Source of the DNA: Polytrichum commune
Taxonomy: Eukaryota; Streptophyta; Polytrichopsida; Polytrichales; Polytrichaceae
Assembly (NCBI GenBank): GCA_950295325.1
Contig: OX485806.1
Location: 15,748,001-15,812,000 of the forward strand
Reading direction: 5' to 3'
DNA length: 64,000 bases
This document shows, in pieces, positions 1-64,000 of this stretch. Numbering within the stretch: the stretch's first letter is position 1; each line of letters starts with the position of its first letter. The notes beneath the pieces were generated by a model. It searched no databases and was not told the DNA's origin. It saw only the letters and a program-made list of their open reading frames with translations. Position numbers and translations under genes: made by a program.

Positions 1-1055
1 CATCCCGGCTTAGTCTTACTAAACTTATAAGCTTATTCATGGTCTTTGATGTCGTTTCTAGGGTCCATATCAACTTCTTCTTTTTTACAAAGAAACTTTC
101 TAGCTATAAGGGGCTCCTAATATTTTCACCTTCGACTTACATGGGTGCCACTCGTATTTTAGTAGATTTGACATGTTAAAATTTAGACTCTCTAGCTCAC
201 TCAATTCTATGGGCAGCTTGGTCAATACACTTTGCATATATCCAACTTTTATAGGAGATTTGTGGATCCGTAATGATTATTTGAATGTTACAATATTGAA
301 AACATATGATGAAAAAGAAAAAAATGCTACAAATAGCATTATTTGATGTTAAAATCGTTCAGTGGATCAATTGATGATGAAGTATATTAATCAAAACGTT
401 CATTTAAGTATTATCATAATCATCTTTGAAGTTTGCACGTGCAATTCTATAGGAGGATCCTACCATACAACTTAAGCAAGTAGTAGGTTTGACTTGATCC
501 TTGCTCCAATTTTACTTATTAATTAACAATGGTGTCATGAACCATTGGCCATCCAAGATGAGAGACTTGGACACTCCAAAACATGTTGGCGCCCATTTTG
601 TTGTGTACGGGCATTTGTGATGTATCTTAAGATTTTGTGGAACCCATGACAAGAGTGAGTAAATAACATGACCCCTATAAGTTTGTGGATGATACATTCC
701 AACTTAGTGTCACTAGACTAATCTAAAACCTCTAATATTAGTCCTAAGCCCATAACAACTTGAAAAAAGAAATCTTTGAGCTTGACTTAGGGGTGAATTC
801 ACCTTCAACTTACATGGGTGCCATGAATCCTCGGTCAATGAAGACTAAGTATAAACTTCACTCCAAAACATGTAAGTGCACATCTTGTTGTGCACAATGC
901 GCCTTGGGATTCTTCGTCATCGTAAACGTCAAATGCTAAGAAAAAAATGCAAGGCTCCATCTTCGATTGAAAGTGGAAGAAAGTGACTTGCTTGTTGTTA
1001 ATAATATGGACCACATATTATAAGGTTTGTGGTTCTTATGTGGTCACTCTCTTTA
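1..1055. other. AT-rich intergenic DNA, no gene seen
   Basis: No convincing reading frame, RNA gene or structured repeat was recognised. Only short chance open frames occur. The phrase around 800-840 (gaattcaccttcaacttacatgggtgcca) resembles text near 128-150, so a small diverged duplication is likely. Confidence 0.5.
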
Positions 1056-2680
1056 ATTGGGTACCTATATTTGAGTGGTATATGGCAAGGCTTGTTATCA
1101 AGAATGAATACTAAAAAGATATGCATTGTTGAGGTTAACTGTGTGCTTATTTGTACCAAACATTCTAGGTTTAATTATTGATACTAATTGGGAGGGTCTA
1201 ACATAAACGGGCCATCTTCAAATGCTTATCTTAACCATACACCGGTCTATATTTGAGTGGTGTGTGGCTAGGTGCGAATTCAAGAATATACACCAAAAAG
1301 ATATGAGTTTGAACACGAATGGACTACATGCTTAAAAGCTACAAGCTATTCAAGGTTCAATAATCAACATAATTGGAGAGGGAGGGGGCTATATGATCAT
1401 TCAAAAGAAAAAAATAGTCAGCTTGATGATGATCAAGATCTTCATTTGAGCTCAAAATATTATGAAGGAAATGATACTAATCACATGTTTCATTACCTAG
1501 GAGAAGTGGGTGTAGAAGTGGAAATTATTCCTTTTTGGCCCACTCACCTTACGTGACTATTTCAAGAGAAAGAGAATCTTCAATTTGACCTCCTATATAT
1601 CTCATAAAAGCATGTCAACTCCGCTTCTGAAATTTGAAAATGACAACATGCGCAATTCATCACAATTGCTAAGTGGATGAAACAATTCCCAATTCAATCC
1701 AACGGTTAAAATTTGTTTGTGGAGTTGAAAGTTCCCACAATAGGGCGGCATACCTTGAACTAAATGTCCGCATATCTATTGCTCAATCCCGGTCAATAAA
1801 CTCCTGCGGCTCTTTTGAAACTGAAGGAAAAGTTTTGGGCACTTTGGGCGATCGAGAAAAGGTGAGATGTTGATGAATGGGCCCAACATGAGGCCCGAGA
1901 TTGATGACTAGAGTCTTTGTAGAGAGGCCCAAGATTTGCCAAGGTAGACTTGGTGAAGGAGATTTCTTCCACAAGGATAAGCTTTGAGAAGTGGTTGTAC
2001 TCCAATCTTTAATTAAGTAACGAATCGGCATTCTTGGCATTCTTCAAAATTTGAGGTATGTGGGCCATATGTGGTTTACTCTTCTAAATTGGACAACCAT
2101 GTTTGATTGTTCTATTTTGTAGTGTAAATGAAGATTAAATAGACACGTGTTACGATGAGATTGATCTTTGTGACAAGAACATGTAATATTCTAGGTTCAA
2201 TTGCAGATACAATTGGGATGGCCTATGTGATCACACCTGAACATAAAGAGAATCTTCGCTTTGACCTATTATAGATTATGTATTTCAACTGCAATTTTGA
2301 AGCTTGAAATCATGACGATTTGCATGATTCCATACCATGGTCCATTTCTGTTCCAATACAACGGTCAAATATGTCCACGGAGTTTTAAATACCCACAATA
2401 GAGCCACGTACCTTATGTTGTGACAAATGATGTGTTGAAGTCTATATTGTCCATGTTTTATGAATTTTTGTAAGTTGTGTGGGCCTTATGTGGCGGAGAT
2501 GTGGTCACTCTTCTTAATTGGACACACTGTATTTGAGTGGTTTATAGCAAGGCTTGTAGTTAACAACGAACACCAAAAGGACACATGATACGATGAGATT
2601 GGATTATGTGCTCAAATCATAGACATTATGTGAGGTTTAGTAAACACAATTAGAAGGGCGGCTTGTGTGTGTATGTAAAA
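1056..2680 (+). repeat. Cluster of degenerate dispersed repeat copies (family A)
   Basis: Several diverged head-to-tail copies of one sequence are visible. Each begins near 'atatttgagtggtatgtgg' (about 1068, 1250 and 2530), continues through 'caccaaaa(a)gacatg' and 'attctaggttcaat', and ends in 'aatcttc(a/g)ctttgacct' and 'caattcccaattc'. Other copies lie at 5086-5262, 11530-11880, 12150-12320 and 28670-28865, with inverse copies near 14860-14960 and 34905-35045. There is no long reading frame, so this is probably an old non-autonomous transposon or the untranslated remains of one. The class is not recognised. Confidence 0.6.
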
Positions 2681-2689
2681 AAAATAAAA

Positions 2690-5085
2690 AAATAAAAAAA
2701 TTGATAGCAACCAAATTGCTTTTCTTCCACTTAGATTTATCTTGGATAACAATCTTCTTACACATGAATCCATTCAATGGGCTAAGGAGTCCTGTCAAGA
2801 TTCAATTTGTCTTAAACTAGATTTTAGCAAAGCCTATGATAGGGTTGACTGGATATATATGTTCAAAGTAATGGAGAAGTTAGGGATGCCTAACTCTTTA
2901 TAAAAATGATTAGCTTGTTGTTCCAAGATGCATCGGTTTCAGTTAAAATTTAATAACTAGGTGACAAATCCTTTTGATCTTCATAAAGGTGTCTAACATG
3001 GTTATCCTTTAGCCCTGTATTTGTTTATTATTGTTGTGGAAGCATTGAATGCCGGGGTAAAAAATACAATGAGATTGGCCTTATTAATGGCATTGTTTTT
3101 CCTCAATGCAATTTCCAACAAATCACTAGCCAATATGTTGATGACACATCCCATACTGTGAGAGCGGAAGAGGCTAGTGTGGACAACTTGGTTGCGATTC
3201 TTCAAAGTTTTGGGCTTGCTTCTTGTCTAGAGATTACTTGGCACAAAAACATGGTGTATTGGTGTGGTCTTGGAAATAATGAAAGCTTTGCTTCACAATT
3301 ACCTCTAATCGGGCTCGGAAATTACAACAAGATCTTGTGTTAGCTGGGATGACTGCGTGTTGCTTAAGAAAGTTGAAGGTCTGAGCCTTACTTCACCGGA
3401 AGATGCTATGAGAACGCTCATGAGCAAATGGATTATTCAAGCTCTTCTACTAGGACAATTGACTTTACAAATTATTTTAAGGCACTGCATCACGCAACTG
3501 CAACCATCTTACCATGGCTCTTGGAGATCTTCTCTCTAATTGTTCCCTCTCAACTTCTCTTTCAAAGGTGGATCAAAAGTATGGCGCCATATTGCTCAAG
3601 CATGGAAGGTGATGGCACGCATGGCCACCTCTCTCCCTTTCATGTCCGGAGGATGTTTTGGAACTTAACCTTTGGTGGCAAATGGAGTACCAAGGCCCGT
3701 ATTTTGGGATCACCGTCGTTAGGGCCTTCATCCTCCACAAGAAAGGTTTGAGATTTTTCCAAAACATTTGGGACCCTAGTTGGAATGATTTTTTGAGATG
3801 AATGGATGCACGACTTAAATTCTTTGTTGCTGAGGTTTATTTTGATTTTTGGATCAAGCTAGTGGAACGTTATGGCTTGTTTTGTGAGAGGATGTGTAGC
3901 CAATATGGTGCTAAACCTACCTCACAAGAATGGGTTGGTCTATATAGAAACGTGGAGGATATAATGTCGGAATGGGGTAGTTTGCACCGGATACCTCAAG
4001 GAATTCTGTTTCGGCCTGGTGGAATTTAGTGCGATTTCATGGCACCTTTCCTCAATCCACTATCAGGTTGCAATACTTTACCCATACTGAGGTGCAACTT
4101 AATATGAGGAATGTTTTACCCCCTATAACTTTTTCAGGTTCAATGTCTAGGGTTAAGGTGGGTTGGCTCTTCTATGGAAGTGCGCATACTCAATTATGCT
4201 TGGTTGTTGGAAAATTGGATCAATTTTTCTTTGACTCAGCACGATGGTGGTGGCCCGAAGTTACACCTTTCTTGGCGTACGCGGCCAAGCCTGGTAGGAC
4301 TTGGATCACTTCCCAGGTGGCTCTTAGGAAATCAATTCCAGACTAGTAGCAGAATGCATTTCCTCCTTCCATTTCCCTCAGATGGAATATCATTTGGCAT
4401 GAATTTAAGGCACATAAGGAAGCAATCTTCCTTTGGTCAAAAATTCACAAGGTAGTGGCGGTGGACAAATGATGTGGGAGGATCTCAACGGAGGTTGACA
4501 AAAGTTGTCCACATTGTGGTTCAGGAGCCATGGGATCGGTAGAACACATGTTCTTCGGTTGTCCGTTAGCTCAACAAGTGTGGTGCTATGCATCTAACAT
4601 CATTTGGAAACTCTTTGCAAAAAAATGTAACCTGGGCCTTCGGAAATCTTTTTCAATGATGCAATGCCTCTTTGATCAATTACTCAACATATCTCTAAAT
4701 TTTTTTTAATAGAATTGGTACTTCTCGAGAAACGGCCTCTCGTGGATCATTTGGCGTCTACATAATGATTTGGTTTTCAATGCTAATTAGTGGCCTTCAG
4801 AAAAGACACACCAAGTGGTGTGAGATCCTTACTTGATTATGGGAGATTGGAGTGACAGCGGTCTCTCCGTGACTTGGAAAAAGCTCCGGATGTTGCCTAT
4901 GAGGATGTTCTAAACAAACTTGACTTGGTATGATCTTATTGTTACTCGTAGCAATTTGTCGGTTATTTGGAACGTTAGACCTCATATGGGCATTATTTCT
5001 TGAGTCCTTTCAAATTTGCGTTGGTTCTTCCGAGGTGGTTTGTGATTTTCCTTTGCAATTGAGATTTGTGCCAAAAAGAAAAAAA
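2690..5085 (+). pseudogene. LINE (non-LTR retrotransposon) reverse-transcriptase remnant
   Basis: Broken plus-strand frames read as the C-terminal half of a plant LINE ORF2. Reverse-transcriptase motif 'LKLDFSKAYDRVDW' is at about 2811-2852. A later block reads 'PLALYLFIIVVEALNAG' (about 3004-3055), and the catalytic box appears as 'QYVDDTS' (about 3130-3150) where Y-A-D-D is usual. Near the end is an RVT-associated zinc finger, C-x2-C...H-x4-C ('CPHCGSGAMGSVEHMFFGCP', about 4506-4565). Many stops and frameshifts separate the blocks, and no endonuclease domain is recognisable, so the copy is 5'-truncated and dead. An A-rich stretch lies just upstream (about 2678-2700). The flanks look like two halves of a family A repeat, suggesting insertion into an older repeat. 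Confidence 0.85.
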
Positions 5086-5262
5086 CATGATCTTCACTTT
5101 GACATATAATTGATAACTTTTGCATATCAAGTCCAATTTCCAAACTCAAAATAAGAATATGTGTGATACCCATTTGCTAACTAGATGAGGCAATTCCCAA
5201 TACGATCCAACAATCATGATATTCTTTGGAATTGTAAGTGCCCACAAAGGGCCACCTAGTTC
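5086..5262 (+). repeat. Family A repeat, 3' part resuming after the LINE
   Basis: The text 'atcttcactttgacatataattgataac' through 'gaggcaattcccaatacgatccaac' matches the 3' part of the family A copy at about 1570-1705. The 5' part of such a copy ends at about 2680, so the two probably formed one repeat before the LINE inserted. Confidence 0.55.
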
Positions 5263-5544
5263 ATGGATCAAATAACCATTAAGAGAAGAATGGATGTTGC
5301 GCCATGGGAGCGGTGAATCATCCACTTCTTTGAGTTGGTTAAAGGTCATAAACAATCAACTCATGGACATAATTTGCAAATTATGGATGATAGAACACCT
5401 TCATGGATGAAAAATTGTAACATGTTCTAGTGTCCTTTCTGCTCTTGAATGAGAGATATGATATGTGTACATTGAATTTGATTTATCTTTGGTAACTAAA
5501 TCCCAGGAAGTGAAGCCAATACAAATTTAACTATGAACCTAGAT

Positions 5545-5960
5545 TCTCTAAGGGTGAGTTTCCATGTAGGTCGCTCACCCACTAGAGCCTAGTGGGAATA
5601 AGGACAAACTCACCCAAATATAGATGGAAATTGTTGGGGTAGGGTTCATATGCGCCAACTAGCTACTCTCATCTTCTCAAATCTAGGCCCACCTACTAAC
5701 CTTCTCCTCCAAGTTACCAAGGATGGACCTCCTCCTTCAATCCTTTTGTGACCGACACTTTTAGATTAAAGTGCGCTTTAGTGGGTGCATGGAAGTCTAG
5801 CAGCCCATGTCCATGGCCCTCCACGTTCTAGTAGGCCACCAAAATGTGGTTGGTTAGTGGCTTGTGCTAATCTACATGAGAACACCTCCAACCCACTATT
5901 ATCTAGAATCTGATGGGCAAGTGGCCTACATGTAAACTCAACCTAACACATCAATGTATA
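5545..5960 (+). repeat. Dispersed repeat family B, copy 1
   Basis: A block starting 'ggtgagtttccatgtaggt', passing through 'tagtgggaataagga' and ending near 'aacccactattatctagaatc' recurs diverged at 13195-13450 in intron 2 of the CFL1-like gene. It has no coding potential. The class is unknown. Confidence 0.6.
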
Positions 5961-6085
5961 CAAGAGAAATTACAACCTTGAACTTTGTGATAGGTATGGA
6001 GGATTTTCCATAAGAGGACCTCTGGATGGAATTGTCGCTAAGTAAGTTTCAATTCCCTACACCACCGCTCAATAACGGCTGGGGT

Positions 6086-6228
6086 GAACCAACCTATACA
6101 CTGGTTCCTTGGAGACAAGGGTTTAGGCATCCAACAAGGGACAAGTGTATGGGTTGGTTCGCTCAATAACTATATTATGAAAACTGTAAGATAAGTTATT
6201 TCTTGAGGGTGGTTTTCATAATATAGTT
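6086..6228. repeat. Two nested/adjacent short inverted repeats (hairpins)
   Basis: 'gaaccaacctatacac' (6086-6101) is inverted as 'gtgtatgggttggttc' (6145-6160), and 'aactatattatgaaaac' (6168-6184) is perfectly inverted as 'gttttcataatatagtt' (6212-6228) around a loop of about 27 bases. It is probably a small fold-back element. No product is predicted. Confidence 0.6.
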
Positions 6229-6383
6229 ACCAGATCCACTTTCTTAGGAGTGACTACATTAACAATACGTGCATGATTTGTGCAGAAAATTTATAAATGG
6301 CGTCTGATTTCCTTTTCCGAGTTCATGTGTTTGGGATATGGCAGTGTCGCCATGTGATCACTATTTCATTTCATTCGAAATGC

Positions 6384-6620
6384 GTTGTTCTCGTACTACT
6401 GTTGTCACAGCAACAGTTTGCATTGTCACTTGGAGACTAAACATCTCACGCAACCTACCTTTGAATCGACACACTATAAGTTATACGAGAGTTCTTCTCA
6501 TACTACTGTTGTCGCAGCAACAGTTTACAATTGTTTTTGGGAGACTCAACATCTCACGCAACTTGCCTTTGAATCGGCGCACTACAATTTACATGAGCGT
6601 TCTTCTCGTACCACACACGC
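6384..6620 (+). repeat. Tandem duplication, about 118-bp unit, two copies
   Basis: 'gttctcgtactactgttgtc' through 'acatctcacgcaacctacctttgaatcg' is followed directly by a diverged copy ('gttcttctcatactactgttgtc'). A third partial start ('gttcttctcgtaccac') follows at about 6599. Both copies are open in one frame, which is expected for a duplication whose unit is close to a multiple of three, and nothing else suggests a gene. Confidence 0.65.
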
Positions 6621-7009
6621 AGTCTGTGCTGAAAACTCATTGAAAACCCGACACAAGACTTAACTTGGAATAGTGATAACCAACACATCGCTTCACAGGT
6701 AAAACTAATTGGCAAGCATGTCGTTTCTTGAAAACATCAACTCCAAAAAAATGACTCTGGTGTTTTCTATTTTTATTGCACTGTCGTGCTTCGTGTGGGC
6801 CACAATGCTCTTTGTACTCTCGCAATCAGAGAAGTCATCCATTTATTGCACATTCGATTCTGTTCCAATCTTGTAGTGATACTAAATTGTTCACCAAACA
6901 GTCTATCGGTGTAGCTTGATGTGCATGTGATGACTTCTAGTGGGACTCCTCGACTTATAACACAAAACTTATCCGAATATGAGATAGAATTTTCAGACAT
7001 TCAAGACCA

Positions 7010-10000
7010 CCAGGTACTTGTGTAGAGAGCTACATCTCAAAATGCAAGTGACTAACAATAGATGTTGAGTCGGTTTTGATACATATGTTTACCCTTCAAA
7101 GTTTAGTGTCACTTCAGTGCTAACTCACCATTTGGCTAATAATCCATTCATTCAACAATGTTGATTCAACTCATAGATTGACCTTTTAGATTGTGCAAGA
7201 AATATATGATATTTGGGAGGCAATTGCAACAATTAAAATTGCAACCCTATGTTTGGTACAGGATGATTCGATGTTGTAGTTTGATGTAATTAATCAATGT
7301 GAAATTGGTGTTGATGATTTATTCATATCGAGCTTTGTGGTGTAAACTTGTGTCTCTATCAACGACAATTTCACTACCAAACGTTGTTGACGAAGTTCAT
7401 GATATGTGCAAACTAAAGTTTATCATTAAGGTTGGCTATGCAATTGCATTTAGAAATACATTGACATGTCTTTTTTGAGTCCTAGCAATATCTATGCACA
7501 TAATTGAAAGGGATATTGGAGCCCCCGTCAAATGGTGGCAATAGCCACAATCGAAGTTAAATCGTCTAATGGTTAAATAATCTAATTGAAGTTATGGTTG
7601 CTTCCTTAGAAAGTTGGTCTATCTATCTATCTATCTATCTATCTACATTTTATAACTCCAGGTCTCCTCCTGCTTCGGTAATAATGAGGTTTTAAGGGGC
7701 TCATGCCAATTACAAGCATGATAGTTTATGTTGAAATGCACACATAAATACAACAAGCTCCTTGAGGTTGGTTTTCTTAAAAAGGTGTTGATATTGACGG
7801 TTTCCTTGAGTACCTTAGAGAGGTCACATTCTTTTAGGAATATGAACCACCTAAGATAAAACGGTATTTTCAAGGGGGCCTATGAAGTAATGCTCATATT
7901 CATGGGATCTTTTGCATATTTGATCAATGTTCTTGAAATACACGTAATATATTCTCAAAGTGCACATAATAGTTTCTCAAATGAATTATCAATGCCGTAG
8001 AGTTTCTAATAATCTTATAGTTCTTACATTGGAACATGAAACATGGCCACGTCTTTAATTGCATCACATTTTCTAGTGGAACGCTAGTAACCCCCGAGAT
8101 ACTCATTCCTTAATTCTTGGAAACGCACTAGGGTGTTCAAGCACAAAGTTTCAATATCTGGCATGATCGTTCGCTGGACCATCCTCAAATAATCATATCG
8201 TTGTCGGAGCTCCAAGAGAATCCAAGCTTCACCCCCTCCTAACACCTTAAGAATTTACAACTGATTGCATCACATAACATTACTCAACACTCACACGTTG
8301 TTCGATGGGCCTTCGGAGCATCACAGTTGGATGCTTGGAAAGCTGAGGTAGGGAAACTAAGCTGTTTGTGCATCCGACTGTTATATTCCGGGGCCACATT
8401 GAACAATTAGTGAGTGCTGACTAATGTTGTGCACAAATCGGACCATCCATTAAGCTATTAATTCTTGTGCAATCTACAACCCATGGAGAAGAGCAATTTT
8501 GAGTCTTAACAGCATACTACACACAAACACAAACAGAACAGCAAGTAGTCGCGTTCGCTTCGTATACATTGAATATAAAATTCCAGTTGTGGAAATAAGC
8601 TGTGACAATATGTACAAAAGACTTTGAAGGTTTGATTCTCCACCGTAGACAAAAGCAAATTACATGACAGCAATTTGAGCCACCCATTACAATCTTTTGG
8701 GGAGAAGTAGAAGGAGCTCAACAGGGCAAAGAGCGCCAGCTGCAAGCGCACATCAAACAGGTTGAAATCAGAATTAATCGAACATCGAAGGTAGATGAGT
8801 CTTGATTGATTACTCTTTCTGACTTAGCCCAATTCTCCTTCGATACGAAGCACGCAATGAGTAAATCCAAATTGTGGTCATAGCCACTTTCCTCAATATT
8901 TTTTGAGCTCATATGAATATCTTGTCAAAGTGAAGGTTCTTGTGCTCATTAAGTAGTCACATAGGTCCGTTCAATTGTGTCGACCATTGAGCTTAGAAGA
9001 GTTAGCATATTTTAAGCATGTAGTTCAATCTCTTTTAAAACATAGATCTTATTGGTGTCCGTCTTGGAAACATATACTACTCAAATATAGGTGTCAGATT
9101 CAGAGAAGTAAACTAATTAGGCACATCCACCTTAGGCTACAAATTCAAACCTACCGTGGAAACATAACATTACTAAGACTTAGGCTCCCTCACCCATTCT
9201 AAATAACAGAAATGCCATGTTCCATCGAGACCTTGCTGCAACACTAAAGCAGAAGCTGTTGTTTTTTGAGTCAGAACACGTGTATTCCTAATCTTTCACA
9301 AAATCATTCTCATGTTTAAAGGTAGTGGTAGGTTGGAGATTAGCAATGTTGTGAAGAGTTTCACAAGTATTTTAGTATAACTAAAACACTATAAAAACAA
9401 CTAAAAGGAATGGATGGATAGAGAAGTTGAACGAAAATGCCCTGAGACAAGACCTATTTAACAGGGGCTTCACATATATCAAAGACTTCTACTTCTTCGC
9501 CTTGCTTTCATTTCTACAAGGTTGTAAGAATAATGTAAGTACCATTGTTGGACTAGTGCCGTCTTTTTTCGATACCCTTCAGGTATCTACAATGAGGCTT
9601 TCATACTTTTTGATACTATCAAGGAATGAATGATTGATGGTGTTTGTATTTTCAATATCATTCGGGTCTATAAACCATGCAAGAACCTTCATACCTAGGC
9701 AAAAGTGCCCAAGTATCAATATAATTTAGAATGTTGTTGACTCCAATAATAACTCGGAATTTGTCGCCTTGACATACCCACAAAATATCAATATTTAATT
9801 GATATTACAATTCTGATACCCACGGGTAAATTCTTTGATATCATTATTGACGATGATTACAGATACCATGAATTCACCTATATACCAATCCAACATCGGT
9901 TTGTTCAGATTTTTTGCTTACATCCAACAAGTCATGTTCTTGAAGATGTGCCTCATTTATGCTCCAAACACTCCTGGGTTTGCACCAACCAAGATGTAGT

Positions 10001-10470
10001 TTCTGCCCTGCACCCATCACTACGTCTGTGAGTAAAATCCACAAAGGCTCCGTTTTGATAGATTGAAATCAGTGCGCATTTTATAACTGCGTACAAATGA
10101 TTAGAACCACTTTGGATAATATTAACTCTGTCTTAGCTGATTTTAGATGGAATGCACTAAAACATCTTCACAGACCTCTAGATCCATATAGCAACACCTG
10201 TTTCACATCGATCCAACACATCAAACTACAACATTGAATCAATGCCAACCAGAGTATAGGGTTGCACTCGAATCTTCTTGTTTCTATGTTTTATAGTTTC
10301 AAGATTTGAAAGGTTGAAATATGAGTTGATTCAATGTTGAATGAATCGTTAGCTAAATGTTCGAGTTAGCTTTGTAAAGATATTAAACCCTCAAGCGCAT
10401 GTAATGACACTGCCTCAACACTAAAAGCTAGCCACTTACATTTTGAGATGATGACATTGCAAGTAGTCAT
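7010..10470. mobile_element. Structure with about 300-bp inverted ends (possible TIR or fold-back element)
   Basis: The left arm (about 7010-7330) and the right arm (about 10185-10470) are diverged reverse complements. For example 'attcattcaacaatgttgattcaactcat' on the left pairs with the inverse of the stretch at 10330-10370, and 'ttgtagtttgatgtaatt' pairs with the inverse of 'aactacaacattga' near 10225. About 2.9 kb lies between the arms and holds no recognisable gene, only a (TCTA)n tract. It could be a non-autonomous DNA transposon with long TIRs or two unrelated copies of one repeat in opposite orientation. No target-site duplication was found. Confidence 0.45.
7619..7645. repeat. (TCTA)n microsatellite
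   Basis: Roughly seven uninterrupted tetranucleotide units. Confidence 0.9.
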
Positions 10471-10494
10471 ATGGGCTATTAAAAATCAAATTTC

Positions 10495-10760
10495 TAGCTT
10501 GTAATACTAGAATGGGTGGACCAAGCTAGCCTTGGATAGACCGATTTGACAATTAACGTGGCGGGTTTCTTGAAGAGACCCTATTTTAGATCCTACAAAT
10601 TCCCTTAGAAGTTTATGGAATGGCAAGAAGAGATCCAAGGAGTTTCACCTGACTTTCAATATAAGCTCCGACACACGACGAGCTAACAAGCTCTTACTAG
10701 GAAATTCTCTCAAAAAGCATGAATCCCACAGTTTTGTCCATCTTTGAGCAACTTTGCACA
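10495..10760 (+). repeat. Dispersed repeat family E, copy 1
   Basis: 'atttctagcttgtaatactagaatggg' through 'agagatccaaggagtttcacc' and 'tttgagcaac' aligns with 27720-28000 ('atttctagcttgtcttactaaggtggg'). It is a diverged dispersed repeat with no coding potential seen. Confidence 0.5.
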
Positions 10761-11529
10761 TAACTCTGATGATGTTTCTGAAATTTCCAGCAAAATTCTA
10801 AGAACTGCCATGAATAAGTGCACTGCAATCTCATCAGCTGGACAACTAACTTTACACTAACTTTCATAATCGAATACAAAGTGAAGGCCATCACAGTTCT
10901 TTTCCAACACAAATACTTATGGTTTGTAGTTAACACTTTATTTTATACATATATATATATATACCCCTAACTTCAATCCATGTGCAAGTTATTTAACAAA
11001 ATGTAGCTGGCAAGATTTTTGTGTCTGCTGATGGTGAGACAGCTTCCCCAAATGCAACCTACCCTCCCTATAATGTCGAGGCATCTATAACCGATAAAAC
11101 AAGAGAGAGTAATAGCATCTGTTTAGAAAGACTAATAGCGGGGGATTATTTTTCTTGCAAAGAGAAAACAAATTCTAAGGAGAATGTGAATTCTTTGAAG
11201 ATTTTTTCATGAATATGGAAATTGCTACAAATTTTTGAAGCGGTAAAGTTTACTAGAACATACAATCGATCTATATAGGTTAACCCATAACCACTGATCT
11301 AAATGCTAATTCTTGGCTACGATGGTTGTCAAAACTCTTATGAGGGCAATCAATGACAATCCACCACCATACAAGCCTTAACACACCAACACCAAACATC
11401 ATCTATGTCGGCATTGCAAGAACCCTAGTGAGCAGTTAAATGGACCTAGTCGACTATGGATGCCTCGACCTTACAAGCGCTAACCATGAACATCAATGAA
11501 GTCTCAGGTAGACACGCCTAAATCCCACA

Positions 11530-12320
11530 CGACAATAATGTGGACACCCATATTTGAGTGGTATGTGGTTAGGTGTGGATCCAAGAAACTCGCACTAGAA
11601 AGACATGTGTTTAAAAGAGGTTGGATTGCGTACTCAAAATACGCTAACCATTCTAGGTTCAGTAGTCAACATGATCGGAGGGACTTATATGACCACTTAA
11701 TGAGCACGAGAATCTTTCACTTTAATAATGATTAAGATATTCATACGAGTTCCAAAAATTATGAGGCAAATGGCTACGGGCACGATTTGAATTTGCGAAT
11801 CATATTACACTAGTTGCGTGTTCATAGCCTACAAGAAGTAGGTGTAGAGAGAAAAGTGTCCATATAAGGCTCATTACTTACACAAGACACTCCAGACAGT
11901 CTATAGTCTGATGATTTGATAACCTGGTTTTGCAAAACAGGAGCATTTGCATAAACCCTAAACAGGGGTTAAACCCTCAGTCCCTATACAGGATAGTGAG
12001 ATTTTACAATAAATGTGAAAAAATGGCATATAATCTTCAAATTTTTCTGTAACAGAGCCACGGGTAGCATTCCTGCTTCACATATAAGGCTTGACATTGA
12101 GTGTGGTGACAATGGCCTGAGAATTTGAGTACAGTACAGTACGTGTTACATTTCTTAACTGGATCCCTAAATTCAATTGCTGTGTGTTTAGGTGAGGAGC
12201 AAAGAACAAACACCATAAATACACATGTTGAAAAGAGATTGAACTACGTCTTCAAATTTGATTAACAACTCCACACTCAATAGTTAACACGATTGGGAAG
12301 ACCTGTGTATTTAATTAAAA
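11530..12320 (+). repeat. Family A repeat copies
   Basis: One copy begins 'acacccatatttgagtggtatgtggttagg' (about 11542) and another near 12165 ('ccctaaattcaattgctgtgtgtttagg'). They carry the same downstream blocks ('attctaggttcag...caacatgat'). Non-coding. Confidence 0.55.
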
Positions 12321-12600
12321 AATCAACAAACATGCACTTCCACTAACCATCGACCAAATCAGGGGAAGTCCGAGTTTCAACCCGATTTCTGTTGACGCGT
12401 CATTGTAGATTTGCTAGTGCAACATAAGTTTTGTTGGCTAAATCTAATCAGCAGAAGTTGGAGAACATAAAAGACGAATCGAATAACACCCACATACCTC
12501 AGAGAAGAAGGTTAGGGCAAGAGTGGATCAAGCTCATGACCAACTTCGCTGGTGCATTAACTTAGGATGCAAACAGAGGGAAATTGGGGACACTCACTTT

Positions 12601-15600
12601 TCAAACTTGAGCGTGTTCGGAAGCAGATTCCGGGAGCTCAACTCTTTGCCTTTTGGAAGCCGGCGGATGAGTGGCATTGGTGAAGTCTAGTGGCACTTGG
12701 CTCTCACACCTTGGGCACTTGGGATCGCACTTGTTGAGCATCACATACATCAAACACCGAGTGCACGCTCCCATCACCAACATTGACTGCCCAGACGCCA
12801 TTGTTTCTGATTCATCGGTGCCATCCTCCACCTTCTTCTCCCAGGAATCCTCCTTGCTCTCTTCACCTCCGCAAACCCTGATGAAACCAGGCACTACCCA
12901 GATGCTTCAATTTGAAGTTTAAGTGGGGAGAACACCATCTCCTCGCTTGAAAATTGGATCTTCTCCTCACTTTCTAGCATTTCCATTCTTTGTTAAATTC
13001 TTCTCAAAAGGGGTAGAGGCCACACTCGCTTGAAAACACCGATTTCAAATCAGAGACCGGTGGGCCAAGGTAAGAGATTTTTTGGCCTTGACATGTGCCT
13101 AACCTTGAGGAGTTTGGTTTCAAGGTTGGGCCATCTTTTTCATTTTTTGGGTTCTAACTGTCCATTTTCAACTCCAATCGGCAACAGAGGTTTTAAGGTG
13201 AGTTTCCATGTATGTTGCTTGTCCACCAGACTTTGGTGGGAATAAGGATAGATGTAGATGAAATATGGCACGTTAGGGTTTGTATGTGCCAACGAGCTAT
13301 TGTTATTTTGAGTGTTTAGTGAGCGTATGGAAGTCTAGTGGCCCATGGTCACGGCCCTCCACATTCTAGTAGGCAACCAAGATGTGGTTGGTTGACTGTT
13401 TTTTTTTATCTTCATGAGAACACATCCAACACACTATCATCTAGAAACCCATCCTAAGCCTTACAAAACCGTTAGACTTGGATCGCAATTGAAAAAAAAA
13501 GCAAAAAAAAAAAGCACTTACACCTGATAAAAGAGGGACCGAACTTCAAAGCCAAGCTCCCCAAGGTTAGGCTTATGTCAAGGCCAAAATTTGTCAACCT
13601 TGAGCTTACAGACCTCCATTCAAATCCACCAATGTCTAACTCCACATAACTCACCATGATTTTTAGGTCGGGAGTTGATCACTTTGCATACAACACCTTC
13701 CATGTTCGGAAAGCTTGCGGTGCATGCTTGGAGAGGTTGTGTGGAGGTTTGAACAAAGAACATTCCACACCGGTTTGTTGAGGATCAAACTCATTTTGGC
13801 ATGCCAAGAGGTGCTAAAATGAGTTTGGTCTTCAATGTTCCGGAAGAGGTTGCTCTTCTATCAAATTCAAACATTGCCTCCGAGCATGCAACACAACAAA
13901 ATTATTCATATTGTATGCAAAACAACCAATGAAAAATCATAGGTGACCAACTCCCAACCAAAAGTTTCATCCCATAGCATTAAAAGGATAACTCTAATTA
14001 ATGCTAAAAATTAGAGGATTGATTTCAATTTAGTGAAGAGCTTTAGGCACAACATCATAACACTTTAAAGACAATAGAGTTATCCGCTAACTTAACCAAA
14101 GTTTTGGTCAGGAGTTGGTTGTTTTGCAAACACAACTTTTCATGTTCGGTAAGTTTTGAGGCATGCTTGGAGATGTGTGGAAGTTTGAATGAAGGACATT
14201 CCATATCGGTTCATTGGAGACCAAACTCAAATTGGCACCTCTTGGCATGCCAAAATGAGTTTGGCCTCAATGAACCGATACAGAAAGTTATGAGTTCAAA
14301 CCTCCACATTGACTCCAAAACATCTGCAAAAAACCAACCAAACATGAAGAGTGTCATATGCAAAACAACCAGCTCCCAACCAAAACTCCGGTTGAATTAA
14401 CAGATAACTCTAATGTCCCCCCTTCCCCCAAAAAAGGCTTCAACGAAGAATAAAAGTGCACCATCCAATTCAATTCTTACACTTAATTATAAAATCACAA
14501 GTTTGCTCATTTCAAGAGATCTCCTAGGTTCAACGACTCATCCACCATGCTCTTGATGGGGAACATAACATGCTTAAGGTACATGTGCGTGCTATTCGGC
14601 TCGGGTTCCATGTTCTCCAACTTCTACCCATTCCATATACACAACGAATGTTCTGTTTCATCAGCAAATCTACAATGACGCATCAGCAAAAAAACATCAA
14701 ATTGAAAATCAATCCTCCCTTGATTTCAGTTACGATTATTGGAAGTGCCAGTTTCTCGATCCTTAACTGAACACATAGCTCCTCCCAATCATGTTCACTA
14801 TGGAGTGTGGAGTAATTACTAGAGCTTGAAGACATAGTCCAATAAATCTGTATGGTGTTCGTTCTTTCAAATCCTCACACTAACCACACACCAAACCAAT
14901 CAAATATATAGACCTGTCCAATTACGAAAAGCAACCGAATAACAAGCGCATAGATTTAACCAAACTACACTCTTCATGATCCTGATGCCCCGAATTTGTT
15001 AACTTACAAAATTAGAAAAGGGGATTCAAGGTAACAAGTGCTGACATGAGGATGGTATTTGCAAGAACATCACGGAGAATATCAAATCTGTATGGAATTC
15101 GGAGCCTGTTGGGCTGAACTTACCCTAATTCGGAGGTTACAACCAAAGGATCATCAAGAGTTTGTTCCTCTTTCAGAACGTCCAGAATTCCGCCTTTTGT
15201 TGTTGCTGTTGTTGCTGTTGTTGCTGTTGCTACTCCTGACCCTCCGAAGAGACCGGCGGAGGACCTCGACGAAGTTGAAGAGGAATTGCTGCTGCTAGTG
15301 GTGGAATTAGGCGACCGCGAACTTGTTGCCTCCGACATTGCGCCTCCGACATGAGCAGATGAGGAAGAAGAAGAACCACCAGCAGCTGAATGATGATGAC
15401 GGTGGTGATGGTTATGGTGATGGTGAGAATTCCTGGGAGCCTGCATCTCTCTCTTGCCCATAGCTTTCTCTGCCCTGTTCAACGCCCTCTGCACCATTTC
15501 CATGGTGCACACTGCTGCACTACTTGACTCGGGCCGTAATTGCTCAACTTGGTCTTCTTGTTGTTGTTCTTGTTGGTGCTGGTGTTGGGGTTCGGGTTGG

Positions 15601-17737
15601 GGTTGGGGTTGGGGTTGTTGTTGTTGTGGTGATGGTTGGTGGTGGGAGGGGGAGGTACTGCCAGAAGCTGTAAGGTTAAGGTCCAGTGCAAATTTAGAGT
15701 TGGAAATTTCCTGGTCCTTGGCATGGTGGTGTTCCCCCTGAGACGTCTTGATGATGTTGAGCTGCTTGCTGCCGGTGGAGAAAGCCAGGAGGGGTGATTT
15801 GGAGCTAATTAGGGCTAATTGGGGGCAAGTTGGGGTTTGAATTAGCTCCTCCTCCTTCTCCTCCTCCTGCTCCTGCTCCGCCTCCGACGACGACTTCAAC
15901 TTGTTGTTGGTAATCTCGGGGCTGGTAGTCATCCCCGTGCTCTTGTTCACGAAATATAGCTTCCCCGTCTGCAAGCAACAGACACAGAAAAAGAGAAGAA
16001 CGAGTCCGAGTCAAGAGAGGAGATCATAGATGAGATGAGATAAGATGAGTTGACTCCAAAATTATCCTGTCAGCACTGGCGTGGATTATGAATGGCGTTG
16101 TTGCTTCATCATCTTCTTCGAGCGACTGGGTGTAATTCTATGTAAGTATCATCACAGGTATAATTACCATCAAAGTCAAAGTTAGAGTGCCCTCGAAGAA
16201 TACCTCTTTTCAAAGTGTTCAACGAACACTATGACTGAAGGTCGCGAACAAACAAAACGGGCGCGCAACTCTTTTTCTCATGGACAAACCCCTAGATTCG
16301 CACATACTTTGTTGAACATATGGTGTTGCTTCATCTTCGAGTTGGTCTATTGTATATGTTATCCCCGTGTGAAAAGCAGATCATCACAAATCAAAAGATA
16401 AAATTTCCCTCTTCTTTCAAATGTGAGCACCTTGAACGGGTGGATTAAGGACACATATAGAAGCTGCCAACCCACACCTTATCATCTCTCCTTCACCCAT
16501 TCACCCGAGGGCAACCCTCTAATTCCCTCGCACGACGCTTGATGGAAAACATCCGGGTGCTTCACGCAGAAACCCCCACCCCACTAGGATTGCGCAACAA
16601 CACCATTATAAAGCTCAAACTCGACCATCATCAGGCCACCAGACGCTTCGTAACACATCCACTTGCGATCAATCGAACAAACAAAACTAACAAAACAATC
16701 ACTCTTGCAATAATTTTTGTCATGGACAAACCCCCAGATTCGCGTATAGTTGGTTGAGAATATGCATTGCGTTGCTGCTTCATGTTCGAGTTGGTCACTT
16801 CCACTATGTAATCCCCGTGAAAAGCACACCACAACAACTCCGGAGATAAAATTTCCCTTTTCTTTCAAAACAAATGTGAACACCTTGAACGGGTGAACTA
16901 ATTTCATACTGTAAACCGACCCACACCTTATCATCTCTCAATCCCCCAAGGGCAAGCCTCTAAATCAGTTCCCTCACAAGAAGCTTGATTAATTGGTTGG
17001 TTGGTTGGTCGAATAACAGCCGAATTGATACCCCACTTGACTATGATTGGGCAACAACATCGTTACATTATAAACCTCAACCTCGATCATCATCACCTCA
17101 CCAGACGCTTCATAATACATCCACTTGCGATTAAACAATTAAACCAAACAAAAAACAAAAACAAAAAAAAAACAGAACAGAACAGATTGTCTGAGGTGGC
17201 ATATGAATATTGTAATGCACCCACCTTGAGATCCAGGCACTTCTCCCAGCCGGAGGGTAAGGGTAAGGGCTGATCAGCTGGCTCAAGCTCCAGAAAGTCT
17301 CGAGACCTAGGCTCCAATTCCGCTCCACGAGGCTCCAATTCCCGCACCTCATCTTTCTCCTCCAATTTCTGCAACTTAGTTGGTGGCGAAGAAGGTCCCA
17401 GCAAATCTAATGTCACTTCCTCTTCCTCTTCATCCTCCTCCTCTTCCTCCTCCTCGTCGGCAACATTCTTAGCCTCCAAGTTTCCTCCCGCATGTAATTG
17501 CTGTTGTCGCTGCTGCTGTTGTTGTAGGGGATTCATCATGAGCTGCACTAATTTATGCGCATCCGCACCCCACGCGCGCTTGTTCATCTTATTAGCAGAT
17601 CCTACATTGTTCTTCATCTTCAACGAAGCTTCAACATCCTGGATTGACACCCCCGGCGGAGTACTACTACTCCCCAATTCTCCCACTCCTCCTCCTCCTC
17701 CTCCTGCCCTCCACGCCACCTCCATCGCCACTGCCAT
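12601..17737 (-). CDS. CFL1-like plant WW-domain protein, three exons
   Basis: Exons on the minus strand are 17737-17225, 15968-15124 and 12877-12601, giving 544 codons plus TGA. Introns have GTGGGT/CAG and GTAAGT/CAG borders and keep the frame. ATG at 17737 is chosen because TGA lies one codon upstream in frame. Visible parts: a Gln-rich and a long acidic tract in exon 1; a WW-type core 'LPSGWEKCLDLK|TGKLYFVNKSTGM' spanning the exon 1/2 junction (Trp164, second Trp absent); an EAR-like 'LDLNL' (about 266-270); His-, Ser- and Gln-rich linkers; and a conserved C-terminal double CxxC knuckle 'CTRCLMYVMLNK..PKCPRC' (491-510). Plant CURLY FLAG LEAF1 proteins share this WW-like core plus C-terminal CxxC block; CFL1 is known to repress cuticle development by binding HD-ZIP IV factors such as HDG1. 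This protein seems longer than flowering-plant members because of its low-complexity linkers. It is likely nuclear and intact. Confidence 0.85.
13195..13450 (+). repeat. Dispersed repeat family B, copy 2 (in intron 2 of the CFL1-like gene)
   Basis: Matches 5545-5960 through 'gtgagtttccatgta', 'ggtgggaataagga', 'ggccctccacattctagtaggc' and 'cactatcatctagaa'. It lies antisense to the host gene. Confidence 0.6.
13664..13962. mobile_element. Fold-back MITE 1 in intron 2
   Basis: The outer arms 'aggtcgggagttgatcac' and 'ggtgaccaactcccaacc' are inverse copies, and inner blocks also pair ('aacattcca' / 'tggaatgtt' type and 'ttggcatgccaaga'). The whole 300 bp could fold as one imperfect hairpin. It is sister to the element at 14073-14414, with which it shares 'catgttcgg', 'gcatgcttggag' and the 'ggcatgcca' centre. 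Confidence 0.7.
14073..14414. mobile_element. Fold-back MITE 2 in intron 2
   Basis: The left arm 'agagttatccgctaactt...gttttggtcaggagttgg' (14075 onward) is matched by the reverse complement of the right arm ending at 14414 ('agagttatctgttaattc...gttttggttgggagctgg'). The arms pair over at least 65 bases, then further inward ('ttggttgttttgca'). This is a hairpin MITE of the same family as 13664-13962. Such hairpins within an intron can be sources of small RNAs. Confidence 0.75.
16278..17140 (-). repeat. Tandem duplication of about 440 bp within intron 1 of the CFL1-like gene
   Basis: 'catggacaaacccctagattcgc' (about 16278) recurs as 'catggacaaacccccagattcgc' (about 16722). The order of blocks is preserved afterwards: 'gttatccccgtg', 'gataaaatttccct', 'accttgaacgggtg', 'cccacaccttatcatctctc', 'ccaccagacgcttcgtaacac' / 'tcaccagacgcttcataatac'. 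The duplicates are diverged and end close to the exon 1 donor. Confidence 0.8.
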
Positions 17738-17779
17738 TCACCTTCTAAGTACCAATTTCCAAATTCCTCAACACCGCAG

Positions 17780-18960
17780 TTACAAGTACCGAAAACCTGC
17801 GCCCACCCCTGGACTTGGGGATCCTGCTAAGACTCACCCAAGCACTACTGGATTTGTGTCTGTGCACCAGTAGAGGAGAATCCACCTACAAATTTCTAAA
17901 CTCCCAAGTCCTCAAGTTTTCAAGTTCCTCCTGCAACTACTCGCCACCAACACTCCAACAAAGACCAATACCTGCTGCACCAACCCCTGAACTTGGAGAT
18001 TCTGACGAGGCTCCCCCCCCCCAGACACTGGACTTGTGTTTGTGCAGCAGCAGCGGTCACAGGAGAACCGATTTACATAATTCCCAAAATTTCTAAATTC
18101 CCTAACTCTTCCTAAATTCTCCAAATTCCCCAACTCTTCCTAAATTCCTCCTGCAACAACTAGTCGTCGCTACCAACAGTACCGCAACAAGTAGCTAAGA
18201 GCACCAACTTAACCCTCCTTCAGCCGGGTCAAGAGACGCGCACCGAAACACTAGATTTGTAGTTGTGCACCAACAGAGGAGAATCCACCTACAAATTCCC
18301 AGATTTCAAAAACTTCGAAATTCCCGAGCTCCTCCTGCAACTACACGCCACCCACACCACACTACACCAAGTACCCAAAATCTGCACCAACCCCCACTGA
18401 ACGTGAACTTAAGACTTGGAGGTCCTGAGACTCACTGAAACACTAAATTCTGTGTTGATCTCCAACAGAGGATAATCCACCTACAAATTCCTAGATTTCT
18501 AATTTCCCAACTACTCGCCACCGACACCGCAACAACTAGTACCCAAAACCTCAACAACCAGCCACCAACCCCTCAACTTGGAGATCCTGATGAGACTCAC
18601 CCAAACACTCCTGGATTTGTGTTTCTGCAGCAGCAACAGACGAGAATCCACCTACAACCTCCTAAATTTGTGAATTCTCAAACTCTCAAGCTGCTCCTCC
18701 TGCAACCTCTCGTCACCGACACTTCACCAAGTACCCAACACCTGCACCAACCCCTCAACTTGGAGATCCCTTATGAGACTCACACACAGACACTAAATTT
18801 GTGTTTCAGCAGCAGCAGCAGAAGAGGAGAATCCACCTACAAACTCCCAAATTTGCTTGAAAGTTCCCAAGTGATCAAGTGATGAAGTTCTCAAGTGATC
18901 GAGCTCCTCCTGCAACTATTCGCCCACCAACACCGCAACAAGTACCCAAACTTGCAGCTG
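17780..18960 (-). repeat. About 190-bp degenerate tandem array upstream of the CFL1-like start codon
   Basis: The marker 'gagaatccacctacaaa' or a close variant appears at about 17874, 18062, 18278, 18469, 18642 and 18826. Each unit also has 'ctcctcctgcaacta(c/t)tcgccac', 'caagtacccaaa', 'cctgcaccaacccct', 'cttggagatcctga' and a CAG-rich stretch. Six units with spacing of 173-216 bp are recognisable. The array lies between the start codon and a possible TATA box at 19460, so it would be a long 5' leader or proximal promoter. The minus-strand text is rich in short upstream reading frames. Confidence 0.75.
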
Positions 18961-19459
18961 CTGCCACCAAGACCTGTAACGCCGGAACTTGAAGATCCTG
19001 AACTCTGAATTTGTGAATAATTCTAGAGTGGTGAGGATGGAATCTAGTTGTGGATGTAGGGATTGAAGGGGGGAAGCCAAGGGGATGCAGACAAGCAGGA
19101 GAGAAGGGGAAGAGATTAATGCACTCACTTACTAACTTATGTAATAAATGGTGTGTGTTTGAGAATTGTTGCGCGCAATAATCAGTTATGTGAACTTAGC
19201 AGCTAACCTACAGTGATGGGAATTGAATGCGAAGAAAAGTTAGAAAAGGATGGCGAGGAGTCATGCGTCCATTCACCACGCCTCATCCACACCCTTTCAA
19301 TTTAAATGTCACTCTCTTTCTTCCTAAACATGCGTCCAAGTCAAAGTGAGTCGTTGGGTGGATGGTGGAGTGATGAGTCGTAGGTACTCGAGTTTGTTAA
19401 CCCTTAAATGTCCAAGAGGCCCATTCTAGGCTTTTGTGGTACTTTTTTCTAGGTTCGCC

Positions 19460-19473
19460 TATATAATCACGTG
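19460..19473 (-). promoter_or_regulatory. Possible TATA box with adjacent G-box
   Basis: On the minus strand CACGTG (19473-19468) is followed by 'attatatagg', a TATA-like box (19465-19460). Spacing fits a transcription start near 19430 and a leader of about 1.7 kb for the CFL1-like gene. This is position and motif only; no transcript evidence is available. Confidence 0.3.
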
Positions 19474-21819
19474 TTTCATAATACCCATGATTTGTGACTA
19501 TGACCCTCTGGTAATTTCATCTTCTGAGTTGTCAAAATGGTTGATTTCGAGTGTGAAATATGCATCCTATAAAAGTTTGGTATCAAAAAGGCTCTATGCA
19601 TGACATAAGGCTCTGCCCATTGGATGAATACATCTGAACGGTGATCTCAAATGCAGCACTTACTTATCCTCCAAGTTTATCTCAAATCTCTTGTAACACT
19701 TGTACCAACTAAAAGTTTATCCCAAATCAACTGAAAGCTTTATTTCAAAATTAATTAAAAGTGTATCTCAAATCCAAAAGCTCTTAAATGTTTCTCAAGT
19801 TGATTTTAAACCATTTCTTTACATGTTTCTTTTATTGCAGCCCTAAATTACATGAGGATTGTAATAAATAAAAACATGAAGGTATATTTGTGAAGGTTTG
19901 CAAAGTGAAGTAAAGGGAGATTTTGGAAAATGTTTTGAAGTTATATCAACAATGATTGATCAAACTTTATCAACCCTAACATTGAGGCAACTCTTGTCAA
20001 ACATATTCATATCCATTGTAACAATATTTTGAATTATTTCTTAAGTTGGGCAAAGTAATCAAAAACATACCTCTACATCTCTGAAGTATTGCAAAGTGGG
20101 GTCAAAGTTTACACAAATTGCAAGAAATATACATAGTGCACATATTACAATGCATGATTACCTAGAAGACACCTACATATATTAGATCAGGTTTAGACCT
20201 TCTTAAAACTTCTTAAACCCTTACCTAAATCCTTCCCATAGGTAACTCCTAGAGACCAAGTCTTGTGTATAAATATTCATAGGTGCTAAATTTTTAACTT
20301 TGAAATTTAAATAAGTCTTTGATTATTTCAACCAGCATTAACCTTGAAAAGGAAATAGCCTATAGGTACATCATCACACCCCATAACTACTTATAATGAG
20401 GTTTTTGACACTAAAATAAGATAAATTCTTTTCTCCACTATTTCAAAAAGTATATACTAGGGGGTGCACCTTTCATTAACACCAAGAATCACATGCATTC
20501 GCAACATACTCTTTAAAACCCCTTGTATATAAGGAAATTTTTGTAAAATTGAGCAATACATGTAAATTTTTAGTGATAAAAATATAGGTGACAAGGTCTA
20601 TGTATATAAGATTTACATTTATAGATAGTCATTAACATAAGTATACAAACATACTTTTGAATATGACAATCAACCCCTATCATACATTGTATAATGCAAA
20701 ACCCTTGCTTTCATCAATAAAGTCATTGAAGACTTTTTCATCCACATGATGACACTCATAAGCATTTATGTTTACAAAAACATGTCATAAAAGCCAATTC
20801 CAATAAATGTTTTTTAAAAAAATCTATAAGTGATAAGTTTGATTGTGTGTCTGCTTGTTGTTGGTTCCTTTTTGATACCAATGTAAGCCAATCTACATGT
20901 TTGATGAACGGTCCATCAAGTCAATTGAATCCCTACCCTCCACCCAACAATTACCAAACTTTTTATGCATCCTATAAACCCTATCAACAAACCAAACCTT
21001 ATTTGGAGCTGATTTTCTTGCTCTACCTCGTTTTTCTAAAATTTTAGCTTCATGTGTGCTAAAAATTAACACACTGTACTCACAACCAAAATTTGATATA
21101 GTGTTATGGTTTGCAACCATAAGGAGTTTAGGTTTCATATGAATGTTCAACCTTAATCCGAGTCAATTGATCTTTAGATGAAGTTGGGTTGCCATTCAAT
21201 TGACTCACATCATACTTTTGAAAATTCTAGATTCCCCTACCTCTACATAAGTCATAATTAATTTCACATTTTATTTTTTTTATTTATTTAAATGTTAAAT
21301 CGACCACATAGTTTGTTAAACCAACTAGAGAGATGCGTTGTGTGATCACGTGACTTGTCAAAATTAGAATTTTCATGGCACGCATGAAGAGGAGAAAGAT
21401 ATCAACTATGTGCTAGAAATCATAAACTTGACCAACTTATACAACAAGTCAGAGCCTAGTTAACACCTTACACATATTGACTATGGTCATTTCAACCGGT
21501 GTGTGGTTGATTTAACAATCCCCTAGAAAAACACTTATGCTTTAAAGTCTAGTGACATTATGCTACAATTGCAAATGTTGTACGTGTTTTAAAGGTCTTT
21601 CATACATGTACATAACTACATGTTTTAATTTGTGTAGCACTTGTATACGTAATATGGCAAAGTTCAATTTCATACCCTTTTTGTCAACTCACGTATAGTC
21701 ATAGGTGTTTAGCATAGTGCACCCCCGAGATGTATATGCAATTGGAAAAGTTGGCCAACACTTTCAAGGTGAGGAAAAATGAAAACCTTTAATGCTCAAC
21801 ACATTGTGCTCCCGTTTGA
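19474..21819. other. AT-rich intergenic DNA, no gene seen
   Basis: No frame with protein-like composition, no tRNA or rRNA and no clear repeat border was recognised. It separates the CFL1-like gene's presumed promoter from a MITE. Confidence 0.5.
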
Positions 21820-22150
21820 TACCGTAACACCATAGCAGGTTCATCACCTGGCGAACGAATATTTATTTTTTTTGAAAAAATAAGGTTTGTTTGCTTAAAA
21901 TAGATTTTTTTGAAATTCGTTCTTCTATTTTGAGGAAAAAAAACAATTCGTCCTGGAATAGAGTAGATGTACCGGGATGACAACTTAAATTGATTTTTTC
22001 AACAGAGTCTGCTTCACCCAACTTTCTGGATTTTCGTTCTTTTCATAATATAATTTTCCATAATTTCGTTCTTCATGGCCTGGAATTTCTGATTTTTTTC
22101 GTTTTTTTTTGGGAATTATTTAAGAACGAACCTGCTATGGTGTTACGGTA
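21820..22150. mobile_element. MITE with perfect 23-bp terminal inverted repeats
   Basis: The left end 'TACCGTAACACCATAGCAGG' plus TTC (21820-21842) is perfectly inverted at the right end (22128-22150). If the outer TA is the duplicated target, the element is 327 bp with a TA duplication, as in Tc1/mariner-derived Stowaway-like MITEs. The interior is AT-rich with T-runs and repeats of 'ttcgttctt', and it codes for nothing convincing. Perfect ends suggest a fairly young copy. Confidence 0.8.
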
Positions 22151-25100
22151 CGCAATTGCTTTGCTAGCTTTCATATTGCTTCCTCCATCTCTATAGCTCC
22201 AAAAATGATCTCAACCAAATCCTTACAAATCACAAATCACATCTTCAGAGCTATTGGCATTGCACCCCATCAAACTTTTGCTCAAATTTAAATCCTTCTA
22301 TCCAATTTCTAAAATTTGATTTTGAGGGTTGAGGGTAGCCTCATAATTGAATGCAACAACATTGGAACCAAGGTGCAAGCACAACAAAGTGAACAATTTT
22401 AGATCCTAGCAAAGGTTTAATTGCAAGTGATTCAAAACTCTATACTACCTTCAATCATTTTGAAAAAACAAAAAAAGACACATAAACATTCAAAAAGCAT
22501 TTCGATTTTCAAAGCCAAGGAATTTATGTTGAAATAACTATAACCATATATATATATATATATATATACATATACATATTCTAGAAGATAGTGCAAGTGC
22601 ATTGATGTACAACTTCAACATGGAAGATACTCAAGTTTGAAAAAAACCTCATTAATAGCTCCCAACATAACTTATCTTAAGAGTGAGAATTAACTTACAT
22701 TCTAGATAACACTATCTAGTTTTTTACATGAATTTATGGTTAACTAAAGTTAACTTAGTTTCATTTGCATACATTCATTTGAGGACAAACTTATGAGGGA
22801 GAAAAGAAAGCAACCCAAAAGCAAACCGAGAGCTTTGCTCTAGGCAGACAAAGGCAATAAAACTTTGAATATTTATGAATTCATGATTTGTCTGGTGGTA
22901 CATACCAATGCTTTCTTTAAAGTGTGTCAAAGTGTACGTTTTCATCATTTTGGATTTGACATATGCCAAATTTAGGTGACTCCGCCTACCAAAATTGGAA
23001 GAATAAATAAAACATAAATTAGGATAAGCATTTTTGGTGACCTACTTGGCAAGGATAGCATAATGTTGTGTTTTTTGTCAGATGAGGTGAGTGTTAGATA
23101 TTTGACTTCATTGAAGTTTATGAATTCCTAAACCTATTTCATTAACCTAACCTTTAGGTCCTTTGAACCCATGGTCTTTTAAAGGTCAAGCTTTAAACCA
23201 TTAAAAGACCAATTATATTCCTAAACCTATTCCCAACATTTTGGGCTAAGTTTGGATAACTTAGGCTCTCCATACACTAACTTAGAGATAGAATACTTGA
23301 ATTTTTTGGGGGGGAATTCTATACTTGGAGTTCACAAGCTTTTATCCGAGCTCAAACTATTGAAAGCTTCACCAATCTTCACACTCTCAATAACCTAGCA
23401 AGTGGAAAGTGACCTTGCTTAAAGTGAGATATCAATGGGAATAATAGTCAACAAAGGATTATCCATGACAAGCCAAAGAATGCTTGAAAGTTCATTGGCA
23501 TGAGGCCCACAAAATGAGAGCTTGAGATCTCAACATTCACATGGAGATAGCTTGTGATCTTGACCGAAAGCTTGTCATAGTCATTCCACATGGGATCCAT
23601 CAAGAGGCCATTTAAGCATTTTAAGCCAAGTAAAGGTCGAGTGTAAAGTGGTTTTGAGTGAACATGCATAAGAAGAAGAAGAAGAAGAAGAAGAAGAACT
23701 CCGGTCTTAAAATGCATACATAAGAGGCTCCCTGCCAATGAGAAAGCTCATTCTTTGAGATCTCTACCTCTTAGTGTAGAGGGGGCCTTAAAGTGGTTCG
23801 AATGGAATAATGCAATCGATAAACCACTTAATTTAAGATGTCATCATTTTGACATCATCACCTAAATATAACATGTTAAACGCCTCCATGTGATGCCTTG
23901 CGGTTCAAAATTGACCTCTAGACCTTTAAGGAATAGTAATTGTTGTAGTGAATCCCTTTTTGCATGGGCTTGGGTTTAGTGTAAATGGTTTTTTCTCGGA
24001 GAGGTGAAACTTTGGGGGGTGGAATCTTCATTGGAAACCTAAATGAGGTGCATGGGTGACTATGAAATAAACCCCTTATATATGAGAAATTTATAGAGAA
24101 AAATAAATGTATACATACTAACTATAGGCCAGAAAATGAACTAAGGTACTTTGTAGTAAGCTTTTCAATTTAATGTGATAAATGCTTTCACTACATATAA
24201 TTAAACACGCCATTGTACATATGGAATCCACTTTCACTTTCCAATGAGAAAATCATTGAACATCTTTCATCGATAGCATGTAACTCAATGATTGCATCAA
24301 ACAAACAAAGACAAAAGCACAATAACTTAGCCACAATATGGAGAGCAAAACTCAATGGAGCCCATGAGCACTCCAAGTACCTCTAGTTTGTAAACACCTA
24401 GAACCCAAAAATGGACAAGGTTGTCATTGAGGACTATTATCATATGACAACACTGGATGAAAATGTGAATTGGATGAAACTAACACAATTATTGTTTTTT
24501 CTCTAAAGCTTAGGACCCCCTTTTATACATCAACCTTTATTTCAAGTTTCTTCATAGCCTTTTTGAATGTACACACTAGAGAAAGCTAATCCCTCTCCCT
24601 TATGTATATTATGTACACTAAAGCCTCAAATAATACCCCTTCTTACACTCACATTAGTTCGTACGTACTATGAAGAGTCCACCCCCCATGGTGAAGCATG
24701 TGTTGCTTTTTCCATTTTTCAAAAATTTACTTGTGTCAACTGCAATCATGATAGGAGAAGTTGGTATTATTTTTTCTCACATATTAAGGGTAAAATTAAC
24801 AGTTAATAACAATTGCTAAGTAGTTGGGTAACTTGAGGCTCAAGAGATGGACATAAATAGATGAAACGTTTGGAACAATTGAATGCTAAGCTAAGTCTTT
24901 TGTCTTCATCAAAACTCCGTGGTCTAACCATACAAGTTGTTGGGGTTGACCAAATTACCATTGCTCATTGGCATTGGTTGGCATCGAGCAAGACATAGTT
25001 GGACCTTTGTTGGAAATTGGCACTTAACTACATTGGTTATCCCGATTAGTGCGTGTTACTATTTGGAGTTACGCGGTCTTAAAACTCTTCGATGAGAATG

Positions 25101-25382
25101 TCATATTCTACCAAGCAAAGTCATTTATGTTCTATGATTTCCAAACAATTTTATTGAACTTTTGTTAGTAAAAATCGAACTCTTTAGTAAGACGTTATTG
25201 CATTGCATAACTCCACATTGTAGCGCGCGCTAAGTGGGACAATCAATGTAGCCTCCAATTGCTCTCACCACGGGTGAGGCTTGGGTAGTTACCAAGGTTA
25301 GAAGAGGTAGAATGATGCTCATGGGGTTTTGGGTACTTAATGGGGCAAAGGACAATAGAAAGAATTTAGTTAGCTCCTAGAA
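22151..25382. other. Gene-poor stretch with simple repeats
   Basis: Contains an (AT)n tract at about 22546-22568 and a (GAA)n tract at 23671-23697. The two phrases around 23170-23220 ('aaaggtcaagctttaaacc', 'attaaaagacc') form a short inverted repeat. No gene recognised. Confidence 0.5.
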
Positions 25383-25551
25383 ACATAACATTATTCATAT
25401 TCATAACAGTGTTATGTGGGACTGACAATATTTCATGTAGTATTCCCGGATATTCGTTATATTCATATTGAATGTGGAGAATATTTGGGAATGCTACGTG
25501 AAATATTGTCCGTCCCACAGGTCATTGTTATGGAGCTGAATAATGTTATGT
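25383..25551. mobile_element. Hairpin MITE, 169 bp
   Basis: The left half 'acataacattattcatattc...tgtgggactgacaatatttc' is the inverse of the right half, with arms of about 75 bases and few mismatches ('gaaatattgtccgtcccaca...gaataatgttatgt'). Only about 20 bases form the loop. A related end ('cataacattattcagctgaat') occurs near 38132. Confidence 0.8.
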
Positions 25552-26138
25552 AGTAGGGATAGATAAAGTCATATTGTAGAATGGGAAGAAATGGGTTTTG
25601 AGAATCCTTTTTGGTCTAAAACAAAACAAAAGGATTAAAATAAAGCAATGATTGGTGGATCCACCTAGAGGTTGACCTCTAAGAGATCACTTTACCCATA
25701 GGAACCCACCCTCTGAAAGGAAGGAAGTATTCTTATCTTGAAGCTTGATAAAACATGATCAAAGTAAGAAATAATGAGCTCCAATTCACATTGGTGTAGT
25801 AAAACACCAATGTTATGTTTATGTTTATTTGTTTAATTGATCTCATGGATTTTTTTTTTTTTTAATAGTTTTTTCTTGCGAGAGTTACTATGTCTTAGAA
25901 CAATTAGACCTCTCTCATGGATTTAGGTAGTTGTTACATGGAATTAGAGTGAGAGACTAAGATTATGGTTGTGAAAGAAGTTTAAGACTGGATCTTGGAG
26001 AGTGAGCATGGTTTGAAAGGCTAGTACTAAAATACAATTTCAAGCTTAAACATTTAGATCCGTGTTGGATCCAAGAGTACTTAACTTAGAGTTAGATGAG
26101 GAGGAATTGTTTGAATACAAACATGTGAGCAAATCCAA

Positions 26139-26650
26139 CTATGCCGTTTAAGGTCTTTGGTGTCACATACACTATTTGCGAAGGGCCCAAACTTAGATGC
26201 CTAGAGGTCGTAAAGTGTCACATCCACTATTTGCCAACATGATACTATTCATTAACTGAAGTAAGTTTTTAAAGTGAAAAAATATTTACAGTATTACATT
26301 AGTGTAGAACATTGAGATGATATGTTGTGTTTTAGTATGCAAGGGGAGAATATTATTGAGTTCATTGATGGCAAGTGTCATGTCTTTACATTTTAGTTTG
26401 CAAGAGGGAGATATTCTTGAGCATACTAATGCCAACAATCATTTGTGAACACTTTAATCAACTTGTAGACCAGTGTGTAACATAAGCATACATCTCATAA
26501 GTTTATTGAACATACTCATGCCAAGATAGTGTTATGTGCACTTGAACGTCAAGTGGCATGAGGTGACACTAATGGTAAAGTTGTTGGTCAATAGTGTAAC
26601 TTAGCATACACCTCAAAATAGGATAAGTGACACCAAGGGCTACTTCACAC
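26139..26650 (+). mobile_element. MITE family C, copy 1
   Basis: The ends read 'ggtctttggtgtcac' and, inverted, 'gccc ttggtgtcac'. The interior aligns with 30326-30800 throughout: 'actatttgcgaagggcc', 'agatgcctagaggt', 'cttgtagacc...gtgt', 'attgaacatactc', 'atgaggtgacac'. No reading frame. A partial copy lies inside the large MULE at 39357-39515. Confidence 0.7.
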
Positions 26651-27237
26651 AAAAGATTGAAGGCTAGTGACCAATGCATTGTAAGATCTCTTATTGGTCA
26701 AGAAGGTCGAAACCGTCCAAGTTCACTTCACACTAGAAAGGTGAAGGCCTAAGTACCCAAAGCATTTATCATGAATGAAAAGTCTAGATAGATTCCTACA
26801 TGCCAAACTATAAATAAATTTTCATGCTTTGTCGGAACTTGCGTTAGGCACACCTCAAAGAGATGAACTTGATGCAAATTTTGGCAAACCAGGTTCATGG
26901 TATGGCCTTTGGATGAGAATCAAGGGCCCTTACAGTTACATGGTCATGGCCCTTGGCTTGTGTGTGAAATGACCCTAAATGCCATAAACAATGTAGTATA
27001 TGGTTGGAAAGTGAAGATGCAAATCCGGGCATATCATTGCTTGATCTACCAATCTCATGTAAGAACCAAAAATAACGCTACCCTAAAGTCCATCAAATTG
27101 TGATGCATTAATCAAGTAGGCAAATGCACCCGATGATAGCACGTTAGAGATCCCATCCACCCGGTTGTGGATCTTTGGGTACTACAATAGAGTTAATCGT
27201 AAAGTAAGGCATATGAGACCATGGATTTCGTCCCAAA

Positions 27238-27652
27238 CCCTGAGGGCCGGTTCACATGGGGTCCCAAGTCCCAAGTCCCACTCATGTTAGCAAGTCCCAA
27301 TATGGATGTAAAGTCCGAACTTTTGAGTCTCAAGAAACCATTACATATGGTTAATTATCATTAAAGTCGGATCTTGATTATTTTGTGCATGGAAATTTGT
27401 AGGATTTGTGTCGAGAGTTGGGTCTAGACTTTTGCTCGACTCAGCTCTCAACACAAGTCCCAAGCCTCACCTTCAAAAAGTGTTGCCATGTAGGCATCCA
27501 TCTCATACTTGGGACTCGGGATGTAGGATCTAAGTGAAGTGGTAAGTCCCAACTTCCATGCTCACAATGGCCGAGATTGCACAAACTGACCTCGAGTGAC
27601 TCGGGACTTAGGACTTGGGACACCATGTGCACTGGCCCTGAGTTTGTGAGAA
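27238..27652. mobile_element. MITE family D, copy 1
   Basis: Inverted ends of about 38 bp: 'gagggccggttcacatgg' then 'ggtcccaagtccc' on the left, matched by the inverse of 'gggacttaggacttgggaca...tggccctga' on the right. A GGGCCGG-type terminus is common among hAT-derived MITEs, but no clear 8-bp duplication was found. An inverted internal pair 'gagagttgggtc' / 'gactcagctctcaac' strengthens the fold-back character. Confidence 0.7.
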
Positions 27653-27719
27653 TTAGCACAAAGTCACCCAAGTTTTCTTAATGCCTAATTTTGTCATACA
27701 CAAAGAGTGGTGTCGAGCT

Positions 27720-28000
27720 ATTGAAAACTGGATTTCTAGCTTGTCTTACTAAGGTGGGATTGGCCGAGGCAGACTTGCATAAGCCAACCTAGGATTTAGA
27801 ACAATAGAACCCATGCACGTACATTATTTTGGATCCCAAAATTCTTCTCTTAAAGTTTTAGAGTCAGAAAGAGGAGATCCCAAACAAATTTCACCCAACT
27901 TTCAAAATAAACTCCAAGAAACAATGAACAAACGAGCTCTAAATAGAAAGATTTCTCAAAGAAGGATCAAAACCATGGTTTCGTCCCTCTTTGAGGGTCT
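27720..28000 (+). repeat. Dispersed repeat family E, copy 2
   Basis: Aligns with 10495-10760 from 'atttctagcttgt' to 'tctttgag'. Non-coding. Confidence 0.5.
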
Positions 28001-28669
28001 TTACGGATAACTCTAATGCCAATGCACTCTACCTTGACACCCACCAAGTTATTCATGATCTTAATGCGAAATTCTTGTTGCTTCTTTGCATCCCATGTGA
28101 TAGTATGGTCATGGGTGATAATGATGATGATTGAATGTATACAGTATGTATGTAAACCCAATTCATGTAAATTTTGCATAGACTTCATTATTGCCATTCG
28201 TAGATTGTTACGATCTTAATCACGCGATTTATAAATGGGTTCCTTGTGAATGGGATCACTTTCAATATTAGTAGCTCAACCGGTACATATATCAAATAGG
28301 CGCCTACTTACATGCACACTAAGTTATAGATGTTGTTTTGTAGATTTCGTCTTTTATAAGTCAACAAGTCTTTGAATATAAGGGAAGTGAGTTAAAGAGT
28401 GTCTTTTGTCCCAAAAAACAATGTTCTCAATAGAAGCAATAGTGATAGTTAAATAGTGACCCAAACTAGATAGCATACTTAGTGGGCGTGGATATCATTC
28501 ATTTGTGATGTTTGGACGAAGCCAATATGGATTATGGACCTAGTCTACTTCCTAGGTATGGTCAAAGAAGTTGTGTCTCATTGTCACCTTTAGCTTAAGT
28601 TACATGATCAAATTTGGTTGTTCACCCAACTAATTGTCAATTGGAATCTAAGGTATGCATGCTTTATTT

Positions 28670-28865
28670 GGTTATTTTTCTTGATTAGACACATGTATTT
28701 GAGCAATGCATGGTTAAGTCAAATCTAAGAACGGGACCCAAAAAGGTGTGTGTGTACAAGGGATTGGACTACACGCTCAAAATGTATCACCCAATCTAGA
28801 CTCAACAGTCAACGAAATTGAGGGACCTCAATATCGAATTAAAGAATCACCACACATAAACTTTC
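28670..28865 (+). repeat. Family A repeat copy
   Basis: 'acacatgtatttgagcaatgcatggttaag' and 'caatctagactcaacagtcaac' match the order of blocks in the family A copies at 1-3 kb. Confidence 0.5.
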
Positions 28866-30325
28866 CATAATCAGAACTAAATAAATGGAGAGCCATTTTT
28901 TGATCCATTTTTTGAATTAATGGTTTGTCATAGATTTGCTAATGCAACACACTTCTGTTGGTGAACAAGAGAATCAAATTGTATAACACTCACATACTTT
29001 GAAGCAACGGAAGCTCAAGGATGGTTTCCTAGAGGGTGGATTCTTCACACCACATACGGACTAAAGTGAGTGTAGAAAGAGGTATTTTATGTAGCACTAG
29101 CGTACATGGTATACATAACGGAGACGTGTTGTTTTCTCCAATGTATACATTTACAAAGGCTATTAAGAATTTTGAAATAAACATAGTTGTACAAAAAAAA
29201 GGGCCCTAAAGTTCATAGAGGAATTTGATAATAGATGTGTTGGTTTCTTCCAAATTGTGTTTTCGTCCATTGTTTTCATATGGCATTCACCCCTGACATT
29301 TGACTACCCATGTTCACTTATGTTAAGGTTTGCATTCGAGTTCTACATTTTTTCAAATTCGATGAAAGTGGACATATGATTAAACCGACCATATGATGGT
29401 GAATTTAGATGCCATTATTTCCTTAGCTTCAATGACATGTATTTTAGGGTCAATATATCTTATGGATGAAAAGTCTTGAATGACTTTCTCGTTGGAAATT
29501 GAAAGTAGATTTTATGTGTAATGAAGGCCTATTTGTTTCATGAATTATATTTTGTATATGTAATGGGGGCATTTATCGCATTTAAACTAAAAAAATAGTA
29601 TAAATACATGGGTTTATTTTTAGCCTCCATTAGTACATATACAATTTTATAAATAGATTTTTTGTATGTAGGGCCCATGCACACCATTTAGGTTTTTAAT
29701 GAAGAGTCTACCCCCTGGGGTTGGTTTACATCTTGAGAATGGAACCACACTGGAGCAAGGAACCACTGTACTAAACATCTAATTTAGTGTGGTTTGCACT
29801 ATTCTTCATCCTCTTTTGCATTAAATGCTTTGTAATCACTAGGTGATAATTGGAGAAGTTGGTACCACATGACAAATCACAAAGACCGATTTAATTTATA
29901 TGACACACCAATTCAATGTATCTTACTCATGTATTGAAAGACATTGAATTGGACATTCAATGTCTTTCCATGTGTCATGTATGTCTTTCGATGTATGTTA
30001 CTCATTTTTACATGAGATGAATGTATATATAATAGAACCAAAGTCCATGTGTCACAAACTTGTATTTAAAGAGGCCGGTTCATGTTAACAAAAAGGGGAG
30101 GGGGGGGGGGGGGGGATGTATGTACAATTCCACATCACAACCATTTATTTGTTGGGTCCCATATTGAAACATAATTCATTGGCACAAGTACCCCTCCCTC
30201 AAGCCAAAAAGATTTAGCAGCATGGAAAGAAAGGAAAAAGAAAAGTAAAATAGTTACCCACTTCACGATAAAAGAAAAGACTTATTGGGTGACATGGCTC
30301 AATTGCAAATGTGTGCTCAAATGAG
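28866..30325. other. Gene-poor stretch
   Basis: No gene is recognised. There is a perfect 14-bp stem hairpin near 29936-29970 ('gaaagacattgaat' / 'attcaatgtctttc') and a G-run of about 18 at 30097-30114. Confidence 0.5.
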
Positions 30326-30800
30326 GTACACCATTTATGGTATTTAGTGTCGCGTACACTATTTGCGAAGGGCCTATACTAGATGCCTAGAGGTTTCAAA
30401 GTGTCATGTCCGCTAATTGCCAATATGATTTCATTGGTCAACATAATTAATTTTTATAAGTGAAAAAAATATCTACATAATGACATTTAGAGTAGCACGT
30501 TGGGTTGGTCTTGCACTATAGTATGCCATGGGAAGATGTATTTTAGCATATTAGTCGCAATGTCATTTGTGTACACTTTAGTCACCTTGTAGAGTATTGT
30601 GTCTCATAGGCATGCACCTCATAACACTATTGAACATACTCGTGTCAGGATATTAGTAAGCGCACTTGAATGCCAATTGTCATAAGGTGACGCTTATGGT
30701 GAATTTGTTAATCATCAGTGTAACCTAGCATACACTCAAAACAAGGTAAGTGACACTAGTACGCATGTGACACATAATACCCTAAATGGTGTAGTACAAA
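30326..30800 (+). mobile_element. MITE family C, copy 2
   Basis: The left end 'caccatttatggtatttagtgtc' is matched by the inverse of the right end 'gacacataataccctaaatggtg', and both are flanked by TA. The length of about 470 bp and the interior match copy 1 at 26139-26650. It is a non-autonomous TIR element. Confidence 0.75.
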
Positions 30801-33034
30801 GCACAAGTGTTCCTAGGGGAAAAAAGGTTTTATATTTATTTATTTACATTATTAGTTTTCCATATGTGCACACAACCTCTTTTTCATTTCTCAAGCATCT
30901 AGCTTTTGCGGTTGACTACTCTACTTGCTACAAACAACTCTTCACATGTCGGTTCAAGTGAATCTAGACCTGTGTATACAACTTGGATTTAATAAGATTA
31001 TATACATGTAGCTCTACCAACAAACCTCAACATGATAGATAATTTGGTAGAAATCAACATACTTAAACAAGGATTGTATCTTCTGTTGCAAACACGATGT
31101 ATACTTCACTAAATATTGTATTCAAGGTCACTTACTATTTGGAACCATGCAATACTATATATGTTTATTGTGTATTTTACCAACAAAAGTCAAATTGATT
31201 GTTTGGACAATATAGAACATTAACAAGATGCTTGGTAAAGAAAATACTACATCAATAGTAAAAAATATATGACATTATGCGACTCCGAATAATAAGTGGC
31301 ATGGAATATCATGTTTAGTGTAGTTGCATGTACACTGTGTTATTTGCCCATTATTTATGACTAATACACATCTAGGGTGTTGTTTCCAACCTCAATGCTT
31401 CTCCAAAGGGGTCTCAAAGTAAGTAAGTACAATCATGGGTTTGTCATAGTATTCTATCTTCCTTCCCTCGGATAACTTATGTTGCATTATTCTCGGACAA
31501 AAACCTTGTCCGCATGTTCTTTAAAGACCTCATTCTAAAATCTCTGCTTCTAGTCCCCCCTTAATGACAACCATCTTGCATTGAGACCCCCTATACGGTG
31601 TCACATTTAGGGAAGGAGCGGTGTATATCAAAACCCTATGCTTTCCATTTAAAGTCTTTAATACCGTTTTTACTGCCTTTCAATTCACCTCCACATAAAT
31701 TTCATTTTTAATCACTACCTCCGCTTTATCATACCTTTACTGCACTACCGCCATAGATGAAGGGGGTAATAAACACAACGTTTTTACTTCTATGGAAAGC
31801 TCATTAAAAACGTGGCCCACTATGTTAAGTTATTGCATAGATCGAGCAAGCAACACCCTCCCCCCCAAGCCCTCCCCACTTACTCTACCATAACCCTCCA
31901 TTTACTATTCTTTCCTTTATGCACTTTTCTATCTTCCATCAATAAGTTTCCTCCAAAATAAACAATTTCAAATTTTAGAGCATGTTCACACATAACATTA
32001 TTAAGTAGCTACATGACGGTTTCTTTCCGAGAAAAGAGGTTGCAATTAAAACACGTTGATAGTTTGCAGTTGTTTGTTGAAAAGGAGATGTGTGCATTGT
32101 GCTCTCCCTATATGGGGTATCCTAGAATTATAGGAGAAATTATGCTCATGTGATACATGCTCACAAAATGCAGCCAAGGAGTTGTGGAATGTTATGCATA
32201 TTGTGCACCAAACACTAACACAAAGTGATGCTAAAATCAAGTAAAGTAATTTAGAGGGGAGTATTCTTGTTATATGTTCCACACGTTCATGTATATGGAA
32301 CGTTCCATATGTTCCATATGTTCCATACGTTCATGTATATTGTGTATATGAGCTCCATAATTTGTGGGTCCTATGATCAAAACCAATATCTTACAATATA
32401 CAAGGCTTTACGTTGAAATAATTGGAGCTAAAATATACATATTTAATCTAGAATGTCTTTTTGTGTATGTAATGAAGATACTCGAGTATGAAAGAACATG
32501 TGTATTGAAGAAATGTGCTTACAACGTTCCCCTAGGTTATCCAATGCTCACAATGTTCCCCAATGCTTACATTGTTCCCTAAGCTTCCCCTACATGTTCC
32601 AAAGTACTTATCATATGAACCTTAAAATGGTTGTGGGTCCCACGAGTGATGCACATTTTCTACCTCTATTATATGACAAATCAAACCTACAAATCATTGT
32701 ATTACAAGTGTTGTAGTCATAGTATGGAGGTAAGTTAACAATAATAAGTTTGGTCAATGGGAAATGCGTTGTATAGTTGAAATATCATATAATCAAGTGT
32801 TGTAATACAAAGGCTAGATTGTATTTGGTCAAAGATTATGAGGCATTGATAATTGATTCCCTTATAGAGGAGCTCAAACTCACTCCTCTAATAGTTGAAT
32901 ATTTCAAGGAGTGGAAGGCTTTAGAGGGGTGAGAGCACCCCTAAAATGATAATAATGAGAATGCATGGAAATCTATTTTGTTAGAATTCCCTTCTAAACT
33001 AGCAATATAGGTTTGGAGGGGTTTCTATTGATAT
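30801..33034. other. Gene-poor stretch
   Basis: No gene recognised. Short direct repeats of 'acgttcatgtatat' flank 'ccatatgttccatatgttcc' at about 32283-32340. A C-rich, plus-strand region lies at 31540-31930, without a protein-like frame. Confidence 0.5.
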
Positions 33035-33935
33035 TGTTGGTTATCTCTTAATCTACATACTCTAGGATTTGTAAAGAGTGTGTTCCTCATCTGGTGCCTT
33101 CAAGAGGAAGGCGCCCAAGAAACATCACCCTATTCAACAATGAATGTGTGTAAGAGCCATCACAGTTGGTGGACTAGATAACATTGTAAAAGTGAGTAAT
33201 ATTTTGAGTGAGCACTTGAATGTGGCAATGAGAACTAACATGGTAAGGTGTGCACTGCATGAAGTAGGTCTTGGGTCATTAGAAAAGCAAAAAAAAATGT
33301 TGCTCATGGCCAAGAACGTGCGTTGCAAGTTGGAATTTGCTCAATATCATCATCATTGGACTATTCATGATTGGTATAGGGTGATGAGTGAGAGTTGAAG
33401 AATTTCAATCACAAGATCATCATGTGAGTCAAACAATTAAACTTGGTGATGGTGCAAACTTTGGGTTGGGTTGGGTTTGGCTGCGTCACTTCCCGTGACA
33501 TGTGTTACAAGTGCAAGATAGAGGGGAAGATGACACTAGCTTTGTATCTTAGCGTTCTTGAAGATGGGGTCATGAAGATGATTGAATTCTACCGTTTCGA
33601 ATCTTCTCGTGTCATATTTCAACATGGTAATGATCGTAAACATATTGCAAAATTAGTGAAGTAGTGGTTGCCAATGCAAAATTTTGATCTATACTTATTT
33701 GGCCTCCTGAATCAAGTGACCTAAATCCAATGGAGCATGTGTGGGCACTTGTGAAACCGAAATAAATGAGTATCCAACACCAACCAAAGGAATACTTCAA
33801 TTGTGGGAGCGTGTGCAATGTTTCTTTCCATTTCATCACTCTTGAGTAGTGTCAAAAGTTTTCTCAGAACTTGACCAATCGTTTCTAAGTTGTTTTGGCT
33901 TGTATAGGAGGGTGGACAAATTATTGATCTATAAG
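33035..33935 (+). pseudogene. Tc1-like (DD34E) transposase remnant
   Basis: Broken plus-strand frames read as a Tc1-type transposase. In order: a first helix-turn-helix trace ending 'CVPHLVPSRGRRPRNIT' with frameshift (about 33080-33135; a GRPR-like linker), a second helix-turn-helix 'HLNVAMRTNMVRCALHEVG' (about 33213-33270), the catalytic-domain entry 'HHHWTIHDWYRVM' (about 33345-33385), 'WGCxTS' and 'KIEGKMTLALYLSVLEDG' (about 33510-33565), 'FQHGNDRKHIAKLV' where the second catalytic Asp is replaced by Gly (about 33616-33660), and 'DLNPMEHVWALVK' holding the final Glu (about 33720-33760). The first Asp ('SDE') is also lost. It is certainly inactive. Terminal inverted repeats were not identified. 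Confidence 0.85.
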
Positions 33936-34904
33936 TAGATGTAGGTTACAAAACTGAGTCGATGTATATAGTTCTCTTTAAATCATTATTTCTCCATGTG
34001 TAGTTTTTTAATAGACATGAGACTTTAAAAATAATTCACTAGACTATGACATTAACTTACATAAGTGAGAGTTTATATGTTCTTGTTTTTATTTACATGG
34101 CATTGTATGTCAAAATTGATGTGGTGTTGATGTAGCTCGGGATTGACTTAGTTTTGAGAATCAATGTAGCTAGTATGAACATCATGGAACATGAAATAAC
34201 TTACATGGTAAAGAATGGTTTCCTCAATCAAAACTTATAACAACACATAACTCTCACATGGTAAACTAAACTAATTGGACAAATCATTGTAAATAATGTA
34301 TATTATTTGAAAAATTTGAGATCTAAGGTATTACATGATGACATTACAGAAGTCTGATTAGTAAGTGACACTAAATACTATAAACATTATGTATGGATAG
34401 ACACCTATTTTTGAGTCTTGAATGGGAAAGTAAACTTAAACTCAATACCTTGATAATATTATTCTAAGGACCAAGATGACCTATTGGCTCATTTCGACAA
34501 AAATCTCTCTCTCTCTATATATATATAACACCATTCACTACCATTGAGAATGAAGTCGGCTTTTAAAATTCGTCTTCAAATTAATCCAACTTTAATAGTT
34601 TTATTGGCCTCCAGTGAGGATTCAATATTTAAGCATGTTAGTTTGAACCTTAATAAACTTGGGCCACTTTAACATTACACAACTCTTTGGCTACGTTCCG
34701 GAGACCAAGTATCACATAAGCATAATCCTCTTTTAATATTGGTATTCCCCGTTGAAGGGGAGCCCTCAAGTTGTGTACTATGAACCTTTTCGACAAACAA
34801 CTGTAAGTTATCGTAGTTTCTTCATTGCAAACCATCACCAAGTTGCTTACTACCATTATCTTTATACAAAACCTTCAAAAATAAATTTTTAGCTGGCTCA
34901 CCTA

Positions 34905-35045
34905 GAGTTTCACCTCGAGAGTTTACGATTGTCTATGTTGAACACATAATCCAATCTCCTTAAACACATGTCATCTTTTTGGTATATGTTCTTAGATCCA
35001 CACCTAACCAAATACATGTTACCACTCCAAATACATGCGTCCAAA
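34905..35045 (-). repeat. Family A repeat, inverted copy
   Basis: 'ccacacctaaccaaatacatg' and 'ccactccaaatacatgcgtcc' are the inverse of the 'atttgagtgg...ggttaggtgtgg' start seen at 11545. Confidence 0.5.
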
Positions 35046-37192
35046 TAATTATCATTGTGTTTGAATAAGGCACGCCTACCTCCCCATACTCCCTAGACCG
35101 GGATGTCCTCACCTAGTGGAGGTGCTATTCATTGTAAAAGCTTCACACTAGCCCTAGTTAATGATTGTGTAGTTGGAAGTTACAAAAAGCTTCGGTAGCA
35201 AAGACGAGGCCCCCATAAATGTGTGAATGGTGGCATGACTCCATGGGGAAGGGGAGGGGGGGGGGGGGGTTCATTATTGTCATTTTTTCGCAACTTATTA
35301 GCCATTTACTTCGCATTTGGCTCCCTTTTGTATGCCATTATTTTGGAGTCTCGGCCATGCTACCCATTTGAACTTTTGTTGGGGCCCTTTTATAAACGCC
35401 CACAATGATGGGTGTACATTTAGATTCCCTCCGCATTGAATGGGGCGGGGCGCCTCATCAATGGGGAAGGCCCGGATGCACTCAACATTGGCTGTCACCT
35501 TGGAGTAACTCCAAATGCAACGAAGGAAAAGAATTGAAGGGAAAGTAGCGAGCGAGGCCCGCCAACATGCACATGAACTCACGCCACTTCTTGAAAACTA
35601 TCCACTTCGTAGTATAAACCATCGTAAGGAACGGATAGGATTTTTTAGGGTAGGCCATGTGCTCGGCTCACAAGATGCCAAGAATATAAATGGGAATCAC
35701 CTTCCTTGATGAGCAGTGTCGGCACGAACTACAACATGCATGCATGCGGCGATGATGGCTGGTCAGAGCTGAGGGGTTGTTTACATCACGGGCCATGGAG
35801 TTGTTCCAAAGCGATGTAAAATTTGTGATTGGCTGTTGAACTCGTCTTGGGATTACTTTGGTTTACACCAAAGGAAAAAAACCATTGTCAAAGTGACCAT
35901 GGAGTTCGAGGTCCCCAAACGACATATTTTAAGGCCTACATTATCCACTGACATGGTCCAACGGGTTTTGCAGTGGGAGAGGCACAAGAGGTGCTCTGGT
36001 AAGGAAAAAGGCAAGGGCCCATGACAGAGAAATATTGTTGTAATGAAGTTTTATTTTTGGGGAAGAGAAGATGAAGACAAGAGAATGATTGAACTTGAAT
36101 TTTTTTTCCTTCAAAATTGCCCTTTTTGGACATGTATTAAAAAAAATCAACACATTCATGTTTTGGTGCATGGTCATTCTTCTTGGTCCACATTCGGTTT
36201 ACACCTAGTAAGGAGCCCAAAAGCTTTGTAAATTGATTCTTTTTAAGAAATCAGACCATGGGAGTTGGACCATGAAGTTGGACCAGGGGTAAGGGCCATT
36301 CTTTTTAAGAAATCAGACCATGAAAGTTGGACCATGAAGTTGGACCAGGGGTAAGGGCCATCTTCCATGGTCCGACTCCATGGTCCATGTTGTAAACCGG
36401 CCCTTGAGTAAATGTTGCTAAGTAGCATAAGTGAGCAGCTAAGCATGGGCATGCCTGCTCAACCTTGAAATTTTGTGATGGTGACCGGAGTTTAGCAAGG
36501 CAGAAGATGCTTGCCGACTTGCCCTTTAATCGTGGGAAATTTATGGGCCATGTAATTTTGGGCAAGTTGGCTTCTATGCAAGGGACTAACTTAAAGGATA
36601 AATTTCCATTAGCCGACTACTTCAATGACGGAAATTAGACTTCTTTGTTGATGTTAGTAAAGTTTTGGATGAGATCGGTCAAAGTTTTGAATGGGCAAGG
36701 TACTTCTCAGTGGAATAGGGTGGTCAACATGCAAGAGAGTATGTATGTTTTGTTGTGAAACATGTGAATTGGAAAATGCTTGTCATTGTATTTACCCATT
36801 TTGAGTGTTGCTTCAGTGTATTCATCGAACTCTAAGTATTGAGTTTCCAATTCAAAATCTGGCAAGGTTCTAAATCACGATCAAAAAAGAAAAGAAGAAC
36901 TGGCAAGGTTTGAATGATACACATATCTCACCGTGAAAAACTTTAGTCTAAATTATGGACAATTTTAGGTCCATACCAACGTGTTTATGTATATTGATGA
37001 TTTATCCGTTGAAATGCAAGTCCTATTCCAGTTCCGAGATAGAGAGGTAATCAACTCCCCTCCTCAAACTTCAACTTCTTCCTAAAATTGTGCCAATTCC
37101 TTATTCCCATTGGCTTGGTGAAAACGAAGCACACTTTCATGTGGGTTGGGAGGTGTTATGTAGTGCCTCATGCCAACTTGACCGACATGTAA
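35046..37192. other. Gene-poor stretch with a 62-bp tandem duplication
   Basis: The unit 'attctttttaagaaatcagaccatg' through 'ggaccaggggtaagggcc' occurs twice in direct succession (36236-36297 and 36298-36359, nearly identical). A G-run lies near 35255-35270. 'ggaccatg'/'catggtcc' motifs pair with each other nearby, and the block ends 'gtaaaccggccctt', a family D-like terminus. No gene recognised. Confidence 0.6.
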
Positions 37193-37568
37193 CCTAAAGG
37201 TTGGTTCACACATGTTCCCAAGTCCTAAGTCCCTTGAGGTTGATCCGTGTAATCTCAACCGTTAAGAGCATGGAAGATGGGACTTACCACTTCACACGGG
37301 GTCTCAAGTCCTAAGTCCCAAGTATGACCGGGATGCCTACAGGGCATCACTTCGTGGAGGTGATCAAGGCTAGGGACTTGTGTTGAGAGTTGGGTCAAGC
37401 AAAAAGCTAGACTGAACTCTCAACACAAGACCCGCAAATATTTTTGCATAAAGTAATAAAGATCCAACTTTAATGATAATTAACAAAATATTAATGGCTT
37501 TTGGAGGCTCAAAAGTTGGGACTTTGCCTCCATATTGGGACTTGGGACCCCATGTGATCCGGCCCTTA
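37193..37568. mobile_element. MITE family D, copy 2 (inverted relative to copy 1)
   Basis: It starts 'aaggttggttcacacatg...cccaagtcctaagtccc' and ends with the inverse 'gggacttgggaccccatgtgatccggccctt'. The internal 'gagagttgggtc...gaactctcaacacaag' fold-back is shared with copy 1. Confidence 0.7.
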
Positions 37569-38766
37569 CATAAATGATAAGGTGAAACACACTCAACTAT
37601 ATTCTAACACGAAAACTACTTTCTTTGGTTTAACCCTAGAGGAAGGTGCCCTTTTCAAGCGGTCAAACATGTCATTATCAAAATTTCAACATAATTTTTC
37701 ACTTGCTTGATTATATATATATTTCAAGTTATTACACTACATGGCATTTATATGTTAGGATTTAAAAAATAAAATAGTTGAGGAACTTCAAAACTAATAT
37801 GAATTATGGAACTTCAAGGAATATACAAGACACATTTTAAAGTCTCATTTAATTAAATTTTTGGCACAAATTGAAGAATCAATTGCAAGAAAGGAACCAA
37901 AATACAACCTCTCCGGGAGAACCAATGCACGCCAAGGGGAACTCAAGAGCTAATTTCATAAACTCTTTCAACTCTGAGTTAATTAAAACTTCCTCAATAG
38001 GTGCACAATGTGAGATAACACCTCAAGATATGATTAAAACCGGCATTTGTATTTTAAGGCTCTAGTTCAAAAAAGGAGAAGTGGGTATGAGAGTGTATCC
38101 CAACACTTATTTTGTTAATGAGCAACATTCATAACATTATTCAGCTGAATGGTTGTGTCTCGTTCTGTATTTAGGACTAACATGGGCCTCCACTATTCTA
38201 CCTTCATGGGAAGAAACCTAGAAAGTAGGAAGAAACTGATGCCGGTACAAATAATGAATAATGCCAATATGAATAGTATGAAGATTGCGAATAATGTCAG
38301 AATTTTCAATGGGTTGAATCCAATATTACCAAGATGAATATGGTTCCTACGCATAGTGCTGGAAGTACAACTTCACCCAAATTTCCAAGTTCATCCCATA
38401 TGTATGAATAATAAACAAGTATTCCTACTTTATTCAGGGACTCATGAAAAATAATTGACATATTCCAAGGTCTTAGAATCAACCCGTATGGTTGAATATG
38501 GTTAAGTTGCAACAATGCATACAAAAACTTCAAATCCAAATGGTTTTGAAAAATTTGAAGTTGTATTTATAGTGAACTTGAAGACCTATGTTTTATTAGT
38601 TATACTCGTGATTGGTTGAATTGAACAACTACCTCCATTTTGATAATTTGGCCAAAGTGAGAACACGAATTGTCTTCTTGGTCCTTGAGGCTTGAGGGGT
38701 AAATTGACTTCGTAATAAGTATTGGAGACTCCTCTTGTTAGTTGTTAGTCTCCCGGAACCCCCTTA
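37569..38766. other. Gene-poor stretch flanking the large MULE
   Basis: AT-rich, no recognisable gene. Contains an end-like block 'cataacattattcagctgaat' near 38132 related to the hairpin MITE at 25383. Confidence 0.5.
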
Positions 38767-38776
38767 AGCTTGATTG
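38767..38776. repeat. Left 10-bp target-site duplication of the large MULE
   Basis: AGCTTGATTG, identical to 58060-58069. Length is in the 8-11 bp range of Mutator-like insertions. Confidence 0.85.
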
Positions 38777-38807
38777 CAGGAATGCTACGATGTGAGCGGT
38801 GAGCAGA
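38777..38807 (+). repeat. Left terminal inverted repeat of the MULE
   Basis: The inner 17 bases TGTGAGCGGTGAGCAGA (38791-38807) are identical to the inverse of 58029-58045. The motif 'gtgagcaga' is repeated again at 38812-38820, so the subterminal region has a direct repeat that could be a transposase-binding motif. Confidence 0.8.
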
Positions 38808-38976
38808 TTTCGTGAGCAGAAAATTAAAATTAAAAACTCCATTTAATGAAAGTTAGGACCCTTATGACCGTGGATTTTGCACATATTTCAAGCATATTTC
38901 CCAAATTTATTGACAAAAAGAACCTATATCCATGGTGGAGGAACCTATACTGTATTTGCTTGCACCTTCTCTTAGA

Positions 38977-39165
38977 AGGTTTGTAGGTTGGGAATGGGTC
39001 TCGGATGGTTACAGGTTGTCATTTGAGGTGGACTAAGTCCCACTTGGAGACCACCTAGGATCCGAGGCCTCATGGCTGCGGTATCATTTCAAATTGGGTA
39101 TAAGGTTTAATTTGTAGGTTGGGAATGGGTCTCGGATGGTTACAGACTGTCATTTGAGGTGGAGG
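38977..39165 (+). repeat. Direct duplication of a 50-bp segment near the left end of the MULE
   Basis: 'tttgtaggttgggaatgggt' through 'catttgaggtgga' occurs at about 38980-39031 and again at about 39113-39163 with only two differences, about 130 bp apart. Confidence 0.8.
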
Positions 39166-39356
39166 GTTTAGGGGTGGCTTAGATTTCATGTTCGGTATCG
39201 GCATGGCCACTTTGGACAAGGCCTAGGGGTTTTATGTTTGATTTGAGGTCAAGTATATGGCTTCAGGTTGAATGTGGGCATGCCATGTTTGGGTTTCATG
39301 CTTAGCTACATTCAACCTGACTCCATAAATTTGACCTCAAATCATTGGTTTCGGGT

Positions 39357-39515
39357 TTAGTGTCGTTGGTGTACACTTTAGTCAACTTGTAGACCATTGT
39401 GTAATATAGGTGTGCACCTCATATCATTGTTGAACATACTCATGCAGAGATATAAGTAAAGACACATGAATGCCAAGTTTCATGAGGTGACACTAATGGT
39501 TTAGGGTCATTTATT
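39357..39515 (+). mobile_element. Partial MITE family C copy inside the MULE
   Basis: 'tttagtgtcgttggtgtacactttag', 'aacttgtagaccattgtgtaat', 'ttgaacatactcatg' and 'catgaggtgacactaatgg' match the 3' two-thirds of the copies at 26139 and 30326. Confidence 0.7.
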
Positions 39516-39546
39516 CAACCCAGCATTCGCCTAAGATCGCAAGCAA

Positions 39547-39846
39547 TCATTGAAAAAGTGTATGAAAACGATAATAGAAGCCAGAACCATTATCATCAAG
39601 ATTGCCTTCTTCATCTGCATCACTATCACCAAGGATAGTAATTACGCCTGCCAGGTTCTCAACCTGTATGCCTTCCTCTACCCCCAAGGCTTCCTCCACA
39701 CTGACAACATCATCAATGTCTTCCTCCTCCACGTCATCAACCTCAACCTCATCCCCGGGAACCCTTAAATTTAAAAGAGAAGGGTATGAACTAATTGGCC
39801 GATTATGGAATTCAGTGATGAACAATCGAATTAATCGTAAACTCAA
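39547..39846 (-). CDS. Acidic ORF, possible 3' exon or separate small gene of the MULE
   Basis: The open frame contains a strongly acidic stretch ('VPGDEVEVDDVEEEDIDDV', then 'GDSDADEEGNLDDN') and ends at TGA 39549-39547. The N-terminal third reads poorly, and a 'tttaag' acceptor-like site at about 39766 would start an exon just before the acidic part. The same acidic style is seen at the end of the methyltransferase-like gene, 220 bases away on the same strand, so it may be an alternative last exon of that gene. No known domain is recognised. Confidence 0.35.
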   Translation of the reverse strand: MSLRLIRLFITEFHNRPISSYPSLLNLRVPGDEVEVDDVEEEDIDDVVSVEEALGVEEGIQVENLAGVITILGDSDADEEGNLDDNGSGFYYRFHTLFQ

Positions 39847-40067
39847 ACATTAACAAGTAACAAAGTGGTGTTCGAAAATATTTTAAACAATATCAGAAAA
39901 TACAAAGTCAAAAGTGAACTTAAATATGCAATTTCATATATGCAATCCCATAAACTCCGAAAGTAACACACATACAATGAATTCCATGCGGATGAGTGCA
40001 CAAACTGAAAAACCAACGGAAGAAAAAACGGTATATTAGATAGTACACAGACATTCACATGAAGATA

Positions 40068-43000
40068 TTACATCAGATCCGAATCACTGTGATCACCTGA
40101 TGATGAAGACATTGTAGGATCACCAATATCGGCATCAGAGGAGGCCTGACCATCAGATTCTAAAGCTTCTATATCCAAAAATTCTAAAACTCTTCCCGGA
40201 CGATATTTAGATGTAAAAGTCTGATAAGAACCTCCAGCTAGTTGATTAGCAATATCATTTGCATATGTAGGAAGTTGCCAAGACTTTGGAGGGCTGGGAT
40301 AGAATTTAGGGTCACAAAAAAAGGCCGGTAAATAGGATTGCTCAATTCATCGCATCTGCAAATGCCAATGGTACCATGTTCATAACTCAACTTTAGAAGA
40401 AATGACAGCAAAAAACATAACACTGGTAAGAGTATTTGTGGACCTTACTCACTTAGTAAAGCGAGATCTCTTCACAATCCTCTCTACGGGGATATCGTCA
40501 CCCTCAGGATCCTCTAAACTGGTGACACGGTCTTCAAGAGTGACTTCAGAGGCTGCTCTAGAGACAATCAATGGAGCAAGTAAGGCCTCAAAGATATCAA
40601 CATCAGCCTCTAATGCGGCAATGTGACGGTGCACATTGCGGCATGCATGAATGGAAGATCCTGCAAATAAAGAAGTTGGAAAAACTTAGTACAAAAACCA
40701 TTATAAATTATGTACACCAAAACAATATAAACGATTAGCAAACTGAAAGGGAAGATTACAAAGACATACCGGTCGCTGCCGTGCAATCTAGAATAATATC
40801 CCATGGGGAGCTACATGCTTCAATTAGCATTTGCATGAGAAGCACGGACTTTTCACAAGGCCCTCGCCATGGTGTGGATGCATAAGTTAGCTGGTCCTCA
40901 CGAGAGACCAAGTTCTGGAGAATATCATCCCGTTCAACATCCACCCCATAAGGATCCAATTCAGGGACATGGCGAAATGAAAACTTCGATGGAGGTGACC
41001 CCGGCACGCTCCTGACCGCCAATGTAATACCGAACCTCATGGTCTACAATGTACCAGACATAAAGAACAATATTAATTTACAAAGTAATGAACACAACTG
41101 CGTAAGTATAATAGTTAGGTGGGTCTACACTTTGAACTACCGGAAGGATTAAATTGAAACTGAATGCGGTGATCAGAAAAATGACTGAAGCTGTATCTTA
41201 TAGTTGATGCTGGATTTATTGGGGATGTAAGATGAAGGCGGTTCATTCCCCACCACTCTTTCCGAATTGCAAAACCATACGATTTGCAATATCCAAGAAT
41301 ATTGGACTTCGTACTCATGCGAAAAGGGTGAAACAAAATAATTGCCCCGTCGTCATGGAGATGTTCGTCGGCAAAGTCAAAGAGTGGTTGTAACCACTCT
41401 TTGGATTCTTGATTCCAAGCGGGAATGGAGGACGGTGGGTTTGATATGCCAGGAACAGGAAGACCTTCCGGTATATCTGCAAGAATCAAGTCCAAACAGG
41501 GATGGTCCTCCGGAGAACCCTTGTAGTACCGGGTTTTGTCTTTTGAGTGCTGCACAATCAAAGGTCAACAAGGTTTGGTGTGAAAAAAATCCTCCTTGCT
41601 TTGTAAATTGCCTAGTACAGGAATGAAACATTCAAACTAAACTAAACTGAGCTGAACTAAACTAAACTAAACAAAAACAAATTCAGACCCTTAAAAGAAC
41701 CATACTGAACTAATCTAACCCAAACTAAAACTAAACAAAACTAACATACATTCAGCCCTTGAAGAGAAATTCAGACCACATCAGCTCAGAGGCAACTACT
41801 TACAATCAAAGTTGAATATCTGAACCCCCTACCCTGTCACCTCCAAATTCACAAACCAGCCCCACCCAGAAAGTGTTTCGGGCCCGAAACATTAATTCAG
41901 AACTAACTCTACCTACTACTACTTAGTGTTTGACCAAAACTTCAATCTACCTAACTGAACTGAACTAATCTAAACCAAACCAAACCAAACTAAACAAAAC
42001 TAACATACATTCAGCCCTTGAAGACCAATTCAGTCCACATCAGCTCAGAGGCAATTACATAAAATCAGACTTGAATATCTGAACCCCCTACCCTGTCACT
42101 TCAAAGATCACAAACCAGCCCCCCCAGAAAGTGTTTCGGGCCCGAAACATTAATTCAGAACTAACTCTACCTACTACTACTTAGTGTTTGACCAAAACTT
42201 CAATCTACCTAACTGAACTAATCTAAACCAAACCAAACCAAACTAAACCAAACTAACATACATTCAGCCCTTGAAGAGCAATTTAGTCCACATCAGCTCA
42301 TGGGCAACTACATAAAATCAAAGTTGAATATCTGAATCCCCTACCCTGTCACCTCCAAATTCACAAACCAGCCCCCCCCCAGAAAGTGTTTCGGGCCCGA
42401 AACATTAATTCAGAACTAACTCTACATACTACTACTTAGTGTTTGACCAAAACTTCAATCTACCTAACTGAACTAATCTAAACCAAACTAAACTAAAAAA
42501 AACTAACATACATTCTGCCCTTGACCCTCAATTTAGTCCACATCAGCTCATGGGCAACTACATACAATCAAAGTTGACTATCTGAATCCACTACACTGTC
42601 ACCTAACAATTCACAAACCAGCTCCCCCCAGAAAGTGTTTCGGGCCCGAAACACTAATTCAGAACTAAGTCTACCTACTACTACTACATATTTTACCCTA
42701 ATCACTAAGTTCATAACTGAACTAATGTATACCAAACTAAACTAACAAATCTAACATACCCTAAGCCCTTGAAGATAATTTGAGTCCACATCAGTTCATA
42801 AGCAACTATTTACAATCAAAGTTGACTATCTGAATCCCTACCCTGTCACCTCCAAATTCACAAACCAACCTCCCCCTAGAAAGTGTTTCGGGCCCGAAAC
42901 ACTAATTCAGAACTAACTATACCTACTACCACTTAGTGTTTGACCAAAACTTCAATCTACCTAACTGAACTAATCTAAACCAAACTAAACTAAGAAAAAC

Positions 43001-46000
43001 TAACATACATTCAGCCCTTGACCCTTAATTCAGTCCACATCAGCTCATGGGCAACTACATAGAATCAAAGTTGACTATCTGAATCCCCTACCCTGTCACC
43101 TCCAAATTCACAAACCAGCCCCCCCCCAGAAAGTGTTTCGGGCCCGAAACACTTAGTCAGTGCTAACTCTACCTACGAGTACTTAGTGTTTGACCAAAAC
43201 TTCAATCTACCTAACCGAACTAATCTAAACCAAACTAAACTAAACAAAACTAACATACATTCAGCCCTTGAAGAGCAATTCAGTCCACATCAGCTCAGAG
43301 GCAATTACATACAATCAAAGTTGAATATCTGAACCCCCTACCTTGTCACTTCAAAGATCACAAACCAGCCCCCCCCCCCAGAAAGTGTTTCGGGCCCGAA
43401 ACACTAATTCAGAACTAACTCTGCCTACTACTACTCCATGTTTCTCCCTAAACTAAACTGAAGTATCCTACCATATCAAATCCAGCATAAAATCTAGCCC
43501 CTCCCAATATGTGTTTCGGGCCCGAAAAACTAATTCAGAACTAACTCTACCTACTGATAGGTAGTGTTTGACATTAATTCTAGACCATTAATACCAATTC
43601 AGAACCGAGCCACATATTCAAATCAAAATCTACCTAATACTTCTAAGTGTTTCCCCTTAATCACCAACCACAAGCATCCAAACAAAACTAAGTTGAGCTG
43701 AAGTAAATATACTTTAAAAGCAAATTCAGACACTTAATACCAACTCAGAAGCATCCTAGTTCAGCTCAGTTTAGTTTAGGAATGAACCCTTTTTGAATGA
43801 AGGAGTTTAGAAACACATTGATATGCATAAATTCCAATGCAAACATGTTATGACAAAAGTGAGTTAGACCATTACCTTGAGCATGAATCTTTTCAACTCG
43901 TTGTAGGAAGGGGTGAATTCCTCAGTGTCACCGCCAAGAACGTCCTCTAATGAGGAGTTGAGAATGAGCTCTTCAATATGGATCTCGAGCTCCTCCCCCA
44001 ATGTCAAAATAGGAATTTGACTCAACTGCTCGTAGGATGAATCGCGTTTTGTTCCTCTAGAAAATGTTGGAGCATGAGAACCAGATTCATATGTGGGACT
44101 TGGAGCAACGGGACTCTTACCTTCTGGCTCCGGGGGGGGGGGTCCATCTTCTTCTTGCCCTTCTTCGTGGATTTCTCCAGTGAATTCTGTAGCTTCTCCC
44201 GCTCTCTTTGATCTGCTCTCTCCTCAGCCTCTTTAACCCTCAACGCTTTCTTTCGGTCCTCTTCGATGCGTTTTTTTATTGCCTTTGCCCTCTCATTCTC
44301 ATCTTCAATGCCCTGTAAGTCCAACATTTCAATTCCAGACTCACCTACATCCTCCCTTGACTTTCGGATCTCAGTCTCAAACGAAGGAGTAAAACTTGGA
44401 GCGCAATCCAGATACCAGGCACCGCCGGTAAGGTGAGAAGATGTCCACGTGCGTTGTTGAAGAGCCGAGAACATGCAGGCTGAATTCGATCTATCAAGCC
44501 ATGTAGTCAAGAATACAGGAAGGTCTTCTTTGGAAATAGCTCCTTTGGCCATAAGCTCGTACTTAAAGTACCTGTGTTCAGAAATATGTGTTAACATTAC
44601 ATTATAGAAATTTCGAACTAGGAAATCACAAAATATGAACTGATATAAATGAAGAGTACTTAAAGAATTAAGACGTACCTATAAAGTACTCTGCGGACAA
44701 CAAGGTCAGCTCCATTGAATCCAACAAAGTCGTCACCTTTTTTAAAGGAATCGGGTCCTCTGAAATAGGTGTTGAAAACATGGTCCCACAACTTCATGCG
44801 ACAATCTTCGATATACACTGGCAACAACATCGGTTCACTGGCAACAGTCATGTTGATAGGAAGTCGGTCTTGACGCATGGTCTCATCAAAAATAATACAG
44901 GCCTGCTCAGAAATCTGATAAGCAAGACAATAAGCATCAGCTGGACATCAAATGTATGATTGCGTCAATGAAATTATGAATGAGTGGACTTACTCCTGCC
45001 CAGAAACTTGCTTTAGCCAGGAAATTTGCCAATCTCTCTTCGTTGATGGGCTTGGGAGGTAGCATGCGGGCCTCGCGAGTAGAAACAGATGAATTAAAGT
45101 ATTCTAGCCATTTTATTTTGAATGTCGGAGACGCCTTAGAAGTTGCAATGAGCTGCAGCTTCTCCAAGTTGAGTTCCGGTGAGAGTGAGTGTAGGGTGTA
45201 ATGTCGTTCAATCTGTGTGACAGAGACTTTGTGAGTTCCGAAGTCCTCTTGTCAAGGATAAGCCCCCCCTAATTAGTGTTTCGGGCCCGAAACACTAATT
45301 CAGAACTAACTGTACTCACTAATACTTGGTGTTTGACGCTAATCACTAAGTTCAAACAACCAAACTCAACTAATGTAAACCAAACTAAACTAAACAAAAC
45401 TAACATACAATCAGCCCTTGACCCTCAATTTAGTCCACATCAGCTCATAAGCACCCATTTACAATGAAAGTTGACTGTCTGAATTCCTACCCTGTCACCT
45501 CCAAATTCACAAACCAGCCCCCCCCAAATTAGTGTTTCAGGCCCGAAACACTAATTCAGAACTAACTCTTTACCTACTATTACTTAGTATTTGACCCTAA
45601 TCACTAAGTTCAAACAACCAAACTAAACTAATGTAAACCAAACTAAACTAAACTAAACTAACATACAATCTGCCCTTTTGACCCTCAATTCAGTCCACAT
45701 CAGCTCATAAGCACCCATTTACAATGAAAGTTGACTGTCTGAATTCCTACCCTGTCACCTCCAAATTCACAAACCAGCCCCCCCCAAATTAGTGTTTCGG
45801 GCCCGAAACACTAATTCAGAACTAACTGTACTCACTAATACTTGGTGTTTGACGCTAAGCACTAAGTTCAAACAACCAAACTGAACTAATGTAAACCAAA
45901 CGAAACTAAACAAAACTAACATACAATCTGCCCTTGAAGAGCAATTCAGTCCACATCAGCTCATAAGCACGCATTTACAATGAAAGTTGACTGTCTGAAT

Positions 46001-49000
46001 TCCTACCCTGTCACCTCCAAATTCACAAACCAGCCCCCCCCCCAAATTAGTGTTTCGGGCCCGAAACACTAATTCAGAACTAACTCTTTACCTACTATTA
46101 CTTAGTATTTGACCCTAATCACTAAGTTCAAACAACCAAACTGAACTAATGTAAACCAAACCAAACTAAACAAAACTAACATACAATCTGCCCTTGACCC
46201 TCAATTCAGTCCACATCAGCTCATAAGCACGCATTTACAATGAAAGTTGACTGTCTGAATTCCTACCCTGTCACCTCCAAATTCACAAACCAGCCCCCCC
46301 CCCAAATTAGTGTTTCGGGCCCGAAACACTAATTCAGAACTAACTCTTTACCTACTATTACTTAGTATTTGACCCTAATCACTAAGTTCAAACAACCAAA
46401 CTGAACTAATGTAAACCAAACCAAACTAAACAAAACTAACATACAATCTGCCCTTGACCCTCAATTCAGTCCACATCAGCTCATAAGCACCCATTTACAA
46501 TGAAAGTTGACTGTCTGAATTCCTACCCTGTCACCTCCAAATTCACAAACCAGCCCCCCCCCAAATTAGTGTTTCGGGCCCGAAACACTAATTCAGAACT
46601 AACTCTTTACCTACTATTACTTAGTATTTGACCCTAATCACTAAGTTCAAACAACCAAACTGAACTAATGTAAACCAAACTAAACTAAACAAAACTAACA
46701 TACAATCTGCCCTTGAAGAGCAATTCAGTCCACATCATCTCATAAGCACCCATTTACAATGAAAGTTGACTGTCTGAATTCCTACCCTGTCACCTCCAAA
46801 TTCACAAACCAGCCCCCCCCAAATTAGTGTTTCAGGCCCGAAACACTAATTCAGAACTAACTCTTTACCTACTATTACTTAGTATTTGACCCTAATCACT
46901 AAGTTCAAACAACCAAACTGAACTAATGTAAACCAAACTAAACTAAACAAAACTAACATACATTCAGCCCTTGACCCTCAATTCAGTCCACATCAGCTCA
47001 TGGGCAACTACATAGAATCAAAGTTGACTATCTGAATCCACTACCCTGTCACCTCCAAATTCACAAACCAGCCCCCCCAATTAGTGTTTCAGGCCCGAAA
47101 CACTAATTCAGAACTAACTCTACCTACTACCACTTAGTATTTCACCCTAATCACTACGTTCAATCTACCTAACTGAACTAATCTAAACCAAACTAAACTA
47201 AACAAAACTAACATACATTCTGCCCTTGAAGAGCAATTCAGTCCACATCAGCTCATGGGCAACTACATAGAATCAAAGTTGACTATCTGAATCCACTACC
47301 CTGTCACCTCCAAATTCACAAACCAGCCCCCCTAATTAGTGTTTCGGGCCCGAAACACTAATTCAGAACTAACTCTTTACCTACTACTACTTAGTAATTG
47401 ACCTAATCACTAAGTTCAAACAACCAAACTGAACTAATGTAAACCAAACTAAACTAAACAAAACTAACCTACATTCAGCCCTTCAAGAGCAATTAAGTCC
47501 ACATCATCTCAGAGGCAACTACATAGAATCAAAGTTGACTATCTGAATCCACTACCCTGCCACCTCCAAATTCACAAACCAGCCCCCCCCCCCAGAAAGT
47601 GTTTCGGGCCCGAAACACTAATTCAGAACTAACTCTACCTACTACCACTTAGTATTTGACCCTAATCACTAAGTTCAATCTACCTAACTGAACTAATCTA
47701 AACCAAACTAAACTAAACAAAACTAACATACATTCAGCCCTTGAAGAGCAATTCAGTCCACATCAGCTCGGAGGCAACTACATAGAATCAAAGTTGACTA
47801 TTTGAATCCCTACCCTGTCACCTCCAAATTCACAAACCAGCCCCCCCCCCCAAATGTGTTTCCGGCCCGAAACACTATTTCAGAACGAACACTATCTACT
47901 ACTACTGCAAATTTGACCCTAATCACTAACATATATTCAGACCAAGAAGAGAAATTCATTGTACATCAGCTCGTATTCAACCAAATACAATCAAGTTTGA
48001 CTATCTGAATCCTCTTCCCTATCATATCCATCTTCAGAAACCAGCCCCTCCCAGTGTCCGACCCACAAATCCATAACCAAATCTACCTACTTCAGCTCAG
48101 TGTTGACCCAAATCACTAACCAGACCCTACCTTAAAGTCGAAATGGATTCCTCAGGACCAGCAGCAAACCAACATCAACCCAACTGACTACCAGAAAACC
48201 CAATACCCTATCCCCTCAATCCGTCCCTCAAATCATCCAACCTCACCAACCTCGCCCTCGCCCTTGCCCTCTAGATACCAGAAATCTAGATACCTGCCAA
48301 CTAGATTCCGATACCAACAAATCCAGCAAATTTCCAATCATCCCTCAAGCCTCGCCAACCCTCGCCCTCACACTCTATACCAGAAATCTCTATACAAGAC
48401 ATCTAGATTCCGATACCACAAATCCAAACCTTCGAGCTTCGAACCCTCCAGCACATACCAGATTCACACATTCGAGTTCTGTGGTCGAATGCCTACCTCT
48501 TCCCCGAACTGCCTCTCCTCATTATCCATACTGCCTTCCAACAGATCTACAACATCAACGTCGCGATTCTCCTTTCCTCCCCTTAACTCAACATCCTCAG
48601 CATCCTGCTCGAAATCTCCAATCCTCAGAGGTTTAGTGGATATGTCCTTTGGTCACTTTCTCCGAGGTTGGCCTAGAAAACTGTTGGCTTTGGAAAGACA
48701 TATTACCCTAAACCCAACACCCTAAAAGTCACCAATTGAGAACATTCTTAACAAACCTGCTGCTCAATATTGTCTGATCTTGAGGCACTCGAAGCTGCCC
48801 CCGTTTGAAGCTCAGTCTGAGTCATTACCTGTTCCAGATGCCGAGGCCACTTCGATGTTACATTCGAACACCAAATAAAAAAAAAACCATAATTGAGCCG
48901 AGATCATTGCCCACTCTACAACGTAAGTTAATGGGTCGTTAACATTAAAATTGCTCATAAAATTATATCATTATGGATGAAGATAATCATCACCTCACTG

Positions 49001-49387
49001 CCCCCTTTGTCAGCAAAGTTGTCTTCTTCTGATACTAGAAATATAACGATTGGAGCTAGAAGAATTACACCCTAAATTCAAACTGAATGTAATGTAACAA
49101 GAGCATACCTGAATTCCTTCATTTTCCACAGAGGTGTCTTCCTCTTCTAATGAGAATAACCTAATGGGAGCAACCTCCGCCTTTTCAAATGACTCAACAT
49201 TTCGCTTTGAACGACTGTGCGTAGCCTTTGTTGAATTATCCCCTTTTCTTCCCATAGTTGACCTCAATTTGTACGGGGTCACTACGTTATCTCTAGTTAC
49301 AAACCACTCCTTTCTCTCAATGCGCTTCTGTTTCTCAATAGTCCTCCTCACTTCTCGTTCTGCTCTCACTTTCGACCGAGTGTTCAT
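40068..49387 (-). CDS. Methyltransferase-like protein (N6/N4-MTase fold) encoded by the MULE
   Basis: Proposed minus-strand exons: 49387-49109, 48849-48757, 48646-48497, 45245-44994, 44914-44679, 44571-44121, 44056-43876, 41549-41141, 41043-40770, 40660-40453 and 40355-40068, about 940 residues. A further small exon near 49040-48977 is possible. Most borders are GT/AG with matching phase. The first exons are basic, then acidic. The middle (45.2-43.9 kb) is an unrecognised globular region followed by a Lys/Glu-rich coiled-coil-like helix. The last four exons resemble a beta-class DNA methylase: 'DLILADIPEG' in the place of motif IV (D-P-P-Y), then 'EKSVLLMQMLIEAC', then motif I 'DCTAATGSSIHACR' and 'IAALEADVDIFEALL'. 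The tail is Ser/Asp-rich. The frame needs correction at C11 (44142-44132), at a G4 in the 41043-40770 exon, and at T7 (40326-40316), all homopolymers. The enzyme would methylate adenine or cytosine if active, but motif IV is atypical. Early exons are the least certain. Confidence 0.6.
41640..43560. repeat. Palindrome-bearing tandem satellite, array 1 (intron)
   Basis: About eight units with spacing of roughly 245-260 bp (the last is shorter), each centred on GTGTTTCGGGCCCGAAAC, at about 41871, 42131, 42388, 42631, 42881, 43131, 43386 and 43510. Each unit also carries a C-run of 4-10 just before the palindrome, 'ctacctactactacttagtg', 'aaccaaactaaac', 'acatacattcagcccttga', 'gtccacatcagctca' and 'taccctgtcacctcc'. 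The array lies wholly between exons 44056-43876 and 41549-41141 of the methyltransferase-like gene. Confidence 0.9.
43876..43884 (-). other. Splice donor used to set the exon before array 1
   Basis: The minus strand reads 'ctcaag|gtaatg' with the exon ending at 43876 in phase 0. The next usable acceptor in phase is 'attgtgcag|cac' at 41550-41549, so the whole satellite array is treated as intron. Confidence 0.55.
45256..47890. repeat. Palindrome-bearing tandem satellite, array 2 (intron)
   Basis: About eleven units, about 258 bp each, with palindromes at about 45276, 45532, 45791, 46050, 46308, 46568, 46827, 47088, 47341, 47600 and 47858. In most units of this array the palindrome extends to 30 bp by flanking AATTA...TAATT. 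It is the same family as array 1, and neighbouring units are nearly identical (for example those centred at 46050 and 46308), which indicates recent homogenisation. The array sits between exons 48646-48497 and 45245-44994. Confidence 0.9.
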
Positions 49388-49759
49388 CTCTAACCATACT
49401 GAAGCATCTAGGCGCCATGATTATGTTCCTATTATCTTGGATTTAGATAATTAACCTGCAGTTTCTTTAATTATTCCTCGGTTTATACACATTGCATTAA
49501 AACGCTACAAATGGCGCCGCTATTGTCTAATCTACCTAATCGGTGTCAGCTATATGGTGGTGATAAAGTAATTACTATTATTGTAGTACATTCTAATCCT
49601 ACATGAAACATGTTGTCCACAAGTTACATGAATAAATATTGACTATTAGTTCATCTACCAGGTTGTCAAATATTCGGGTATTAGTGTCTACCCTTCTTGT
49701 ATATAATACCCGATTACTTGTACCCATTCCTTCCTGTCATCTCATCATATTCTTCTCCA
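49388..49759. promoter_or_regulatory. Divergent promoter region of the MULE genes
   Basis: Lies between the leftward ATG (49387) and the rightward ATG (49760). On the plus strand 'tatataata' (49700-49708) is 52 bp upstream of that ATG, in good TATA position. No equally clear box was seen for the leftward gene. Divergent transcription is inferred from gene orientation. Confidence 0.45.
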
Positions 49760-50185
49760 ATGGATACTGGTGGTCTCCCAATCCTTGCTCCTTTAGATGC
49801 TCTTAGTTCATCGCAAATCCACACCACATTGTCCATGGATGCTTCTGCAGTCGTCAACAACATGAAGACTGCCAACCCCGCTTACTGCTCACTTACTCCG
49901 GCGGTCGCAGATCACACTCCACATCCACGGACACCATCTTTGCAAGCGGATGATGCAAATATGATAGAACACAAGTCTACTTTCCATAATCATGCCTATT
50001 CCAGAGTAGCGGTTATTAAACCGGGAACTTACTCTAGATCTCTATCAAAGAGTGCTTCACGTTCCAAAGGTCAGGGACTCAGTTGCGCAGGATGCAGTGC
50101 AGTTCATAGTTTAGGGATTGACCATTGTCATAAACATGACGGTGACAAATATGGCAAAGGTCCCCATAAGCGTCTTCGTCGTTAA
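49760..50185 (+). CDS. Small Cys/His-containing ORF of the MULE
   Basis: 141 codons from the ATG at 49760 (downstream of a TATA-like box at 49700) to TAA. The first 100 residues are Ser/Thr/Pro-rich. The C-terminus has 'CAGCSAVHSLGIDHCHKHDG' and ends in basic 'GPHKRLRR', a possible nuclear-localisation sequence. The Cys/His spacing suggests a small metal-binding knuckle, though no named family is recognised. It lies 500 bp upstream of the transposase gene on the same strand, so it could be a separate accessory protein or an upstream exon of that gene. Base use resembles the other element exons. Confidence 0.5.
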   Translation: MDTGGLPILAPLDALSSSQIHTTLSMDASAVVNNMKTANPAYCSLTPAVADHTPHPRTPSLQADDANMIEHKSTFHNHAYSRVAVIKPGTYSRSLSKSASRSKGQGLSCAGCSAVHSLGIDHCHKHDGDKYGKGPHKRLRR

Positions 50186-51638
50186 TCACAATGTGGCATT
50201 CTATTTGTTTGAATTTATTACTGCATAGCTACTATCATGCTCTCCACATTATTCGTGGCGGCCGTCATTCTCATGGCCTTATTTGCCAATATCAATTTTA
50301 ATGTCCCTTACATCCACTAAATGGTTCACGTGGTCTCTGGTGTATTTATAATTATAGCACTCGGCATTCAGCCTCATGTTTGTTCTTAATATATATACAT
50401 TGGATTGGCATATGATCATATCTAACTTAAGTAATTGTTGCATTGTATTTTCAGTTCTTAATCATGTTGCTATCATGAGTGGGCTTATTATTCCACTACT
50501 AATCCAAGTCTCCGCCGTCTTTCACAGATTCCCTCTTGCCATCGCCTGCTAATCACATCACTACATACACAGCCCCACTGTCTGCTCAGCTTAAGTCCAT
50601 TGCCCATTTGGCCACTCCCTTTTGTGAACTCGCATTTACATTCCTCCTACAATGGCCACCATTTGAGCACTGCACCATTCCATCCCCCTTATGATCCCTC
50701 TAGGAGATGATGGTCTAGCCAAAGTCGCAGGGTCGTTCCTTAGTTTGAGGTTTAGTCTCAACCCAGAATCAATTCATATCGAGGAAGAGGTCTTTAATGA
50801 CAACGGTGACTTGAGTCACACTGTCCTTCAGATGTCCTTTCGCATTGACGATGCTAGAGTTTGGTTCTTGCTCCCTGGAAAGTACAAGGCCATAGGCGTC
50901 ACCGAGTCCGATATGGCCACCACAACTGTGTTGCTAACACCAGGCGTATCCCTCACCTCCACCACGCAGGCTCCTCTTCTGGCGACGGTCAAGAAGGAGC
51001 CCGGCATCGAAGAGGTTACCTTGCTCAGCGATGACTCTGATGATGATGTGCCACCTGCCTCTGACATTACCCCACCTCCATCGCAGGATCAGCCCTTCAT
51101 CAATCCTCTCAGGATTCCACACTCGCCTGCTGTAAGTCAACCATCTACTTCCAGACCCCCAGTTCACCCAGGTGTGTCTATAGATCGTCCCAGTGTTGTC
51201 CACCACTCAAAGTTGCTTGCAACCCGACCAGGGTCCAAGAACGTCCTCAAGAGTATTGATTATGAATCTGTTAGGCTTGAGAAGGTTGAGTTCCTCCCAT
51301 CAGTTTTTGACGGCGACGTCATCTTTGAGTTCCCTCCTCTGGGACCTGATGCTCCCCATTCCCATGCTAGACTCATGTTCGGTATGGACAAGCGTTTCGA
51401 CGGTCATGCTTGGTGTAGGACAAAGACTTCTAACATTACCAATGATCTCGGCTTGACCTTCCGGTTTTCCAATTGTGTTGGCCATCTCTGTTGTCATAAC
51501 GAGGCATGTGATTACCTCAACCGCCCCAATCGAGCCACTGACTTCAACGAGACCAAATGGGAAGGCTGTACCGCCTCACCCTTCACCGCAGATGCTGATC
51601 CCCCAGCTGGGTCAACTCTCGTTTGTAAGGTCTGTAAG

Positions 51639-51643
51639 ACACC
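51639..51643. repeat. 5-bp target-site duplication (left) of the insertion in the transposase gene
   Basis: ACACC, repeated exactly at 54794-54798 on the other side of the insertion. Confidence 0.8.
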
Positions 51644-52054
51644 TGTGAGCCCGAAATCGTACTCACATTAATCCTTAATCGCAAAAAAACATGGCTAACA
51701 CGTCGATTTCATGGTTGATAGAACTAGTAGGTGATGGGAAAGGTAAGGTGTTAAATATCTCGGTGGAATTAGGCTAAAAAAAAATGATTAGGAACTTGGA
51801 GAGAAATTAACCTTAGGGGACTAAAGGGGAATAAGGCATAAGCGTTTCATGGGGAGTCTAGTAAAAGCATGCTTAAAAGGACCAAGAAAAACCAATAGAA
51901 TAAGAGGAGGGGGTCATGACGGTGACCGTTATTTATTGAATGATATTTACACGGATAGCTCAGGAGGATGGGTAAGAGCCGGTTGGTTGGATACTAATTT
52001 CCTGCCTAGAAATCACTAGCCAAGTCATGTGTAACACATGAAACGATCACACGA

Positions 52055-52125
52055 ACTCGACGGGAGTCGAACCCGGACCGTTTAAAGTGTCGTACAAATT
52101 CCCTCCCTCAACCAACCGAGGAAAC
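52055..52125 (-). other. tRNA-like pol III promoter boxes inside the insertion
   Basis: On the minus strand a good A box 'TGGTTGAGGGAG' (52114-52103) is followed about 30 bases later by an exact B box 'GGTTCGACTCC' (52073-52063) with flanking 'ccggg...cccg' stem. The acceptor stem does not pair, so it is not a functional tRNA. It resembles the head of a tRNA-derived SINE or an old tRNA copy. Confidence 0.45.
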
Positions 52126-52224
52126 ATGACTTGGTGACCACAACCATAACGACTCACAACTTATACCACAACGCGAGCGTGATTACTTGGTAACAACTAT
52201 GGTGGGTTACTTTTATCGTATCTA

Positions 52225-52226
<2 letters not shown>

Positions 52227-52257
<31 letters not shown>
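52227..52257. repeat. (TATC)n microsatellite
   Basis: Seven to eight uninterrupted tetranucleotide units, within the LTR-like insertion. Confidence 0.9.
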
Positions 52258-55200
52258 GAGTTTTATTTATCTATGAGGCTAGGGGGATAAGAAGTCAATG
52301 GAAGAAAAGGGAAAGTGGGTTTGGAAGGAGGAGAGGCCAAAAGAAAAGGTCTTGACCCGTTTTTCTCTCGGGCGGCCCGGAAGATGCCGGGCAACCCGGG
52401 AAAAAAAGGGTAGAGGTTGGAGGGGTCTCCGGAGGTAGAGGCAAGGAGAGCTCATTATGCATGGCTAGAGGAAGAGGAAGAGAGAGATAGCAAGAGGGCG
52501 AAGCCCTGCCAAAAAATACATGTAGAAGTAGAGTAGGGGAGAAGGAGAAGGAAAAGAGGGCGAAGCTCTGCTTCGTGGGAAAATGAGAGAAGGTCGGAGA
52601 GGGAGAGAGAGAACCAGGAGGACGGGAAAAAAACTTCCACGATGGTGGATGTGTTCGGTGCAATGATGCTTCTAAAAAATAGGTGGGTGCAATTAGGAGG
52701 GAAGAAGGAGCATAGTCACGGTGACCCCAGCTCCATCACGGAAGGAGATCCAGGGCTGAAATGCTGTGTGAGGTTCTCCCGGGAAAAGGCTGGACAACTC
52801 ATCAATGCCGGCACGGTCTGTGCGGATGCGTTGAAAGGGTGAGGGGGAATGATGGTGCCGTGTCAGGCCTTGTATCGCGTCTGCAGTCCACACCCCCGGC
52901 ATGCGCAGATTGCGTTCATCGTTTTCCCTTATTTCTGTTGCCGCCAGGTGAACTTGTAAACTCTGCCTCCTTGTTATGGACCTAAGTCTAGTGATTAAGA
53001 TTTGCGCTGGGACACCGAGTTGGAGGATGGGAGCTCCGCCGGAAGCATCGTTTAGTCGTTAGGAAGCTGGTTGGAGTCGTAGGTGCAGTGGGTGATCTAC
53101 AAGGGCAGTGAATACAACATGGATGTGGAGATCGGAGAGGGGGACTAGAGAAGGAAGAGAGAGCGTGATAGAGAAAGGGGGTTCAACACCGAAGCATTCG
53201 ACATCGGATCCTGGGGGTCGCGGTCACACCAAAGGAGTGGACTTCGGATCAGCAACCATTCTGCCACTATAAAGACTACTATACGTTATCATGCGTCGTG
53301 AGGCATCAAGAGGGAACGGCCTGCAAGTCGTTTTTATGTTGGTTGCGTTAATTGTTCGGTGTTGCATCTCCTCGCGTGCGGTATGGGTGTGGGCGAGCTG
53401 TGACAGTGAGCAACTTGGCATTCGAAGCTAAGGGATAGCGGGAGCAAAGAAGCTATTGTGCAAGGTCGGTTGGAAGTGTGACACATGTGGTGTGTGCACG
53501 GATGGCCGTGGATTGAACTCCTGGTAATGCTCATGATTCGGAGTGGGGGAGGATACCATCAGGGAGTCCCCACGACATTCTTGAGTCATCGGCTGCTTAC
53601 AGCGCAAGGTCTCCTTAGGTAAAGAGAGAGAGAGGGGGGGATCAGATTACCAGTCTTCCCAAGTTCTGTTGTGTTGAGAGGGATGAAAGGTAATTAGTGT
53701 TAAATTTTGTGTGTGAGCATGCGGAATTGTGAAAGTGGTTGGGGTCGGCCCACGAATGAAGGATTCTGGATATGGTTGGACGACGAGGAAGGCGGACAGT
53801 AAGAGGGACATCGTGGCTTGTAGGAGGCAGTTGCGGCCTTTGAGCACCGGCATTATCAGGGAATTATCCGTCTTATGGTGTAGCTCTGTCATGGATTGAT
53901 CAGTGCCAGAAGGAATGTGCACAGGTGAAGGGAATGTGGCAGGTTAAGGCGGTTGGCGATTGCATGGTTGCGGCTTATCAAGGTGGGTTGAGGCGCGAGG
54001 CTCTTGACCGCATCCCCAACTGGGACTGACTCCGGTAGCACCACTGACGAGGCGGTGTCCTTAATAAGACCGAGAAGAGAAAGCGGGACAAAATCAGGGT
54101 GAGCACAAGGGCCACATTGGGGAAGATTAATCCGAGAGGAATAAGGTAAGTAGTAGAGAGGAAGGAAAATTGGCAGAGTGGTGATTCGGCAAGGAGACCG
54201 GAGCGTTGTTCGAGGCACAAGAATGGTTGATGAATGGGTCAGATGCCCTTCAATAGCGGAAGCGACGAGGGTGCTAGTCACAAGGAGATAGGTGCAGCAA
54301 CCGGCCACAAGTCCCAGGCATGCTTAGGCTAGGGAGTAAAAGGAGTTAGGTAACGGTAATGCAGGGTGAGATGGTTGAAAGAGGAGCACAGGTTATCACA
54401 CGGAGGGTTGTGAGCTCTGAGCTGGAACTAATTCGTGTTGTGGTCCAACATACTATGCTTGGCTTGAGATGTTGTTGGGCTAAGGCTGTGAGCCAAATGC
54501 CTTGGGTTAAATGGATGGGAGAGGGTTAGATTCATTGGCTAGTAGGAGGAGGTGGTGACCATTAGCTTGGTAGCAAAGGGAATTTAATGGGTGCATTGTT
54601 GCTTTGACATTGTAAGACGATCAAGCATTTGTGAATGCTTGCTTGAGTTAATAAAAAAGAAAAGGGTGTTATACACACCACTTCTCCCAATCTCTCCCTT
54701 GGTTGCAATTGTGATTTGCTAACTCGAATGTGGCTCAAGAACCCTCACCCGGACTAGGACGCAATTGAAGGGTGAGGGGGATTTGGGCTCACAACACCAC
54801 CCTACTGTCTTGATACTTGCCAAGCTAAGATGTACTATGTTTTTGGCAAAGGTGACATGACCCGTGCATGCATCCATATGGGTCTTCACCATCACCCCGT
54901 TTCGCATGGTGTCTGTAGAGAGTCTAAGGTTGAGATTCATGATCTCATTGGTAGAGAGGTTGAGAGGACTCCCACCGCCACCAACTCTGCCATTGCATTG
55001 GCTGCAAGTAAAGAGTTCCTGGCCAAGTATCTTCTACGCACGGGATCTGATCCCAATAAAGTTATGGACCTCGAGTCCATGAAGTTTGTCATGGACAGGT
55101 CCCAACACCTCAGCACCCCGAGTATTCGTAACACAGTCACTTCCTTCAAGCGCATTGGCCGAGGGGGGATCATTGACAGCATCACCGGACTGAGAGGTCA

Positions 55201-58028
55201 TAGCAGTTGGCCCTATGTGCAAGAAAACAAATTCCCAGGCCAAGGAAAGTTGTTGGAGAAAGTCTACGTGTTCAAGATGTCCGAGGTGGGCCCTGGGTCT
55301 GGAGTGGACCTTGTCAGGAGAATGCAACCACACGGTGATTTGCAGGATGCTTGGGTCATGTTTGACCATGTCAAGCGTGTCAAGGGGTGGACAACCATGG
55401 CTTGCCATGTCTATGACTCGGCCTACTGCCGGGTTATGACTATTGCAGTATGTGATATGCAGTCTGAGGATGTCACGGCGCAGAGCCTTCTTTGGCATGG
55501 GCTCAATGAAGTTATGCTCAGACATGGCATTGCTAAAGTTAACTTCAAAGGGTTCATGGCGGACAGTGCATAGGCCAATTGGAATGCAGTTAGGATTATC
55601 TATGGCAGCGGTGATCCCAAGGTTCCTATGGAGTCTCGCGAGAGGACATGTCTATTGCATTGGACAGTGTCTATGGAGCGCCACACCGCCACCCACATCA
55701 AGCCCGACCTCCAACAACAACACAAGTTGTTATGCAAGCAGTACAAGGATGCCAAGACTCCCGAGCAGTCCGAGTCCCGTTATCTTGCCATCCGAGCTTG
55801 GTGGCTTTCCTCTGGAGCTGCATCCGAGGAAGGAATCAAGGACCTTGATACATGGCTTGCATTCTGGCACTTTCGTTACCGTCAATGGGGTGGTTTCATG
55901 CAACTAGTGAGTACCCACCCACAGTGTGTGTTTCAGTGTTTTTGGTCTGAACTTTTTTTTTGGATTTTTTTTGGTTTTTTTGGTTTGGTTTTTTGGTGTC
56001 AATTTAGGCTTTCACCCTGTTTTTGTACAAAGCGTACTCACTACATTTTTTTGATTTCTCTCAGAATTTCACAGATTCTGAGTTGGCAGAGATGCCATCG
56101 TGCAACCTCTCCGAGACAGTCCATAACAAATGGCTTCAGCAGTCTGGAAACCGTGGCTCTGATCTATATGTTGCGACCGTGGATGATTTCGTGAGGGCGT
56201 TCATGCAATGTACGAACTACTACGCCTACTTGAAGGGTGATCGCTCTGGTACTGGCCCAGGAAAAGAAGAACTCTGCCTTCGTGCTGCACAACGATCCGG
56301 TGACGCCAAGAGAATTGTTGCAGCACTGGAGCACATGCCTGGAGCAGAGCATTGGTGCACCCGCAAACCCCAACTCGAAGGAGAGGAGGTCTTTGGCACC
56401 ACCAAGCGCAAACTTGATATGCCCCCTGGTTCTGAGCAGGATTCACATAGACCCGACAAGGTCAGCTTCTCTCATCCACGAGTGAGCACTAGGTCTACCA
56501 AGGCACGTACTGATTCCTCCACACCATCAGACCTGCCCCTAACACAATCCCCTGAGAAATCGATTCCACAACAGGTCACCCACGTCAATAACATTCAGGA
56601 GACCCACTGCGATGTCTCCAAGTGGCACATTTCTAGACTTCCCAAGACTTCTGCCAAGGCCTGCTTTGCCATGCAAGCTCGCACAAAGACCAAGTGCACA
56701 CAGAAGATCGTTCGGCACGGTAAAAACACTCCAGCTCCTACATACACTGGCTACATGCGCGACTACAAGAAGAACAAGGAATTCTTGACACAGTTCTTCT
56801 TCTGCAACGACGACATCGAGAGATGTGTCAAAGGCACCAGGAGGAAGTGGGTGCAGCACCGTCCGGATGTCCCGGACGTCTGGCCTGTCCTCACTGGGAC
56901 AAACCTCACTTTCCAGGAGGTTCTGGCCCTTGAAGAAGGGGGATTCCAACTTCACCAGCGTCAAGATGTGTCACCCAGAAGACTCTTTGGCGACTCCTCC
57001 AATGTTGCCTCATCCATGGCTGAACTCCCTACCCCGGCCCAAGCTGATCAATACCCTACGCTCAGGTTTGGAAAGAAGATCCGACGTAGTAACAACGGAC
57101 CATGCGTGCAACAACGCAACAAGTGGGAGTCAACTCTCAACGTCGACGGACAAATCACCTCCGTCACAATGATACCTCACCCAGGGATCGGCTGCATCAT
57201 TCTCTTCCAGTCCCGAAAGAAGGCTAAGGTGGAAGACTACCGTATCACTATCAGCACCTTCCCGTCGTGCACGTGCCCGGATTTCGTGGAGATGTCAGCA
57301 AGAGCACTTGGGAAGCGGCGCCCTTGGGTGAACTGCAAGCACTTGTACTTCATCTTCCGTGTGACCTGCAACTTGGATCAATACCAAGACACTTTCATCC
57401 ATGCTCCGAGCCTTAGTTTCAATGAAGTGAAGCACCTCCTCGAAAGTGGCATCATGAAGCATGTGGGACCTTAGCGTGGATACCTATAGGAGCTAGGCTG
57501 CCCCCCCTTATTTATAAGTTGTCGCTAAGTATTATTGCGTTGAGTATACTATAGTATGAGTGCACGTTTTCCGAAAATATCGCCGATATATCAGACCTAT
57601 CATTATCTACATGATGTGAATTGTATTCGTTTTTAAATATCTATAAAGGTTTCTAAATATTTATGGGTCTCTCCTTCCAACAGTAGTTTTAGATGTTATT
57701 GAATGGTACGAGTTTTGCTACTTTGCTTGAATGCTTGAATGCTTGAATTTTTTGACTTAGAATTTTCTCTTACGTAGTGACCATAGCCTATGATTATCCG
57801 GCTCTCACCATAATATGGACAGTCAAAAGTTCCCTGGTTTAAGTAAATCATGTCAACTAGTCTCTCTGAAAGGTACCCTAAAACCAAGTCTCTGTCCTGA
57901 AAGCCCTCAAAATTTGCACGGAAATAGGTCCATCATTTTTACTAAAAAAAGAGGTCCCACGATTTTTACTATTTATATTTTCTAAATTTGGAATTTTTAT
58001 TACTATAATTGGAAAGCATTGACTTTTT

Positions 58029-58059
58029 TCTGCTCACCGCTCACACGGTAGCGTCGTTG
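58029..58059 (-). repeat. Right terminal inverted repeat of the MULE
   Basis: Reverse complement begins CAACGACGCTACCG and continues TGTGAGCGGTGAGCAGA. It pairs with 38777-38807 at 25 of 31 positions. Confidence 0.8.
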
Positions 58060-58069
58060 AGCTTGATTG
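58060..58069. repeat. Right 10-bp target-site duplication of the large MULE
   Basis: AGCTTGATTG, identical to 38767-38776. Confidence 0.85.
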
Positions 58070-58171
58070 AAATGAATCACCTACATACCTAAAGAGGGCA
58101 TGTTTTTACTTGACCCCCTTCACCTCAATAAGATTGGTGGGGGCCAACTTGAGAGCAAGATATGATATTAA

Positions 58172-58310
58172 TTTATGGTATTTAGTGTCACTTATTATGT
58201 GCATTTATGCAAGGTTGTAACTTCTTACTATAAATATCATTTTAAAACCAGCAAATATTAAATAAGTTGAATGGTAAATGACACTAAACATCAGAAAGGG
58301 TGTAACTATG
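58172..58310. mobile_element. Short MITE with 'tttagtgtca' ends
   Basis: 'tatggtatttagtgtcac' on the left pairs with the inverse of 'aatgacactaaacatcag' on the right, about 140 bp. The termini match those of MITE family C (30326-30800), so it is an internally deleted relative. Confidence 0.6.
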
Positions 58311-59114
58311 GCCTTGGAACTAAAAGGGAAAGAAAAATAATGTTAGTTGTCCAACGTTCAATTGGTCCATTAGCCATTAACAAAACACTTTCATATGAAG
58401 TTTAAGAGGAGGATGCCTATCTTGCAATAGGTATAATTTCTTTCAAGAGGACGTCTCCTTTGCACTAAGTGCAATCACAAATCCAGGAAAACTGAAGGAT
58501 GAGGCTCTAGGAGGAGAGGAGTTGAGGGAGGACACCTTTCTCGGCGAAGCCCTGGAGGATTTCTAAAGGAGCTGTTGGAGGTAGAGGAAGAAGTCAGAGA
58601 GTTGAAGCGACTAGCCAGTTGCTCCTCGAAGCTTCTTGTCCTCATCCACCCACCCCTGCAGAGTCTGAAAGGGCACCCGGGAAAGGATCTTCCCCCCTCC
58701 CCGTCACAACAATACATAAACCTCGCTTCACCACAGGCACTTCATCTTCCCCCCGCTACGCTCTCTTCATCTTCCCCCCACTACGTTCTCACCAACTTCG
58801 ATAGAAGTAGAGATTTCGAGCACCTGAAAGAATAGGAACCTCATTCTACCTGAAGCCTTCCACTACCTCCCCCGCCGAAGTTGTTGATACTGACGCTGAT
58901 ACAAGTATTGCCTACGGACCTCATTCTTCCCGCAGTCCCACCACCACAGATCTGCCGCCACCATCGAACTACCACTCACCGAGCCTGCTGCCTTCTCTGC
59001 TACTGCCGCCACTGATACCTACATTGTTCCACCAGCCCGGATGCTGCCAACACCGATCTACTTCCCCCAGCAAACACTATTGCCACCCTGAGCGGTACTG
59101 CCTCTATCGCCAAA
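58311..59114. other. Intergenic DNA, C-rich towards the right, no gene recognised
   Basis: Open frames on both strands around 58475-58835 have low-complexity Pro/Ser composition without a known domain. The C-rich stretch (58860-59119) appears to continue at 60874-61100 beyond the solo LTR ('gccgcc', 'ctgccgcc' motifs on both sides), so it was probably one block before that insertion. Confidence 0.45.
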
Positions 59115-59119
59115 CTCCC

Positions 59120-60868
59120 TGTGGGAGCCCAAAAATCCACGGAAGTCCGGATTGGCTTCCTAACCGGATTAATACCCGAATAATACCCTGAGGTTGTTAT
59201 TAAAGTAGGGTTTCCTAGAGTAGGTTAGTTGTTTTAAGAAATAAGGTTCTAGGCATCCGCCTTACGCGTTAAAATGGTTAAAACGGACACTTTGGCCGGA
59301 CCGGATATTGACCAGGGAAGACCGTTTAGGAACGGTCCAGTCCGGAGCGTCCGGACCGGGAGGCGGTTACAACGGACTCCGGAATCCAGAAGAGTTCCGG
59401 ATCGAGAGATAAGGCTCTTCCGCCATCAGCGGGCCCGCGAGTCAACCCAAGGACGAGATGGCTTCGAAGAAGCATCGGACCACTTAGTTTAGACTTAGGT
59501 AGAGTAGCAGTAGGTAGGTCAGAATTAGGCAAACAAAGTTTAGGATGCTTTTGGCGAGACTGTGAATTCAAAATTCTGTCAGTGCAAAAAGCGGATCGAG
59601 ATCCGGAAATTCCGTGAAGGACGCGTTTTCGGATTTCTCACTGCCTAGGGTTTTCAGGGCGGCCGCTAAGGCCGCCACCAATAGTTAGGGATTGTGGCCT
59701 TTACTTAAGGCTGAATAAGGAGCTTGAGAAGTGTTCCTTCTCAACTGTTGTATTGCGATTACTCCTATCCTGAATAAATGTCTTTGCTTCTCACTCCTTG
59801 ACTACTCTTGATTGATGTTTGTGTGAATGATCCGGAGATCGTTAGCGGAGGAGAGAGAGCATGAGGGATAGGAGTTCCGGATAGGACATGGGAGAGGAGA
59901 CCCGGATCGGATCCGGTTATTGCCTTGTAGATCCTCTCTGGGTGTAGTGGGAGGGAAACCTCACTAATCCGGATGGTTGAGTAACGTCTAGGTGGGATAG
60001 CCGCTGGGAGGATTGGGTGAGATCCGGAAGGGATCCGGACTTACGCCAATATGATCTTCCGAAGGGGTCCTACCGCCCTTAGACGGACCAATCCGGATGG
60101 TGGTACGGATCGCCCAGTTAGCCCAGATTGAATAGAATCCAGGGTAGAGGTAGCCGGATAGATCCGTCGGAAGGAGAAGGGAAGGTCCGGATCAGTAAGG
60201 GTTCCGGGTTGGAGGCCACCTCCGGAGTGTAGTAGGAAGAGATCCTCATTGTTCCGGATGTCTAGGTAACGTCCCGGTGAGATAGCCGTGGGGAGGATTA
60301 GGCAAAGGTCCGGAAGGGATCCGGACTGATCTGATCTTCTGAAGAGGTCTCATCACCGGTGGACGGGACAATCCGGAAAGTGGTACGGGTCACCCACTCA
60401 TCCCGTCGAGTCAGATCTCCGGTTGGAATCCGGACTCCTCTGGTCACTATGGTCCCAAGAAACAATCCGGATCTCTCTGTGTGACCTGCCAAGACGGATC
60501 TGATCAATCCGGATTGGTTGTGAGGGAGTTTCCGGATTCTAATCTTATCAAGGACGTCTTCACCGGAAGAAACCACCTATTCTAGAGGGTAGGCGTAGAG
60601 GGGTGAATAAGCATTATAATTAGGACCTAGAGGTACAATCCGGAAAGGCACTCTCCGGACGAAGGAGAGTGTCCACAAGACCGAAAGTCCGGAAAATGGG
60701 ATTTCCGGAAATTCGGCTAAGGAACAAAGGAAATAAGCAGGTACGGAGAGTTCTAGACCTCCTACACTTCACAGAATCCCTGGACGATACTAGGGTCATC
60801 CGGACAAAACCGGATTAGGCACTTAAAACATGCCAATCCGGATATTTTGGTGTTCGCGTGTTCCCACA
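59120..60868. mobile_element. Solo-LTR-like element, 1749 bp, with perfect 5-bp duplication
   Basis: Begins TGTGGGAGCCC and ends TTCCCACA, with TG...CA termini and inverted TGTGGGA/TCCCACA. It is flanked by CTCCC at 59115-59119 and 60869-60873. The interior is exceptionally rich in TCCGGA (dozens of copies) and holds two diverged direct repeats of about 190 bp (about 59945-60130 and 60228-60420; shared 'ggaagggatccggact', 'gatcttc(c/t)gaag'). A polyadenylation-like 'gaataaatgtctttgc' lies at about 59772. There is no coding capacity or primer-binding site, so it is a solo LTR or very short non-autonomous element. Confidence 0.85.
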
Positions 60869-60873
60869 CTCCC

Positions 60874-61204
60874 CTAGCGAAAGCCGTTGCTGCGCATCAT
60901 CTGTGTTGCTGAGGAGAACGCCAAGTTTGCTGCCGCCCACGCTCGCCGCTGCCGCCCAAGTCGATGCCCCCGCCCAAGTTCGCTACCCCGTCCAAGCTCG
61001 CTGCCGCTGCCCACGCTCGCCACCACCGCTCAAGATCGCTGTTGTAATTTGCCACGACCGCCCAAACTCGTTGTTGGTGACCAAACTCGTTGTTGCTGCT
61101 AACCGGGATTGTTTTCCCCTGTCGTAATGTAAATACGTAGACTATATAGATGTGTACGTATTTAATATTGCATTGTGATTCTTGGCCTTGTAGAAAAATA
61201 ATAA
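60874..61204. other. GC-rich, GCC-repeat-like sequence, no gene recognised
   Basis: Imperfect repeats of 'cgcccaagtcgatgcccc', 'cgcccaagttcgctacc', 'gtccaagctcgctgccgc' and similar phrases. Open in two frames because of the repetition, with no domain seen. Confidence 0.4.
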
Positions 61205-61450
61205 AGAATAGAAGTAGATTACTTTTTTATTTACTCATAGTTTATTTTAGTTATCATTACCTAAGGATAGAAGTGGATAGAAGTTGCTTACCTTTATGTT
61301 TACTCATAGTTACTCTTAGTTATCTTTACCAAAGGATAGAAGTTGCTTACCTTTATGTTACTCATAGTTACTCTTAGTTACCTTTACCAAATGATAGAAA
61401 TAGATTACCTTTTTATTTACTCATAATTTATTTTTGTCTTTTAGTTATCT
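61205..61450 (+). repeat. Tandem repeat, about 63-bp unit, four copies
   Basis: 'gatagaagt(t/a)g(c/a)ttacctttatgtttactcatagttactcttagttatctttaccaaag' recurs four times with divergence. No coding role. Confidence 0.85.
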
Positions 61451-61921
61451 TGAGTTACTTTGGACCAATGGGTGATTAGAAGCCATGTGATGAGGATAAG
61501 AGAGAACTTTGTCTCTCGCATGGATAGGGAGAGGTGGTGAAGGAAAGATGTTATGTGATTATTGTTGGAGAGAAGTGGTTGAGAGAGAGAAGTGCATTCG
61601 AAGCTCACGGTGTGAGTTGTTTTTTAGAAGAATATGAAATAAAATACGAGGGATTTGTGATTCATGAAAGATCTCACTTGTTGTTTTGGAAGTTAGCAAT
61701 CAAGATTTGTGCTTGTTTGAGTGGAGGGAAGTCTGTTGGTTCTTAAAAGAAGAGCTGAGACTTCGACCGACCATAGAAGACGGACAGATTGAAGAATTGA
61801 AGGCTTCAAGACTCGAATGTGTGGTTGCTTGTGGCACGTTGTCTTTTTCTTGTGTGTGTGATTCCAAGCCGGTTTTGGAGGCTAGTTGCATTTCATTTCT
61901 GCATCGTAATTTGTTTCATGT

Positions 61922-61999
61922 GTGACAACGAAGTGGGATTAATGACCCACAAGGTTGTTTGTGACAACGAAGTGGGATTGATCACCCACAAGGTTGTTT
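61922..61999 (+). repeat. 39-bp direct duplication
   Basis: 'gtgacaacgaagtgggatt' then 'acccacaaggttgttt' appears twice in immediate succession with two or three differences. Confidence 0.85.
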
Positions 62000-62622
62000 T
62001 CTGTCGTTCCCACTGGTGAGGCGCGATTGCTGGTCACCGTGGGTTTGAAAGTTTAGGAGCCAATCTTTCGGACGTCAGCTCGTGTTCTGACGTCCCGTTT
62101 TACCTGTCCGAAGCCCGTGGTTTCTTATCACACTACCTTTACCCTTTACCCATATAGAGCCGCAACAGGATAGGTCGACGGGAAAGAGGTTGAAGATTAG
62201 AAGAAATTGAAGAAATTGAAGACTAGAAGACCAGAAGACTCGATTGAAGACAAGAAGATTCGACGGGTCCGATAAAATCTAGTTGCAGCCAGAAGCCCAA
62301 TGTTTTCCCAAGGCGGAACCCTCTCTACCCGACACCGCTACCTGTTGGATCTGCTGAAGTCCCTCTACAAAACGGTGTCAACCGAACCTGCTGATGCCCA
62401 CCTCCGAAACTCAGTCAACCGAAATCACCAAGATTACCAAGGTTACCCTATCGTCGTGACTTCGGCCATTCATGAGGTGAAGATCAAAAACCTCAGATCC
62501 ACACCAGAGCCCTCTAGAGTTACGCAAGTAGGAGTGTAAACCATAGTTTTCAGATTGCTTATTCCCCAACTCGCCCCTCCCATCTCCTTCAAAAGTAGAT
62601 CATTCATTAAACTCTCTCTGCT
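62000..62622. other. Unassigned sequence with one 79-codon open frame
   Basis: The frame 62300-62539 (plus) begins 'MFSQGGTLSTRHRYLLDLLK' and has ordinary composition but matches no family I recognise. It ends 84 bp before the LTR at 62623. It could be the last exon of a gene or chance. Upstream, 62200-62275 is a GAAGA/GAAGACT low-complexity tract. Confidence 0.3.
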
Positions 62623-63595
62623 TGTCGCGCACCTCTCCATGAGGAGTGCCCGAAACACCATGGGCACAAGGGGGACCCCGGAGTGACACCCGGGACTTGT
62701 GGCGCCGTTGGTGAGAGGGCCCAAGTGATCCTAGTGTGGGTGAGGGCCCCGGGCGTTGGGAACGCCTCCCACCCACGAAGACTGGGAGGCACAAGGGTAA
62801 GGCCATGAGCTATGCGTAGCTCATGGCGTGGTGATTCTAGAAAGCTCAAGAACACCTCAATCGGAGGTGTGAGCTAGGAGTTATGGCCATTTGAGTGGGG
62901 CGCTGTCCCGGGACAGCGCCCTGGTACAGCAGTGCCTGGGAGTGATTCCCGGGACTGCCAAGGTTCAAACAGGCATAACGTCCTCAATACTTGTCCAAAT
63001 GGGGCAAGTGAGGAGTCCATCGGCATCTACGTGAAGCGTAGATGAAGATGGAGTGGTTGGTTGTTATGATCAGACATCATACAAGGAAGTTATGATGGTC
63101 TTAAGCTGCTAGTGGGTTCTAGGCCCAGCAGCTAAAGGAAAATGTCCACTTGGCCCCAACTCTTGGTAGAGAGACAAGAGGTTGGTTGACGGTGGGGTAG
63201 GGGCCCCGCGTGAAGTCCTAGAGGCTTATATGGGTGAGGTGGTGTGGCCTCACCCACCCGAGGCCGAACGGCAAGGCCTCCATGGGCTTTGGCCTATTGT
63301 GAGGCCATAGTTGCCTAGTATGGTTCGGGTTGTTGTAGTGTTGCTCCGGCAACGCGATGATCAACATAGGATTGGACTTCCATGGATGGAAGTCCACATT
63401 GGGGAAATGGGTTACCGATTAAGGGGTGAGTCCCGAAAGCAAAGTAGGAGGGTTGGTTCCCTCCTATGAACTATTGGTCCGGGGTAAGAGGAGCTAACCA
63501 TTAGCATGGCGGAATGCGAAGGGTTAGCGACTCGTAACCTTTGCTAGAATTGAAAATTGGCAAGATTATTAAGGGACCTAGCAAGGGTTGCGACA
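62623..63595 (+). mobile_element. 5' LTR of an LTR retrotransposon (continues beyond the window)
   Basis: Starts TGTCGCGC and ends GGTTGCGACA (inverted TGTCGC/GCGACA, TG...CA), 973 bp. Two bases later a primer-binding site for initiator-Met tRNA begins, which fixes the LTR end. It contains a 24-bp perfect palindrome at 62898-62921. The 3' LTR is outside the window, so the target duplication cannot be checked. Confidence 0.8.
62898..62921. repeat. 24-bp perfect palindrome in the LTR
   Basis: The core GCGCTGTCCCGGGACAGCGC is extended by GG and CC on its two sides. It could form a stable cruciform or RNA hairpin. Confidence 0.9.
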
Positions 63596-63597
63596 CT

Positions 63598-63610
63598 TGG
63601 TATCAGAGCA
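63598..63610 (+). promoter_or_regulatory. Primer-binding site complementary to initiator-Met tRNA
   Basis: TGGTATCAGAGCA matches the classic plant retrotransposon primer-binding site, complementary to the 3' end of tRNA-iMet, two bases after the LTR end. Confidence 0.9.
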
Positions 63611-64000
63611 GGGTTCCAAGTTTTGAGCTCGCACTTTGAGGGAAACATGGCTATAAAAAATGCGGGTTATGATGGTGAGCCCGGGGTTTCCAAAAGGTTG
63701 TGAGGCTCAAATTGGAACAAGGATCATGTGCAAGTGGAATTTGACCATACCATTGGTTCTAATGACAATGGTGGGCATGAGGGTGGATTTGGTAAGGAAA
63801 ATGGAGGAGTGCTTTGAAAAGGGCTCCCGCAAACCTCAAAAAAAACATTTGGGGCCTAGAATACCGAATGCACCCAAAACCTTGGAGGGTATTAATGTTG
63901 GATTGAAATTCAATTCGAGATGCTTCGAAGGTTCGGATGTTGAAATGAACTTGGTGCTAATGAGGCACCCATGGCCTCTTAAGGCCTATGTGCGCTATTC
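63611..64000 (+). mobile_element. 5' untranslated/gag-proximal part of the LTR retrotransposon
   Basis: No long gag frame is visible before the window ends. A short frame starts at 'atggctataaaaaat' (about 63648) but soon stops. The copy may be degenerate or have a long leader. Confidence 0.5.

Follow-up and report, generated by a model that had tools for sequence, protein, structure and literature searches.

To our knowledge, few transposon-encoded proteins that counter silencing have been described. The closest described system is that of VANDAL21/Hiun, an Arabidopsis Mutator-like element (MULE) with the genes VANA, VANB and VANC. In the available text of the two source papers, the VANC21 protein sits on the non-coding parts of VANDAL21 and causes loss of methylation, binding short motifs in tandem repeats, some of which lie upstream of VANA21 and within the introns of VANC21 and VANB21 (PMC5735166; PMC10398659). 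Other mobile elements have taken up genes that act on chromatin or DNA, according to the accessible portions of the corresponding papers: SET genes in MULEs of Phytophthora (PMC6446971; PMC12730594), Dam-like or DNMT genes in DIRS and other retrotransposons of dinoflagellates and charophytes (PMC5890265), and a 5mC oxidase gene beside the transposase in DNA transposons of other superfamilies (PMC12730594). Rotifer N4CMT shows that a bacterial-type PF01555 domain can reside in an intron-containing eukaryotic gene; this is a host gene with an intact SPPY and a chromodomain, and the available text does not report it in a transposon (PMC8885841). Our literature search, which left most subscription papers outside its range, found no report of a PF01555 gene carried by a MULE; in the version of PMC6446971 available to us, the word "methyltransferase" is absent from the main text and the table gives SET but no DNA methyltransferase.

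The locus analysed here has features in common with each of these systems. Like VANDAL21, it has a gene besides the transposase, with tandem repeats in the introns of this non-transposase gene; the VANDAL21 papers, in the text available, do not describe VANC as a methyltransferase. Like the Phytophthora MULEs, it would associate a gene of chromatin-modifier type with a MULE, but SET methylates histones and has no relation to PF01555, and the host group is different. The retrotransposons carry cytosine-C5 or Dam-like enzymes, whereas the domain found here is of the beta-class PF01555 type and lies in a putative DNA transposon; the 5mC oxidase transposons also place a DNA-modification gene next to a transposase, the modification gene being of another kind.

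The window (the whole stretch of DNA that was analysed, 64,000 nucleotides of Polytrichum commune) contains an element of 19,283 bp between two copies of AGCTTGATTG, which occurs exactly twice in the window (0.24 occurrences expected by chance; Table 1). The 31-bp inverted ends share 25 of 31 bases, including an unbroken run of 17. Since the best inverted match beside a repeat in 60 dinucleotide shuffles (30 scanned with 9-base and 30 with 10-base repeats adjoining inverted ends) was 21/31, we rejected a chance origin of this bracket. Without the nested insertion described below and one copy of its duplication, the element measures 16,128 bp: it was about 16.1 kb long when it inserted and grew to 19.3 kb when it was itself hit by another insertion. 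It encloses two divergent genes, a transposase-like gene on the plus strand and a second gene on the minus strand. Only 373 bp separate the start codon of the latter from a small putative ORF, in which no Pfam or NCBIfam family was found.

Table 1. Coordinates in the window of the features of the element.
Feature	Coordinates	Strand	Remarks
Left target-site duplication copy, 10 bp	38767..38776	+	Exact repeat search
Left terminal inverted repeat, 31 bp	38777..38807	+	25/31 bases shared with the right repeat
Second gene, ten modelled exons	40068..49387	-	By-eye model, GT-AG at every modelled border
Second gene, exons 1-5	49387-49109, 48828-48757, 48646-48497, 45212-44994, 44940-44679	-	Predicted
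Second gene, exons 6-10	44571-43876, 41549-41141, 41043-40770, 40660-40453, 40355-40068	-	Predicted
Exons of the beta-class N6/N4 methyltransferase-like domain	40453..41549	-	Profile matches and alignment
Motif X and start of motif I	40771..40860	-	PCEKSVLLMQMLI 40822-40860; DCTAAT 40771-40788
Candidate motif IV	41427..41477	-	NPPSS 41427-41441 or DIPEG 41463-41477
Tandem array 1, 6.9 copies of about 250 bp	41704..43435	-	Within the intron separating exons 6 and 7
Tandem array 2, 10.3 copies of about 260 bp	45263..47929	-	Within the intron separating exons 3 and 4
Intergenic ORF, 141 codons	49760..50182	+	60 bp after TATATAA at 49700; putative coding
Transposase gene, interrupted	50691..57471	+	TAG at 55571-55573; apparent GT-AG intron 55907-56064
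Nested insertion, 3,150 bp, TG..CA ends	51644..54793	.	ACACC duplication on each side; interrupts the transposase frame
DDE-like motifs	55352..56133	+	MFDH 55352-55372, MADSA 55553-55570, CLLH 55649-55663, NLSETVHNKW 56104-56133
SWIM-like CxC..CxH	57268..57351	+	Motif by sequence
Right terminal inverted repeat, 31 bp	58029..58059	-	25/31 identical to the left one
Right target-site duplication copy, 10 bp	58060..58069	+	Exact repeat search

The terminal inverted repeats of MULEs are often long but are absent in some, and a SWIM-type zinc finger is frequent without being universal. The plus-strand gene encodes, in this order, CIHMGLHHHPV (54869-54901), MFDH, MADSA, CLLH, NLSETVHNKW and CxC..CxH, candidate motifs that would fit a DDE transposase of the MULE type. 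Pfam found no MULE domain in this gene and NCBIfam none in two pieces of it. The Pfam SWIM profile scored 14.5 bits (E 0.026), under its cut-off of 19.6, the best PDB match (E 0.039) is an unrelated protein, and the single-sequence fold prediction of a transposase piece (mean pLDDT 36) was too poor for a fold search. The 10-bp duplication is within the range of 8-11 bp given for MULEs, and the terminal inverted repeats, at 31 bp, are short yet within the 20-40 bp tabulated for some MULE groups (available parts of PMC6446971, including its table). Filed by duplication length, ends and motif order, without a profile match, the element is very probably of the MULE type. An earlier note on this DNA had claimed a perfect 10-bp duplication and 31-bp inverted ends around a divergent gene pair, and both the bracket and the two genes on opposite strands within it were recovered; its further claim of a MULE transposase held for the ends, the duplication length and the ordered motifs, but found no match to a MULE profile.

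Both genes are broken. The transposase is interrupted by the TAG stop and by the 3,150-bp stretch, which starts with TGTGAGCCC, ends with GGGCTCACA and has ACACC at both sides; when its flanks are joined, they give one open frame, TLVCKVCKTPPYCLDTCQAKM. This stretch inserted later; its 5-bp duplications and TG..CA ends are of the sort that LTR-type elements produce. It showed no internal pair of long direct repeats, and it may be a solo LTR or something else. An ordinary intron at 51.6-54.8 kb was considered and rejected because of the 5-bp duplication at its ends and because the flanks join in frame. Within the insertion, at 52040-52120, a stretch on the minus strand looks by eye like a possible tRNA-like B box; ARAGORN found no tRNA gene in the window. 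The second gene has three frame breaks, at an 11-base homopolymer at 44132, near 40969 and at a 7-base homopolymer at 40316, and one phase mismatch between the exon ending at 44994 and the exon starting at 44940. Its frame breaks may come from assembly errors, above all at the two homopolymers. The copy of the element examined here, with both genes broken, is dead or decayed.

The second gene was modelled with ten exons encoding 788 residues; a doubtful eleventh exon (49028-48994) was dropped, being out of frame with its neighbours. Its C-terminal half very probably has a methyltransferase fold, judging from profile matches and alignment, as the earlier note had proposed when it described this half as beta-class N6/N4 methyltransferase-like. 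The domain of 298 residues, obtained by splicing exons and reading across the frame break near 40969, matches PF01555 with E 9.5e-7 and 29.4 bits (cut-off 26.7). The whole model, in which Pfam found PF01555 alone, scores 26.6 bits, just under this cut-off, and single exons reach E 0.012 at best. The domain also matches PHROG 3008 (E 2.3e-7; 7 families in all have an E of 1 or lower) and two DpnA chains at 2e-5, while the rest of the 18 PDB sequences with an E of 10 or lower have values of at least 0.42; its NCBIfam matches are all far below the cut-offs. Among 50,697 phage records, 316 match it at E up to 1, of which 2 cover at least 80% of the query, and the best E among the 20 matches listed is 3e-4. 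Viral contigs were scanned twice, and no relative was confirmed. Outside the domain, no DNA-binding domain was recognised: the middle exons have no Pfam family at cut-off, and 229 residues from them have nothing credible in the PDB. The single-sequence fold prediction of a methyltransferase exon (mean pLDDT 45) was again too poor for a fold search. A codon-usage test did not separate controls from genes, had 4 of its 14 training pieces in the wrong frame, and was discarded.

According to the gene model, the tandem arrays delimited and counted by Tandem Repeats Finder lie within two of the second gene's introns. Most units of array 2 contain a perfect 30-bp palindrome, and the palindrome is common to the units of both arrays: it recurs at 19 places if up to 8 of the 30 bp may differ, and the core TTTCGGGCCCGAAA is exact at 15 places. 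To measure its conservation, the units were cut at another sequence, so that the palindrome did not choose them; this sequence gives 19 places and 18 intervals, of which the 15 of 235-275 bp were aligned (6 from array 1 and 9 from array 2). The most conserved 22-column window is the 22-bp palindrome AGTGTTTCGGGCCCGAAACACT, with a mean pairwise identity of 0.969 vs 0.822 overall, a modest test because repeats that have been homogenised do not count as independent. In the rest of the window that was counted, AGTGTTTC is absent from 48110-58059 and occurs twice in 1-38776.

The element thus has a VANC-type feature, namely tandem repeats with a common motif in its own non-coding parts. We propose, tentatively, that the locus is a large Mutator-like element, present as one decayed copy, with two genes, one for the transposase and a divergent one whose protein, built on a methyltransferase fold, would recognise the element itself. 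The probable recognition site would be the palindrome, repeated every 250-260 bp in the two introns, where the protein might interfere with host silencing or control the transcription of the element. A self-acting role like that of VANC is by itself a possible but doubtful assignment, made by analogy. We nevertheless favour such a regulator over an active methylase because VANDAL21 has published repeats in second-gene introns and VANC21 binds motifs and removes methylation. The repeat unit differs from that of VANDAL21 in having a 22-bp palindrome, with putative binding, and the VANC21 motif YAGTATTAY is absent from arrays 1 and 2; any specificity would thus differ from that of VANC21. We infer the binding to the arrays, the effect on silencing and the lack of catalysis from a single copy of the element.

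Intronic satellites can arise without function. The arrays could be ordinary satellites of this kind and the second gene a passenger, a captured host gene or one acquired horizontally, with no role for the element; this is rather unlikely, yet in our judgement nearly as likely as a self-recognising regulator. MULEs often capture host sequence (available text of PMC6446971), the gene is multi-exon and broken in the examined copy, and one copy only is known. A passenger sits less well with the divergent arrangement and the short interval before the small ORF, and with the conservation of the palindrome. Ordinary host capture is also less simple if one considers that no eukaryotic homologues were reported for the rotifer PF01555 enzyme in the accessible part of its description (PMC8885841).

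The catalytic motifs bear on whether the second gene encodes, in working copies, an active N6-adenine or N4-cytosine methyltransferase that marks the element's DNA against silencing or guides the transposase. Beta-class methyltransferases have the catalytic pattern (D/N/S)PP(Y/F/W), which the second gene does not show. We aligned it with five phage methylases (5 of the 316 records, taken from the listed matches with long coverage), and it aligns with them over the whole permuted domain, in which the catalytic part precedes the AdoMet part. Both MAFFT and BLAST set NPPS opposite the phage DPPY, and the spacing after IPEG is that of DPPY after IPDG; the alternative motif IV is DIPE, after the strand-like LDLILA. 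Neither candidate has an aromatic residue, in contrast to DPPY in 5/5 phage sequences. Motif I reads DCTAATGSS against DFTMGSG(S/T)T in the phages, its first glycine being replaced by alanine. The AdoMet-side motifs are better kept, with the lysine of motif X retained along with the acidic residue that follows the next strand.

An active methylase is, on this alignment, unlikely. Its domain order and AdoMet-side motifs are like those of active enzymes, and if NPPS is indeed opposite DPPY, only the aromatic residue has been lost; the altered motif IV would then reflect the decay of the examined copy or a tolerated variant. The Dam-like methylases of DIRS elements and the rotifer enzyme, a PF01555 protein that works in a eukaryote, give precedents (PMC5890265 and PMC8885841, both in part). 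Against this stand the missing aromatic residue, the alanine in motif I and the substitution of APPA for SPPY in N4CMT, which according to the text available abolishes activity (PMC8885841). Methyltransferase activity of the examined copy is unlikely because motif IV has no aromatic residue and APPA kills the activity of N4CMT, and it is doubtful that the second gene ever methylated DNA. The enzyme marking its own DNA that the earlier note envisaged thus receives no support from this copy, with its motif IV and its two broken genes. That note had mentioned neither the nested insertion, the stop and the frame breaks nor the missing aromatic residue and the intronic arrays, of which the arrays weigh most for the mechanism. 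For the self-recognising protein that we prefer, the lack of an aromatic residue in motif IV suggests that the fold, related to that of bacterial-type beta-class DNA amino-methyltransferases, is more likely used for binding DNA and AdoMet than for methylation.

That the second gene and the arrays are another mobile element inserted into the MULE is very unlikely: nesting does occur here, as the 3,150-bp insertion shows, and the 140-bp stretch at 39361-39500 is also found twice outside the element, but no second pair of 8-11-base repeats beside inverted ends of at least 20/31 brackets the second gene.

Should other copies prove to have the second gene as well, the problem that VANC solves would have another solution, unrelated to the first, and a DNA transposon of the Mutator kind would join the mobile elements with DNA-methyltransferase folds. 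A MULE lineage might then have adopted a bacterial-type beta-class methyltransferase as an independent counterpart of VANC, one that reads a 22-bp palindrome amplified in the introns of its own gene, or, if the catalytic motif is kept, as a writer of 6mA or 4mC on itself, a scenario that we regard as speculative and improbable at present. The palindromic arrays offer a direct test of binding.

Several minor features accompany these. Seven flanking ORFs have no Pfam match at cut-off, and the window has no Rfam match at gathering score. Near the left end of the element, a 37-bp inverted repeat with a 32-bp loop (39239-39344) is 89% complementary, the stretch of about 140 bp at 39361-39500 is a dispersed repeat with further copies at 30561-30700 (82%) and 26439-26576 (79%), and an acidic, putatively coding open frame of 100 codons lies downstream of the second gene (39547-39849, minus strand). 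Outside the element, a tandem repeat with a unit of 58-69 bp occupies 61204-61425. One pair in the window agrees better than the ends of the element, with 27/31 at 13797/14243; it belongs to a separate short structure of about 450 bp (13797-14253) that is MITE-like or a hairpin and has the palindromic 10-base repeat TGGCATGCCA. A possible further inverted-repeat element of about 3.2 kb lies at 7156-10339, with the 8-base repeat CAATGTTG and ends that agree at 22/31.
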